This document shows, in pieces, positions 1 through 64,000 of a stretch of DNA of 64,000 bases. Position 1 is the stretch's first letter; each line of letters opens with the position of its first letter. Under the pieces are notes generated by a model, which had not been told where the DNA came from, did not search any database, and saw nothing but the letters and a program-made list of their open reading frames with translations. The translations under genes were made by a program, and so were the position numbers. Source of the stretch: Actinostola sp. cb2023 (Eukaryota; Cnidaria; Anthozoa; Actiniaria; Actinostolidae); contig JAUJYZ010000404.1 of assembly GCA_033675265.1 (NCBI GenBank), positions 143,501 through 207,500 of the forward strand, written 5' to 3'.

Positions 1-139
1 ACGAAACAAACCTTGTGAGAATAGCTCGCTTCGATCAACCTCAAAGTGCGAGTCCAACCGTCGATACGACTACGTTATATTCCGAGTGAAACGAGAAACG
101 AAGCGATAGCTGAATCGTTTTGAAATTTCCCCGAAGTTT

Positions 140-268
140 TCAGTATATTCCATGTCTCATAAACAGTCCAAGGTACATTGCATTGCAATTGCTTTCTTCA
201 CAAAGCTCTGTCAAGCTTCTCGTCGGCGACAACCGATCGAGGCCTTCGAGAATGTCTTCTTCTAACCT
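140..268 (-). CDS. candidate terminal exon of an unidentified minus-strand gene
   Basis: On the minus strand, an acceptor-like TTGCAG at 274-269 is followed by an open frame of about 42 codons (RLEEDILEGLDRL..., ending ...FMRHGIY) and a TGA at 142-140. The composition (Leu/Glu-rich, amphipathic, then CNAMYLGLF) looks like real protein rather than random translation, and an in-frame TAA lies just upstream of the acceptor as expected for an intron. I do not recognise the family. No matching upstream exons were found at higher coordinates, where GCSH runs on the other strand, so this would be nested or overlapping. It could also be chance. Confidence 0.3.
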   Translation of the reverse strand, partial: RLEEDILEGLDRLSPTRSLTELCEESNCNAMYLGLFMRHGIY

Positions 269-299
269 CTGCAACTCATCAGGTTTTTAAGTAAAGAAG

Positions 300-1117
300 G
301 CCACAAGCTTCCCAACGAATAGAATTAATAGTGTAGAAGAAAAAAATTATTGGTTGCACTGTATAAAGGACGATGAAATACAACTTATTTTGAAGATTTG
401 AACCGCTTCACACATCTCTCGCATTGAACTTGATTTTAGTCCACCGTGGACCGAATTCAAGATTTCAATTAATTAGTGCCCAGGCCACCTCGACCACGAT
501 CCGTGACATTGCCCCTTTAAAGCGGGTTGACGACAGCAAGGTTCGTAGAAATATTTGGTATAATGTTTGTTTTTAATAGTCTTACGTTTGTTGTTTGTAA
601 GTTTTGCTTCATATTTTGTTAAGAAACTCAAAATAGTATTACTACATATTTAATTAACCATAATGCACCCGATATATTGATATTTCGTAGTGGCCATAAT
701 TTTTTGCAAATGACTAAATTGTTAAAACATTATATATATGAAACTGTTCTCTATTATTATAATATGGAAAACATGTCTGTGAATTGTGGATGCAAGGATT
801 GAAAGACCTCCACTGTAATTAAAGTAACTTTACAAGTGTAAAACAGTTACTACATGTACAGTGTTGCAAAGAAGTCCAGAAAATGTTTTTGGAGATTTGA
901 CATTGTTCCGCCGCAAATAACCTTGTTATCTTGTAGAAATTGTTATGATAATCAATATTTTTCCCTCTAAAACACAGCAAAGCTTTTATTGGCTTTACTC
1001 TTGTATTTGTCCTTATCATTTACTGTACATGTATGTTATATCTTGATAAAAATGTCACTCTATGGTTAATAATTTATTATGTTTTTCATTCAATGTACAA
1101 CTTTGGAATATTTAAAG
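300..1117. other. AT-rich stretch with no recognised gene
   Basis: AT-rich DNA with no recognisable exon or repeat. The missing GCSH 5' exons (transit peptide and the start of the H-protein fold) were looked for here and not found, so they probably lie before position 1. Confidence 0.4.
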
Positions 1118-4100
1118 GAAAAACTTGGAGAAATTGTATATGTTCAGTTACCTGACGTAGGAGACCATTACGATATAAAAGGTAAGTTACAATATACAGA
1201 GCATCTGATAGAGTGCAAGGGTGCGATTTCGCACTATTGACCTAAAATCGCACCGAATCGCACTATTGATCGTTTTCCGCACTATTGATCGTTTTCTGCA
1301 CTATTATCGAAAAAATGACCAGAATAAATCACTAAGTTCATGAAATATTTCTTCTGAACTAATATTACCTTCCAAATTTGTCATTTCTAGCGGATTTCAT
1401 TGTTTTTACGGCGAATTTGAGAGTTTACGTACTGGTTCTCGAACGTTGAACAAAAATCAACAAGGCGTTATTTGCAATTGTTGCAAGATCCTGGAGACTA
1501 GTTTTTATTCTAAGAAGGCATACGATTGGCAGAATTTTGTCAATTCTTGTCCAATCACAGTTATCAATACAAATCAGGATGTTGTTGGCGGGAAAATGTC
1601 CTCACGTTTGTGTGGCACCTTTTGAAGCCGTATTTTTTTCAGTTGTGCCACAGGCAGCCCAACCATTGCTTTTGAGGCTACTAATTCAATAAAATGATAT
1701 TTGCGTCTTTTTTTGATGGGTTTCCTGTGGTAGAGCGCGCGCGTGCTCAATATATAATACGTAGATATGTTGGGTTCCCTGTGCTGAGTAATATCCTATA
1801 TTGGGCTTCCTGTGCACATCCCGCGCGTCCCGCACTACATGTGTATATTTACACAAGGTATGAAACTAGGTCACGTGACAAATACGTTTTTGCTCCTAAT
1901 TTTGTCATTATGATGTGAACATTCAATTTTTCTTCGAATAACTAAACCTTACCGTATTCTCGAAACACCTTATAAGTGTCAGTCGTCTAACTTCAACGTA
2001 CGCTGAGAAACTAATTGTTGAAATTTTGAGCGTGATGGCCCGATGTGTGCCGCATGTATGTGGTGCACTAACCTGAGTATCAGGCTTTTTTGGCGGAGGG
2101 GGAGAGAAAAAGAAAGGAGGAAGAGAAGGGAAGAAAAGCCTGACACAGACCTATTGATTTGAGCCTTCCGCCCCCTCGCAGCACGATACATACATTTAGA
2201 TCTGGAAATAACAACCAATCAAAATCACTTCCGCTTTGCCAACTGTCATGTCAAGACTGTCGTGTGTCAAGGAGCTTGACCTTCAGTGCTGTTGGAGTTT
2301 TTAAAACCGTTTCGGTACGTTCTACAAGCACCGTTTATATCTTCTTCAATTTGGTTTTATCGTGCTACCCTCGTTAAATAAAGACCTTACTTACTTACAA
2401 GATGAAACTAAGAAACAGCTGATAAATCAGCCTGTCGGCAAAACCCCAAGCACGTCGTTTTTGTTAGTTTGAAGACAAGGTTCTTGTTATTTCTTCAATT
2501 CAATTCCATGAAAGGCTTCATAGCTCCTTCTAGAGCCTGTCTAAACTATTTTCAATCATAAATAAAAGGAAATCGAGCTTATTCTTGTAGAATACGATGT
2601 ATCATTTCCGGTCGGCTGTGACGTTTCCCTGGCGACGTTTCAAGCCTTTGTGTTTTATCCAATCATATCAACGTCCAGAATCTGGACGCATGACACGGGC
2701 AGATCAATGCCCTTGTGTCAGGCCTTCTTCCTCTTTCTTCTCCCCGGGCCTCTCCCCTTCCCCTTTCCTTTTTGAAGGCCTGATACTCAGGTTAGTGGTG
2801 CACTTTTCCGTGAAACAGTCGGATTTTACCTTCGAGAGGACATCGACAAGCGGTCGGCAAATCTGAACTATGCTCTTTTTGACAAGTTTTAATATTTATA
2901 TGTTCACTAAACATAAATCAAAACATCTAAATATACTTTATTTGCTTTCTGTTTTGACTTCTATAAAGTATTTGTATTGTATTTTGATTTTTATCGATTA
3001 AAATCTTCAAAATTGACGCATTGTGTTTTATTAATGCTAAATATAAGTCTCAATATTTAGTACTGCACAACACATTTTTGCTATCAGTACTTGTACACAA
3101 AATGACAAACAAACGTATTTATTTCAACAATAAGTTTACTAGCTTTTACACATTGTTTTTGCCGTTCTTTCTGTACAATTTATTCACTATATTGATCAGT
3201 AATAGCTGGATAACAACAATTAAATAAATATTATACACAATCGACAAGTTGTGAATGAATAACAAACATCACAGTTGGAAGCGAAAATTACTCTGTGTTT
3301 CTCTCAGATGATAGTAAGCTTATTTGCTAAATGTGTTGTGCTATTTCAATGACAATAACGAACAACTGTTAATATTTTAGTTCACGGCAGCTTCACGAGT
3401 CCATCGCCATTCAAGTCTCCTTCGATGTCAGTGAATTTGAGTTCATCTATATTTTTGCTTCAGATGGTTTATGCTGCATGTGTTGGCGTTCCCTTGTGTC
3501 AGAAGAACTATAAGTAAAGTACAAAATTACATCAAACACTTTCTAGATGAGACACTCAGACAGTCAAAATGTTTAAACAGATAAAGTACCATCAGTCAGT
3601 TGAAAGAGGTTCCTTGTTGAAGCAGTATTTCGATCACTGACAAAACTACACAAGTCAAATCAGTTCTGCATAATTTATGAAAAAAACTGATTTGTTGAGG
3701 AGTATAAGCAGCCCCTCTACCCTAGTATAGGCAAGTCCTTTCATTAGAGAACATTTAGAGCAAATACTACGTAAAAACCTTGACAAAAATACTTTTAGTT
3801 CAGCTTACTTTTCAACAAAACTTTCAGGCTCACGTGTCGAGCACAACACATCCAAACTTTCTCCACCATTCAAAATGAAAAAGGACTACTTTAAAACCGT
3901 CAAATCTCTTCTAAATTGACTTAAGGTTGACATGAATTGTGAACGTCTAAACTTACCATGAATAGGGAATAGAATCCTAACGTTTACACCGAAAAAATCA
4001 GTCTTTCTTGATATGAACTTCTCTTCCATGCCCCGCCATTAGCGACAAAATGACGACTTAACCCTGGGTACCCCCCACGGGCCGTTCGACGACTTCGGCT

Positions 4101-5417
4101 ATTCGGCTCACGGAAAAGTGCACCACATACATGCGGCGCACATCAGGCCATCACGTGACTGGAGTTTCATACCTTGTGTAAATATACACATTTGCTGCGG
4201 GCGCGTCCCGCAGGAGGTACACAGGGATCCCAACATTATATGTTACTCAACACAGGGAACCCAACATATAAATGCGCGCACGCGCGCTCTACCACAGGAA
4301 ACCCATAAAAAAAAGACGCAAATATCATTTTATTTCATTATTTAGTTATTTAGTAGCCTCAAAAGGAATGGTTGGGCTGCCTGTGGTTGTGCATGTAAAT
4401 ATGGATAAATTTTTAGCAAAAGAGCCATCAACAAGCACAAAAAAGAATGCACATCTTCCTGCAAAGATCAATGCCAAAGATAGAGCTCGTCAGTACGCTA
4501 ATGGAACATTTCATGCTGATAACGAATTGATGTTTTGTTCTTCGTGCAATATTGTGCGAGACTTCATCTCACAAAAGAAATGTGGAGGTAGCTAAGAAGT
4601 CTGGTGCAGCCAAGCAGCAGACTCTTAAGACAACACAGGAATTACTGACAATAAAAATATGTATTTCAAATAAATTAAACTCTCTAAATATGCTAATTTT
4701 AATTTCCGCACTATTTCGCACTATTTCCAAAAATTTCCGCACTATTTTCATTTTTTCCCCGCACTCTACCAGATGCTCTGAATATATCAAACCAATATTA
4801 TACACTCCATTTTGTTGACGAAACACTAAGAGTTGATTCAATGAATTTGATGCATTTTTTTTCTTTGTAAAATTCTGTAAATATATAATTATGGTATGTG
4901 ATTAAGCAAGAAGTCTAAGTCATAAGTGAGACCAGACAAAGCAGACAGAAAAATAATGTGTGAATAAGCAAGAAGTCTAAGTCATAAGTGAGACCAGACA
5001 AAGCAGACAGAAAAATAATGTCCCCTTCTTGTTTACAAAATACCATCATATTCTGAGTACAGTTGTGCGTTTTTTGTCTTTTGATGACTGTCAGTAGTTT
5101 AGTGTCTATTAGAAACTGTTACTGTGCGTGCAATAGTGGGAAGTAGAACTTTACCGCACGGCTCATACCATGTGGTGCCTGTGTCCAAGCATTCTGATTG
5201 GTTGAGCAATGATTGTGTATGCTGTGATTGATTGAATACATGTCTTCGATTCTGTAGGATTAGATTGGGATATAGATTAGGATAATATATTTTTAAGATT
5301 ATATATATTTTAGGAGGGCCATAAGATATATTCCACCCTTGTGAAATAAAGTGTATTATTATTTTTATTTTTATTTTTATCTATTATTTGTAATTTATTT
5401 TGAGAAATAAAGTTATC

Positions 5418-5497
<80 letters not shown>

Positions 5498-6484
5498 ACC
5501 AGAACTCCATACCGTAGGTTTCCCACTCATACAAACACACCTCTAGATAAATCATTGGTATTAGTGTATGTGCTAGTGCCCGGTTCTGGTTGGAGCATTT
5601 GTAAACATCCGGGATCTTTCTATCTAATAATTTCTTGGGTTCAGGTCGTGTACAAAAAACCATGCCTCCAAGAAAAAGTTAGAGACAAAAACACCTGCAA
5701 TATTTTAATAATATTAAAAATGAATTCTCCTGAATGCAAGTTCAAAGCTTATGATGATTGTAAACTGCTTGGCTGCCATGGGCGCCTATCATACATTGTA
5801 TTCAGCCCGAAAAAGTCCCTCCATCAGTTGTAAAGCACATTGAGACATTGTGAGATGCGCTATATAATAACTTATTATTATTATTATGTACATGTATGTA
5901 CTTCAAAGATGTTAACGGTTTCTTTTGGTCCATGAATTTTCAGCTGAGTTTGGAGCATTAGAAAGTGTCAAGGCTGCAAGTGAGCTGTACGCACCTTTGA
6001 CAGGCAAAATCACAGCCATCAATTCTACTTTGGCAGATGACCCATCCTTAGTTAATTCTTCACCTTATGACAAAGGTACAGTACATTTATAGGTGACACT
6101 TGGGTTTTAACGTAACAGGGAGTATAGACTGAGTGAGGCGCGAAAGGGAGAGACGCATTCCCCTCGCGTCTTTTCATCTCGCTTCATTCTCTGGCAGCCC
6201 AATCAACGACTCCATCAAACTTGAACTCTTCTCTGACACTATAGAAATAAACTATTATTATCATTATTATTATCATTATTATTATTATTATTATCATGTA
6301 AACTTTTACTATTATGGAGAGAAATAAATTCAATTCAATTCAATATTTTTTGGTGTATAAAATGTTATCCTTGTCCTCTCCCTTAGGCTGGTTAGTTAAA
6401 ATGGAAGTAGAGGATCCCAAAGAACTTGAAGGCCTTATGGATGAGAAAGCTTACACAGCCCACACAGAGGGAATTGATGATTAA
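1118..6484 (+). CDS. GCSH: glycine cleavage system H protein, last three exons (5' end outside window)
   Basis: H protein is the mitochondrial lipoyl carrier that shuttles the aminomethyl group between the P, T and L proteins during glycine breakdown. Three exons are visible: 1118-1181 ([15 protein letters not shown]), 5944-6075 (starts [15 protein letters not shown]) and 6387-6484 ([10 protein letters not shown], ending in TAA at 6482). Junction phases (1, then 1) agree and each intron is GT...AG. The Lys in ESVKA is the lipoylation site, and the [11 protein letters not shown] and WL(V/I)KM blocks are diagnostic. These exons give 97 residues; about 30 residues of the mature protein and the transit peptide are missing upstream. 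Intron 1182-5943 holds a nest of transposons. A possible poly(A) signal AATAAA is at 7594-7599. Confidence 0.93.
1649..4385. mobile_element. foldback element, CACAGG...CCTGTG family, 7-bp TSD
   Basis: It begins CACAGGCAGCCCAACCATT and ends with the inverse complement. It is flanked by a perfect 7-bp target duplication GTTGTGC (1642-1648 and 4386-4392). Long inverted arms can be followed from both ends (left to about 2830, right back to about 4090), interrupted by small indels and by a second insertion at 2069-2794. The central 2.83-4.09 kb is AT-rich with no recognised ORF, so it is non-autonomous. Two shorter relatives with the same termini and 7-bp TSDs are at 30246-30592 and 40978-41337. 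Confidence 0.85.
2069..2794. mobile_element. MITE with 9-bp TSD nested in the foldback element
   Basis: The terminal inverted repeat starts TAACCTGAGTATCAGGC and ends in its inverse complement. It is flanked by the 9-bp direct repeat GTGGTGCAC (2060-2068 and 2795-2803). Removing it rejoins the left arm of the host element so that it matches the right arm. A 9-bp duplication fits Mutator-like elements, but no transposase is present. Confidence 0.8.
4401..4595 (+). pseudogene. hAT transposase N-terminal fragment (BED/CGGBP1-like)
   Basis: A short frame starting at ATG 4401 (MDKFLAKE...) contains [19 protein letters not shown] and FCSSCN, the signature of the N-terminal zinc finger of certain hAT transposases and of the domesticated CGGBP1. 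The frame stops 65 codons in, without the rest of the finger or any catalytic domain. It lies just outside the nested foldback element and inside the 1197-4780 hAT-like ends. It is a broken remnant. Confidence 0.5.
4898..5021 (+). repeat. two-copy 62-bp tandem duplication
   Basis: Two adjacent 62-bp copies (4898-4959, 4960-5021) differ at one base (GTGATTAAGC versus GTGAATAAGC). The duplication is intronic in GCSH and recent. Confidence 0.9.
5190..5222 (+). repeat. interspersed repeat block shared with 44139-44171
   Basis: The block CCAAGCATTCTGATTGGTTG and its downstream neighbours recur at about 44139-44171 in the same orientation. The upstream phrase GTGGGAAGTAG is also shared (5137 and 44114). 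This is a dispersed, diverged repeat of unknown class. Confidence 0.6.
5416..5492 (+). repeat. (TTA)n microsatellite
   Basis: Roughly 25 TTA/ATT triplets with one interruption. A shorter TTA run lies at about 6254-6296. Both are in GCSH introns. Confidence 0.95.
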
Positions 6485-6943
6485 TGTACTGCGCTGCTTG
6501 GAGGAACTGAATTTAAAATATGAATGACTGTCACCATCTTGAAACGGAATCTTTGCAAATATTTTCAACACTTTAGGATGACTAATTACAGCAAAATCTC
6601 TCAAACCTAAGACAGCTTTTAATGCCTGGCTGAGATGTACCTTTGAGAATTTGTACCAAAACAGTGCAGCAAGGACCAGGCCCATCTTTGAGCAAGTTCA
6701 TTGACACTTAGTATGATTAACATTGTCTAAACTTCAAAAACTAGATTACTAAGGCCCTGTTTACATGAGAGGGGTAACTCTAGTGCCAGGATCTTATTTG
6801 AAGGCATTAATCAACCTAGCAGCTATATATTTATTGCTTTCTGTGTTTAGTATATTTGTGATTTTATCATGCAAATGGTTTGAGTAGAGAGAACACTCCT
6901 GCTAGGGATATAATAATCATAATAATAATAACGGTCATGTAAC

Positions 6944-7282
6944 CCCAGGGGGGGTACTCAGGGGTATCAGTGACAGGGAGGTGCGAAGGCTTTTTTGGGG
7001 TTTGAAATTCGCAGCTTGGGACTTTTTGGGGGTTTTCATTTCTCTGGTGGCCTTTTTTTGATATAAAGATTTTGTCAAGGACTTTTTTAGGGGTTGATAA
7101 AAATGATATCCTACTGTTCTCGATTTTATGCGGAGAAAAATTGGATTTTTTTGGGGGTTACGATTTTGGGCCGTTGGACTTTTTTTGGGTCTTGTTTTCG
7201 CATAATGGACTTTTTTTGGGTTAAAATGTTTGGCCTCATTCGCACCTCCCCGTCACTGATACCCCTGAGTACCCCCCCTGGG
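6944..7282. mobile_element. MITE with CCCAGGGGGGG ends and 8-bp TSD
   Basis: The terminal inverted repeat is about 45 bp (CCCAGGGGGGGTACTCAGGG... and its complement). It is flanked by the 8-bp duplication CATGTAAC (6936-6943, 7283-7290). The interior is T/G-rich (repeated TTTTTTGGG) with no coding capacity. An 8-bp TSD fits hAT or P-type elements. A diverged relative sits at about 45985-46290. Confidence 0.88.
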
Positions 7283-7290
7283 CATGTAAC

Positions 7291-8440
7291 CAGTAATGCA
7301 TTGATTAATATGTACATGTTTTCATGTACATGAAATGTACAGTTGACCCTCTAGTACTAGGAAGATCCTAGCGCTAGGGTTATCCCTCTCTCAGGGCCTA
7401 AGTTGGGTTATAAAAGCACAATAGAAACTAGTGATTGGACTCGACATTTTTCTACTAAAATAAAATTCCAAAAATTAAGCTGTCAAGGATATAAGACTCA
7501 AATCTTTCACTGTGAGTTGTGTTTTTCTGTGCTAATATTGTAGCTACACACACTAGTATGGTTGATTAATACATTTAAAGTGCTTATTATATGAATAAAG
7601 CCATACTCTGCATATCTAGTAGTCTTGGAAGTCATTATCCCTGTCAAGACTCAGTTTCATTGCAACCATTATCATCGAGGTGTGAACCTGAAAATTACAA
7701 TGCTTTCAGACAAACTCCAGTCTAGTCGACCATCAATCTAACCAGCTTAACCAGGATTGGTTTAAAGGTGGGACACACCCATGTTTGATTGATGTCGGAC
7801 TATTTTTAATACAACCAGACAATCGGTTGCTCCTCAATGACAATGTATGGTTCTAAAAGCCAGGCACTGGGCAAGTTGTAGTAAAGTTTGCAACATTGTG
7901 TGAGCTTGCAGTGGTGCTGACAATGTACTACCACTGGTAAACTGAGCGGAGAGGAACAGGCATTTAAATGTCCACCCTCCCAAATTTTTAGGCAATTTTT
8001 CTCCCTCCCTGTTTTCCCCCCGGTTGTTTCTACCTCCTCCCTCTATAATTTTTAGGCCATTTTTCTCACTCCCTGTTTTTTTCGGTTGTTTCTCCCTCCT
8101 CTATATTTTTAATGGATGCAATAAAGTATTGCAGAAAATTACAGTATGTACAGAGTTAATGTATTTGTATACTTTTGTCTCGACATATAAAAACACTAGA
8201 ATACCAGCAGATGATTGGCTAACAACAGTGACATAAGTATGCGAACACATTTCCTGTTGTGTAACTGCAACAGGGAGTATTTCTTTATATTGTGAGTGGT
8301 GGTGGTGATGATGATGATGAATAATGCGGAATGCTTTGACTGTGAGTTTGCTTGCCTTTGCTCTTCCCAAATAATGGTTTTAAAAATAAATACCTTATAA
8401 TCCTGTTCATTTGTTCTATTTAGTTAGTTAGTAGTGTATA
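7291..8440. other. intergenic, no gene recognised
   Basis: Between GCSH and the next gene. It holds a degenerate pyrimidine-rich duplication at about 7967-8112 (two copies of a roughly 70-bp C/T block containing TTTTTAGGC and CCCTGTTTT) and a short (GAT)n run near 8305. No coding region was recognised. Confidence 0.6.
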
Positions 8441-8678
8441 TTTTTAAAGGTGGCTTAATCAGACTGGCTATCATCATCATAACGATTACGTTTTCCGCGC
8501 GATGATCGATGGGACCTTCAAATGCGCGCAGTCTGGTGACTAACAGGGAGGGGTGGTCTTGTGAAGGACGCTTCGACTCGCGAATTCCACTCAAAGAATC
8601 CAACTCGCTCGTCCAATTTACTCGTTTCTCTCCATCCTAACTTCAGATCAGTTAGTTTCTCTCGTAAAGCTAGATTCT

Positions 8679-10339
8679 ATGATGAGTGGGGAAGAGACTG
8701 TAGTTCAGGGATCGGACAATCAAAGGCAGGATGGAGTTGAAACGAGAGAGAAACAGTCGAAGGACGAGGTGCCATCTGCAACGAGCAGTGGCGTTGGCAC
8801 AGCTTCTTCTGCGAAAAAAGCCAACGGAAACGACCAAAAAGAAGTCTCTGGACCACCGAAGAAGAAATCAAAGAAGTCAAAACAATCCAGCAAGGCAGCA
8901 GAGAAAGAGCCGGAGATTGTGCCGGGAGACAAATACCCATATGCTCGACGCAGAGGCATTCGTATCTTTTCCGATCGTGAAATCGAAGTGCAGGATGCTG
9001 AAATGACCAGACAATACTGGCGGTTTTGGGATCAGACAGCGGAAGAGCTGTGCAGTGATCGTGCCTTCAATGACTGGGGGAAACGAGACTTGAAGCTATA
9101 CATCGACGCTGCTTGGATCATCCACAAAACCTATCTCCAAGAAGTGACTGAACGTCAATTGGCAGAAGGCATGAATGAGTTATTGGAGAAACATGGATAT
9201 CCCGAGGTCTCTCAGAAAATCAAGAACCTAGATCAGGCAATAACTAGCTCTCTCTCCCAGGTAAATCACTTTGAAATCTTCCTTGCTTGACTCAAATTTG
9301 AGATATTTCGCTTTTCACGACACGCGATGGAGTACCCTCCCCCCACCCTCCTCTTGGTGCTAATGTGTTGTCTTTAGAAACAAACGAGTCCATTACTCCA
9401 CAATTAGCCATCGAGACCGACTTTCCTCCCTTTCCTTGTCGTTGAAACCATTATTACAGATGGGAACTTTGTGGGAAAGAAGAATGGAAGAAATCGAAAG
9501 AAAGTGAAAAAAAAATCCCATTTACTTCTGATACATTACAAAGTGCATTTTTGGGAGGGGTGGTATTGCATGTGAGAGATGAACGCATAGAATGTAAACA
9601 TGTATATTTCACTTTTTTTGTAAATGAAATACTCCTTTTTACAGTCCCTGGTGCCATCTTGAAAGGTAGCCGTGCCTTTGCATCGAAGCGAGACCAACGG
9701 TGACCTTGCAATGATAGAGACCTTTTTTAACACCTTGGACAATTATTCACATGTCTCTATCATTGCAAGGTCACCGCCAGTCTCGCTTTGATGCAAAGGC
9801 ATGGCAACTTTCAAGATGGCGCCAGGAACTGTAAAAAGGAGTATTCTTATTTCACATCAGCCATGCGACACTGTGTACCAACACAGTTCATAATTTCCCC
9901 CACTTTTTTAAATAAAGTTATACAGCCTTCTAAATGCACAGCATCTGGGAAATAAATCATCTACTAGAGCACAGTCTAAATATTATTATTCAGGAAAAGA
10001 ATAAATCACAATGATTTGAATTGTATATTTTGTCCTTCGTAGCTTCAAGACGCAACCGCTAATCTCCACGAACTCAACATGGAGTTAACGAAAATCAGAG
10101 GGAAGCACATGAATACAAAACAGCGTCCAGTGGATAGTTGCTACATCCAAAAGACCAAAGACCAGGATGTCCAACTGAGTCAAAAGCAAGTTTCCAATTT
10201 GGAAAAAAATCTTTACGAAGGGATGTCTGGAGTTAAACGGCAGCAGGACTCGTTAAAAAAGGCTTTAAATAGACTTCATAATATGATTATCAAAGCCAAA
10301 CTAGATCGCCCGATACCTGCGGCCACAGCCACAATGTGA
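8679..10339 (+). CDS. unrecognised lysine-rich protein with C-terminal coiled coil (292 aa, two exons)
   Basis: Exon 1 is 8679-9260 (donor CCCAG/GTAAAT) and exon 2 is 10043-10339 (acceptor TTCGTAG/CTT, TGA at 10337); the junction is phase 0. The start has two adjacent ATGs. Residues 1-85 are low-complexity with a basic patch (PPKKKSKKSKQ) that could be a nuclear localisation signal. Residues about 87-185 are a well-ordered segment (YPYARRRGIRIFSDREIE, YWRFWDQTAEELCSD, WGKRDLKLYIDAAWIIHKTY). Residues about 185-280 are heptad-like (LQDATANLHELNMELTKI, LEKNLYEGM, LKKALNRLHNMI). I do not recognise the family, and no function should be inferred beyond a likely nuclear, coiled-coil protein. Intron 1 contains a foldback MITE. 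Confidence 0.75.
9625..9854. mobile_element. foldback MITE in intron of the 8679-10339 gene
   Basis: Two arms of about 95 bp (9625-9720 and 9753-9854) are inverted copies, sharing GAAATACTCCTTTTTACAGT, CTTTGCATC and GGTGACCTTGCAATGATAGA. They are separated by about 32 bp. No ORF is present and no clear target duplication was identified. Confidence 0.85.
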
Positions 10340-11100
10340 TTTCTGACTCGCTCAGAATGGGGTTGAACCATGAACAACCCATAATAGGAAACAATTTGAT
10401 TTTTATGAAGATCTTTTTATTTGAAGATTTCTTATGCAGTCATAGTACATTAAACTTACTAAAGATAGGTATATTTACTAAAGAGCAATTCAAGGCAGTA
10501 GTCTAGTTTGATGTCAAAAGTGTATTGAAACTGAGAGGAATAATAATTACTTGAGTACAATAGGTTTACGCGTGTCAACTATTCTGGTATTTAAAGTTTT
10601 ACTTTTGTAGAATTTACTGTGAACTTAGATCAGCGAGACAAGAAATACCGTACTGATGAAAAATACCATTTTATTAGAATTTTACATTAAGGTGTCTCCA
10701 AACGTCTTATTCCAAGGTATCGACATAATTTGCTCATTATAAAGTAGGACTAGTACTGGAATGCATGAGGTTAAAATAAAAATAGTAAAGAAAGAAATGG
10801 TAGAAATAAATGTCTTGCATGTGTTGTACGCATGCAGGTATCCCACTTTCAGCTAACAATTCTGTATTATAACTTGTGGGATATGGTGTATAATGGTGGG
10901 GGATCAACGAACAGTGCTGAACATTGTAGAATTTCATTTTTTTTGTCTGTTCATTTATTTACTCATAAATTTATTTTTTTGAATGATCATGCATCGATTT
11001 ATTCATTTATAATATATTGTCTAGTAAGCTTATCCACCCCTCCCCAGCTCTGGTCCCCTGGTCCGAAAAACTCGAATCGATTTGGGCTTCCTGTGTAGAA
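10340..11100. other. 3' flank and intergenic DNA, no gene recognised
   Basis: AT-rich. AATAAA occurs near 10777, a possible poly(A) signal for the upstream gene. GGGCTTCCTGTG near 11086 matches one terminus of the CACAGG foldback family, but no partner end was found. Confidence 0.5.
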
Positions 11101-11131
11101 GTCCATCACGTGATGCCAAGCACTCTGCAAG

Positions 11132-14100
11132 ATGGCGCAGTTGACTTGTGTTAAACTTTCACTTTTCCTGTGTCTTCTTTCTATTCTACCAATCGTCTAC
11201 TCGAACAACGATACAAGTAAGTTTTTCTTTCGCTAACGTTTGAACGGATTTCTGTTTCGAGAGACTTTGGAAAGGGAAACTAGAACACAAAACAACGGGT
11301 CGATTTCAACGAGAAACCTTCAAATTCTGGGAATTTCTGCAACTGGATAGCTTGCAAAAACATCGATTCTCGTTGTGCGATCTGTATCTTACCTATTGCT
11401 CTTAAAGCAATATAGTTTCATCTCGATATAGTCATCTAAAAGAGTGCTGTATGGACTGTATCTGTGAAGTTTGGTAATTTTGATGCCAAAATTATGGAAC
11501 TCACTTCCGTCCCAGGCATTCAAGATAGAAGCTTAAAGCTTACTGCAAACGAAACGAAATATGCAGAAGTGCAGGGATATATTTTCTCAGGGTTCTTTTC
11601 TTTGAATTCAAGTGTGATTGTAAATCAGACGGAGGAATATGGAACCAAAATTTCCTGAATCTATAGAACAGCAAGTTATTACACGTACATCAGGGAGGGG
11701 AGGGAGAGTCATAATTTGTAACGTGTGATATGGCTTGTTTCAAATTCCTGAATTGTGTTTTTATTGTAGAGTGCTGCTTTATATCCGTGCAAATAGTTCT
11801 AGCTATTTAGAGCATATTTTATTTTGTTATCAATTAATAAGCTATTAACTTGATACATTATGTATTCAAGCATGACGATCACATGACATGCTTGTTACTG
11901 TATCACCTTCATTTGTTTCTACTGTGCTATGATAACATTCTAAGGTGCATTTCTCATTTCTTTTTACTGTATCACCTTCATTTGTTTCTATTGTGCTATG
12001 ATAACATTCTAAGGTGCATTTCTCATTTCTTTTTACTGTATCACCTTCATGTATCACCTTCATGTGTTTCTATTGTGCTATGATAACATTCTAAGGTGCA
12101 TTTCTCATTTCTTTTTACTGTATCACCTTCATTTGTTTCTATTGTGCTATGATAACATTCTAAGGTGCATTTCTCATTTCTTTTTACTGTATCACCTTCA
12201 TTTGTTTCTATTGTGCTATGATAACATTCTAAGGTGCATTTCTCATTTCTTTTTACTGTATCACCTTCATTTGTTTCTATTGTGCTATGATAACATTCTA
12301 AGGTGCATTTCTCATTTCTTTTTACTGTATCACCTTCATTTGTTTCTATTGTGCTATGATAACATTCTAAGGTGCATTTCTCATTTCTTTTTACTGTATC
12401 ACCTTCATTTGTTTCTATTGTGCTATGATAACATTCTAAGGTGCATTTCTCATTTCTTTTTACTGTATCACCTTCATTTGTTTCTATTGTGCTATGATAA
12501 CATTCTAAAGTGCATTTCTCATTTCTTTTTACTGTATCACCTTCATTTGTTTCTATTGTGTTATGATAACATCTCATGATAACATTCTAAGGTGCATTTC
12601 TCATTGCTTTTTACTGTATCACCTTCATTTGTTTCTATTGTGCTATGATAACATTCTAAGGTGCATTTCTCATTTCTTTTTACTGTATCACCTTCATTTG
12701 TTTCTACTGTGCTATGATAACATTCTAAGGTGCATTTCTCATTTCTTTTTACTGTATCACCTTCATTTGTTTCTATTGTGCTATGATAACATTCTAAGGT
12801 GCATTTCTCATTTCTTTTTACTGTATCACCTTCATTTGTTTCTATTGTGCTATGATAACATTCTAAGGTGCATTTCTCATTTCTTTTTACTGTATCACCT
12901 TCATTTGTTTCTATTGTGCTATGATAACATTCTAAGGTGCATTTCTCATTTCTTTTTACTGTATCACCTTCATTTGTTTCTATTGTGCTATGATAACATT
13001 CTAAGGTGCATTTCTCATTTCTTTTTACTGTATCACCTTCATTTGTTTCTATTGTGCTATGATAACATTCTAAGGTGCATTTCTCATTTCTTTTTACTGT
13101 ATCACCTTCATTTGTTTCTATTGTGCTATGATAACATTCTAAGGTGCATTTCTCATTTCTTTTTACTGTATCACCTTCATTTGTTTCTATTGTGCTATGA
13201 TAACATTCTAAGGTGCATTTCTCATTTCTTTTTACTGTATCACCTTCATTTGTTTCTATTGTGCTATGATAACATTCTAAGGTGCATTTCTCATTTCTTT
13301 TTACTGTATCACCTTCATTTGTTTCTATTGTGCTATGATAACATTCTAAGGTGCATTTCTCATTTCTTTTTACTGTATCACCTTCATTTGTTTCTATTGT
13401 GCTATGATAACATTCTAAGGTGCATTTCTCATTTCTTTTTACTGTATCACCTTCATTTGTTTCTACTGTGCTATGATAACATTCTAAGGTGCATTTCTCA
13501 TTTCTTTTTACTGTATCACCTTCATTTGTTTCTATTGTGCTATGATAACATTCTAAGGTGCATTTCTCATTTCTTTTTACTGTATCACCTTCATTTGTTT
13601 CTATTGTGCTATGATAACATTCTAAGGTGCATTTCTCATTTCTTTTTACTGTATCACCTTCATTTGTTTCTATTGTGCTATGATAACATTCTAAGGTGCA
13701 TTTCTCATTTCTTTTTACTGTATCACCTTCATTTGTTTCTATTGTGCTATGATAACATTCTAAGGTGCATTTCTCATTTCTTTTTACTGTATCACCTTCA
13801 TTTGTTTCTATTGTGCTATGATAACATTCTAAGGTGCATTTCTCATTTCTTTTTACTGTATCACCTTCATTTGTTTCTATTGTGCTATGATAACATTCTA
13901 AGGTGCATTTCTCATTTCTTTTTTACTGTATCACCTTCATTTGTTTCTATTGTGCTATGATAACATTCTAAGGTGCATTTCTCATTTCTTTTTACTGTAT
14001 CACCTTCATTTGTTTCTACTGTGCTATGATAACATTCTAAGGTGCATTTCTCATTTCTTTTTACTGTATCACCTCACCTTCATTTGTTTCTATTGTGCTA

Positions 14101-17100
14101 TGATAACATTCTAAGGTGCATTTCTCATTTCTTTTTACTGTATCACCTTCATTTGTTTCTATTGTGCTATGAAAACATTCTAAGGTGCATTTCTCATTTC
14201 TTTTTACTGTATCACCTTCATTTGTTTCTATTGTGCTATGATAACATTCTAAGGTGCATTTCTCATTCTTTTTTTTACTGTATCACCTTCATTTGTTTCT
14301 ATTGTGTTATATGATAACATTCTAAGGTGCATTTCTCATTTCTTTTTACTGTATCACCTTCATTTGTTTCTATTGTGCTATGATAACATTCTAAGGTGCA
14401 TTTCTCATTTCTTTTTACTGTATCACCTTCATTTGTTTCTATTGTGCTATGATAACATTCTAAGGTGCATTTCTCATTTCTTTTTACTGTATCACCTTCA
14501 TTTGTTTCTATTGTGCTATGATAACATTCTAAGGTGCATTTCTCATTTCTTTTTACTGTATCACCTTCATTTGTTTCTATTGTGCTATGATAACATTCTA
14601 AGGTGCATTTCTCATTTCTTTTTACTGTATCACCTTCATTTGTTTCTATTGTGCTATGATAACATTCTAAGGTGCATTTCTCATTTCTTTTTACTGTATC
14701 ACCTTCATTTGTTTCTATTGTGCTATGATAACATTCTAAGGTGCATTTCTCATTTCTTTTTTACTGTATCACCTTCATTTGTTTCTATTGTGCTATGATA
14801 ACATTCTAAGGTGCATTTCTCATTTCTTTTTACTGTATCACCTTCATTTGTTTCTATTGTGCTATGATAACATTCTAAGGTGCATTTCTCATTTCTTTTT
14901 ACTGTATCACCTTCATTTGTTTCTATTGTGCTATGATAACATTCTAAGGTGCATTTCTCATTTTTTTTACTGTATCACCTTCATTTGTTTCTATTGTGCT
15001 ATGATAACATTCTAAGGTGCATTTCTCATTTCTTTTTACTGTATCACCTTCATTTGTTTCTATTGTGCTATGATAACATTCTAAGGTGCATTTCTCATTT
15101 CTTTTTACTGTATCACCTTCATTTGTTTCTATTGTGCTATGATAACATTCTAAGGTGCATTTCTCATTTCTTTTTACTGTATCACCTTCATTTGTTTCTA
15201 TTGTGCTATGATAACATTCTAAGGTGCATTTCTCATTTCTTTTTACTGTATCACCTTCATTTGTTTCTATTGTGCTATGATAACATTCTAAGGTGCATTT
15301 CTCATTTCTTTTTACTGTATCACCTTCATTTGTTTCTATTGTGCTATGATAACATTCTAAGGTGCATTTCTCATTTCTTTTTACTGTATCACCTTCATTT
15401 GTTTCTATTGTGCTATGATAACATTCTAAGGTGCATTTCTCATTTCTTTTTACTGTATCACCTTCATTTGTTTCTATTGTGCTATGATAACATTCTAAGG
15501 TGCATTTCTCATTTCTTTTTACTGTATCACCTTCATTTGTTTCTATTGTGCTATGATAACATTCTAAGGTGCATTTCTCATTTCTTTTTACTGTATCACC
15601 TTCATTTGTTTCTATTGTGCTATGATAACATTCTAAGGTGCATTTCTCATTTCTTTTTACTGTATCACCTTCATTTGTTTCTATTGTGCTATGATAACAT
15701 TCTAAGGTGCATTTCTCATTTCTTTTTACTGTATCACCTTCATTTGTTTCTACTGTGCTATGATAACATTCTAAGGTGCATTTCTCATTTCTTTTTACTG
15801 TATCACCTTCATTTGTTTCTATTGTGCTATGATAACATTCTAAGGTGCATTTCTCATTTCTTTTTACTGTATCACCTTCATTTGTTTCTATTGTGCTATG
15901 ATAACATTCTAAGGTGCATTTCTCATTTCTTTTTACTGTATCACCTTCATTTGTTTCTATTGTGCTATGATAACATTCTAAGGTGCATTTCTCATTTCTT
16001 TTTACTGTATCACCTTCATTTGTTTCTATTGTGCTATGATAACATTCTAAGGTGCATTTCTCATTTCTTTTTACTGTATCACCTCATTCATTTGTTTCTA
16101 TTGTGCTATGATAACATTCTAAGGTGCATTTCTCATTTCTTTTTACTGTATCACCTTCATTTGTTTCTATTGTGCTATGATAACATTCTAAGGTGCATTT
16201 CTCATTTCTTTTTACTGTATCACCTTCATTTGTTTCTATTGTGCTATGATAACATTCTAAGGTGCATTTCTCATTTCTTTTTACTGTATCACCTTCATTT
16301 GTTTCTATTGTGCTATGATAACATTCTAAGGTGCATTTCTCATTTCTTTTTACTGTATCACCTTCATTTGTTTCTATTGTGCTATGATAACATTCTAAGG
16401 TGCATTTCTCATTTCTTTTTACTGTATCACCTTCATTTGTTTCTATTGTGCTATGATAACATTCTAAGGTGCATTTCTCATTTCTTTTTACTGTATCACC
16501 TTCATTTGTTTCTATTGTGCTATGATAACATTCTAAGGTGCATTTCTCATTTCTTTTTACTGTATCACCTTCATTTGTTTCTATTGTGCTATGATAACAT
16601 TCTAAGGTGCATTTCTCATTTCTTTTTACTGTATCACCTTCATTTGTTTCTATTGTGCTATGATAACATTCTAAGGTGCATTTCTCATTTCTTTTTACTG
16701 TATCACCTTCATTTGTTTCTATTGTGCTATGATAACATTCTAAGGTGCATTTCTCATTTCTTTTTACTGTATCACCTTCATTTGTTTCTATTGTGCTATG
16801 ATAACATATGATAACATTCTAAGGTGCATTTCTCATTTCTTTTTACTGTATCACCTTCATTTGTTTCTATTGTGCTATGATAACATTCTAAGGTGCATTT
16901 CTCATTTCTTTTTACTGTATCACCTTCATTTGTTTCTATTGTGCTATGATAACATTCTAAGGTGCATTTCTCATTTCTTTTTACTGTATCACCTTCATTT
17001 GTTTCTATTGTGCTATGATAACATTCTAAGGTGCATTTCTCATTTCTTTTTACTGTATCACCTTCATTTGTTTCTATTGTGATATGATAACATTCTAAGG

Positions 17101-20100
17101 TGCATTTCTCATTTCTTTTTACTGTATCACCTTCATTTGTTTCTATTGTGCTATGATAACATTCTCTGCAAGGTGCATTTCTCATTTCTTTTTACTGTAT
17201 CACCTTCATTTGTTTCTACTGTGCTATGATAACATTCTAAGGTGCATTTCTCATTTCTTTTTACTGTATCACCTTCATTTGTTTCTATTGTGCTATGATA
17301 ACATTCTAAGGTGCATTTCTCATTTCTTTTTACTGTATCACCTTCATTTGTTTCTATTGTGCTATGATAACATTCTAAGGTGCATTTCTCATTTCTTTTT
17401 ACTGTATCACCTTCATTTGTTTCTACTGTGCTATGATAACATTCTAAGGTGCATTTCTCATTTCTTTTTACTGTATCACCTTCATTTGTTTCTATTGTGC
17501 TATGATAACATTCTAAGGTGCATTTCTCATTTCTTTTTACTGTATCACCTTCATTTGTTTCTATTGTGCTATGATAACATTCTAAGGTGCATTTCTCATT
17601 TCTTTTTACTGTATCACCTTCATTTGTTTCTATTGTGCTATGATAACATTCTAAGGTGCATTTCTCATTTCTTTTTACTGTATCACCTTCATTTGTTTCT
17701 ACTGTGCTATGATAACATTCTAAGGTGCATTTCTCATTTCTTTTTACTGTATCACCTTCATTTGTTTCTATTGTGCTATGATAACATTCTAAGGTGCATT
17801 TCTCATTTCTTTTTACTGTATCACCTTCATTTGTTTCTACTGTGCTATGATAACATTCTAAGGTGCATTTCTCATTTCTTTTTACTGTATCACCTTCATT
17901 TGTTTCTATTGTGCTATGATAACATTCTAAGGTGCATTTTCATTTCTTTTTACTGTATCACCTTCATTTGTTTCTATTGTGCTATGATAACATTCTAAGG
18001 TGCATTTCTCATTTCTTTTTTACTGTATCACCTTCATTTGTTTCTACTGTGCTATGATAACATTCTAAGGTGATAACATTCTAAGGTGGATTTCTCATTT
18101 CTCATTTCATTTCTTTTTACTGTATCACCTTCATTTGTTTCTATTGTGCTATGATAACATTCTAAGGTGCATTTCTCATTTCTTTTTACTGTATCACCTT
18201 CATTTGTTTCTACTGTGCTATGATAACATTCTAAGGTGCATTTCTCATTTCTTTTTACTGTATCACCTTCATTTGTTTCTATTGTGCTATGTTAACTTGT
18301 CGAGCAGAGGGGTGGGATGTAGGTGCCTTCACTACAGCAGAATTCCCGGCAATAAGCAACAAGCCAATAAGGAGGTAACCATGGCAACCTAGCCACAGGT
18401 CACCCCCTTCATGGGCACCTTGTCACACTGATTTCTCAGTGGAAAACTTGTTATACTTACCACTCCTTCTTCTATCAATGGCGGCTGGGTGGGTGGGGCA
18501 ACAGCAAAAACCCACAAGCTAACCAGCAATGGCAGAGCAAAGCAACGAGCAATGGCGGAGCAAGCGGCATGCGAGCAACGTGGCGAGCAACTGAGCCAGG
18601 CGCATGCGCAGTACCAATGATACCGCTGACCTGGCATCTCTCCTAGTTAACTTTGCTTACTAGTAACCACATTTAACTTGTCGAGCAGAGGGGTGGGATG
18701 TAGGTGCCTTCACTACAGCAGAATTCCCGGCAATAAGCAACAAGCCAATAAGGAGGTAACCATGGCAACCTAGCCACAGGTCACCCCCCAAGATATCCAA
18801 TTCCAAGCAACTGAAGTGCTTGGAGAAGGTGGACCGTGGCGAGGCCATGGTTATGTCCACCATCCCCAAAACAGAACTCCAAGCACACCATCCCTCAATC
18901 GCGCTATTATCATCATAAGACCCAGAAGTAGACAAACTTACCCAATCATGCCAGTTTTTTTAGAAGAATTTATAATCACGTCACAAGGGGTCTGAATGTA
19001 CTGTTTATATGCGTCACTTCTCCAACGGCCCATAAACTTGGATGAGATGATCTGGGATGCCCACTTTTGCTGCCATGGTTGCAGCACCAAATCCGGAAAC
19101 TATTACTGGAATAGTTTCCTTTACAGCCCGAAGCTTGCAAAATGAATCTCAATCGTTCTGTAACCAATTGACGAGATAACGGCTGTCCGTTCGCCATTAG
19201 AAACAGGGGGCCAGAATTGTTTACCCCGGCGTGTCAAATAGTCTAGAACTGCATGGACTGCGCAGATAGATGAGGACCCTTGGCCAATATAAATGAAACT
19301 TCCTTGGCGAAAAGGATCAGTTTTAGAAGCTTTTATGTTTAAACGCAAGCATGTAGGTAATGTAGCAGAGTCCACAGTCACATCCTCGGCCGATAAGTGA
19401 AACTTGGAGTCGAATGCAGAAAGACTTGGTACTGTAAATTCGGCAGATCTTAGAAACCCGAAATAAGCCATGGTACATGCTGCCCAGAACATGCAGTCAT
19501 TGTAGGCAGTTACATCCAGACTTGACCGTATCAATCTCAAGACTTCACAAGTCACTGGCAATCTCATATTTGTTCTAGCTACTCCTTGCATACGTTTGAT
19601 ACCTCTAACCACCCGCTGCAGTCGTAAACAATTTTGCAATGGATCTGCAAAACCTTGGTCAATATGTAAAGAGCGAACAGCAGACAAATATACTTTAATT
19701 GAAGAGTGTCGCAATGATTCTGCCAACATTGTTGCAAATAAACAAAGTGTCCATTCATCAGCTGGGCATGGAGAGCCAGATGATGAGAGGTGACCACTTG
19801 TATAACAGAAATCAATAAACTTTTTCTGTGCACTAGAATAGCTCCTATGTGTAGACTGGGCTAAACCCTGATGCATGAATGTTAAACAGCGACCTTCTAA
19901 GGAGTTTGAGACAAAAGCGCCAACAGCTGCTGCGGAACTGGTGTCGGAGATTTCTTTGCCAAAGGGGCCAATTGGCGGAAAACCTGCCAATTGAAACGAG
20001 ATAAAGCATCAGCTATGCCATTATGAACTCCTGGTACGTGAACAGCAGAAAACGTAAAACCCCACTGTGCTGCAGCAAGCAGCAAATTTCTCATCAGATG

Positions 20101-23100
20101 CATTATATTGGGCTCTTTCGATGTTCTAGCATTCAAAATATACACTACTGACTCATTGTCCACCCTAAAAAGTACTCGCTGGCGGCACCATCGATCCCCC
20201 CAAACATGAGCTGCAACCACCACTGGGAACAGTTCCTTGTATGCGATGGAAAGACCAAACTGGTCAGGAGACCACTGCCCATTAAACCATTCGGACTCCA
20301 CGAAAGCTCCAAAGCCAATGGTACCTGAAGAGTCTGAGCCAACACACACGTTGGGCGGATTCTCCAAGCCGGGAAACAAAAAGAAACTTATTCCATTCCA
20401 CTGGCCAAAGAAATCGAGCCACCATTTCAAGTCTTTTTTGAACTCTGAATTCAGACGAATTGGATGGTTGTCGTTACGGAAGCAACATATCAGGTCAATC
20501 ATACGGCGAAGGAAAGCGCGACCAGGCCATACGACCTTGCATGCGTGGTGGAGCAGACCTATCAACGATTGCAAATTTCTTTCTTGCGACACCATTTATA
20601 TACCCTGACCAAGCTAATAGCAAATCATATATAGCAGAAAATTTTTTCATCAGGAAGACGCGCTGTCTCAGCTACTGTATCCAATTCGATACCAAGAACC
20701 ACCATGCATGATGCTGGGCCCACACATTTTTGAGGGTGCAACGGGAGGCCTAGATCCTTAATCACCGAGGTAGCAATTGACAGATGATTAGCGCATATGG
20801 GTGAATTTGCAGGACCAGCAATAACAAAGTCATCTAAGTAATGCAGGATATCCTCGATTGAATAATTGGATTTCAAAATCCATTCTGCTGCCTCTGCCAC
20901 AGAATTAAAGATGCTAGGGGCAGATCGCAAGCCAAAGGGTAGCACAAGATCAATATAGAACTTTGACCGCCATCTCATTCCGAGCAAATGGCGATCAGCA
21001 GGGTGTACTGGAATATTCCTATAAGCAGTTTCAATGTCAAATTTTGCCAAAAGAGCTCCCTTCCCAAATTTTGTAAGCATGCTGATAATATCATCAATTT
21101 TAATGTATTGAAGAGACCACGCCTCCGCATCAATTCCATCATTTACGCTGTGGCCTGAAGGAGACGATAAAATCAAATAATCAGGCGCCACTTCCCAGGT
21201 TGGCCCTTTTTCGGAATCACGCCAAAACTGCTAATCTGGAGAGGATGAATTGGGCTAGAATCAAAGGGGCCAGCTACCCGTCCTAGCTTAACCTCATTAC
21301 CAAGGTACGCATCAATAACTGCAGCATGCTGATAGGCAGATGGTTTGTTCTTTTTTGCTGCTTTTAAGGAAACAGAGGCATCAAAACCTAGATTGAATCC
21401 TTCTTTAATACCTTGCAAAACTTGTGCAACCATTGCTCTATCTGGGTGGGTTTTTTGTAATTCATGCGAAAACTTTGCATAGTTCAATGGTGAAATGTTT
21501 GCTACTGCCGGAAGGGCTGCACACGATCCTAAAAGAGAACCAATATATTACAAATTGCCTATAGCGTTAACTAGTTTAACTACACATCGCAAATGAGAAC
21601 TGTAACAATGAACAATAGGAAGGTTAATTTTTATATAACATTCTCTAGTTTGTGCTTTTGTTTTCTTTATCATCTCTTCCTTCGCTTCACATCTGAATGC
21701 TCCTCATGACGGCTATGCTCTGATTTGGACGATCTTGAGTAGCAAGAGACACTGCGGTGCTCACCAGAACAGGTGCTACAGGCGTGACGGAAGCGGCACT
21801 GCGTAGAGGGGGCAATGCAACGCCCTGCATTCCACGAATGGCAGATGACTTTGGAGAATTTAGAGCCCTCTGCCTCTTGACCCGATGTAACCGTACTTGA
21901 GGCAGACACCCTCGGGCGTACCTGGCCCCAGCTGTATGGAAGTTATAGAGCTGAACACTCATCGTAGACCAGTTGATTTGCCTCTCAGCCGCTGCTTGCT
22001 CCCTGAACTCTTTGTCATAGTTTAGCCATGCACTGCCGCTAAACTGGCGATAAGTACGTAAAATGAGCAGCTTATACTTTATCAAGTCCACCCAGCGGTT
22101 TGGGAAAATAAGACCCCAAGATAAGTGAGAAGATTGTAAAGGCCTCCAACCATGTGACAATATCGTTTATCTGGCGTTTGTTCTTTTTAGGGGTAGGAGA
22201 GAACACCAAACGTCCTTCGAACATCAACTGCGGTTCTGGCTCGTTAAAGGAGATGTTCTCGGGTAATAGATCTTCAAAATTTACGTACTTGCCAAGTATT
22301 ATTTTATTGAGATACAACTTTGTATGGCACGGGGGAATAACCCGGGCCGATTACGAAGGGCTGCTGAAAGGTTGGAGCCAATCCGGGCGACTGTATAACG
22401 CTTTCGAGTGTAGAACTTCCCGCGGCGCTATTTAGAGCCGCCGATTGATGTGAAGCGAACGGTGACACAAATGACGGCACAACAAGGGTATTGAACGTAC
22501 CTGAACTGGCTGAAGAAGACGACGCAGGAATGCCGGTTGCCGAACCCATAGGCATAGTAGCGGCCACATGTGTAGGATTTGGTGCGATATTTGTCGCTGA
22601 TGGCCATGGTAAGGTTGTTCCTGCTTGACCAAGAAGGGCCGCCTGTTCGGCGATGGAATTTGTCCTTGTAGTTGTAGCCAAAGGTCCAGCCAACGGCAAA
22701 GGGGTGCTGGTCGCCACAATGCTTGGTACCGGCAGCGATGGCGCGATTCCCGCCGAAAGTAATGCCGAGTTTACCATCGAGGACAACGGGGCCTTCATCG
22801 CTTCAATTAACGAGGCGATTAATTCCGAAGATGCCACGGTACCCGAAGGCGAAGCAGGAGTGACCGTGGGCGAAGCCGCCACCAAAGAAGTACAAGTGGT
22901 AGTGGTAGTGGTAGGTGAATCGGTCGATGAACTTGAAGACGACGGGATGAAACTGTCCCTGCTGTTTCTCGTCTCTCGAGGCATGATTCCTATTAAACCA
23001 AATACTCCCCAAAGATAACTTCGCTTTTAAAAGGCAGATCACCTTCATTTGTTTCTATTGCTATGTAGTTGTACAGGCAATCACTTTGCAGAAATTCGGA

Positions 23101-26100
23101 ACCAACCAGGCGAAAGCAACAGCAAAAACCCACAAGCTAACCAGCAATGGCAGAGCAAAGCAACGAGCAATGGCGGAGCAAGCGGCATGCGAGCAACGTG
23201 GCGAGCAACTGAGCCAGGCGCATGCGCAGTACCAATGATACCGCTGACCTGGCATCTCTCCTAGTTAACTTTGCTTACTAGTAACCACATATAACATTCT
23301 AAGGTGCATTTCTCATTTCTTTTTACTGTATCACCTTCATTTGTTTCTACTGTGCTATGATAACATTCTAAGGTGCATTTCTCATTTCTTTTTACTGTAT
23401 CACCTTCATTTGTTTCTACTGTGCTATGATAACATTCTAAGGTGCATTTCTCATTTCTTTTTACTGTATCACCTTCATTTGTTTCTATTGTGCTATGATA
23501 ACATTCTAAGGTGCATTTCTCATTTCTTTTTACTGTATCACCTTCATTTGTTTCTACTGTGCTATGATAACATGATAACATTCTAAGGTGCATTTCTCAT
23601 TTCTTTTTACTGTATCACCTTCATTTGTTTCTATTGTGCTATGATAACATTCTAAGGTGCATTTCTCATTTCTTTTTACTGTATCACCTTCATTTGTTTC
23701 TATTGTGCTATGATAACATTCTAAGGTGCATTTCTCATTTCTTTTTACTGTATCACCTTCATTTGTTTCTACTGTGCTATGATAACATTCTAAGGTGCAT
23801 TTCTCATTTCTTTTTACTGTATCACCTTCATTTGTTTCTATTGTGCTATGATAACATTCTAAGGTGCATTTCTCATTTCTTTTTACTGTATCACCTTCAT
23901 TGTTTTTCTACTGTGCTATGATAACATTCTAAGGTGCATTTCTCATTTCTTTTTACTGTATCACCTTCATTTGTTTCTATTGTGCTATGACAACATTCTA
24001 AGGTGCATTTCTCATTTCTCTTTACTGTATCACCTTCATTTGTTTCTATTGTGCTATGATAACATTCTAAGGTGCATTTCTCATTTCTTTTTACTGTATC
24101 ACCTTCATTTGTTTCTACTGTGCTATGATAACATTCTAAGGTGCATTTCTCATTTCTTTTTACTGTATCACCTTCATTTGTTTCTATTGTGCTATGATAA
24201 CATTCTAAGGTGCATTTCTCATTTCTTTTTACTGTATCACCTTCATTTGTTTCTACTGTGCTATGATAACATTCTAAGGTGCATTTCTCATTTCTTTTTA
24301 CTGTATCACCTTCATTTGTTTCTATTGTGCTATGATAACATTCTAAGGTGCATTTCTCATTTCTTTTTACTGTATCACCTTCATTTGTTTCTACTGTGCT
24401 ATGATAACATTCTAAGGTGCATTTCTCATTTCTTTTTACTGTATCACCTTCATTTGTTTCTATTGTGCTATGATAACATTCTAAGGTGCATTTCTCATTT
24501 CTTTTTACTGTATCACCTTCATTTGTTTCTATTGTGCTATGATAACATTCTAAGGTGCATTTCTCATTTCTTTTTACTGTATCACCTTCATTTGTTTCTA
24601 CTGTGCTATGATAACATTCTAAGGTGCATTTCTCATTTCTTTTTACTGTATCACCTTCATTTGTTTCTATTGTGCTATGATAACATTCTAAGGTGCATTT
24701 CTCATTTCTTTTTACTGTATCACCTTCATTTGTTTCTACTGTGCTATGATAACATTCTAAGGTGCATTTCTCATTTCTTTTTACTGTATCACCTTCATTT
24801 GTTTCTACTGTGCTATGATAACATTCTAAGGTGCATTTCTCATTTCTTTTTACTGTATCACCTTCATTTGTTTCTATTGTGCTATGATAACATTCTAAGG
24901 TGCATTTCTCATTTCTTTTTACTGTATCACCTTCATTTGTTTCTATTGTGCTATGATAACATTCTAAGGTGCATTTCTCATTTCTTTTTACTGTATCACC
25001 TTCATTTGTTTCTATTGTGCTATAATGATAACATTCTAAGGTGCATTTCTCATTTCTTTTTACTGTATCACCTTCATTTGTTTCTACTGTGCTATGATAA
25101 CATTCTAAGGTGCATTTCTCATTTCTTTTTACTGTATCACCTTCATTTGTTTCTACTGTGCTATGATAACATTCTAAGGTGCATTTCTCATTTCTTTTTA
25201 CTGTATCACCTTCATTTGTTTCTATTGTGCTATGATAACATTCTAAGGTGCATTTCTCATTTCTTTTTACTGTATCACCTTCATTTGTTTCTACTGTGCT
25301 ATGATAACATTCTAAGGTGCATTTCTCATTTCTTTTTACTGTATCACCTTCATTTGTTTCTATTGTGCTATGATAACATTCTAAGGTGCATTTCTCATTT
25401 CTTTTTACTGTATCACCTTCATTTGTTTCTACTGTGCTATGATAACATTCTAAGGTGCATTTCTCATTTCTTTTTACTGTATCACCTTCATTTGTTTCTA
25501 TTGTGCTATGATAACATTCTAAGGTGCATTTCTCATTTCTTTTTACTGTATCACCTTCATTTGTTTCTACTGTGCTATGATAACATTCTAAGGTGCATTT
25601 CTCATTTCTTTTTACTGTATCACCTTCATTTGTTTCTATTGTGCTATGATAACATTCTAAGGTGCATTTCTCATTTCTTTTTACTGTATCACCTTCATTT
25701 GTTTCTACTGTGCTATGATAACATTCTAAGGTGCATTTCTCATTTCTTTTTACTGTATCACCTTCATTTGTTTCTACTGTGCTATGATAACATTCTAAGG
25801 TGCATTTCTCATTTCTTTTTACTGTATCACCTTCATTTGTTTCTATTGTGCTATGATAACATTCTAAGGTGCATTTCTCATTTCTTTTTACTGTATCACC
25901 TTCATTTGTTTCTACTGTGCTATGATAACATTCTAAGGTGCATTTCTCATTTCTTTTTACTGTATCACCTTCATTTGTTTCTACTGTGCTATGATAACAT
26001 TCTAAGGTGCATTTCTCATTGCTTTTTACTGTATCACCTTCATTTGTTTCTATTGTGCTATGATAACATTCTAAGGTGCATTTCTCATTTCTTTTTACTG

Positions 26101-29100
26101 TATCACCTTCATTTGTTTCTATTGTGCTATGATAACATTCTAAGGTGCATTTCTCATTTCTTTTTACTGTATCACCTTCATTTGTTTCTACCTTCATTTG
26201 TTTCTATTGTGCTATGATAACATTCTAAGGTGCATTTCTCATTTCTTTTTACTGTATCACCTTCATTTGTTTCTATTGTGCTATGATAACATTCTAAGGT
26301 GCATTTCTCATTTCTTTTTACTGTATCACCTTCATTTGTTTCTATTGTGCTATGATAACATTCTAAGGTGCATTTCTCATTTCTTTTTACTGTATCACCT
26401 TCATTGTTTTTCTATTGTGCTATGATAACATTCTAAGGTGCATTTCTCATTGCTTTTTACTGTATCACCTTCATTTGTTTCTATTGTGTTATGATAACAT
26501 TCTAAGGTGCATTTCTCATTTCTTTTTACTGTATCACCTTGATTTGTTTCTATTGTGCTATGATAACATTTCTAAGGTGCATTTCTCATTTCTTTTTACT
26601 GTATCACCTTCATTTGTTTCTATTGTGCTATGATAACATTCTAAGGTGCATTTCTCATTTCTTTTTACTGTATCACCTTCATTTGTTTCTATTGTGCTAT
26701 GATAACATTCTAAGGTGCATTTCTCATTTCTTTTTACTGTATCACCTTCATTTGTTTCTATTGTGCTATGATAACATTCTAAGGTGCATTTCTCATTGCT
26801 TTTTACTGTATCACCTTCATTTGTTTCTATTGTGCTATGAAAACATTCTAAGGTGCATTTCTCATTTCTTTTTACTGTATCACCTTCATTTGTTTCTACT
26901 GTGCTATGAAAACATTCTAAGGTGCATTTCTCATTGCTTTTTACTGTATCACCTTCATTTGTTTCTATTGTGCTATGATAACATTCTAAGGTGCATTTCT
27001 CATTTCTTTTTACTGTATCACCTTCATTTGTTTCTACTGTGCTATGATAACATTCTAAGGTGCATTTCTCATTGCTTTTTACTGTATCACCTTCATTTGT
27101 TTCTATTGTGCTATGAAAACATTCTAAGGTGCATTTCTCATTTCTTTTTACTGTATCACCTTCATTTGTTTCTACTGTGCTATGATAACATTCTAAGGTG
27201 CATTTCTCATTGCTTTTTACTGTATCACCTTCATTTGTTTCTATTGTGCTATGAAAACATTCTAAGGTGCATTTCATTTCATTTCTTTTTACTGTATCAC
27301 CTTCATTTGTTTCTATTGTGCTATGATAACATTCTAAGGTGCATTTCTCATTTCTTTTTACTGTATCACCTTCATTTGTTTCTACTGTGCTATGATAACA
27401 TTCTAAGGTGCATTTCTCATTTTGCAATAAAGATTATCTCGTTTGAATGGTTTGAACTTTTCTGTACGAAATAAAACCAATATTACGGTGTACTCAATCC
27501 TTTTCGGTGTGATTCACAGATCTATATAAAGTAAGCATGCCATGTTCTAAGATAATAGTTCTTTAATAATCACTTCATGTAAATACTACTACTAATAATA
27601 ATAGTCTTTATTTAAAAGAGGGTGACAAACAAATAGCATATGCTAACAAACAAGTGGCCCTCTGAAGCTACAAAACTATATAAATATATATATAGTATAT
27701 ATATGGCCCTCTCGAAACAGAACTGTAGTGCCAATGCCATTGTAATAAATTTTCCTTTACATTATTCAATAAATATATATATATAGCTACCGTAATTGCA
27801 TAATCGTTGTCGGGTTGAAAATCATGAAAGCTATGACCAAAAGGAATTCTGGGAAATATATCTGCATGTAATGTAGCTCATGAACTGATTTCCCATCCAT
27901 CCTTGCGGTCTCAGCTTCTATGATTTATGATTTTCAACCCGACAACGATTATGCAATTAGCTATATATAAATAATATACAACTTACAATATACATTATGT
28001 AGAAATTACATAATTTTTTATTTTATTATACAGTTTGGCTGTTATGCCAGAATAAACCCCTTTCATCAACCCACTAATCATCTTAAAGGGCAACTGTGGC
28101 CTAAAATTGAAGGCAAACTACATTGTATATCAAACACTAAATATTTTAGAGCGAATTATTATGTATTGAGAACTAAACTCAATTCACTTTTATCATTTAT
28201 AGCATTTCCATCCTCAACGCTGATCTCCCCATCACTGACAACAATCATTGTTGCAAACAGCACAACAATAAGCTCCACTGCTCATCTAAGTTCAACTACA
28301 TCCTCTCACACCAGTCAAATCTCCAGCACCACCATAATCCCCATTGTAACAAGTGCAGTGGTGAAGACATCAAGTGGAAGTATCACACCGACACCAACTG
28401 TTCCTCCTACTTCAATATACAGTAACTTTACTACTGTTAAGCCAACTGTTCCTCCTACTTCAATATACAGTAACTTTACTACTGTTAAGCCAAGTGTTCA
28501 TCCTACGTCAGTATATAGGAATTTTACTACTGGTAAACCAAGTGTTCATCCTACGTCCAGGAATTTTTCCACTGTTCAACCAACTGCTCATCCTGCAGGT
28601 ACTGAAGTAGCTTGTACTGAGTTGATTTGTTTGTGCAAAACACCACATCACTGGGAAAATAAATTTGTGCTTGGATGTTGTTGTTTGGTAATAGCTGGCT
28701 TCTGATAGATGCTTCACTTGTAACACACAAAAGTTCCAGAGTGATGCTCTAGTGAATAAAGCTCAAAGATTTGTGAAAAGATAAACTAATACCTTTAAAC
28801 ACGAAACCGCGCTATAAAAGGGACTGGACCGCCTTCATTTCACACCTTTCCAGCTCAGTTGAATCAATTTGAAATGGTGGAGTAACATCTTTGTATTCAT
28901 GTCGTATTGAACGACTCAAAGTTCATAATTATTATTCAACTGGACTTCGATAAAACTGAGCTAAATATCAATATTTTCAAAACTGATCATTCAAAACTAA
29001 TAACAAGATTTTGAAAATGAGTTCTTGATGTTATTAAAAGAACGAAGAAAGTCAACAATTTGAAATTCAATTTTTTGAATTTAAATTTCGTGCCCATTGT

Positions 29101-30094
29101 TACGATGAAGAGCTCTTGACAGTACGGTGGATGCCTGACAACTGAAGGTGTTAGCTGCCTGGCACAGGCCCTTTTATAGCGCGGTTTCGTGTTTAATTAT
29201 CCCCCATGATTTACATGTAGAGCATGACAAGTGGAGCACATATTGAAAGTGGGCTATTGTGCAGACATGTTGGTCAGACATAGTAGGAGGCAGCATGGCC
29301 GATTGGTCAGAGCTATTGTGCAGACGTGTTGGTCAGACATAGTAGGAGGCAGCATGACCGATTGGTCAGAGCGTCGGTCTCAGAATCCGGTGACCCCGAG
29401 TTTGAGTCCCGCTCACTAGCTGCGACTGTATTTGTTCCGGGCAATCCCTAGTTCAAATTCAGTTTCTCGACCATGCTTGTAAATAGCCAACTGGTTTGCC
29501 TCCTTGCCAGTTGGGTTTCTTAAAAATATATAATTTTTCATTTCAGTGCATTTGAAAACATTATGTTGAATTTGCAACTATATAAATAAATGTTATTATT
29601 ATTATTATTATTACATACAGTACTCATTGAAATCACTGTGCTTAAATCAAAGAGCTTTCTTCTTTAGGAGTATCGAATGGTCAAGGCGAGACTTTGCGAG
29701 ACTACGAGACGAGGCATTTTTTTGTGAGCCTGAGACGCTTTTTCTCCCATTTCCTTGGTTTTTAAAAATTCAAGACTCTGAGTCAGCTTTTTGCAAAAAA
29801 ATGAGACTTCGAGACCCGCACAACTTGTCCAACTTTTTGCGGGTACCATTCGACACCCCTTTCTTTGCACCTAGAACTACCGTAAATGTTTTTAATGATT
29901 TCTCTATTATTCTTTCCATAGATTGTCATATCTGTACAGAAAATCTTGCTTCAGAAAGGCACTATAAATGGGTGGCAGTAGCCTTTGACATACTCTTTGC
30001 TATTGCACTGGTTGTCATGACAATCATGTATCTACGGCAACGGAAGATGTACCGAGAAATGGAGGGAGATGGCTCTTTGTCACGACTTATTTAA
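11132..30094 (+). CDS. mucin-like type I single-pass membrane protein (217 aa, three exons)
   Basis: Exons are 11132-11216, 28203-28598 and 29922-30094. Phases 1 and 1 agree, donors are CAA/GTAAGT and CAG/GTACTG, and acceptors are TTATAG and CCATAG. Residues 1-24 are a signal peptide (basic VK, then LSLFLCLLSILPIV). Residues about 29-160 are Ser/Thr-rich, ending in about four degenerate copies of a (P)TxPPTSIYSNFTTVKP unit, each with an N-glycosylation sequon NFT/NFS. A CxxC-containing linker (CHICTEN) leads to a membrane segment (WVAVAFDILFAIALVVMTIM) and a short basic-then-acidic tail (YLRQRKMYREMEGDG, ending SRLI). The layout resembles sialomucins such as CD164/endolyn, but no orthology can be claimed. 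Intron 1 is 16,986 bp and is nearly all satellite plus a retrotransposon. Confidence 0.78.
11895..18291. repeat. 69-bp satellite array, proximal block (about 93 units)
   Basis: Tandem 69-bp units (containing CACCTTCATTTGTTTCTATT, GTGCTATGATAACATTCTAA and GGTGCATTTCTCATTTC) run head to tail with few substitutions. Most units carry ATTGTG; a minority carry ACTGTG. Small indels appear at 12047, 12575, 13920, 14065, 14270, 16083, 16806, 17165 and 18070. Because 69 is divisible by 3, both strands stay open for hundreds of codons. The array lies in intron 1 of the mucin-like gene and is continued at 23291 beyond a retrotransposon. Confidence 0.97.
18292..18407 (-). repeat. split direct repeat B2 (3' terminus of DIRS element)
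   Basis: A 116-bp copy of the B repeat, starting TTAACTTGTCGAGCAGAGGG on the plus strand. It matches 18673-18788 and forms the outer end of the element. An 91-bp spacer (18408-18498) separates it from A2. Confidence 0.93.
18499..18672 (-). repeat. split direct repeat A2
   Basis: A 174-bp copy matching A1 at 23117-23290, ending GTAACCACAT on the plus strand and directly abutting B1. The A2/B1 junction is the circle-junction sequence of this element class. Confidence 0.93.
18673..18788 (-). repeat. split direct repeat B1
   Basis: A 116-bp copy of B, directly abutting A2 and followed on the plus strand by the recombinase 3' end region. Confidence 0.93.
18938..19990 (-). pseudogene. tyrosine recombinase of the DIRS element, frameshifted
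   Basis: The main frame (19990-19121) begins with a SAM-like N-terminal domain (STHRSYSSAQKKFIDFC, SSIKVYLSAVRSLH) and continues into the catalytic fold, with the first conserved Arg in FGFLRSAEF. The C-terminal motifs continue in two other frames: a NSFR segment near 19100, then GRWRSDAY and the tyrosine of KQYIQTP near 18990, with a stop at 18940-18938. At least two frameshifts are therefore present. Where the family has HxxR (HSFR) this copy reads NSFR, so a catalytic His also appears lost. This copy is probably inactive unless the shifts are assembly errors. Confidence 0.85.
19897..21487 (-). pseudogene. reverse transcriptase-RNase H of the DIRS element, frameshifted
   Basis: The RT begins near 21487 (SSFGVIPKKGQPGKWRLI, then a frameshift at about 21180) and continues with ALLAKFDIETAYRNIPVHP, LPFGLRSAPSIF and the catalytic box YLDDF (20841-20827). 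After a stop and frame change near 20625, the RNase H follows (20595-19897) with its four acidic sites in SDSSGTIGFGA, AYKELFPVV, RVDNESV and VHNGIADALSR. Its C-terminal end overlaps the start of the recombinase frame. The order RT-RH-recombinase is that of DIRS elements. The breaks fall near T-runs, so indel errors are possible. Confidence 0.88.
21670..22984 (-). pseudogene. gag-like ORF of the DIRS element, frameshifted
   Basis: It starts at ATG 22984 (MPRETRNSRDSF) with a Ser/Thr/Pro-rich region. It then passes through frame changes near 22310, 22090 and 21900 into a helical segment (IVTWLEAFTIF, SAWLNYDKEFREQA) and a Cys/His cluster (CHSWNAGRCIAPSTQCRFRH followed by ACSTC). The end is Arg/Lys-rich at 21670. 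This is the usual DIRS gag layout with a C-terminal zinc-knuckle-like region. Confidence 0.75.
23038..23065 (+). repeat. fragment of the 69-bp satellite inside the retrotransposon
   Basis: Within the element's region upstream of gag, 23038-23065 reads ATCACCTTCATTTGTTTCTA followed by TTGCTATG. This is the satellite unit with a 2-base deletion. It lies 52 bp inside A1, so it is not part of the flanking array. Confidence 0.75.
23117..23290 (-). repeat. split direct repeat A1 (5' terminus of DIRS element)
   Basis: A 174-bp copy matching A2 (18499-18672). Its last base abuts the resumed satellite at 23291. Confidence 0.93.
23291..27421. repeat. 69-bp satellite array, distal block (about 60 units)
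   Basis: The same 69-bp unit as 11895-18291, but with richer variation. ATTGTG and ACTGTG units often alternate (for example about 25190-25700), and towards the end units with CTTTTTAC preceded by TTG and units with ATGAAAACATTC alternate with standard ones (about 26760-27290). The block ends at CTCAT/TTTGCAATAAAG near 27421. Confidence 0.97.
27560..27780 (-). repeat. possible non-LTR retrotransposon 3' end
   Basis: A block with two GGCCCTCT motifs and a (TAA)n-flanked segment (CTTTATTTAAAAGAGGGTGA) resembles the 3' tail of a truncated LINE read on the minus strand. No ORF is present. Confidence 0.3.
27793..27959. mobile_element. short MITE, 33-bp terminal inverted repeats
   Basis: TAATTGCATAATCGTTGTCG... 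at the left is repeated inverted at 27927-27959. There is no ORF. The AT-rich flanks make a target duplication uncertain. Confidence 0.85.
28799..29192. mobile_element. MITE with TTAA target duplication (piggyBac/Kolobok type)
   Basis: The ends ACACGAAACCGCGCTATAAA / inverse complement span about 24 bp and are flanked on both sides by TTAA (28795-28798, 29193-29196). It is intronic in the mucin-like gene, between exons 2 and 3. Confidence 0.85.
29255..29612 (+). mobile_element. tRNA-derived SINE with duplicated head
   Basis: A pol III A-box-like TGGCCGATTGG and a B-box-like AGTTTGAGTCC sit at tRNA spacing, followed by a unique body (CCAACTGGTTTGCCTCC...GCCAGTTGGGT) and a (TTA)n tail at 29592-29612. 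The head is preceded by a 66-bp direct duplication (about 29255-29320 and 29321-29386, sharing TTGGTCAGACATAGTAGGAG). Confidence 0.7.
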
Positions 30095-30245
30095 AGCACA
30101 TAATGTTCACATTTTTTACAACATCTACCGTTACACAATTCCCAGTAGAACTAGGGGCATTTCATAGTTTGCTTTTATAGGATTTGACCTGTTTCCATTG
30201 GCCCATTTATATCAGTTATAATAGTTTTTATTACACAGCTTACAC

Positions 30246-30592
30246 CACAGGAAGCCCAAGTTCTGTTCTTGTGGCCGTTATAAAGAAATGTATGTGAAAA
30301 TATATAAACTGCATTTTTGAGAGTAATCTAAAAGTAAAAGCTTTGAAACTCACCTGGAGTGTTGCTTGTTGTGTTCTTTTCCCCTGGTAGCGGTTTCAGC
30401 TCATTTGGACCACTTTTAGCCGCCTTTAGCTGCCAATTAACAAACCGCTACCAGGGCAAAAGAACACAACAAGCAACACTCCATGTGAGTTTCAAAGCAT
30501 TTACTTTTAGATTACTCTCAAAAATATAGTTTATATATGTTCACATACATTTCTTTATAACGGTCACAAGAACAGAGCTTGGGCTTCCTGTG
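30246..30592. mobile_element. foldback element, CACAGG family, 7-bp TSD
   Basis: A nearly perfect hairpin: two arms of about 155 bp begin CACAGGAAGCCCAAG and end CTTGGGCTTCCTGTG with a small loop. The flanking 7-bp duplication is CTTACAC (30239-30245, 30593-30599). It sits in the 3' flank/UTR of the mucin-like gene, so a read-through transcript would contain a long hairpin. Confidence 0.9.
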
Positions 30593-30681
30593 CTTACACT
30601 AGTAGGGCACCTTAATGATACTAGGCATTTCAGACATATAAGAATTGTCTAGTTTCTGCTGCAAAGCTTATAGCTTGTATA

Positions 30682-30927
30682 CACCTATTTCAAAAAACGG
30701 CATCTGAATCTAAAATCTGAGATCGAGAGGGATTGTTTTATGCACAATGACTATTATTATTTTGGGTATAAGTTGTGATCTATCTCGTACATTGTAATTA
30801 CTGGAATATGCCACAATGAATATGCCTTTAGGCGAAGACCTGCATTGGCGAATAGTGTGGCTACGACTGTTTTTAGATCACAGATTCAGGTTCAGATTTC
30901 AGATGCCAACGTTTTTTGAAATAGGTG
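30682..30927. mobile_element. mariner-like MITE, TA target site
   Basis: The ends CACCTATTTCAAAAAACG / inverse complement are flanked by TA on each side. Its termini resemble those of the element at 34554-34849 (CAGCTAATTCAAAAAACG), suggesting one Tc1/mariner-type family. Confidence 0.75.
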
Positions 30928-30929
30928 TA

Positions 30930-32156
30930 TACATCTTGTCTGAGATGGTCCAATTAATGAAACCCCTGGTTTAGGTGCAGACATACTGTACGACATTGCA
31001 TGCAATATTGCCAGCAATGCAGTTGCAGCATGTCTCCACCCCTGCAGTTGTTATGAGCAACATACATGATATACAATGCGATACTACTTCGGCAACATAC
31101 ACTGTCAAGAAATGACCAATAATATTGTATGCGCAATGTTGCACTATATGTCTACATGCAGTAACTTTAGTGTGCCAATTGCATGTTATTGGCAAATAAA
31201 GCACAGAGACAAAACCAGATGTAAAATTGGAAGGCAAAATAGTATAGGAAATACCACAATTTGAGAAGAATTATTGAAAAATACCACTCGCAGTAACACA
31301 TCTACAAAAAAAATTGAGTTTGTGATCAAAATAATAGGCAGACAAATCTAACAGAAACTTCCTGCCATGTCAACATTTTTTCGTGTTCTTGTTGATATTT
31401 GTGAATAATTTACACTGACTTGAGGCTAACCCTGTACAAATGCGTCTGTTGTCAATAAGTACACGGTTTTACAACGGGATCTGTGAACGCGAAAAGGGAC
31501 TATTAACTCATATTTGCCCATATTTAGTGAAAATTCACTAAAAATTTTGTAGTTTTTTGTAGATGAGTTTTTAGCATCGTAATAATTTCTAGTTTGTTTA
31601 GAAACTTGAGTTTGCACATCTATTCTAAAGAACTGCATATGTATTAATTATACTGTATTATGGTTCAGTTTGATTTCACTTGCAAGGCGTTATAAGCTAG
31701 ATATTAAATATGGTTTTACAAAAACTGTATCTGCACAGAAAGTATAGCATATGATATATATGTAGATAGTTAAGTTATGTTTGGGTCTAATTGTGGTATA
31801 AACTACCATTAGTTATAGACTTTTTGATCTATTGTATGGCGACCTGACTTAATTGCTTAAATAGCTTTAATCACAAAATTATAACCTTGACTTACACCAA
31901 ATATTGCCATTAAAATGTTGTATCATGTTGTTTCATGTGTTTTAGTAATGAAAAGGTAGAAAACGTACATATAATATGTTATGGTATTCATGTGTAAAAT
32001 GGCAGAATCTGTCAATATCATTTATGGTGGAGTTAGTTATAACTAGATGTTATGGCCATCTTTTTAGAGCAATTCTACAAAAATGTAGAAAATTATGGCG
32101 ATCGAGTTGAAATATTACAATGATCATCTCTATCCCTTGACAACCCCTCACCCATA
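30930..32156. other. AT-rich intergenic DNA with one dispersed repeat
   Basis: No coding region recognised. Positions 31366-31503 are an inverted copy of 54601-54740 (sharing GTACAAATGCGTCT and ACAACGGGATCTGTGAA). Confidence 0.6.
31366..31503 (+). repeat. dispersed repeat, inverted partner at 54601-54740
   Basis: About 138 bp with high identity to the reverse complement of 54601-54740. The copies are 23 kb apart. Class unknown. Confidence 0.8.
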
Positions 32157-32929
32157 TAGTCAGGGAGCATATGTAATTCCGTGGGAATTTTGTGCTGAAA
32201 GCAAGCCACCTATCTAGATGTGTTAAGGGGACACTAAGGAACAAAAAACATGTCGGCAATTTTGTAACTCGCACCGACGGCCGATATGGCGGGTTTAAAA
32301 TGTGACGTATATGACCCAGCATGGAAACGAGGCTGATCCATAAAATGCGATATAACCATCGTTTATTGCAACAAATCGTTACCGAACTTACTCATACTTT
32401 ACATATAAGTGTATCTGACACAACTAAGAAACATTTAAGTAATAAAGCTGGTCACGTGACCATGACAGCATGGAAACGAGGCTGGGCCATAAAATGACAT
32501 AACTTATTTTGAATTGCGTAAAATATATCCAAATTCACTCAAATCAATGAAATGTGTGATTGTTACATTACCAGGCGCCTCGTCTGTGATACAGGTGGTC
32601 ACGTGATTAGCATGGGAACGAGGCTAAGGTACAGACACTTTCGCCATGTATGTGGATTTCATCAAAAAATGATATCACATCATTTCATAGCGTACGACCG
32701 TTGTCGAACCTTTGTCATGTTCTTTTTTACAAAAACTTAGACAAATATGTCCATTGAGGAACAGTGAAAAATGGTGCCATCCGAGGAAAACATTGATCAT
32801 GTCACTGTAAGAGAACTCGTACTGCCCGACAGCTTCCTTGGTGTCAATCTCTGGGCGTGACTTGCAGACCATGATGACCCGCACAAAATGAGAGTGATCT
32901 TCCTTGAGGTCAACCATTTTGTCATTGGC

Positions 32930-35086
32930 TATCACTTGTAGTCTTCCCCACTAGTGTTCCATGTAAGAAGCACTTGCGTTTTTTATTGGGGACCAGATGC
33001 TGCATTTTCTTGACTGGATCCTTTATTTTACGAAGTGACCAAACAACTCGTTTCCAATAGTGTTTTGCTCTTTCCTCATGCAGAGAATGGATTCGTGAAG
33101 CGTCGGATGCTGGTGACCAATTTCTAAATGTTCTTCTCCAGTGGTGCAACCTTACAGCAGTACTAAGGTGGTGATGATGTGTCGGTGTCTTAGATGAAGT
33201 ACCCGCCACCTGTTTTGCTTTCTCTGCTAGACTTGCAAGCTCGGGAGCAGTCAGGAAGTACTATGTACTATTGGTGCTGGCGTTGGAGTTAACCAACTAA
33301 AGTGCCCCGCCTTCATTGACCGGTTGATGTGTTTCAGGGCATTATCTGCACCAATTGCACATAGTTCTTATTCACAACCCAGTTTCCTTGCCGAAACTCC
33401 TCATAAATCTATGGATGCGTTTCATGTAACATCTGCATCTCTGCTAAGTCGACGGGAGTCATACGGGCATAGTTTAGCCTGCTGCGTGTGAAAAAGTACT
33501 TGGTGAATACCTCAAGAGCTTCTCGATTCGATTCGAATCGAACCGCTCGGATAACTGATATCATATATTATTATTATTGACAATCCTCGTGTACTGACTC
33601 ACAACCTTAATCAATGGAATATTGTCTTTGGCTAGCATCAAATACCTTCATTCTAACCATCGGTGCAAACATCAACAAGCTCAAGACTTTGCCAACTGCT
33701 CAAGACAGTGCAGTACGAATTCGGATCTTGATGGGAAAAAAAAGATTCCTGATACATTACGAACAGTGTCTGTAGGGTAATCAGGTGAGCGGTCTGCCCT
33801 CTCTTTACGTGGTTACCATCAATGATTTGTTGGACCGTTGTTGGACCGCACAGTTCCGATTCTATCCAGCACATGTCAGTCCAGTCCACTATTTTCACTG
33901 AACGTTCCGATTGTTCGTAGTTGGGCCATTACTACATACAGTTCGCTGGGATGGAGTATAAAATGACTTGGATCCTGTGGCGAGCCATTTGCAGCTTCTT
34001 TGCCAGTTGGTAGAGCCGTGTGTCAAGTGAAATGACTGTCTTCCTACTGATCTACCACCTTTTTCTTGATCTTCTGGGCCTGCATTAGAACAGTCAGTAA
34101 GGTCTGTCATTCGTGCGCTGGTGCAGCAATCAGAGGTGGTGCCCCTACTCGTGTGACAGGCATTGCATTACTGATCAGTGAGTTGTATCCAGACCACACC
34201 ATGATACTTGTACTCTTTGCAGGCTGATTCTCCAACTGCCCTACAGTGCTCACGATATTCGTTTGTGTTCCTGTCACTTGCGTGCTGTCAATTGGAGTTC
34301 TGGTCAAACTACTCCCGAGAAGCCATGCCAAATATTGCATCCTGACTCTTACCGGAAGTTCATTCTCAGCAAACAGACCAAACCATGGGTAAACAGTACT
34401 GAAGGGCTTTAAGTCTGGTTTCTTGTCTTCAGGGACACTCCTTTGCTGTTTGGAAGGTGTGTTTCCCTTCAGGAGTGTCTTCAGCAAAGTCCACATTGTC
34501 GAACGGAAAAAAAAAGACAGATATGCCTGCCCTCCACTGTCTGGAGGTATATACAGCTAATTCAAAAAACGTTGTCTTAGGTTTTGTTGCATATTGTATT
34601 TTGCATTCCCTGCAGACCGAAGTGCATTATGCATGGTAATGGTTGTGTATTTTCTTCTATTTTGGGGTTCCAAAACCCACAAATAAATATCAGGGAAGCC
34701 CTGACAGTCAACCATGATCTCAGTTTCAGCAACGCAACGCAACGCAAACGAACACATGTCATGATTGATCAGACAATTATGCACTTCGGTCTGGGAATGC
34801 AATATGCAATATGCAACAAAACCTAGAACAACGTTTTTTGAATTCGCTGTAAACAACATGATTCTGAACCATACGCTTGAGAACACTTGGTTCGATCTGC
34901 GCCTATAGCTCTGAGGATTCTGTTTTTATCAGCCAACATCCCAAAACCGTGTAGCATATTTATCAACGCTTTACTTTGGACTGCCTTGTGGACAGCTAGG
35001 CCAACAGCCAACTGTTGTGGCATTTCAGCTGTCGACCACCTAAGAGTTTCTGACTTCTTGTTCTTTATTTGTCGTACTCTGAGCAA
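32930..35086 (-). pseudogene. degenerate protein of the long-TIR transposon (uncharacterised cnidarian family)
   Basis: Fragments in all three frames follow one protein from right to left: LRWSTAEMPQQLAVGLAVHK and MLHGFGMLADKNRILR (35086-34823), interrupted by the MITE at 34554-34849; then WSGYNSLISNAMPVTRVGAP (34496-34107); MCWIESELCGPTTVQQIIDG and RGQTAHLITLQTLFVMYQE (33898-33653); VFTKYFFTRSRLNYARMTPV near 33500; and APELASLAEKAKQVAG near 33220. From memory these blocks recur in long uncharacterised predicted proteins of corals. The function is unknown; a transposase role is inferred only from its place between the inverted repeats. Stops and frameshifts show that it is dead. Confidence 0.65.
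34554..34849. mobile_element. mariner-like MITE nested in the long-TIR transposon
   Basis: Arms of about 80 bp start CAGCTAATTCAAAAAACGTT and its near-complement, with TA on each side (34552-34553, 34850-34851). It interrupts the broken transposon protein, so it inserted later. Confidence 0.85.
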
Positions 35087-35756
35087 GATTCATTGCATGC
35101 GCGCTTATGCACCTCATCAGACTTCTTTTCAGCTGAAAGTTGTTTGGACCTTGTATGACCCACCTAAAGAAGCTGTACAGTTTCATTGGCAAATTATGAT
35201 TGGAAATGTTTTCTATAGACTCAGTTGAGAAACCACTTAATCAGCCCCGCTTTCACGTATTATCACGTGACTCCCCTAAACCAGTATGACGTACCCGATC
35301 GCAGTCTAGAATGAACAACTTACGGTCTGGTAGTGTAACGATCACATATGTCATTGATTTGGGTGAATTTGGATACATTTTATGCAATTCAAAATAAGTT
35401 ATAGCGCATTTTATGGTCCAGCCTCGTTTCCATGCTGTCATGGTCACGTGACCAGCTTTATTACTTAAAAGTTTCTTAGTTGTGTCAGATACACTTATAT
35501 GTAAAGTATGAGTAAGTTCGGTAACGATTTGTTGCAATTAACGATGGTTATATCGCATTTTATGGATCAGCCTCGTTTCCATGCTGGGTCATATACGTCA
35601 CATTTTAAACCCGCCATATCGGCCGTCGGTGCGAGTTACAAAATTGCCGACAACATGTTTCTTGTTCCTTAGTGTCCCCTTAACACATCTAGATAGGTGG
35701 CTTGCTTTCAGCACAAAATTCCCACGGGACTTTCTTTTACGACATTTGCTCCCTGA

Positions 35757-35942
35757 CTAATATTCAAACAACCAGGAACTAAGGAAGTCCAGATCATATT
35801 CCAATGGTGAGGCATCCTGTGGTGGGTATATCATCAATTTAGGAAGTTCCTGATTATCCTGTTTCAGTGTAAATTGACAAATTTGGTACCCTGTTTCAGT
35901 GTGGTCATTAGCCTCGAAAATCGACACTGTCCTGCGGCACAA
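35757..35942 (-). pseudogene. possible coding remnant at the edge of the long-TIR transposon
   Basis: An open frame (RRTVSIFEANDHTETGYQIC, then PQDASPLEYDLDFLSSWLF) whose stop codon coincides with the TAG that starts the transposon's inverted repeat. Composition looks protein-like but no family was recognised. The transposon may have truncated an older coding segment, or the frame may be chance. Confidence 0.25.
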
Positions 35943-35959
35943 ACCGAGCCACTTATTTC

Positions 35960-36845
35960 TATGGGACGGCTTGACACATTAAAAATGCAATTTAATTTTT
36001 GTTCACCCACTGTGAGTATGGTGTACTTCATACAAATGTAGGAATATTATATCCCCCCAAGAAAATTTTTTGTAATGTATTTAGTGTCTTACATCTTACT
36101 TAAGAATGTCATGACTTCCTATCAACATCATTGAATACTAATAATAATATTGAATTATAGTTTTTTTCGGAAAATTTTTAGTGAGTATTTTATTGGTGAA
36201 TATAATCACACCTATCTATCTGTCTGTCTGACAGTACCATGTCACTCTCCACCTGTCCCACCTCTAGCACAATTCTCCATAAAAACTAACAATCTACCCA
36301 TTTTCTTTATAAATGCTTTTAGATTTAAAAGCCTTTCATTAATCTTGCATTAACAGCCGAGTCTTGCATGATCTTGCCTTGTTATTTTCTCTTCCGAGAA
36401 AACACGTGTCACATTTGACGTCAAGGGAAACCCCCTAAATTGGTTCCGCATTCATCTGACCCTCTAGGGAGGGGTAAAATCTACAATGTTACAATCAACA
36501 TTTTTTACATTATCTAACAAAACCTATAAAACTGAGTCTAGAAATGAGAATAATAAACACTTAGGTCACTTCTGATGCAATTTCAAGATATAACGAAGTT
36601 TTTTAAAGCTGTTATTTATCGAATAATAAAATAGTCTCCTGCCCACCCCGGAGGGAATTGGTTCCGGTCACGTGAATGTCCAGTTGCACCATGAAATGTA
36701 AAAGCTAAGCGAAACACGCGATCATTCATTCGTAAAATCTGAGCAGGTAGAGGCGTTTGTGTAGGTGTTCTCCCGCCAAAAGAGAGTTTTTGTGCTCGAA
36801 AGACAACAAATCAACAACAGTTTTCTACTTCGCAATCGCTACAGA
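35960..36845. other. intergenic DNA and probable GADD45 promoter/5' UTR
   Basis: AT-rich to about 36640, then more GC-rich before the GADD45 start codon, with CACGTG-type E-boxes near 36401 and 36668. No other gene or repeat was recognised. The transcription start cannot be placed from sequence. Confidence 0.4.
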
Positions 36846-39800
36846 ATGAGGGACGAATGTGACTTGGAAAACTCGCCATTTGAGTAAGTAAAATGTCCAC
36901 ACTTCAAACTTTGCACCTAACTTATAATCGATTTATCCACGAGACATGGCTGCAACTTTTATAAAGGTCTCATGACTTGAGAGATACATGTAGCTCACAG
37001 CTTCTCTAGAGTTGAACGAGGTAGCAAGATTGATTTGCAAGAAGGTTGGAAGTGAACGAATTACGAGAACTTCGTTTTAAATAAGCTTACGTACGTGAAG
37101 TAGAAGTAAGCTTACAGGAATTGTTATAAACCGAACAATTGCATCACCGTACATGCACCCGCCTAATTGTTTGACGTGTACTTTAACTTGCTGAAACGGT
37201 AGTTTTAAAGACGTAAATTTGTACAAGAATTTGGGATGCGAATATAAAGCTACTGTACGAATGCTTCGATCTCTTTGGATTTGGCTAGAATGAGATTTTA
37301 CAAAGGGAACGATCGATCGTTGCAATACTAGCAAAACATTGCACGAGTTTCATGGTGGATTTTAAATGACCTTGACTCAAAAACGTCTTGGCAACGTTAT
37401 TGGTCAGGTGCTCCAGTGATGTTCTAGGACGTGACTGTGTTGGATATTATTTACTTAAACTTATATAGCTTATTTAACGACTTTTAGAGATATATTGAGC
37501 CCGATCTAATCCGTGGATCGTTTTCTTTTCCAGCGATCCTGAACACATCATGAAAAGCAACATGTCACTTCAGTGGGCACTGCACGACGCGATGCAGACA
37601 GCGAAAGAACGAGGAGAATTGGTTGGAGGCGTTCATAGCGCTGCAGAACAACTAGACGAGTAAGTTACTGCTCAAATTAACACTTGAACAAGTTTTCTTG
37701 AATCATAAAACTTGTTAGGGATTTTCTGTGTTGTACGTAATATTGAAATCATTCTCCAAGCTAATTGAATCAATACTAAATTAAATTTATTCATTCATCC
37801 CAACGGGCTTTTCAGCATATAATTAACCTTGGACTTTGTACAAGGGCATCATACATTGTAAACATTTCATGTGTAGAATTGAGTGCCACCCCACGTTCCA
37901 AAATTAAGCTACAAGTGTTATTATGTACTACGGCGGGTCTATAACGCAGGTAGCAGGTAACAGGTAGCAGGTAACAGGTAACAGGTAACAGGTAACAGGT
38001 AACAGGTAACAGGTAGCAGGTAACAGGTAACAGGTAGCAGGTAACAGGTAACAGGTAACAGGTAACAGGTAGCAGGTAACAGGTAACAGGTAACAGGTAG
38101 CAGGTAACAGGTAACAGGTAACAGGTAACAGGTAACAGGTAGCAGGTAACAGGTAGCAGGTAACAGGTAGCAGGTAACAGGTAACAGGTAACAGGTAACA
38201 GGTAGCAGGTAACAGGTAGCAGGTAACAGGTAGCAGGTAACAAGTAACAGGTAACAGGTAGCAGGTAACAGGTAGCAGGTAACAGGTAGCAGGTAACAGG
38301 TAGCAGGTAACAGGTAGCAGGTAACAGGTAACAGGTAGCAGGTAACAGGTAGCAGGTAACAAGTAACAGGAAACAAGGGAGGGGAGGAGTGCGAGGAAGG
38401 GGCTATCGGACACTCGATGTCATCACTGTGACGTCATCGTCACGTTCTGATGACACCATCAACTACAATAAAATGTTTCCTTGAACCGATATTGTATCAA
38501 TTTGGTCAATGGGGTTTGTTGGTAAAGGAATTGAATGTGATAATACACATCCATAGCAACGAAGTCTGGCAAATAGGTAAGACCCCCCTAACGGGGTTCC
38601 ACTGTACATCCTGTTGGTATAGTAACATAAATCAACACAACAAATTTGGTAATGTCTTCAATTAATTAATTATTATTATTAATTAGTTTCTGAAAAGAAG
38701 AACAGTAAATAGATATAGGTTTTGGCGGGATTTTGGTCATGTGACCAAATGAAACACGAAATTTGTAGAAAGGAATTTCGGAAAACTACGCTGGGGGTCC
38801 GAATCTGCGTTTCTCTACTAAGTTTGCGGTGAAATCATAAACGTGAACTATTAATTGATGCCAACGAGTTTCTTTCAGTACTGGCTGACTTTTTCAGACT
38901 TTTTCAGTCTTTTTCAGTTGGCGAGACTAAGATTAGAATCAGTACAAAACCGGAAATGGTGTACTTCCATCCCGTTAGTGCCTGCTGCTCTGGACTGTCC
39001 AAGTCCGACGTCACACAGGGAAAACTTGTAGTCAGTGGAGAGGTGATGCGACAACTGAACAACGTGCACAAACGTATGATGTTCATAGAGTTTGGTCTCA
39101 CCCTTGATTGAGCTCAGTGTCAAATGAGAATTAGAACAATGTTGTGTTTTTTTCATTCACATTGTTATGGAAATTGGCACATGGCTATGATATTTGCAGA
39201 GTTTGCATGGTCTCATTGAGCTCAGTTTCAAATGAGAATTAGAACAATGTTGCTTTTTTTCATTCACATTGTTACGGAAATTGGCACAAGGCTATGATAT
39301 TTACAGAGTTTGCATGGTCTCATTGAGCTCAGTTTCAAATGAGAATTAGAACAATGTTGTTTTTTCATTCACATTGTTATCATACTGTTACTGTTCTTTG
39401 TTTTCAAAATCTAGTTAATTATCTTCAATTAATTACCAAATTTGTTGTATATATTGATTTTTAATATACCAACAGGGTAATTACTATGTACGTAATTACT
39501 ACATATCTTGTATATATTTTTGACGATATATTATGTGTGTTGGAATAAACTTAAAGTGCTACTATGATGAAATTTTGCGAGGTTGATGTTTTTGCATTTT
39601 TAGTATCCTGGTCAGTATGTTTATTAACATATCCAACCCGTTTTTCGTTACGATAAAAATAACTTCCACGAAATGTACAAACTTTGTACAAATTTCGAGC
39701 CAGCCATTATTCAAACTGGTTCCTGGCCGGTGACTAATTGTACAATAGAAGTGACGTCAGTTTCTCAACATCGTTCATCGCAAATTCGTCGCATGGCTAA

Positions 39801-42460
39801 TTTACACGCATCAACACTGCCATTTTTTGGCGATTCAAGACACTGTTTCTTGTTCAAATGTTTTAATCATGATTAAACTAAAAATACAGTGTAGGGAGCC
39901 GTACAGCGACGCGTTCACATTGAGAAACTGACGTCACAGTCTATTGTTCGCAGGAACACGATTTAGTAATGGCGGACGTATTTTTGCCTGTTTTGAGAGT
40001 CCAATATTAAACTCCTTTATTCTTATATCGACTTAAAAACAACTAAAAAACTGCTATCTTGGAGCTTAAAAGACTATTTTACGAATAAATTATTTATTCA
40101 GCAATCATACGAATTTCGTCATAGTAGCACTTTAAGATAGTTGGACGTGATCATTAATAAAAAATTACAGGTAAATTTACTAACCTGAAATTGTCAGCCT
40201 GCTACCAGAAAAAAACACTCATATAAAAAACACTCACGAGTCGATCATTTGTATATTATTCAATGATTATGTTCGTTATTATATCATACTGTTTCTATTC
40301 TTGCTTTTCAAAAACTAATTAATAATAATAATTAATTAATTGAAGACATTACCAAATTTGTTGTGTTGATTTATGTTACTATACCAACAGGATGTACAGT
40401 GGAACTCCGTTAGGGGGGTCTTACCTATTTGCCAGACTTCGTTGCTATGGATGTGTATTATCACATTCAATTCCTTTACCAACAAACCCCATTGACCAAA
40501 TTGATACAATATCGGTTCAAGGAAACATTTTATTGTAGTTGATGGTGTCATCAGAACGTGACGATGACGTCACAGTGATGACATCGAGTGTCCGATAGCC
40601 CCTTCCTCCCACCCCTCCCCTCCCTTGTTTCCTGTTACTTGTTACCTGCTACCTGTTACCTGCTACCTGTTACCTGTTACCTGTTACCTGTTACCTGCTA
40701 CCTACCTTACCTGTTACCTGTTACCTGTTACCTGTTACCTGTTACCTGCTACCTGTTACCTGTTACCTGCTACCTGTTACCTGCTACCTGTTACCTGTTA
40801 CCTGTTACCTGCTACCTGTTACCTGTTACCTGTTACCTGTTACCTGTTACCTGTTACCTGTTACCTGTTACCTGTTACCTGTTACCTGTTACCTGTTACC
40901 TGTTACCTGTTACCTGTTACCTGCTACCTGTTACCTGCTACCTGCGTTATAGACCCGCCGTTATGTACTAGCCTCAGCACAGGCATGCAGCCCAAGCTGT
41001 GATCTTGTGAATAATTAATTGTAGAGAATGTATGTAGAATTACAAAATAACGTACAATGGCACTTACGTTGTCAATAAAGAACTGAAAATTCACCACAGT
41101 GTTGATAATTTACTGTTCTATTGCCCTGATGTGTTAGTTTTGCTTTTATTTTTTTTCTCCCTATAAAAACGGCCTAAAACGCAAAACTAACACATCAGGG
41201 CAATAGAACAGTAAATTATCAACACTGTGGTGAATTTTCAGTCCTTTATTGACAACATAAGTGCCATTGTACGTTATTTTGTAATTCTACATACATTCTC
41301 TACAATTATTCACAAGATCACACTTGGGCTGCCTGTGGCCTCAGGGATGACCGACACAAAGGAGGCTAGTTAAATTATGTTGTTGACCAAAACGAACGAG
41401 AGTGTTATAAAAACTTTTTCTCCCATTTTAATCCCATTTCCCTTTTGCTCCAACAGAGATGCGAACGATATTGCTCTGTGCATCCTGGTCGACACCAAAA
41501 GAGCAGATCCTGGCATCCAGATTCACTGCCGTCTGATTGAAGCATTTTGCTGGGAATTTCCTATTCCAGTCATAAAGGTACAGCATGGAGTTCACTTATG
41601 AAATAAGATAATAAGCCATAAAAAAGGGAAAAGACAATTATAGTAGAGAAAGTGAAGGGAACCAAATATTTGTATGCATGAATCTGAGCAATTTTGGTCT
41701 GGCAAAACAATGGGATTGCTGTTTCTCATAGTGTGTATCCAATGAAGCCCTTATAGTGGGAAAGAGGGATCGGATGGGAGGGATGTTTATTTTCTGGCTT
41801 CTGCACAAACAAATACACACAAAAAGGATGTTTACATTCTCTACGGTCCGTACCGAAAATTATGGACCGCTAATTGACCAATCACAATTCAGCAATATTA
41901 ATAAGAGGTATTCAGGCACCAAAAGACTTGAATAAGCTTATCTGATATAGCAGACTATGTAGAGTATTAAAAGTGTTCTGTATGCTATCGTTTACAGGTT
42001 AATAGTAGCAGAAAGCTTATGGTACTTGCTGGCTACAGTTTTGGCCACCCAAAGGCAATCCACTGTATACTCATCAAGGTAAATAAATATATGAATTAAT
42101 TGATAATAATAATAATAATATGAGAATAAATAAAATGAAGAGAAGTGTATACATATTTTTTATGACAAAAAAATATGTATACACTTCTCTGACTTCTGAT
42201 CTAAAAAAATGCTTTGTGCGTGCGAGGCATCATGGGATTAATAATAATAATAATAATAATAATAAACTTTATTAATGTGATTGCACATTGGGTCTTTAGT
42301 TGTCGCCATTATTATCTACGATTGAGAAACCAGCAGTACGATGTATTTAACCTAGATATTGTTCTTGTATTTACAGGGCAACAGTGAACTGAGTCCATCG
42401 CTAGAAAAGATAATAAGATACGCAAAACAAGGGCCAGCCCCTTTGGTCAAATTGACATGA
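36846..42460 (+). CDS. GADD45: GADD45 family protein (149 aa, five exons)
   Basis: Exons are 36846-36883, 37534-37659, 41457-41577, 41998-42078 and 42377-42460. All introns are GT-AG, phases agree, and the sum is 450 nt including TGA. GADD45 proteins are small stress-induced nuclear regulators of the L7Ae/eL30 fold; in vertebrates they bind PCNA and p21 and activate the MAP3K4 kinase. The alignable core is AMQTAKERG, DANDIALCILVDT (vertebrate-like DNVVLCLLA), IQIHCRLIEAFCWE (LQIHFTLIQAFC) and HCILI. The acidic loop typical of vertebrate paralogues is replaced by a short VDTKRADPG. The length is close to the usual 160 aa. Intron 2 (3.8 kb) carries a 3-kb foldback element and a CACAGG element. 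Confidence 0.93.
37947..38372 (+). repeat. 7-bp minisatellite, left arm (about 60 units)
   Basis: Alternating ACAGGTA and GCAGGTA heptamers. Since 7 x 3 = 21 nt, all three minus-strand frames read the same Leu-Pro-Val/Ala-Thr-Cys-Tyr-Leu heptapeptide. In the sense of the GADD45 transcript each unit contains CAGGTA, and units of the form CAGGTAAC resemble 5' splice sites. Confidence 0.96.
38691..39554. repeat. core of Foldback-like element with three-copy 107-bp repeat
   Basis: Positions 39099-39380 hold two and a half copies of a roughly 107-bp unit (TGAGCTCAGTTTCAAATGAG, AACAATGTTG, TTCATTCACATTGTTA). Positions 39386-39480 resemble the inner end of the arms, suggesting an earlier rearrangement. 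No coding region was recognised. Confidence 0.8.
39555..40131. mobile_element. TTAA-flanked MITE nested in the Foldback-like element
   Basis: The ends AGTGCTACTATGATGAAATT and AATTTCGTCATAGTAGCACT are inverted with one mismatch and flanked by TTAA (39551-39554, 40132-40135), as for piggyBac/Kolobok elements. An inner sub-inverted repeat includes CTGACGTCA near 39755 and 39930. Confidence 0.82.
40630..40946 (-). repeat. 7-bp minisatellite, right arm (about 45 units)
   Basis: Inverted counterpart of 37947-38372 (TACCTGT/TACCTGC heptamers). The unit number and variant order differ from the left arm, so the arms have evolved separately. Confidence 0.96.
40978..41337. mobile_element. foldback element, CACAGG family, 7-bp TSD
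   Basis: A hairpin with about 165-bp arms sharing TCACCACAGTGTTGATAATT and CCTGATGTGTTAGTTTTGC. The termini are CACAGG...CCTGTG and the TSD is GCCTCAG (40971-40977, 41338-41344). It landed 10 bp outside the Foldback-like element. Confidence 0.9.
42139..42190. repeat. short near-perfect hairpin in GADD45 intron 4
   Basis: AGAGAAGTGTATACATATTT is followed 12 nt later by its inverse complement. The fold has a 22-23-bp stem and about a 5-nt loop. It is probably a degenerate terminal-repeat pair. Confidence 0.85.
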
Positions 42461-43322
42461 AAAATTGGAATGGCATAGTAAGTGGATTGGACTGCTGGAA
42501 TGTGTGGATCATACGACAGCAGCTGAAAAGGCCTGTGACCTTCACGGATAGAGTATATTAGCACCAAGTCTTATAGTGGCTAGATGTTATGGGGGTATTT
42601 AGAGAGTTATATCACACAAAATATTTATTGCAAAATAGAAAAAGATTATAAAGATGTTGTACTTTTCAAAAAAAATTGAAAACAAGAAAAGAAAACAAGA
42701 GGAACAGTGCAGTACATTAACTCTTCTTCAGTTGTTTCTATTTAATACAAAATCTGTCATAATCTTGTCCATTATTAGAAATATTTTTTTAAATTAGATC
42801 TATTTTCAATAGAAAATTCCCCCAATTATTATCCAGAACACCGTAACTTATTCCACTAAACTGTTATTATTTTAACTTATTTTGGGGGTTACGATTACAT
42901 TTGTAGGTTGAGTTATGCTATTCTTTTCCAAACTAACTTTTTATCTAAAAACAATTAAATAATTTGTTAAATAATACAAACATACGGAAACATTGAAAAC
43001 AGAAAAAATTAGAGAGAAAGAGGGGCAACGAAGTTACGTAGGGGGTAGGTAATTCATTTTATTTTATATCATTATCGTTATAATGTTCAAAAAGCTGTTC
43101 ATAATTGGACTACAAGTTAAGTTTATTGACGAGCGTAGGTGAATCTACCAATGTAAAAAAAAAATCCCAAATTAAGAATTTCAATTTCTCTATATAATAA
43201 TGTTGAGTTTACACATGGTAATATGTTGAAGTACATTCAATGAATGCAATAGAATTAAAATAATATATTAATGATTGTAGAAACTATTGTATAGTTTTAG
43301 CATATCAGTTAGTTTATCAAAC
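42461..43322. other. GADD45 3' UTR and AT-rich flank
   Basis: Very AT-rich with no recognised feature other than the presumed 3' UTR. Confidence 0.5.
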
Positions 43323-43490
43323 TATAGACCAAATGCAATAATGGCGTCCAATTTCAATTGCTATTGTTCTGGACTGACTAGCCTCAGCTCTCATCAGAGG
43401 TGAAAATACTTTTTTGTTTCTACATGAACACGCGGCTATAGTCAGTCCAGAACAATGGCAATTGAACGTCATTACTGCATTTGGTCTATA
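43323..43490. mobile_element. MITE, TATA-flanked, about 55-bp inverted repeats
   Basis: TATAGACCAAATGCAATAAT... at the left is matched inverted at 43435-43490 (TGCATTTGGTCTATA). The arms share CCATTGTTCTGGACTGACT-like sequence. A TA target site is likely. Confidence 0.82.
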
Positions 43491-43637
43491 TGGCAAACAT
43501 GAAGTTCGAATATAAAAGGAGCCTGCCCCAGGACAATAACGTTGCTAATTAATCTTGGTATTACTACACGAATTAACGTGTATGTACACGAATATGCGAT
43601 TAACAAAGATTGATTAAACAAATGAGTATTGTTGTAC

Positions 43638-43770
43638 CACTGGGCCCGGTTGTTCGAAAAGCGATTTAACGCTAATAGCGTTAACCCATGGATTAAATCT
43701 CAAGAAAACTATTGACGCTAATCCAGGATTAGCACTAATCACCTTTCGAAAAACCGGCCCCTGGGCAGTG
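43638..43770. mobile_element. short MITE with GGCCGGTT...TTCGAAA ends
   Basis: CACTGGGCCCGGTTGTTCGA at the left faces TCGAAAAACCGGCCCCTGGG at the right. The interior has GCTAATAGCGTTAA-type inverted motifs. From memory this is a common MITE type in cnidarian genomes. Confidence 0.75.
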
Positions 43771-44288
43771 TCCTTTTATACCAGAAATGTGTGTTTAAAA
43801 TATTTCATGACAATGTTACTTAATCGCATTGATTCATTGTATGTGAATACACAAATAAACTATACATCAGTAACTTGAAACTTCTGTGGTTATAATAATT
43901 AGATCATCTGTTCATGAGCAGTCACTGACGACACAAGGAGCATCGTATTCATAGCACTTATAGGAGACTGTCCATTACTGGGAGAGCCCATGTTCCCTAT
44001 TAGGTCTCTGCAATGGATCGATCGGAGGTGCTACAATGGTACACCTCACACACACTTTATGCCACAAATAGACAAGCTTATCGGTACCCTGCATAAATAG
44101 TCTTTTTGTATGAGTGGGAAGTAGTTTCGGTACGGCTTGTGCCCAAGCATTCTGATTGGTTGAGCAATGATTTTGCATGCTGATTGTTTGAATAGATGTA
44201 GTCGATTCCGTACCGTGACCGTAAAATTATCCATGCCATATACACCGAATCGAAATATGGCGACCAATTTGAATAACTATTATTCTTT

Positions 44289-44360
44289 GACTGACCAACC
44301 TCGTGTTCACGTGGAAACACAAAAGCATTTTCACATGAATGAGAGGTTGGTCAGTCAGAA
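44289..44360. repeat. inverted repeat with GACTGACCAACCTC arms
   Basis: TGACTGACCAACCTCGTGTT and the facing GAGAGGTTGGTCAGTCAGAA form a hairpin of about 18 bp around AAACACAAAAGC. No other feature. Confidence 0.7.
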
Positions 44361-44399
44361 AGTTTCATTCGAAAGTGCACAATACTACAAAAGCAATAC

Positions 44400-44553
44400 G
44401 GGATGCACCACTAATGGGCCTAGGGGGTGTGGGGACATGCCCCCCCAGAACATTTTGAAATGTAGAAGCTCGAAAATGCAATTTCCATCCATTCTGGGCA
44501 TCAACATCAAATGGTGGGGAAACGTGGGCGAATATATATCGGCCCAATTCAAG

Positions 44554-44585
<32 letters not shown>

Positions 44586-44612
44586 CGGCCCCCCTTGGAT
44601 CCGCCCCTGCAG
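44400..44612 (-). mobile_element. hAT-type element terminus with poly(G) tract
   Basis: Reading leftward from 44612, GCAGGGGCGGATCCAAGGGG followed by GGCCGGTGCC matches a familiar hAT-type terminus, next to a run of 30 G (44553-44582). The left part (GGGGACATGCCCCCCCAGAA near 44431) looks like subterminal sequence. The opposite end is not convincing. Confidence 0.5.
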
Positions 44613-44619
44613 TATATAG

Positions 44620-45133
44620 TGATGGAAGGCTCCTCACAATGGGTTCAAACTCCATCTTTTGAGAGTTCTCAGAATGAATCAGACAAATGCTTTGCAAACT
44701 TCTGTAGAAATAAAAGCAAGTTTGCAGGGGAAATGATAAAAGGTACTATATTTAATGTCTGTAACCCGTTCAGTCGAAACTGGTCTCCCGGAAAGGGGAC
44801 GGTGCACCCTTTTACCCCCTCCCTCCATCAGTACTCCATCTCAGCTGCACTGAGCTACATGGATGATACCTGTATGTGAACTCTTCTAGTAATTACGCGG
44901 TACAAAGCCAAGAGGTAAAATCACAACATACCTGCAGGGTAAATAATACAACAAGACAATGAATCCAAAAGCCATTTTGTTTTTTAATTCTTTAATTCTA
45001 AAAATAACCTCTATTTTTGTCCCCAAAGAGTTTGGAGTTGAAATATTTTAACAATAGACGATAAATATCATAGTAACCCAAGCTGTCTTGTGTAGTAAAA
45101 TCTCTCCCAATGTATTAGATGTCAGTAGGCGAC
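44620..45133. other. intergenic, nothing recognised
   Basis: No gene, RNA or repeat structure found in this stretch. Confidence 0.4.
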
Positions 45134-45449
45134 TTGCACTAAGAGGTCACGTGACCCCACCCCCCAGCTCATGCTATGCACAGGAGAAACTGCATTGAAA
45201 ATACTGTAAATCGAAAATTTGATTAGGATGTATATGGGGAAATGTGCTGGACAGCAAGCTCTTGTCATCCAATCCATTTTCCAAACAAATTCTTAGAAAT
45301 CATTCGATTGTATTCTTCATGACATTTCTGCTGCTACAAAACATTATGATCTGAAAATTCGTAATTTTTCTAATATCGAGTTGCTCGGAGTTCATTTTGA
45401 CACTGCTGTTGGATTTGAGGGGGTGGGGTCACATGACCTCTTAGTGCAA
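45134..45449. mobile_element. MITE with TTGCACTAAGAGGTCA ends
   Basis: TTGCACTAAGAGGTCACGTG ACCCC is matched by an inverted copy at 45418-45449 (CATGACCTCTTAGTGCAA), about 30 bp with one mismatch. No ORF. Confidence 0.82.
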
Positions 45450-45452
45450 TTA

Positions 45453-45591
45453 ATGCCGTGTTTACACTTGAGAGTTCTACCAAGGTACAATTCAGCAAAC
45501 TATTGTTTGTTGATCATGAGTGGTCACCACTCAACAAACAATAGCTTTCTGATTTGTACCTTGGTAGAGCGCTCAAGTGTAAACACGGTAT
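45453..45591. repeat. foldback hairpin, about 60-bp arms
   Basis: Arms share CCGTGTTTACACTTGAG, CTACCAAGGTACAA and CTATTGTTTGTTGA around a small centre at about 45520. A degenerate foldback element immediately abutting the previous MITE. Confidence 0.85.
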
Positions 45592-45719
45592 AAGTCCCCT
45601 ATTGGTACTGACTTACATATTATTGGTGATTACGAGTGTTTTATTTTAATTATAATTAGTAAAGGTTCAGTCGCACCTCCCTGGTTCAATATAACAACAG
45701 TATAATCCTTCCCTCAAAA

Positions 45720-45848
45720 TCACCACAACCATTCAAGGAATTTTTGAATGCCAGCTGTCAATCGTTTGTCATTGTCGACCACAGGTATCCCAAGCACAAA
45801 GTCAGGCAGGCAGAGATTGATAATGTTATTGTATTTGAAATGATGAAG
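45720..45848 (-). pseudogene. possible protein-coding remnant
   Basis: A minus-strand frame reading NNIINLCLPDFVLGIPVVDN then LTAGIQKFLEWLW and TGA (45722-45720) has protein-like composition. An in-frame stop lies about 45 codons upstream. Possibly the tail of a dead transposase; family not identified. Confidence 0.25.
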
Positions 45849-45875
45849 TCATACCACTGGATATAAAAGAACATT

Positions 45876-45901
45876 GGAGAGAGAGAGAGAGAGAGAGAGA
45901 A
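45876..45901 (+). repeat. (GA)n microsatellite
   Basis: About 12 GA dinucleotides. Confidence 0.9.
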
Positions 45902-45984
45902 AGAGGAATTTCAGACGACTGCCACCAGAAGACAATGATGTGCAGTTTGATTATGTGTGATCGTGTGTGCAAGAGGAGGAGCTT

Positions 45985-46290
45985 AAAATGATGGGCAGGC
46001 ACAAAGGATGTTTTGGGGTTTGAAATGTTGCCATTTTGGGATTTTGGGGGTTTAAGTTGAATGTGTCGAGCAATCTCTCTCCTGGTTTTCTTCTTCTTTA
46101 TTGTTAATGCAGAAAAGGGACTTTGTTGGTTATGTTCTGGGTGTGGTACTTTTGGGGGTTTAGTTTTAGCGCATTGGATCTTTTCTGGGTTTAAAAGTTT
46201 GGCTTCATTTGCACCTGGCCAACAATCTTATATGTCTGAGTATCCCACCCTACCCTCTCTCCCCTGAGTACCTCCCCCTGGGATCTACAT
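45985..46290. mobile_element. diverged copy of the CCCAGGGG MITE (see 6944-7282)
   Basis: Same internal order as 6944-7282: a GGCACAAAGG-type head, TTTTGGGGTTTGAAAT, GGGTTTAAAAGTTTGGCTTC, then CATTTGCACCT and CCCTGAGTACCTCCCCCTGG. Only the right terminus is well preserved. It overlaps the presumed CNOT10 3' UTR; an AATAAA on the minus strand lies at 46102-46097. Confidence 0.7.
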
Positions 46291-46351
46291 GCATCATTGT
46301 CTCCTGGATGGCATTGTCTTGGCTAAATCTACCTAATATTGCATATTAGTT

Positions 46352-49300
46352 TCATGATTTCCAGTAATCACTGAGGCGTTTGGCCTGCTTGGATTTACTA
46401 AACACATTCAGGAATTGATTTTTCTTGATTATCTGTAACGCATTCGATGTATTACCTGAAATATGAACACAGAGATGAATCAGAGACCATCTGAAAGGGC
46501 ACAGAACTGCGTGGGATTTACAGTATAAACCAGCTAACTTGATATTTTAACATAGATCATATTATTGTGCGATCACATTCATTAGCGCGAGCGTGTATCC
46601 ATAACGCGATGGTGCATGCCTGTGCTCCATCAAATGATGTGTGCAAATGTTTTCACCACCATATATATGCGCATCATGCATTCTTTATTGTCGCTATGTT
46701 ATAAAAGAATTGGTTCATGCTTTTAGCTGTGCGTCTATCGAGTTATGGATGCACTTGGGAAGTTTGGAGAGCACTCAAGCTGCTCGAGTGCTCTCCAAAC
46801 TTCCCACGTACATCCATAACTCGATATGACGCACAGCTACATGTAAAAGCATGAACAAATTCTTAAATGTATGACACTAAACCAACGCCAGTTCACACAC
46901 TTCTGTAGTCTGAGTGGGGTTGGATTGTAAATGTGCTGCTTACCACATTGTAACTCAATATATACAGCTAACAATACCATCCTAGCGGACAAAGACTTTG
47001 AACTGCCTAGAGAACATGCCTGTAAATGACAATATGAAAATATTAGACTTGAAATAAAGTACACGTACATGTAGTATTGATTTACTAAATGGCAACACAA
47101 CCCACCAATGCAGATTGCAGTGCTTTAGATCCTATTTGAAATGGGTTCAATAAAAGTACACAGTGTACAAGTATTATGACATAACTTTTTTTATTATATA
47201 GCACAGATACTACGCACGCTCTTATTGGTCAATTAGCGGGCCATAACTTCCCGTACGGCCTGCTGAAAACAGAAAAGTAAGGAAAAAGCTATAATAAATA
47301 TCTTATTAACCTCGCTTGCTCGGTCCGTACGGGAAGTTATGGATCTTCGTTTCCCCCCACTTTTTCCCACTTTTTATGTGAAAACGCTGGAAGGAGAAAA
47401 AATGGCAACCATCCCTCCTCCCCGCGGTTATGATCCCTACTCTGCATCCCCTTGGAAAATGTCAAGAAATTAACTTCCAATACCTACAAAAGAATTAGAT
47501 TTCTCCTTTTGTATTTTCAGGATTTTTTCCCCTTTATTTACATGCGAAACGCCAACAAAGCGATTCATTACTAACTACATTGATTTACCTGACTGAGACA
47601 TTGCTTGGCTTTATCATATTCACTTCTCAGGCTGTAGGTACTTGCAAGATTCTACTAACTACATTGATTTACCTGACTAAGACATTGCTTGGCTTTATCA
47701 TATTCACTTCTCAGGCTGTAAGTACTTGCAAGATTCTACTAACTACATTGATTTACCTGACTGAGACATTGCTTGGCTTTATCATATTCACTTCTCAGGC
47801 TGTAGGTACTTGCAAGATTCTACTAACTACATTGATTTACCTGACTAAGACATTGCTTGGCTTTATCATATTCACTTCTCAGGCTGTAGGTACTTGCAAG
47901 ATTCTACTAACTACATTGATTTACCTGACTGAGACATTGCTTGGCTTTATCATATTCACTTCTCAGGCTGTAAGTACTTGCAAGATTCTACTAACTACAT
48001 TGATTTACCTGACTAAGACATTGCTTGGCTTTATCATATTCACTTCTCAGGCTGTAGGTACTTGCAAGATTCTACTAACTACATTGATTTACCTGACTGA
48101 GACATTGCTTGGCTTTATCATATTCACTTCTCAAGCTGTAAGTACTTGCAAGATTCTACTAACTACATTGATTTACCTGACTGAGACATTGCTTGGCTTT
48201 ATCATATTCACTTCTCAGGCTGTAGGTACTTGCAAGATTCTACTAACTACATTGATTTACCTGACTGAGACATTGCTTGGCTTTATCATATTCACTTCTC
48301 AGGCTGTAAGTACTTGCAAGATTCTACTAACTACATTGATTTACCTGACTAAGACATTGCTTGGCTTTATCATATTCACTTCTCAGGCTGTAAGTACTTG
48401 CAAGATTCTACTAACTACATTGATTTACCTGACTAAGACATTGCTTGGCTTTATCATATTCACTTCTCAGGCTGTAGGTACTTGCAAGATTCTACTAACT
48501 ACATTGATTTACCTGACTAAGACATTGCTTGGCTTTATCATATTCACTTCTCAGGCTGTAGGTACTTGCAAGATTCTACTAACTACATTGATTTACCTGA
48601 CTAAGACATTGCTTGGCTTTATCATATTCACTTCTCAGGCTGTAGGTACTTGCAAGATTCTACTAACTACATTGATTTACCTGACTGAGACATTGCTTGG
48701 CTTTATCATATTCACTTCTCAGGCTGTAAGTACTTGCAAGATTCTACTAACTACATTGATTTACCTGACTGAGACATTGCTTGGCTTTATCATATTCACT
48801 TCTCAGGCTGTAGGTACTTGCAAGATTCTACTAACTACATTGATTTACCTGACTGAGACATTGCTTGGCTTTATCATATTCACTTCTCAGGCTGTAAGTA
48901 CTTGCAAGATTCTACTAACTACATTGATTTACCTGACTGAGACATTGCTTGGCTTTATCATATTCACTTCTCAGGCTGTAGGTACTTGCAAGATTCTACT
49001 AACTACATTGATTTACCTGACTGAGACATTGCTTGGCTTTATCATATTCACTTCTCAGGCTGTAGGTACTTGCAAGATTCTACTAACTACATTGATTTAC
49101 CTGACTGAGACATTGCTTGGCTTTATCATATTCACTTCTCAGGCTGTAAGTACTTGCAAGATTCTACTAACTACATTGATTTACCTGACTGAGACATTGC
49201 TTGGCTTTATCATATTCACTTCTCAGGCTGTAGGTACTTGCAAGATTCTACTAACTACATTGATTTACCTGACTAAGACATTGCTTGGCTTTATCATATT

Positions 49301-52300
49301 CACTTCTCAGGCTGTAGGTACTTGCAAGATTCTACTAACTACATTGATTTACCTGACTGAGACATTGCTTGGCTTTATCATATTCACTTCTCAGGCTGTA
49401 GGTACTTGCAAGATTCTACTAACTACATTGATTTACCTGACTAAGACATTGCTTGGCTTTATCATATTCACTTCTCAGGCTGTAAGTACTTGCAAGATTC
49501 TACTAACTACATTGATTTACCTGACTGAGACATTGCTTGGCTTTATCATATTCACTTCTCAGGCTGTAGGTACTTGCAAGATTCTACTAACTACATTGAT
49601 TTACCTGACTAAGACATTGCTTGGCTTTATCATATTCACTTCTCAGGCTGTAGGTACTTGCAAGATTCTACTAACTACATTGATTTACCTGACTGAGACA
49701 TTGCTTGGCTTTATCATATTCACTTCTCAGGCTGTAGGTACTTGCAAGATTCTACTAACTACATTGATTTACCTGACTGAGACATTGCTTGGCTTTATCA
49801 TATTCACTTCTCAGGCTGTAGGTACTTGCAAGATTCTACTAACTACATTGATTTACCTGACTAAGACATTGCTTGGCTTTATCATATTCACTTCTCAGGC
49901 TGTAGGTACTTGCAAGATTCTACTAACTACATTGATTTACCTGACTAAGACATTGCTTGGCTTTATCATATTCACTTCTCAGGCTGTAGGTACTTGCAAG
50001 ATTCTACTAACTACATTGATTTACCTGACTGAGACATTGCTTGCTTTATCATATTCACTTCTCAGGCTGTAGGTACTTGCAAGATTCTACTAACTACATT
50101 GATTTACCTGACTGAGACATTGCTTGGCTTTATCATATTCACTTCTCAGGCTGTAGGTACTTGCAAGATTCTACTAACTACATTGATTTACCTGACTAAG
50201 ACATTGCTTGGCTTTATCATATTCACTTCTCAGGCTGTAGGTACTTGCAAGATTCTACTAACTACATTGATTTACCTGACTGAGACATTGCTTGGCTTTA
50301 TCATATTCACTTCTCAGGCTGTAGGTACTTGCAAGATTCTACTAACTACATTGATTTACCTGACTGAGACATTGCTTGGCTTTATCATATTCACTTCTCA
50401 GGCTGTAGGTACTTGCAAGATTCTACTAACTACATTGATTTACCTGACTGAGACATTGCTTGGCTTTATCATATTCACTTCTCAGGCTGTAAGTACTTGC
50501 AAGATTCTACTAACTACATTGATTTACCTGACTGAGACATTGCTTGGCTTTATCATATTCACTTCTCAGGCTGTAGGTACTTGCAAGATTCTACTAACTA
50601 CATTGATTTACCTAAGACATTGCTTGGCTTTATCATATTCACTTCTCAGGCTGTAGGTACTTGCAAGATTCTACTAACTACATTGATTTACCTGACTAAG
50701 ACATTGCTTGGCTTTATCATATTCACTTCTCAGGCTGTAGGTACTTGCAAGATTCTACTAACTACATTGATTTACCTGACTAAGACATTGCTTGGCTTTA
50801 TCATATTCACTTCTCAGGCTGTAGGTACTTGCAAGATTCTACTAACTACATTGATTTACCTGACTAAGACATTGCTTGGCTTTATCATATTCACTTCTCA
50901 GGCTGTAAGTACTTGCAAGATTCTACTAACTACATTGATTTACCTGACTAAGACATTGCTTGGCTTTATCATATTCACTTCTCAGGCTGTAAGTACTTGC
51001 AAGATTCTACTAACTACATTGATTTACCTGACTAAGACATTGCTTGGCTTTATCATATTCACTTCTCAGGCTGTAGGTACTTGCAAGATTCTACTAACTA
51101 CATTGATTTACCTGACTGAGACATTGCTTGGCTTTATCATATTCACTTCTCAGGCTGTAGGTACTTGCAAGATTCTACTAACTACATTGATTTACCTGAC
51201 TGAGACATTGCTTGGCTTTATCATATTCACTTCTCAAGCTGTAAGTACTTGCAAGATTCTACTAACTACATTGATTTACCTGACTAAGACATTGCTTGGC
51301 TTTATCATATTCACTTCTCAGGCTGTAAGTACTTGCAAGATTCTACTAACTACATTGATTTACCTGACTGAGACATTGCTTGGCTTTATCATATTCACTT
51401 CTCAGGCTGTAAGTACTTGCAAGATTCTACTAACTACATTGATTTACCTGACTAAGACATTGCTTGGCTTTATCATATTCACTTCTCAGGCTGTAGGTAC
51501 TTGCAAGATTCTACTAACTACATTGATTTACCTGACTAAGACATTGCTTGGCTTTATCATATTCACTTCTCAGGCTGTAAGTACTTGCAAGATTCTACTA
51601 ACTACATTGATTTACCTGACTGAGACATTGCTTGGCTTTATCATATTCACTTCTCAGGCTGTAGGTACTTGCAAGATTCTACTAACTACATTGATTTACC
51701 TGACTAAGACATTGCTTGGCTTTATCATATTCACTTCTCAGGCTGTAGGTACTTGCAAGATTCTACTAACTACATTGATTTACCTGACTGAGACATTGCT
51801 TGGCTTTATCATATTCACTTCTCAAGCTGTAGGTACTTGCAAGATTCTACTAACTACATTGATTTACCTGACTAAGACATTGCTTGGCTTTATCATATTC
51901 ACTTCTCAGGCTGTAGGTACTTGCAAGATTCTACTAACTACATTGATTTACCTGACTAAGACATTGCTTGGCTTTATCATATTCACTTCTCAGGCTGTAG
52001 GTACTTGCAAGATTCTACTAACTACATTGATTTACCTGACTAAGACATTGCTTGGCTTTATCATATTCACTTCTCAGGCTGTAGGTACTTGCAAGATTCT
52101 ACTAACTACATTGATTTACCTGACTAAGACATTGCTTGGCTTTATCATATTCACTTCTCAGGCTGTAAGTACTTGCAAGATTCTACTAACTACATTGATT
52201 TACCTGACTAAGACATTGCTTGGCTTTATCATATTCACTTCTCAGGCTGTAAGTACTTGCAAGATTCTACTAACTACATTGATTTACCTGACTGAGACAT

Positions 52301-55300
52301 TGCTTGGCTTTATCATATTCACTTCTCAGGCTGTAGGTACTTGCAAGATTCTACTAACTACATTGATTTACCTGACTGAGACATTGCTTGGCTTTATCAT
52401 ATTCACTTCTCAGGCTGTAAGTACTTGCAAGATTCTACTAACTACATTGATTTACCTGACTGAGACATTGCTTGGCTTTATCATATTCACTTCTCAGGCT
52501 GTAGGTACTTGCAAGATTCTACTAACTACATTGATTTACCTGACTAAGACATTGCTTGGCTTTATCATATTCACTTCTCAGGCTGTAGGTACTTGCAAGA
52601 TTCTACTAACTACATTGATTTACCTGACTAAGACATTGCTTGGCTTTATCATATTCACTTCTCAGGCTGTAGGTACTTGCAAGATTCTACTAACTACATT
52701 GATTTACCTGACTAAGACATTGCTTGGCTTTATCATATTCACTTCTCAGGCTGTAGGTACTTGCAAGATTCTACTAACTACATTGATTTACCTGACTAAG
52801 ACATTGCTTGGCTTTATCATATTCACTTCTCAGGCTGTAGGTACTTGCAAGATTATAAAGAAGTGTAGCTTTGCCTTCATTGAAAGACTGAGGGTAGTCT
52901 GTCTTTTCACAACCTGAAAGCAAAATGAATAGATAGACAGGATAAATGAATGAATGAATGAATGAACAAATGAACCAACAAAAGGATAAACAAATGAAAG
53001 AGGGAATGAACCAACAAACATTAAACAGTACACTACAACTGCTAATAATTGATAAACACAGCCAGTCAACATAAGCTTGTAATCACTGACCCATTGGTTT
53101 TGCTTGTTTTTATTTACTTTTTTTAACTTCTGCACAACACCAAAGAATCACAACCTCCTCAAAACCTGGCAATTCACCTGGCCCTGGCTGCACGAAAGGT
53201 GGTTAGCGCGACATAGCGGAAAAACTGCAAAGCTGCTGTTTTCATACAGTTTTCATTAACTGGCAATGATACATCAAAAACTGCAATTGATACATTTGTG
53301 ATACCATTACTCAAAACTTGTGGCAAAATCTTATTAAGTTACAGTAAAGCTTCTCGGAGATATTTACGAAAATGATGTTTTTTCTGCTGATCAAAATGTC
53401 ACCTCTCCCAAAGTACAAGGCCCTTATATCTCTGATATACATTCACCGAATTTTGATGGCATTTGACATTTTGTTATTTGAGCATAAAAGGGCTTGTATA
53501 CAAAATATTGAGCTTAACAACCTATAGGTGTCCTTATTAGAAGAGGCTATAAAACATTTTTCCGCTCTGCTGGTTAGCGCTATCCACCAGATAAGTCCTA
53601 TCCAACAGATAAAATGCAACCTGGGCCAGACATGTATCACAATCCATCAAACTTACAGTGAGGTCTTGTTTCTCTTTCCTTGTCACCTTTCTCTGAACCA
53701 CCTATAACATGTAAACAAGTGTATGTTCTCATGTCAACTGATGCATGCATGGACAATGACTGACTGGCTGATTGACAGGACAGCATACACGGACACACAC
53801 ACCAACAAGCAGACATACAAATGGTCAGCCAGACATGTAGCCACACAGATGGGCAGTCTGTCAGCTGGCAGACAGAGGTAAACATGGAGGTGCAGACATG
53901 CCTGTCCTAAAATGAAGGGGTCTGTGCAAGAACAATGCAAGTGATCACTGATCAAAATCTAAATTCTCATTGAGACTGTATGAATTCCAAAGGAGAATTT
54001 GGATTTTGATCACACGTTTCCATGGACCCCTGTGTATATTGCCTTACCTCCAGCATTGTCCCCTGCAGGTCCTATATTAATATCACTTATATTATCACAT
54101 GATAAATGTGTGATTGCCTCTGATATGTGGTTTAACTTGATTAAAGATTCAGCTGCATATAAATGTCCTAGAAATCTGAAAGACACAAACAAAGATATAA
54201 ATGTAAACATTCTTCAAAAAAGACACAAACAGATCACTTTTTATAACATAGGTATGATATAACACGCGCTCTGATTGGCTGGATAGCGTGTGTCCGCAAG
54301 CCCATGAACACACGTTACGGACACACGCTCACGTCATCACCATAGCGCACACTCTGAAATCAATCGGAAAATTAAATTGTTTTATTTGAATTTGCAGTGG
54401 CTATGCTATAAAAGAAATGATCAATGCTTTAGCTGTGAGTCGATCGAGTTATGGAGCACGCGGGAATTTGGGAGAGCACTCGTGAAGCTAGAGTTGCTCT
54501 ATGCTACATCTCGAGCAACTCTTACGCTTCTCTCGTGCTCTCCCAAATTCCCACGTGCTCCATAACTCGATGGACGCATGCTAAGCGTTGACCATTTCAT
54601 AATAGTCCCTTTTCGCATTCACAGATCCCGTTGTAAAACCGCTGTACTTATTGACATCAGACGCATTTGTACAGGGTTAGCCTCGAGTCAGTGTAAATTA
54701 TTCACAAATATCAACAAGAACACGAAAAAATGTTGACATGAAACAATATAATTTTTTTTGAATTGCACGGACTGTTTTCTGGAACGAGGCTGAGCCTGTA
54801 CAAATGCGTCTTTTGTCAAGGACAGCAGTCATCTCTAAACAACGCGAAACTAGAGTATTGCTATGACAACATTCAAGCCCTGTTCTGTGTGCTACGTTTT
54901 TGGAAGAGCTCTTCATAAGAAAAAGAAACACACAGATTGGCTCTCCATTGCTACAGTACTCAGACGACCTTCTATGTATTACCTCTTTGGAAGAGTATAG
55001 TACTAATAAGCCACTTCACGCTTTCGCCCGCCATTTTGAATTGGGGCAAGCGCGTGGAAATTTATAGAAATCTGGATCACTTTGGCTTGCCGTAACTCCG
55101 CTCGATTTCGTTGGATTTTCAATAACTTACCATAATTTTAGACAAGATGTTTTCTTTGTTATTTATGTCCTATAATATGATGGGTATTGGAAGGCTACAA
55201 ATCGAGCAAAAAAGTTTTTCGTTTTCAAAATAAAACGTTCGGCACGTGAATATGCAAATTAGCTGGAATTTTAAAGATACATTCGTGAAAAGAAGATTGA

Positions 55301-58300
55301 CTCGTAAAAGGTAGTTAAAACACCTACATTGATCTTATTTTCACTCCAACAACTGATATGCATGCCTGCTGATCATCGAAGTTTAAATTTTGAAAATCCA
55401 ACAAAATAGAACAGTGTTTTAATATGGGAAGTCAAAGTGATCCAGATTTCTATAAATTTCCACGCGTTTGCCCCAATTCAAAATGGCGGACGAAAGCGTG
55501 AAGTGGCTTATTATTCTATCCAATGTAACCAAGGTATTTATTTGTTCACTCACTTGTGTGATCCTGACATATTAGTGTGTTCTAGTAGCCGCTGTGCATG
55601 TTCTAGTGCTGTGACATTGTCACCTAATCCCAGGGACACATACGCACTACAACATAGCATGGCACACCTGCAAATACAACAATAGTAAACTCAGCTCCAC
55701 TCACAAGACATATAAACAATAGTTTCCATGTAATATGTCTGTGTGATTCCACTGTTTGAGGAACATAATCTGTTCAAGACTGAAAGGATCCATGTAAGAG
55801 ATTAGCCAATTCAGAGTTGATGTTTGCAGGGCATCGCGGGCTGTTTTGAGGGACGCTTTATGTTCAATATGGAGAGTGCAAGTTTGAATAGTGATGTACC
55901 AAAGTTTGAAGTAAGTGAGCTTATTATGTTTCCCAGTCGTTTCCTCATGTTTTACAGTAAATAGACAGCAATGGTGCCCCTCAAAACAGCCCCACAATTC
56001 CATTCGAGCATTTACTCCAAAATGGCTAACAGTGGACTTGTGATCAAAATCCAAGTTCCTCTTTGGAGTCAAAGAACTTGAGCCTGCTAGAATTTAGTCT
56101 TTTGAGAGGAGCACAGAGTCCATCTCTAAACAACGCGAAAAGTATTGCTATGACAACATTCAAGCCCTGTTCTGTGTGCTACGTTTTTTGGAAGAGCTCT
56201 TCATAAGAAAAAGAAACACACAGATTGGCTCTCCATTGCTACAGTACTCAGACGACCTTCTATGTATTACCTCTTTGGAAGAGTATAGTACTAATAAGCC
56301 ACTTCACGCTTTCGCCCGCCATTTTGAATTGGGGCAAGCGCGTGGAAATTTATAGAAATCTGGATCACTTTGGCTTGCCGTAACTCCGCTCGATTTCGTT
56401 GGATTTTCAATAACTTACCATAATTTTAGACAAGATGTTTTCTTTGTTATTTATGTCCTATAATATGATGGGTATTGGAAGGCTACAAATCGAGCAAAAA
56501 AGTTTTTCGTTTTCAAAATAAAACGTTCGGCACGTGAATATGCAAATTAGCTGGAATTTTAAAGATACATTCGTGAAAAGAAGATTGACTCGTAAAAGGT
56601 AGTTAAAACACCTACATTGATCTTATTTTCACTCCAACAACTGATATGCATGCCTGCTGATCATCGAAGTTTAAATTTTGAAAATCCAACAAAATAGAAC
56701 AGTGTTTTAATATGGGAAGTCAAAGTGATCCAGATTTCTATAAATTTCCACGCGTTTGCCCCAATTCAAAATGGCGGACGAAAGCGTGAAGTGGCTTATT
56801 ATTCTATCCAATGTAACCAAGGTATTTATTTGTTCACTCACTTGTGTGATCCTGACATATTAGTGTGTTCTAGTAGCCGCTGTGCATGTTCTAGTGCTGT
56901 GACATTGTCACCTAATCCCAGGGACACATACGCACTACAACATAGCATGGCACACCTGCAAATACAACAATAGTAAACTCAGCTCCACTCACAAGACATA
57001 TAAACAATAGTTTCCATGTAATATGTCTGTGTGATTCCACTGTTTGAGGAACATAATCTGTTCAAGACTGAAAGGATCCATGTAAGAGATTAGCCAATTC
57101 AGAGTTGATGTTTGCAGGGCATCGCGGGCTGTTTTGAGGGACGCTTTATGTTCAATATGGAGAGTGCAAGTTTGAATAGTGATGTACCAAAGTTTGAAGT
57201 AAGTGAGCTTATTATGTTTCCCAGTCGTTTCCTCATGTTTTACAGTAAATAGACAGCAATGGTGCCCCTCAAAACAGCCCCACAATTCCATTCGAGCATT
57301 TACTCCAAAATGGCTAACAGTGTAAGTGACTTGTGATCAAAATCCAAGTTCCTCTTTGGAGTCAAAGAACTTCAATGAGCTAGAATTTAGTGTTTGATGA
57401 TGTTCTTGCACAATTAATCTCTTCAGTGATTCTGTAGTGCAAGTAAGAATACACTTACTGTAGCTTGTGTGACACAATGGAATACAATAACATTGATATA
57501 TATGTAAAAGGCTTAAAATTTTAGATAAAAATTGCTTAAAAACGTTTTTGCCTGTTAAGTCATCATCAGTTATATATAACATTTATTTCAACACGATAGT
57601 AATTAAAGCGTTGCTGCTTGTGGGGTTGTGTATTTAAAATAAACTAGATAACTAATATTAAGCCATCAGGTTTACCCCGTCAAGCTAGAAATGACCAGTT
57701 TGCTGTAGTCATAAATAACCTACCTGATGTTGGGGATTTCTTTTAATTTGATAGGTGGACCTGGAAGAGCTGGAATACTAGACTCTACAGACGCTGAAGT
57801 TCTTGGTGTATCACTCTCACTACAAACATTATAGCAAAAATGTCATGCCAATTTCATTACACCACATAACAGCTTAAATTAGAACGGATTCCAAGTAACT
57901 GCCTAATCAATTTCTCTAGATAGGTGTCCCCAAATAGCCTACTGTCACTGTAAGCTAGCTCATTAAGGCATGTTAATAAAGTTTATTATTATCAAAACAC
58001 AAGTGGGGACATGTTGCACATACAGTTCATGAGGGCAGGACACACATATAAAGTGTCTTTGTTTTTTCATGAAAATTGCAGATACATACAAACTGACTTA
58101 TTACAGGCACCCTTGTATGTGCCAGGAGGGGAGGTACAGGAAAGGAGGCACAGGAGAGGAGGCACAGGAGGGGAGGCACAGGAGGGGAGGAGGAGGGGAG
58201 GCACAGGAGGGGAGGCACAGAAGGGGAGGCACAGGAGGGGAGGCACAGGAGCGTAGGCACAGGAGGGGAGGCACAGGAGAGGACGCACAGGAGGTGAGGC

Positions 58301-59107
58301 ACAGGAGGGGAGGCACAGGAGAGGAGGCACAGGAGGGGAGGAGGAGGGGAGGCACAGGAGGGGAGGAGGAGGGGAGGCACAGGAGGGGAGGCACAGGAGG
58401 GGAGGCACAGGAGGGGAGGCACAGGAGGGGAGGCACAGGAGGGGAGGGACAGAAGGGGAGGCACAGGAGGGGAGGCACAAGAGGGGAGGCACAGGAGGGG
58501 AGGCACAGGAGGGGAGGCACAAGAGGGGAGGCACAAGAGGGGAGGCACAGGAGGTGAGGCACAAGAGGGGAGGCACAGGAGGGGAGGCACAAGAGGGGAG
58601 GCACAGGAGGGGAGGCACAGGAGGGGAGGCACAGGAGGGGAGGCACAAGAGGTGAGGCACAAGAGGGGAGGCACAAGAGGGGAGGCACAGGAGGGGAGGC
58701 ACAAGAGGGGAGGCACAGGAGGGGAGGCACAGGAGGGGAGGCACAAGAGGGGAGGCACAAGAGGGGAGGCACAGGAGGGGAGGCACAAGAGGGGAGGCAC
58801 AAGAGGGGAGGCACAAGAGGGGAGGCACAGGAGGGGAGGCACAGGAGAGGAGGCATATTGAGTAGGGTACATAAACACAGCAGATATTTCTTGCAGTTTT
58901 ACAATCTACATCAACACTTACATTGAGCCATTTATTTCAAAAACGTTATTGTCTTGTCCAATATGATTGTCTATAGCAAGACTGTCTTGTCTTGATTCTA
59001 TGAGAGTTTCCCCTGCCTTGAGCAGCAGAAGAGCATTTTGTAGACATATTGAAGAGAATTCTAGAGTACAGCCTGGCATTGCTGCTGATTGGCTGTCATT
59101 ATTGGAA
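46352..59107 (-). CDS. CNOT10: CCR4-NOT transcription complex subunit 10, 3' portion
   Basis: Minus-strand exons: 59107-58922, 57819-57724, 56955-56842 (duplicate), 55667-55554, 54175-54048, 53701-53657, 52913-52792, 47019-46944 and 46455-46352 (stop at 46354). All are bounded by AG/GT and phases agree throughout. CNOT10 is a TPR-repeat subunit that, with CNOT11, binds the N-terminal part of the CNOT1 scaffold. Diagnostic blocks are [75 protein letters not shown] and [20 protein letters not shown]. The last exon ends ...KRLSDYWKS. It encodes about 289 residues (327 with both exon copies); the N-terminal part lies beyond the window. The last two introns are 5.8 kb and 0.5 kb; the larger is filled by an 84-bp array. 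Confidence 0.94.
46705..46864. repeat. near-perfect foldback hairpin in CNOT10 intron
   Basis: Arms share TTCATGCTTTTAGCTGTGCG-type sequence, CGAGTTATGGATG and GGGAAGTTTGGAGAGCACTC, with a tiny loop at about 46784. A related hairpin is at 54414-54601. Confidence 0.88.
47241..47342. repeat. inverted repeat with CCATAACTTCCCGTACGG arms
   Basis: CCATAACTTCCCGTACGGCC at 47241 and GGTCCGTACGGGAAGTTATGG ending at 47342 form 20-bp arms. A diverged single relative (GGTCCGTACCGAAAATTATG) is near 41845. Confidence 0.82.
47569..52852 (-). repeat. 84-bp array derived from a CNOT10 exon-intron junction (about 63 units)
   Basis: Read on the minus strand, each 84-bp unit is the last 63 nt of the CNOT10 exon at 52913-52792 (AATCTTGCAAGT... 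coding [21 protein letters not shown]) followed by 21 nt of the next intron (GTAAATCAATG...TTAGTAG). The first unit is the real exon end; the others fill the intron. Units vary mainly at three sites. Two indels (1 nt at about 50043, 4 nt at about 50613) break the plus-strand frame that otherwise stays open for up to 830 codons. Confidence 0.97.
52792..52913 (-). CDS. CNOT10: CNOT10 TPR exon that seeded the 84-bp array
   Basis: Acceptor TTTCAG/GTTGTG at 52913 and donor AGTCAG/GTAAAT at 52792. It enters in phase 1 and leaves in phase 0 (122 nt). It encodes [20 protein letters not shown] then [20 protein letters not shown]. The 3' half is repeated downstream in every array unit. Confidence 0.93.
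52918..53640. other. CNOT10 intron with (AATG)n tract
   Basis: A short (ATGA)n run at 52946-52965 and degenerate extensions to about 53030, then unique AT-rich intron with no recognised element. Confidence 0.6.
53949..54012. repeat. short inverted repeat beside a CNOT10 exon
   Basis: TGATCAAAATCTAAATTCTC and the facing GAGAATTTGGATTTTGATCA. The motif GTGATCAAAATCCAAGTTCC recurs at about 56040 and 57333, at the ends of the 1288-bp duplicates. Confidence 0.75.
54414..54601. repeat. foldback hairpin, relative of 46705-46864
   Basis: Arms share AATGCTTAGC-type ends, TCGAGTTATGGAGCACG and GGGAATTTGGGAGAGCAC around a centre at about 54507. The same CGAGTTATGGA core appears in the 46705 hairpin. 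Confidence 0.85.
55004..55513. mobile_element. MITE with about 85-bp inverted repeats (copy within duplication 1)
   Basis: TAATAAGCCACTTCACGCTT... and its inverse at 55428-55513 share CGCCCGCCATTTTGAATTGG-type sequence and AATTTATAGAAATCTGGATC. The inverse end stops 40 bp short of the CNOT10 exon. The twin is at 56292-56801. Confidence 0.88.
55554..55667 (-). CDS. CNOT10: CNOT10 114-nt exon, copy 1
   Basis: Acceptor TTTGCAG/GTGTGC, donor CACAA/GTGAGT. Encodes [20 protein letters not shown] and [18 protein letters not shown]. Enters and leaves in phase 2, so skipping it or repeating it keeps the frame. Confidence 0.9.
56292..56801. mobile_element. MITE with about 85-bp inverted repeats (copy within duplication 2)
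   Basis: Duplicated along with its surroundings from 55004-55513; not an independent insertion. Confidence 0.88.
56842..56955 (-). CDS. CNOT10: CNOT10 114-nt exon, copy 2
   Basis: Same sequence and splice sites as 55554-55667. The upstream exon (57724) leaves in phase 2 and joins this copy in frame (NIR/CAML); splicing to copy 1 is also in frame (SGSHK/CAML). Confidence 0.85.
58129..58856 (+). repeat. 14-bp purine-rich minisatellite (about 52 units)
   Basis: Units of GGAGGGGAGGCACA with variants (AAGAGGGG, AGGAGAGG, GAGGAGGGG). The plus strand is almost all purine. It lies in the CNOT10 intron between exons 58922 and 57819, ending 66 bp from the exon donor. The long Pro/Leu/Cys/Ala/Ser minus-strand frames are by-products. 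Confidence 0.96.
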
Positions 59108-59154
59108 CTAAACAAACAAAGGTTCTAATAAATAAACAACAATATGTGACAGTC

Positions 59155-62100
59155 GGTCATTTACTCATCCATCCATTCAGTCATTCACTAGTTGGTCTAT
59201 ACTACATGTATTCATCCATCCATCCATTCAGTCATTCACTAGTTGGTCTATACTACATGTATTCATCCATCCATCCATTCAGTCATTCACTAGTTGGTCT
59301 ATACTACATGTATTCATCCATCCATCCATTCAGTCATTCACTAGTTGATCTATACTAAATGTATTCGTCCATCCATCTATTCAGTCATTCACTAGTTGAT
59401 CTATACTACATGTATTCATCCATCCATCCATTCAGTCATTCACTAGTTGGTCTATACTACATGTATTCATCCATCCATCCATTCAGTCATTCACTAGTTG
59501 GTCTATACTAAATGTATTCATCCATCCATCCATTCAGTCATTCACTAGTTGGTCTATACTACATGTATTCATCCATCCATCCATTCAGTCATTCACTAGT
59601 TGGTCTATACTACATGTATTCATCCATCCATCCATTCAGTCATTCACTAGTTGGATCTATACTAAATGTATTCATTCATCTCATCCATTCAGTCATTCAC
59701 TAGTTGGTCTATACTACATGTATTCATCCATCCATCCATTCAGTCATTCACTAGTTGGTCTATACTAAATGTATTCATCCATCCATCCATTCAGTCATTC
59801 ACTAGTTAGTCTATACTAAATGTATTCATCCATCCATCTATTCAGTCATTCACTAGTTGATCTATACTAAATGTATTCATCCATCCATCCATTCAGTCAT
59901 TCACTAGTTGGTCTATACTACATGTATTCATCATCATCCATCCATTCAGTCATTCACTAGTTGGTCTATACTACATGTATTCATCCATCCATCCATTCAG
60001 TCATTCACTAGTTGGTCTATACTACATGTATTCATCCATCCATCCATTCAGTCATTCACTAGTTGGTCTATACTACATGTATTCATCCATCCATCCATTC
60101 AGTCATTCACTAGTTGATCTATACTAAATGTATTCATCCATCCATCTATTCAGTCATTCACTAGTTGATCTATACTAAATGTATTCATCCATCCATCTAT
60201 TCAGTCATTCACTAGTTGATACTATACTACATGTCATTCACATCTATACATCCATCCATCATTCAGTCATTCACTAGTTGGTCTATACTACATGTATTCA
60301 TCCATCCATCCATTCAGTCATTCACTAGTTGGTCTACTACTACATGTCATTCACTAGTTTCTATCCATCCATCCATCCATCCATCCATCCAGTCATTCAC
60401 TAGTTGGTCTATACTACATGTATTCATCCATCCATCCATTCAGTCATTCACTAGTTGGTCTATACTACATGTATTCATCCATCCATCCATTCAGTCATTC
60501 ACTAGTTGGTCTATACTACATGTATTCATCCATCCATCCATTCAGTCATTCACTAGTTGGTCTATACTAAATGTATTCATCCATCCATCCATTCAGTCAT
60601 TCACTAGTTGGTCTATACTAAATGTATTCATCCATCCATCTATTCAGTCATTCACTAGTTTGATCTATACTAAATGTATTCATCCATCCATCCATTCAGT
60701 CATTCACTAGTTGGTCTATACTACATGTATTCATCCATCCATCCATTCAGTCATTCACTAGTTGGTCTATACTACATGTATTCATCCATCCATCCATTCA
60801 GTCATTCACTAGTTGGTCTATACTAAATGTATTCATCCATCCATCCATTCAGTCATTCACTAGTTGGTCTATACTAAATGTATTCATCCATCCATCTATT
60901 CAGTCATTCACTAGTTGATCTATACTAAATGTATTCATCCATCCATCTATTCAGTCATTCACTAGTTGATCTATACTACATGTATTCATCCATCCATCCA
61001 TTCAGTCATTCACTAGTTGGTCTATACTACATGTATTCATCCATCCATCCATTCAGTCATTCACTAGTTGGTCTATACTACATGTATTCATCCATCCATC
61101 CATCCATCCATCCATCCAGTCATTCACTAGTTGGTCTATACTAAATGTATTCATCCATCCATCCATTCAGTCATTCACTAGTTGGTCTATACTACATGTA
61201 TTCATCCATCCATCCATTCAGTCATTCACTAGTTGGTCTATACTAAATGTATTCATCCATCCATCCATTCAGTCATTCACTAGTTGATCTATACTACATG
61301 TATTCATCCATCCATCCATTCAGTCATACACTAGTTGGTCTATACTACATGTATTCATCCATCCATCCATTCAGTCATTCACTAGTTGGTCTATACTAAA
61401 TGTATTCATCCATCCATCCATTCAGTCATTCACTAGTTGGTCTATACTAATGTGTATCATCCATCCATCCATCCATCCATCCATCCATTCAGTCATTCAC
61501 TAGTTGGTCTGATCCATCCATCCATCCATTCAGTCATTCACTAGTTGGTCTATGCTACATGTATTCATCCATCCATCCATTCAGTCATTCACTAGTTGGT
61601 CTATACTAAATGTATTCATCCATCCATCCATTCAGTCATTCACTAGTTGGTCTATACTAAATGTATTCATCCATCCATCCATTCAGTCATTCACTAGTTG
61701 GTCTATACTAAATGTATTCATCCATCCATCCATTCAGTCATTCACTAGTTGGTCTATACTAAATGTATTCATCCATCTATCCATTCAGTCATTCACTAGT
61801 TGGTCTATACTAAATGTATTCACCCATCCATCCATTCAGTCATTCACTAGTTGGTCTATACTAAATGTATTCATCCATCCATCCATTCAGTCATTCACTA
61901 GTTGGTCTATACTACATGTATTCATCCATCCATCTATTCAGTCATTCACTAGTTGGTCTATACTAAATGTATTCATTCATTTACTCATCCATTCAGTCAT
62001 TCACTAGTTGGTCTATACTAAATGTATTCATTCATTTACTCATCCATTCAGTCATTCACTAGTTAGTCTATACTAAATGTATTCATCCATCCATCTATTC

Positions 62101-63030
62101 AGTCATTCACTAGTTGATCTATACTAAATGTATTCATCCATCCATCTATTCAGTCATTCACTAGTTGATCTATACTACATGTATTCATCCATCCATCCAT
62201 TCAGTCATTCACTAGTTGGTCTATACTAAATGTATTCATCCATCCATCCATTCATTCAATAGTTTGTCTATACTACATGTATTCATCCATCCATCTATTC
62301 AGTCATTCACTAGTTGGTCTATACTAAATGTATTCATTCATCCATCCATTCAGTCATTCACTAGTTGGTCTATACTAAATGTATTCATCCATCTATCCAT
62401 TCAGTCATTCACTAGTTGGTCTATACTAAATGTATTCACCCATCCATCCATTCAGTCATTCACTAGTTGGTCTATACTAAATGTATTCATCCATCCATCC
62501 ATTCAGTCATTCACTAGTTGGTCTATACTACATGTATTCATCCATCCATCTATTCAGTCATTCACTAGTTGGTCTATACTAAATGTATTCATTCATTTAC
62601 TCATCCATTCAGTCATTCACTAGTTGGTCTATACTAAATGTATTCATTCATTTACTCATCCATTCAGTCATTCACTAGTTAGTCTATACTAAATGTATTC
62701 ATCCATCCATCTATTCAGTCATTCACTAGTTGATCTATACTAAATGTATTCATCCATCCATCTATTCAGTCATTCACTAGTTGATCTATACTACATGTAT
62801 TCATCCATCCATCCATTCAGTCATTCACTAGTTGGTCTATACTAAATGTATTCATCCATCCATCCATTCATTCAATAGTTTGTCTATACTACATGTATTC
62901 ATCCATCCATCTATTCAGTCATTCACTAGTTGGTCTATACTAAATGTATTCATTCATTTACTCATCCATTCAGTCATTCACTAGTTGGTCTATACTAAAT
63001 GTATTCATTCATTTACTCATTCATTCATTC
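59155..63030 (+). repeat. 51-bp minisatellite array (about 75 units)
   Basis: Unit TTCACTAGTTGGTCTATACT + A(C/A)ATGTATTCATCCATCCATCCATTCAGTCA, 51 bp. Variants include TACATG/TAAATG, TTGGTC/TTGATC/TTAGTC and CCATTCAG/CTATTCAG. Indels break the plus-strand frames. A 616-bp higher-order duplication is visible at about 61785-62400 and 62401-63016. It lies upstream of the visible CNOT10 exons, presumably in the next intron. Confidence 0.95.
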
Positions 63031-63935
63031 AGAATATTGTTTACATGCCATTGGTGATTCAGTTATTTATATGATTTTCATTCATCCCTTTGGTCATAGA
63101 CTTATTCAATCATTCATTTTGTTGGTCATGTATGTTTATTCATCTATTCTCTTATTCATTCAATCAGCTGGTCATTCTCCATCCACCCATTCATCTATTT
63201 CATCCATCCAGACATCTATTCATCCATCTATTCATTCATCCATCTATTTATTCATTCATTCATCCATCTATTTATTCATTTATTCATTCATCCATTTATT
63301 AATTAATTAATCCATCTATTCATCCCTCCATTCATTCATCCATCTATTCATCCCTCCATTCATTCATCCATCTATTTCTTCATCCATCCATCCATCCATC
63401 CCTCAATCATTTATCCAATCATTCATTCATTCATCCAAATTATTTATTCATCCATCCATCGTCCATTCATCCATCTATTCATTCATTCATCCATCTATTC
63501 ATTCATCCATCTATTCATTCATCCATCTAGTTATTCATCCATCTATCTATTCATTCATCCATCCATCCCTCCCTCCATTCATCCATCCATCTATTCATCC
63601 AATCTATTTATTCATCCATCTATTCATCCATCCATCCCTCCATTCATCCATCCATCTAGTTATTCATCCATCCATCTATTCATTCATCCATCTATTTATT
63701 CATCCATCCATCCCTCCATTCATCCATCCATCTATTCATTCATCCATCTATGTATTCATCCATCCATCCATCCCTCCATCCATCTATTCATTCATCCATC
63801 TATTTATTCATCCATCCATCCCTCCATCCATCTATTCATCCAATCTATTTATTCATCCATCTATTTATTCATCCCTCCATTCATCCATCCATCTATTCAT
63901 CCAATCTATTTATTCATCCATCTATTCACACACTC
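63031..63935 (+). repeat. degenerate (TCCA)n/(TTCA)n microsatellite
   Basis: Mixed TCCATCCATCTATTCATTCA tracts, apparently an expansion of the tetranucleotide core in the adjoining 51-bp unit. A 65-bp unique tail ends the window. Confidence 0.92.
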
Positions 63936-64000
63936 ATTCATTTGCATGATTATCTTACTCGAGTAATCTTCTTTGTTTTTCTGATGAAATGACGATCTTT

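Follow-up and report, generated by a model that had tools for sequence, protein, structure and literature searches.

A 63-copy minisatellite of probable mirage type at an exon-intron boundary of CNOT10 in the sea anemone Actinostola sp.

Introduction

The original report of the minisatellites called mirages is said to be that of Canestro et al. 2002 (doi 10.1093/nar/gkf386). In amphioxus, mirages are a named phenomenon in which minisatellites occur at exon-intron boundaries; according to excerpts of PMC3087553, they do not disturb the regular splicing of the host mRNA and their length is unstable between haplotypes or tissues. Such junction-derived minisatellites of amphioxus have been put forward as one possible explanation for new introns. 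Intron gain by tandem duplication (Rogers) is exemplified by ATP2A1, 24-bp AGGT repeats in fission yeast and the potato RdRp gene (excerpts of PMC4974935). A minisatellite is also described from an intron of the abalone TSSK1-like gene, where the unit is 27 bp, the legend gives "62 times" and the length is polymorphic (excerpts of PMC6905558).

Results

The CNOT10 gene and its exons

The locus in the window (the whole stretch of 64,000 nucleotides that was analyzed) is the CNOT10 gene of Actinostola sp., a deep-sea anemone (Cnidaria), and it is the sole CNOT10 locus found in the 424-Mb assembly. When the CNOT10 of Actinia tenebrosa was mapped, its exons aligned one after another to a single contig, C989, which took 69 of the 69 matches reported (61 of 81 first-look candidates scored). 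Neither this mapping nor the DNA search with the array unit found a second haplotype of the locus in the one assembly. The following exons were annotated:

46352-46455, minus strand: last CNOT10 exon, contains the stop codon (frame and splice sites, CNOT10 match)
46944-47019, minus strand: next CNOT10 exon after the TPR exon, 76 nt (frame and splice sites, CNOT10 match)
52792-52913, minus strand: CNOT10 TPR exon, 122 nt, the last 63 nt being the array seed (frame, splice sites, PDB CNOT10, TPR_2)
53657-53701, minus strand: upstream CNOT10 exon, 45 nt
54048-54175, minus strand: upstream CNOT10 exon, 128 nt
55554-55667, minus strand: upstream CNOT10 exon, 114 nt; one of two copies, and the one joined into the product
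56842-56955, minus strand: second copy of the 114-nt upstream exon
57724-57819, minus strand: upstream CNOT10 exon, 96 nt

The joined product of 227 amino acids matches the solved CNOT10 chain 8bfi_B (E 1.9e-59), which we take to be the human protein. This alignment is gapless at the junction of the array-bearing intron, and the exons on either side join in frame. The peptide of exon 52913-52792 matches solved CNOT10 chains in the PDB, contains a TPR_2 match and is single in the CNOT10 of four cnidarian relatives, namely Actinia, Nematostella, Desmophyllum and Acropora. A first-pass annotation had named the gene, set the limits of this exon and proposed it as the seed of the array. The in-frame exons and the match to the solved chain bear out the gene, while the exon limits agree with frame, splice sites and the PDB match, and the role of seed with the peptide that matches solved CNOT10 and is single in the four relatives.

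Anatomy of the array

The 84-bp unit consists of the last 63 nt of the TPR exon and the first 21 nt of the following intron. TRF reported the array at 47569-52854 with a period of 84, 63.0 copies, 98% matches and a score of 10166. Splitting the array at every unit start again yielded 63 copies, the first beginning at 52854 and the last at 47651; sixty-one are 84 bp long, one is 80 bp and one 83 bp.

52771-52854, minus strand: copy 1, 63 nt of exon and 21 nt of intron, with the exon's own donor CAG/GTAAAT at 52792/52791
47569-52791, minus strand: the array as far as it lies in the intron (copies 2-63 and 21 nt of copy 1)
47020-52791, minus strand: host intron, 5,772 bp, of which the array makes up 5,223 bp (90.5%)
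50591-50670, minus strand: copy 27, 80 bp, with a 4-nt deletion just before the junction and AG/GT kept
50004-50086, minus strand: copy 34, 83 bp, with a 1-nt deletion in the exon-derived part
47020-47568, minus strand: remainder of the intron past the array, ending in the acceptor TTTACAG

The unit spans a genuine exon-intron boundary of CNOT10 and the tandem copies adjoin it, copy 1 being the exon end and the others following head-to-tail, all in sense orientation relative to the gene. Because copy 1 is the exon's own end, 62 copies are wholly intronic; the count of 63 given in the first-pass annotation therefore stands as a total but not as a number of copies inside the intron. Its start at 47569 was likewise retained, with the far end moved from 52852 to 52854 (TRF), and its figure of about 5.2 kb in a 5.77-kb intron agrees with the measured lengths. 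The composition of the unit and the orientation that it had proposed were also borne out.

Variation in the array comprises three variable positions, one end substitution and the two small deletions. The variable positions (15, 22 and 57) lie in the exon-derived part and are all pyrimidine transitions. A DNA search of the anemone's own assembly with the unit placed 63 of 63 matches inside the CNOT10 array, a result from one first-look candidate region, scored, and a kind of search that does not prove rarity. Two antisense frames through the array are open for 857 and 793 codons.

Splice signals in the copies

The junction AG/GTAAAT is kept in all 63 copies, which bears out the earlier claim that every copy retains a donor. 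The string AGGTAAATCAATG occurs in 63 of 63 copies, whereas 62 of 63 contain CAGGTAAATCAATG. One of the eight GTs in the consensus unit scores 8/9 against the U1 consensus, which equals the best of the seven real CNOT10 donors scored (range 6-8). The eleven AGs of the unit have 4-9 pyrimidines in the 16 bases upstream, compared to 11-13 of 16 for eight real acceptors (seven distinct exons, one of them duplicated). Read-through past the genuine donor meets two in-frame stop codons, TAG TAG, once the first 21-nt piece of intron has been read, and each later donor, if used, would add about 84 nt to the exon for every copy included.

RNA structure was considered as a driver of the array and rejected, as the fold of two units is within the range of shuffled sequences (z -0.77; 44 of 200 shuffles fold as well).

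Further arrays at exon ends

A second CNOT10 exon was found to have the same structure, with a mostly 111-bp unit, at least six copies and an ATG/GT junction. One more case, with four copies of a 117-bp unit, was observed at a predicted exon in a sampled segment (L021); this exon is predicted from frame, acceptor and donor, and searches of PDB (up to E 10) and Pfam (up to E 1) returned no match to it. The junction is AG/GT in two of the three arrays. CNOT10 thus contains two exon-end arrays among its approximately 16-17 introns.

In a strict scan (period of at least 30; 331,922 bases), three of 64 arrays were of the exon-end type, compared to none of 61 in the reversed and none of 64 in the complemented sequence. 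The scan tests specificity rather than discovery because all three arrays had been seen by eye beforehand, and only one of them falls in the 24 sampled segments. These segments were taken at fixed contig-number steps with the same offset, and so not at random, and stretches of N are included in the sample (12,501 N among its first 294,000 bases). With relaxed thresholds seven arrays were found against seven and six in the controls, which is chance level. No array at a 3' splice site was found among 55 (L032-L035 left out).

Two other features were discarded. Unit lengths divisible by three (84, 111 and 117) were rejected as a signal, as 25 of the 64 sampled arrays have this property. Arrays of the heptamer CAGGTAA (37947-38375, plus strand, and 40626-40944, other orientation) were not taken as related although they are donor-like strings; as read from the sequence, a single element present in two inverted copies carries them, and with the strict scan limited to periods of 30 or more they were judged by eye.

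Discussion

Origin of the array and alternative explanations

Most probably the array has no function and is a minisatellite of the mirage type in the sole CNOT10 gene found, its splice use being judged from sequence. It would then be neutral and go back to a single short duplication that crossed the 5' splice site; that another CNOT10 exon and one further predicted exon share this structure was counted in favour of a mirage. The two ends of the duplication have AATC in common (exon TTTATAATCTTGC, intron GTAATGAATCGC, junction GTAGAATCTTGC), a pattern that replication slippage or microhomology repair would be expected to leave. From these breakpoints, a short tandem duplication would have copied the last 63 nt of the exon and the first 21 nt or so of the intron, after which unequal exchange or further slippage may have multiplied it to 63 copies while holding them at about 99% identity. 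The array would then have been tolerated because the genuine exon with its donor is still first in line, the copies have no good acceptor, and therefore should not become extra exons, and read-through runs into stop codons at once. Exon definition should favour the 122-nt exon, and transcripts from distal donors, with their in-frame stops, would be a likely target of nonsense-mediated decay. Normal splicing of CNOT10 is an assumption of this neutral explanation. Selection, and not youth, could be the reason why the donor survives in 63 of 63 copies, though the other positions of the unit are almost as uniform.

The uniformity of the junction could also mean that the copies are used. AG/GT would then be dual-specific and the intron removed recursively, one or more whole 84-nt units at a time, with the exon end and its donor restored after every step and no trace left. 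Splicing from the donor of copy 1 to the AG of any copy leaves the exon sequence unchanged because the GT...AG spacing is one unit, and the tandem AGGT units of human UBC are spliced in this way (excerpts of PMC10809524). However, the AG/GT site has only 8 of 16 pyrimidines upstream and a competing AG four bases before it, the intron is not a multiple of the unit (5772/84 = 68.7), and the second CNOT10 array reads ATG/GT without an AG, so that unit-wise removal is impossible there. We consider such splicing unlikely. It is quite improbable, too, that coding selection reaches the array through exchange of sequence with copy 1, so that only silent variants spread. Positions 15, 22 and 57 are all synonymous in the exon frame, and with 22 of 63 possible transitions synonymous the probability of three out of three is 0.039. 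This rests on three sites only, however, and for pyrimidine transitions, which all three are, 14 of 27 are synonymous and p becomes 0.12; furthermore, two deletions break the frame, though in one copy each, and polishing may have altered the variant pattern. Introners are units that carry splice signals, which the units of the array resemble. A mobile element or introner that was inserted repeatedly with its own splice signal is nevertheless extremely improbable, as the 63 nt taken from the exon belong to the conserved coding sequence of CNOT10, an origin that contradicts an introner, and the copies stand head-to-tail at one place with no dispersed match in the unit search.

The assembly was polished with short reads by Pilon (PMC10803348). 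Short reads cannot place 84-bp copies uniquely, therefore the copy number and the order of variants may be partly wrong. That a few real copies were inflated to 63 by long-read consensus or polishing is very unlikely. In its favour, the variants at sites 15 and 57 combine independently from copy to copy (Fisher p 0.79) and blocks of several copies do not recur beyond expectation (longest 4, shuffle mean 4.9), both of which short-read polishing could yield, and the neighbouring array at the second CNOT10 exon runs into an assembly gap. Against inflation, no N interrupts the assembled array or its joins to unique flanking sequence, the library insert of 20 kb is enough to span 5.3 kb (PMC10803348), transitions and two small deletions distinguish the copies, and other long arrays are present in the sampled segments. 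Block-wise expansion was rejected, there being no repeated multi-copy haplotype beyond chance, in a pattern that short-read polishing makes uninformative.

Significance and comparison with known systems

About 0.33 Mb of this cnidarian genome yielded three exon-end arrays; two are in CNOT10, where the search began, and one of these has 63 copies. This points to a process that extends beyond chordates and that may not be uncommon in genomes rich in minisatellites. More tentatively, exon-end mirages might form a genome-wide class in this anemone, with introns still growing by copying their own 5' splice junction and with growth in whole AG/GT units invisible in the mRNA, a possibility to which we give less than even weight; if so, the sampled DNA could mean tens to thousands of such arrays in the genome. 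The array offers a natural experiment on donor choice, with 63 practically identical 5' splice sites and one acceptor each side, and its long open antisense frames mark a source of annotation error.

The array had first been called unusual, a view that holds only in part, as mirages were already named (excerpts of PMC3087553) and two further cases occur in the same genome, one at a predicted exon without homology support. The CNOT10 array is a large member of the mirages in another phylum than amphioxus, a cephalochordate. Both have head-to-tail, boundary-spanning copies beside a genuine exon and a splice signal kept in many copies, and BflGb9 duplicates the 3' boundary of its exon as CNOT10 does (excerpts of PMC3087553). 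According to the same excerpts, the amphioxus arrays differ in copy number (6 and 3 in two BflGb6 haplotypes, compared to 63), unit length (150-160 and 157 bp in globins and 10-72 bp in Adh3, compared to 84 bp) and divergence (81-100% identity in BflGb6, compared to about 1% divergence in CNOT10).

Minisatellite-sized tandem repeats at exon-intron boundaries are shared with human segmentally duplicated genes, where they average four units of 30 bp and are discussed as a source of novel introns, whereas in CNOT10 an existing intron grew (excerpts of PMC2812944). Human UBC has AGGT once per tandem unit, as do 63 of 63 CNOT10 units, so that unit-sized introns are formally possible in both; the UBC units are coding and their dual-specific sites are used according to RT-PCR (excerpts of PMC10809524), while the CNOT10 units are intronic, carry stops, have weak predicted acceptors and lie in an intron that is no multiple of them (5772 vs 84 bp). 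The abalone TSSK1-like gene likewise has a high-copy minisatellite in the intron of a coding gene, although no exon origin is stated for it in the excerpts of PMC6905558. Finally, intron gain by tandem duplication also involves a short tandem duplication of a segment bearing AG/GT (excerpts of PMC4974935). Unlike that process, the CNOT10 array makes no new intron in a former exon: it lies within one intron, the flanking coding sequence is contiguous with that of relatives, and it is the existing intron that grew.

Structure of the array and its host gene

The tandem repeat lies in an intron of the CNOT10 gene:

47569-52854, minus strand: 84-bp tandem array (period 84, 63.0 copies, 98% matches)

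Division at the unit starts gives 63 copies, 61 of them 84 bp long, one of 80 bp and one of 83 bp. The unit, AATCTTGCAAGTA...CTTAGTCAG|GTAAATCAATGTAGTTAGTAG, consists of 63 nt of exon end followed by 21 nt of intron start. Copy 1 is the exon's own end and 62 copies are wholly intronic. The host intron measures 5,772 bp, and the array makes up 90.5% of it. The junction AGGTAAATCAATG was found to be kept in every copy (63/63). Copies 1-4 do not differ from each other, and the substitutions in the 61 full-length copies fall at positions 15 and 22 (both C>T) and 57 (T>C), with one further substitution at the final base of the last copy. According to excerpts of PMC10803348, the 424.3 Mb genome was assembled from PacBio and Illumina reads using DBG2OLC, Racon and Pilon polishing, and its genes were predicted by homology and de novo methods. 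Because of the polishing with short reads, the order of variants among the near-identical copies is unreliable and nothing was concluded from it. Antisense open frames run through the array on the plus strand (47499-50072 and 50536-52917; 857 and 793 codons respectively) and are a likely cause of false gene calls.

Seven exons in the window join in frame to encode 227 residues matching the solved CNOT10 chain 8bfi_B (E 1.9e-59), which we take to be the human protein. The alignment is ungapped across the array intron (CLSQ|ACSL versus CLHQ|AASM), and a TPR_2 match (E 2.8e-6, residues 143-172) lies mostly within the array exon. With 61 of 81 first-look candidates scored, all 69 reported matches of the full-length Actinia tenebrosa CNOT10 to the assembly, array copies counted, fall on the contig holding the window. 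Local tblastn with CNOT10 located 17 exons, one of them duplicated, and did not find a stretch of about 37 residues. The duplicated 114-nt exon (55667-55554 and 56955-56842) is doubled by a 1.3-kb tandem duplication (54791-56102 and 56079-57395, 97.9% identical); inclusion of both copies would keep the frame (38 codons), and its peptide occurs once in each of four cnidarian relatives.

Origin of the array

Other animals conserve the peptide of this exon in their CNOT10, which marks the exon as the source of the array. This peptide is single in Actinia, Nematostella, Desmophyllum and Acropora, with the next exon directly after it. AATC is common to both duplication ends, being present in the exon (TTTATAATCTTGC), in the intron beyond the last copy (GTAATGAATCGC) and at the unit junction (GTAGAATCTTGC). 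This anatomy would be explained by one duplication through microhomology or slippage that was later expanded, and the two-base difference beside the junction would require one additional small change.

Splicing of the array intron

By simple counts, the consensus unit contains a single strong donor, with 8/9 matches to the U1 consensus versus 6-8 for seven real CNOT10 donors. The same kind of count gives its 11 AGs 4-9 upstream pyrimidines out of 16, versus 11-13 for the eight real acceptors scored, which stem from seven different exons, one present in duplicate. Splicing from a later donor would append units carrying TAG TAG in frame. The first donor is therefore the one expected to be used, and the array would leave with the intron.

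A formal property of the array is that the first donor, spliced to the AG of any copy, would drop whole units and restore an identical exon end and donor, because the junction reads AG|GT. As long as splicing uses the first donor, the mRNA would stay the same however the array grows, shrinks or is spliced internally. Excerpts of PMC10809524 describe tandem AGGT units in human UBC that are spliced out unit-wise. AGGT occurs in every unit of both systems, whereas the acceptor side of the CNOT10 array is weak and looks, judged from the unit sequence, too weak for unit-wise splicing as a rule.

Other exon-end arrays in the genome

Two further arrays were found in stretches of the assembly outside the window:

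L009 (C989:207000-216999, the contig holding the window), about 3740 down to 3002, minus strand: second CNOT10 exon-end array, donor ATG|GTAAGA
L021 (C450:20001-30000, another contig), 8492-8958, plus strand: 117-bp array of predicted exon end ...EFQEYEQ, donor CAG|GTAAAG and intron start

Both run in the sense direction and lie on the donor side. The exon of the first matches residues 319-380 of the CNOT10 chain 8fy3_B (E 4.9e-21), and its unit comprises the exon 3' end, the donor and the intron start, repeated in at least six copies including the exon's own (steps of 111, 111, 111, 119 and 109 bp) before entering an assembly gap. The predicted exon of the second (...EFQEYEQ|GTAAAGTGAC), which had no match in PDB or Pfam searches, is followed by 117-bp steps of its end, giving four copies including its own.

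A strict scan of tandem repeats with a period of at least 30 covered 331,922 bases (the window, 30 kb of flanks in total and 24 segments) and, among 64 arrays, recovered the three exon-end arrays, which had already been noticed ahead of the scan, versus 0/61 in reversed and 0/64 in complemented controls. Relaxed thresholds gave seven arrays versus seven and six in the controls, which is chance level. With one such array in the sampled segments (about 238 kb), the genome total could lie anywhere from tens to thousands.

Other repeats in the window and in sampled DNA

A 69-bp unit forms two arrays in the same orientation (11891-18296 and 23291-27422). The roughly 5 kb between them holds a reverse-transcriptase frame (PF00078, 20628-21230, minus strand) and other long frames, with the look of a possible tyrosine-recombinase retroelement. 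Heptamer arrays (CAGGTAA)n at 37947-38375 and 40626-40944 belong to a single element present as two inverted copies, the flanks of which match each other by eye. Adjoining the window, about 90 copies of an 80-bp unit form an array (L011:1-7346), and tandem repeats (period at least 10, at least three copies) make up 12.2% of twenty sampled 10-kb stretches (L012-L031).

Comparison with known systems

The array in CNOT10, which codes for a subunit of CCR4-NOT, is a real and clearly derived junction minisatellite of large size, and is probably neutral. Its interest is moderate, and would be greater if exon-end arrays prove widespread or if the copies serve splicing. Among the papers retrieved from open-licence full texts, none dealt, judged by title and abstract start, with exon-junction repeats in cnidarians, and we do not claim that such repeats are unpublished. 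Tandem repeats at exon-intron boundaries are described for human paralogs in excerpts of PMC2812944. In excerpts of PMC3087553, repeats across exon-intron boundaries in amphioxus are named 'mirages' and are proposed as an origin of new introns; data on Adh3 and RT-PCR of globins point to regular splicing, haplotypes differ in length, and somatic instability is cited. By structure the 84-bp array is a mirage, of a known kind but in another phylum, differing from those described in these excerpts of PMC3087553 in taxon and copy number.
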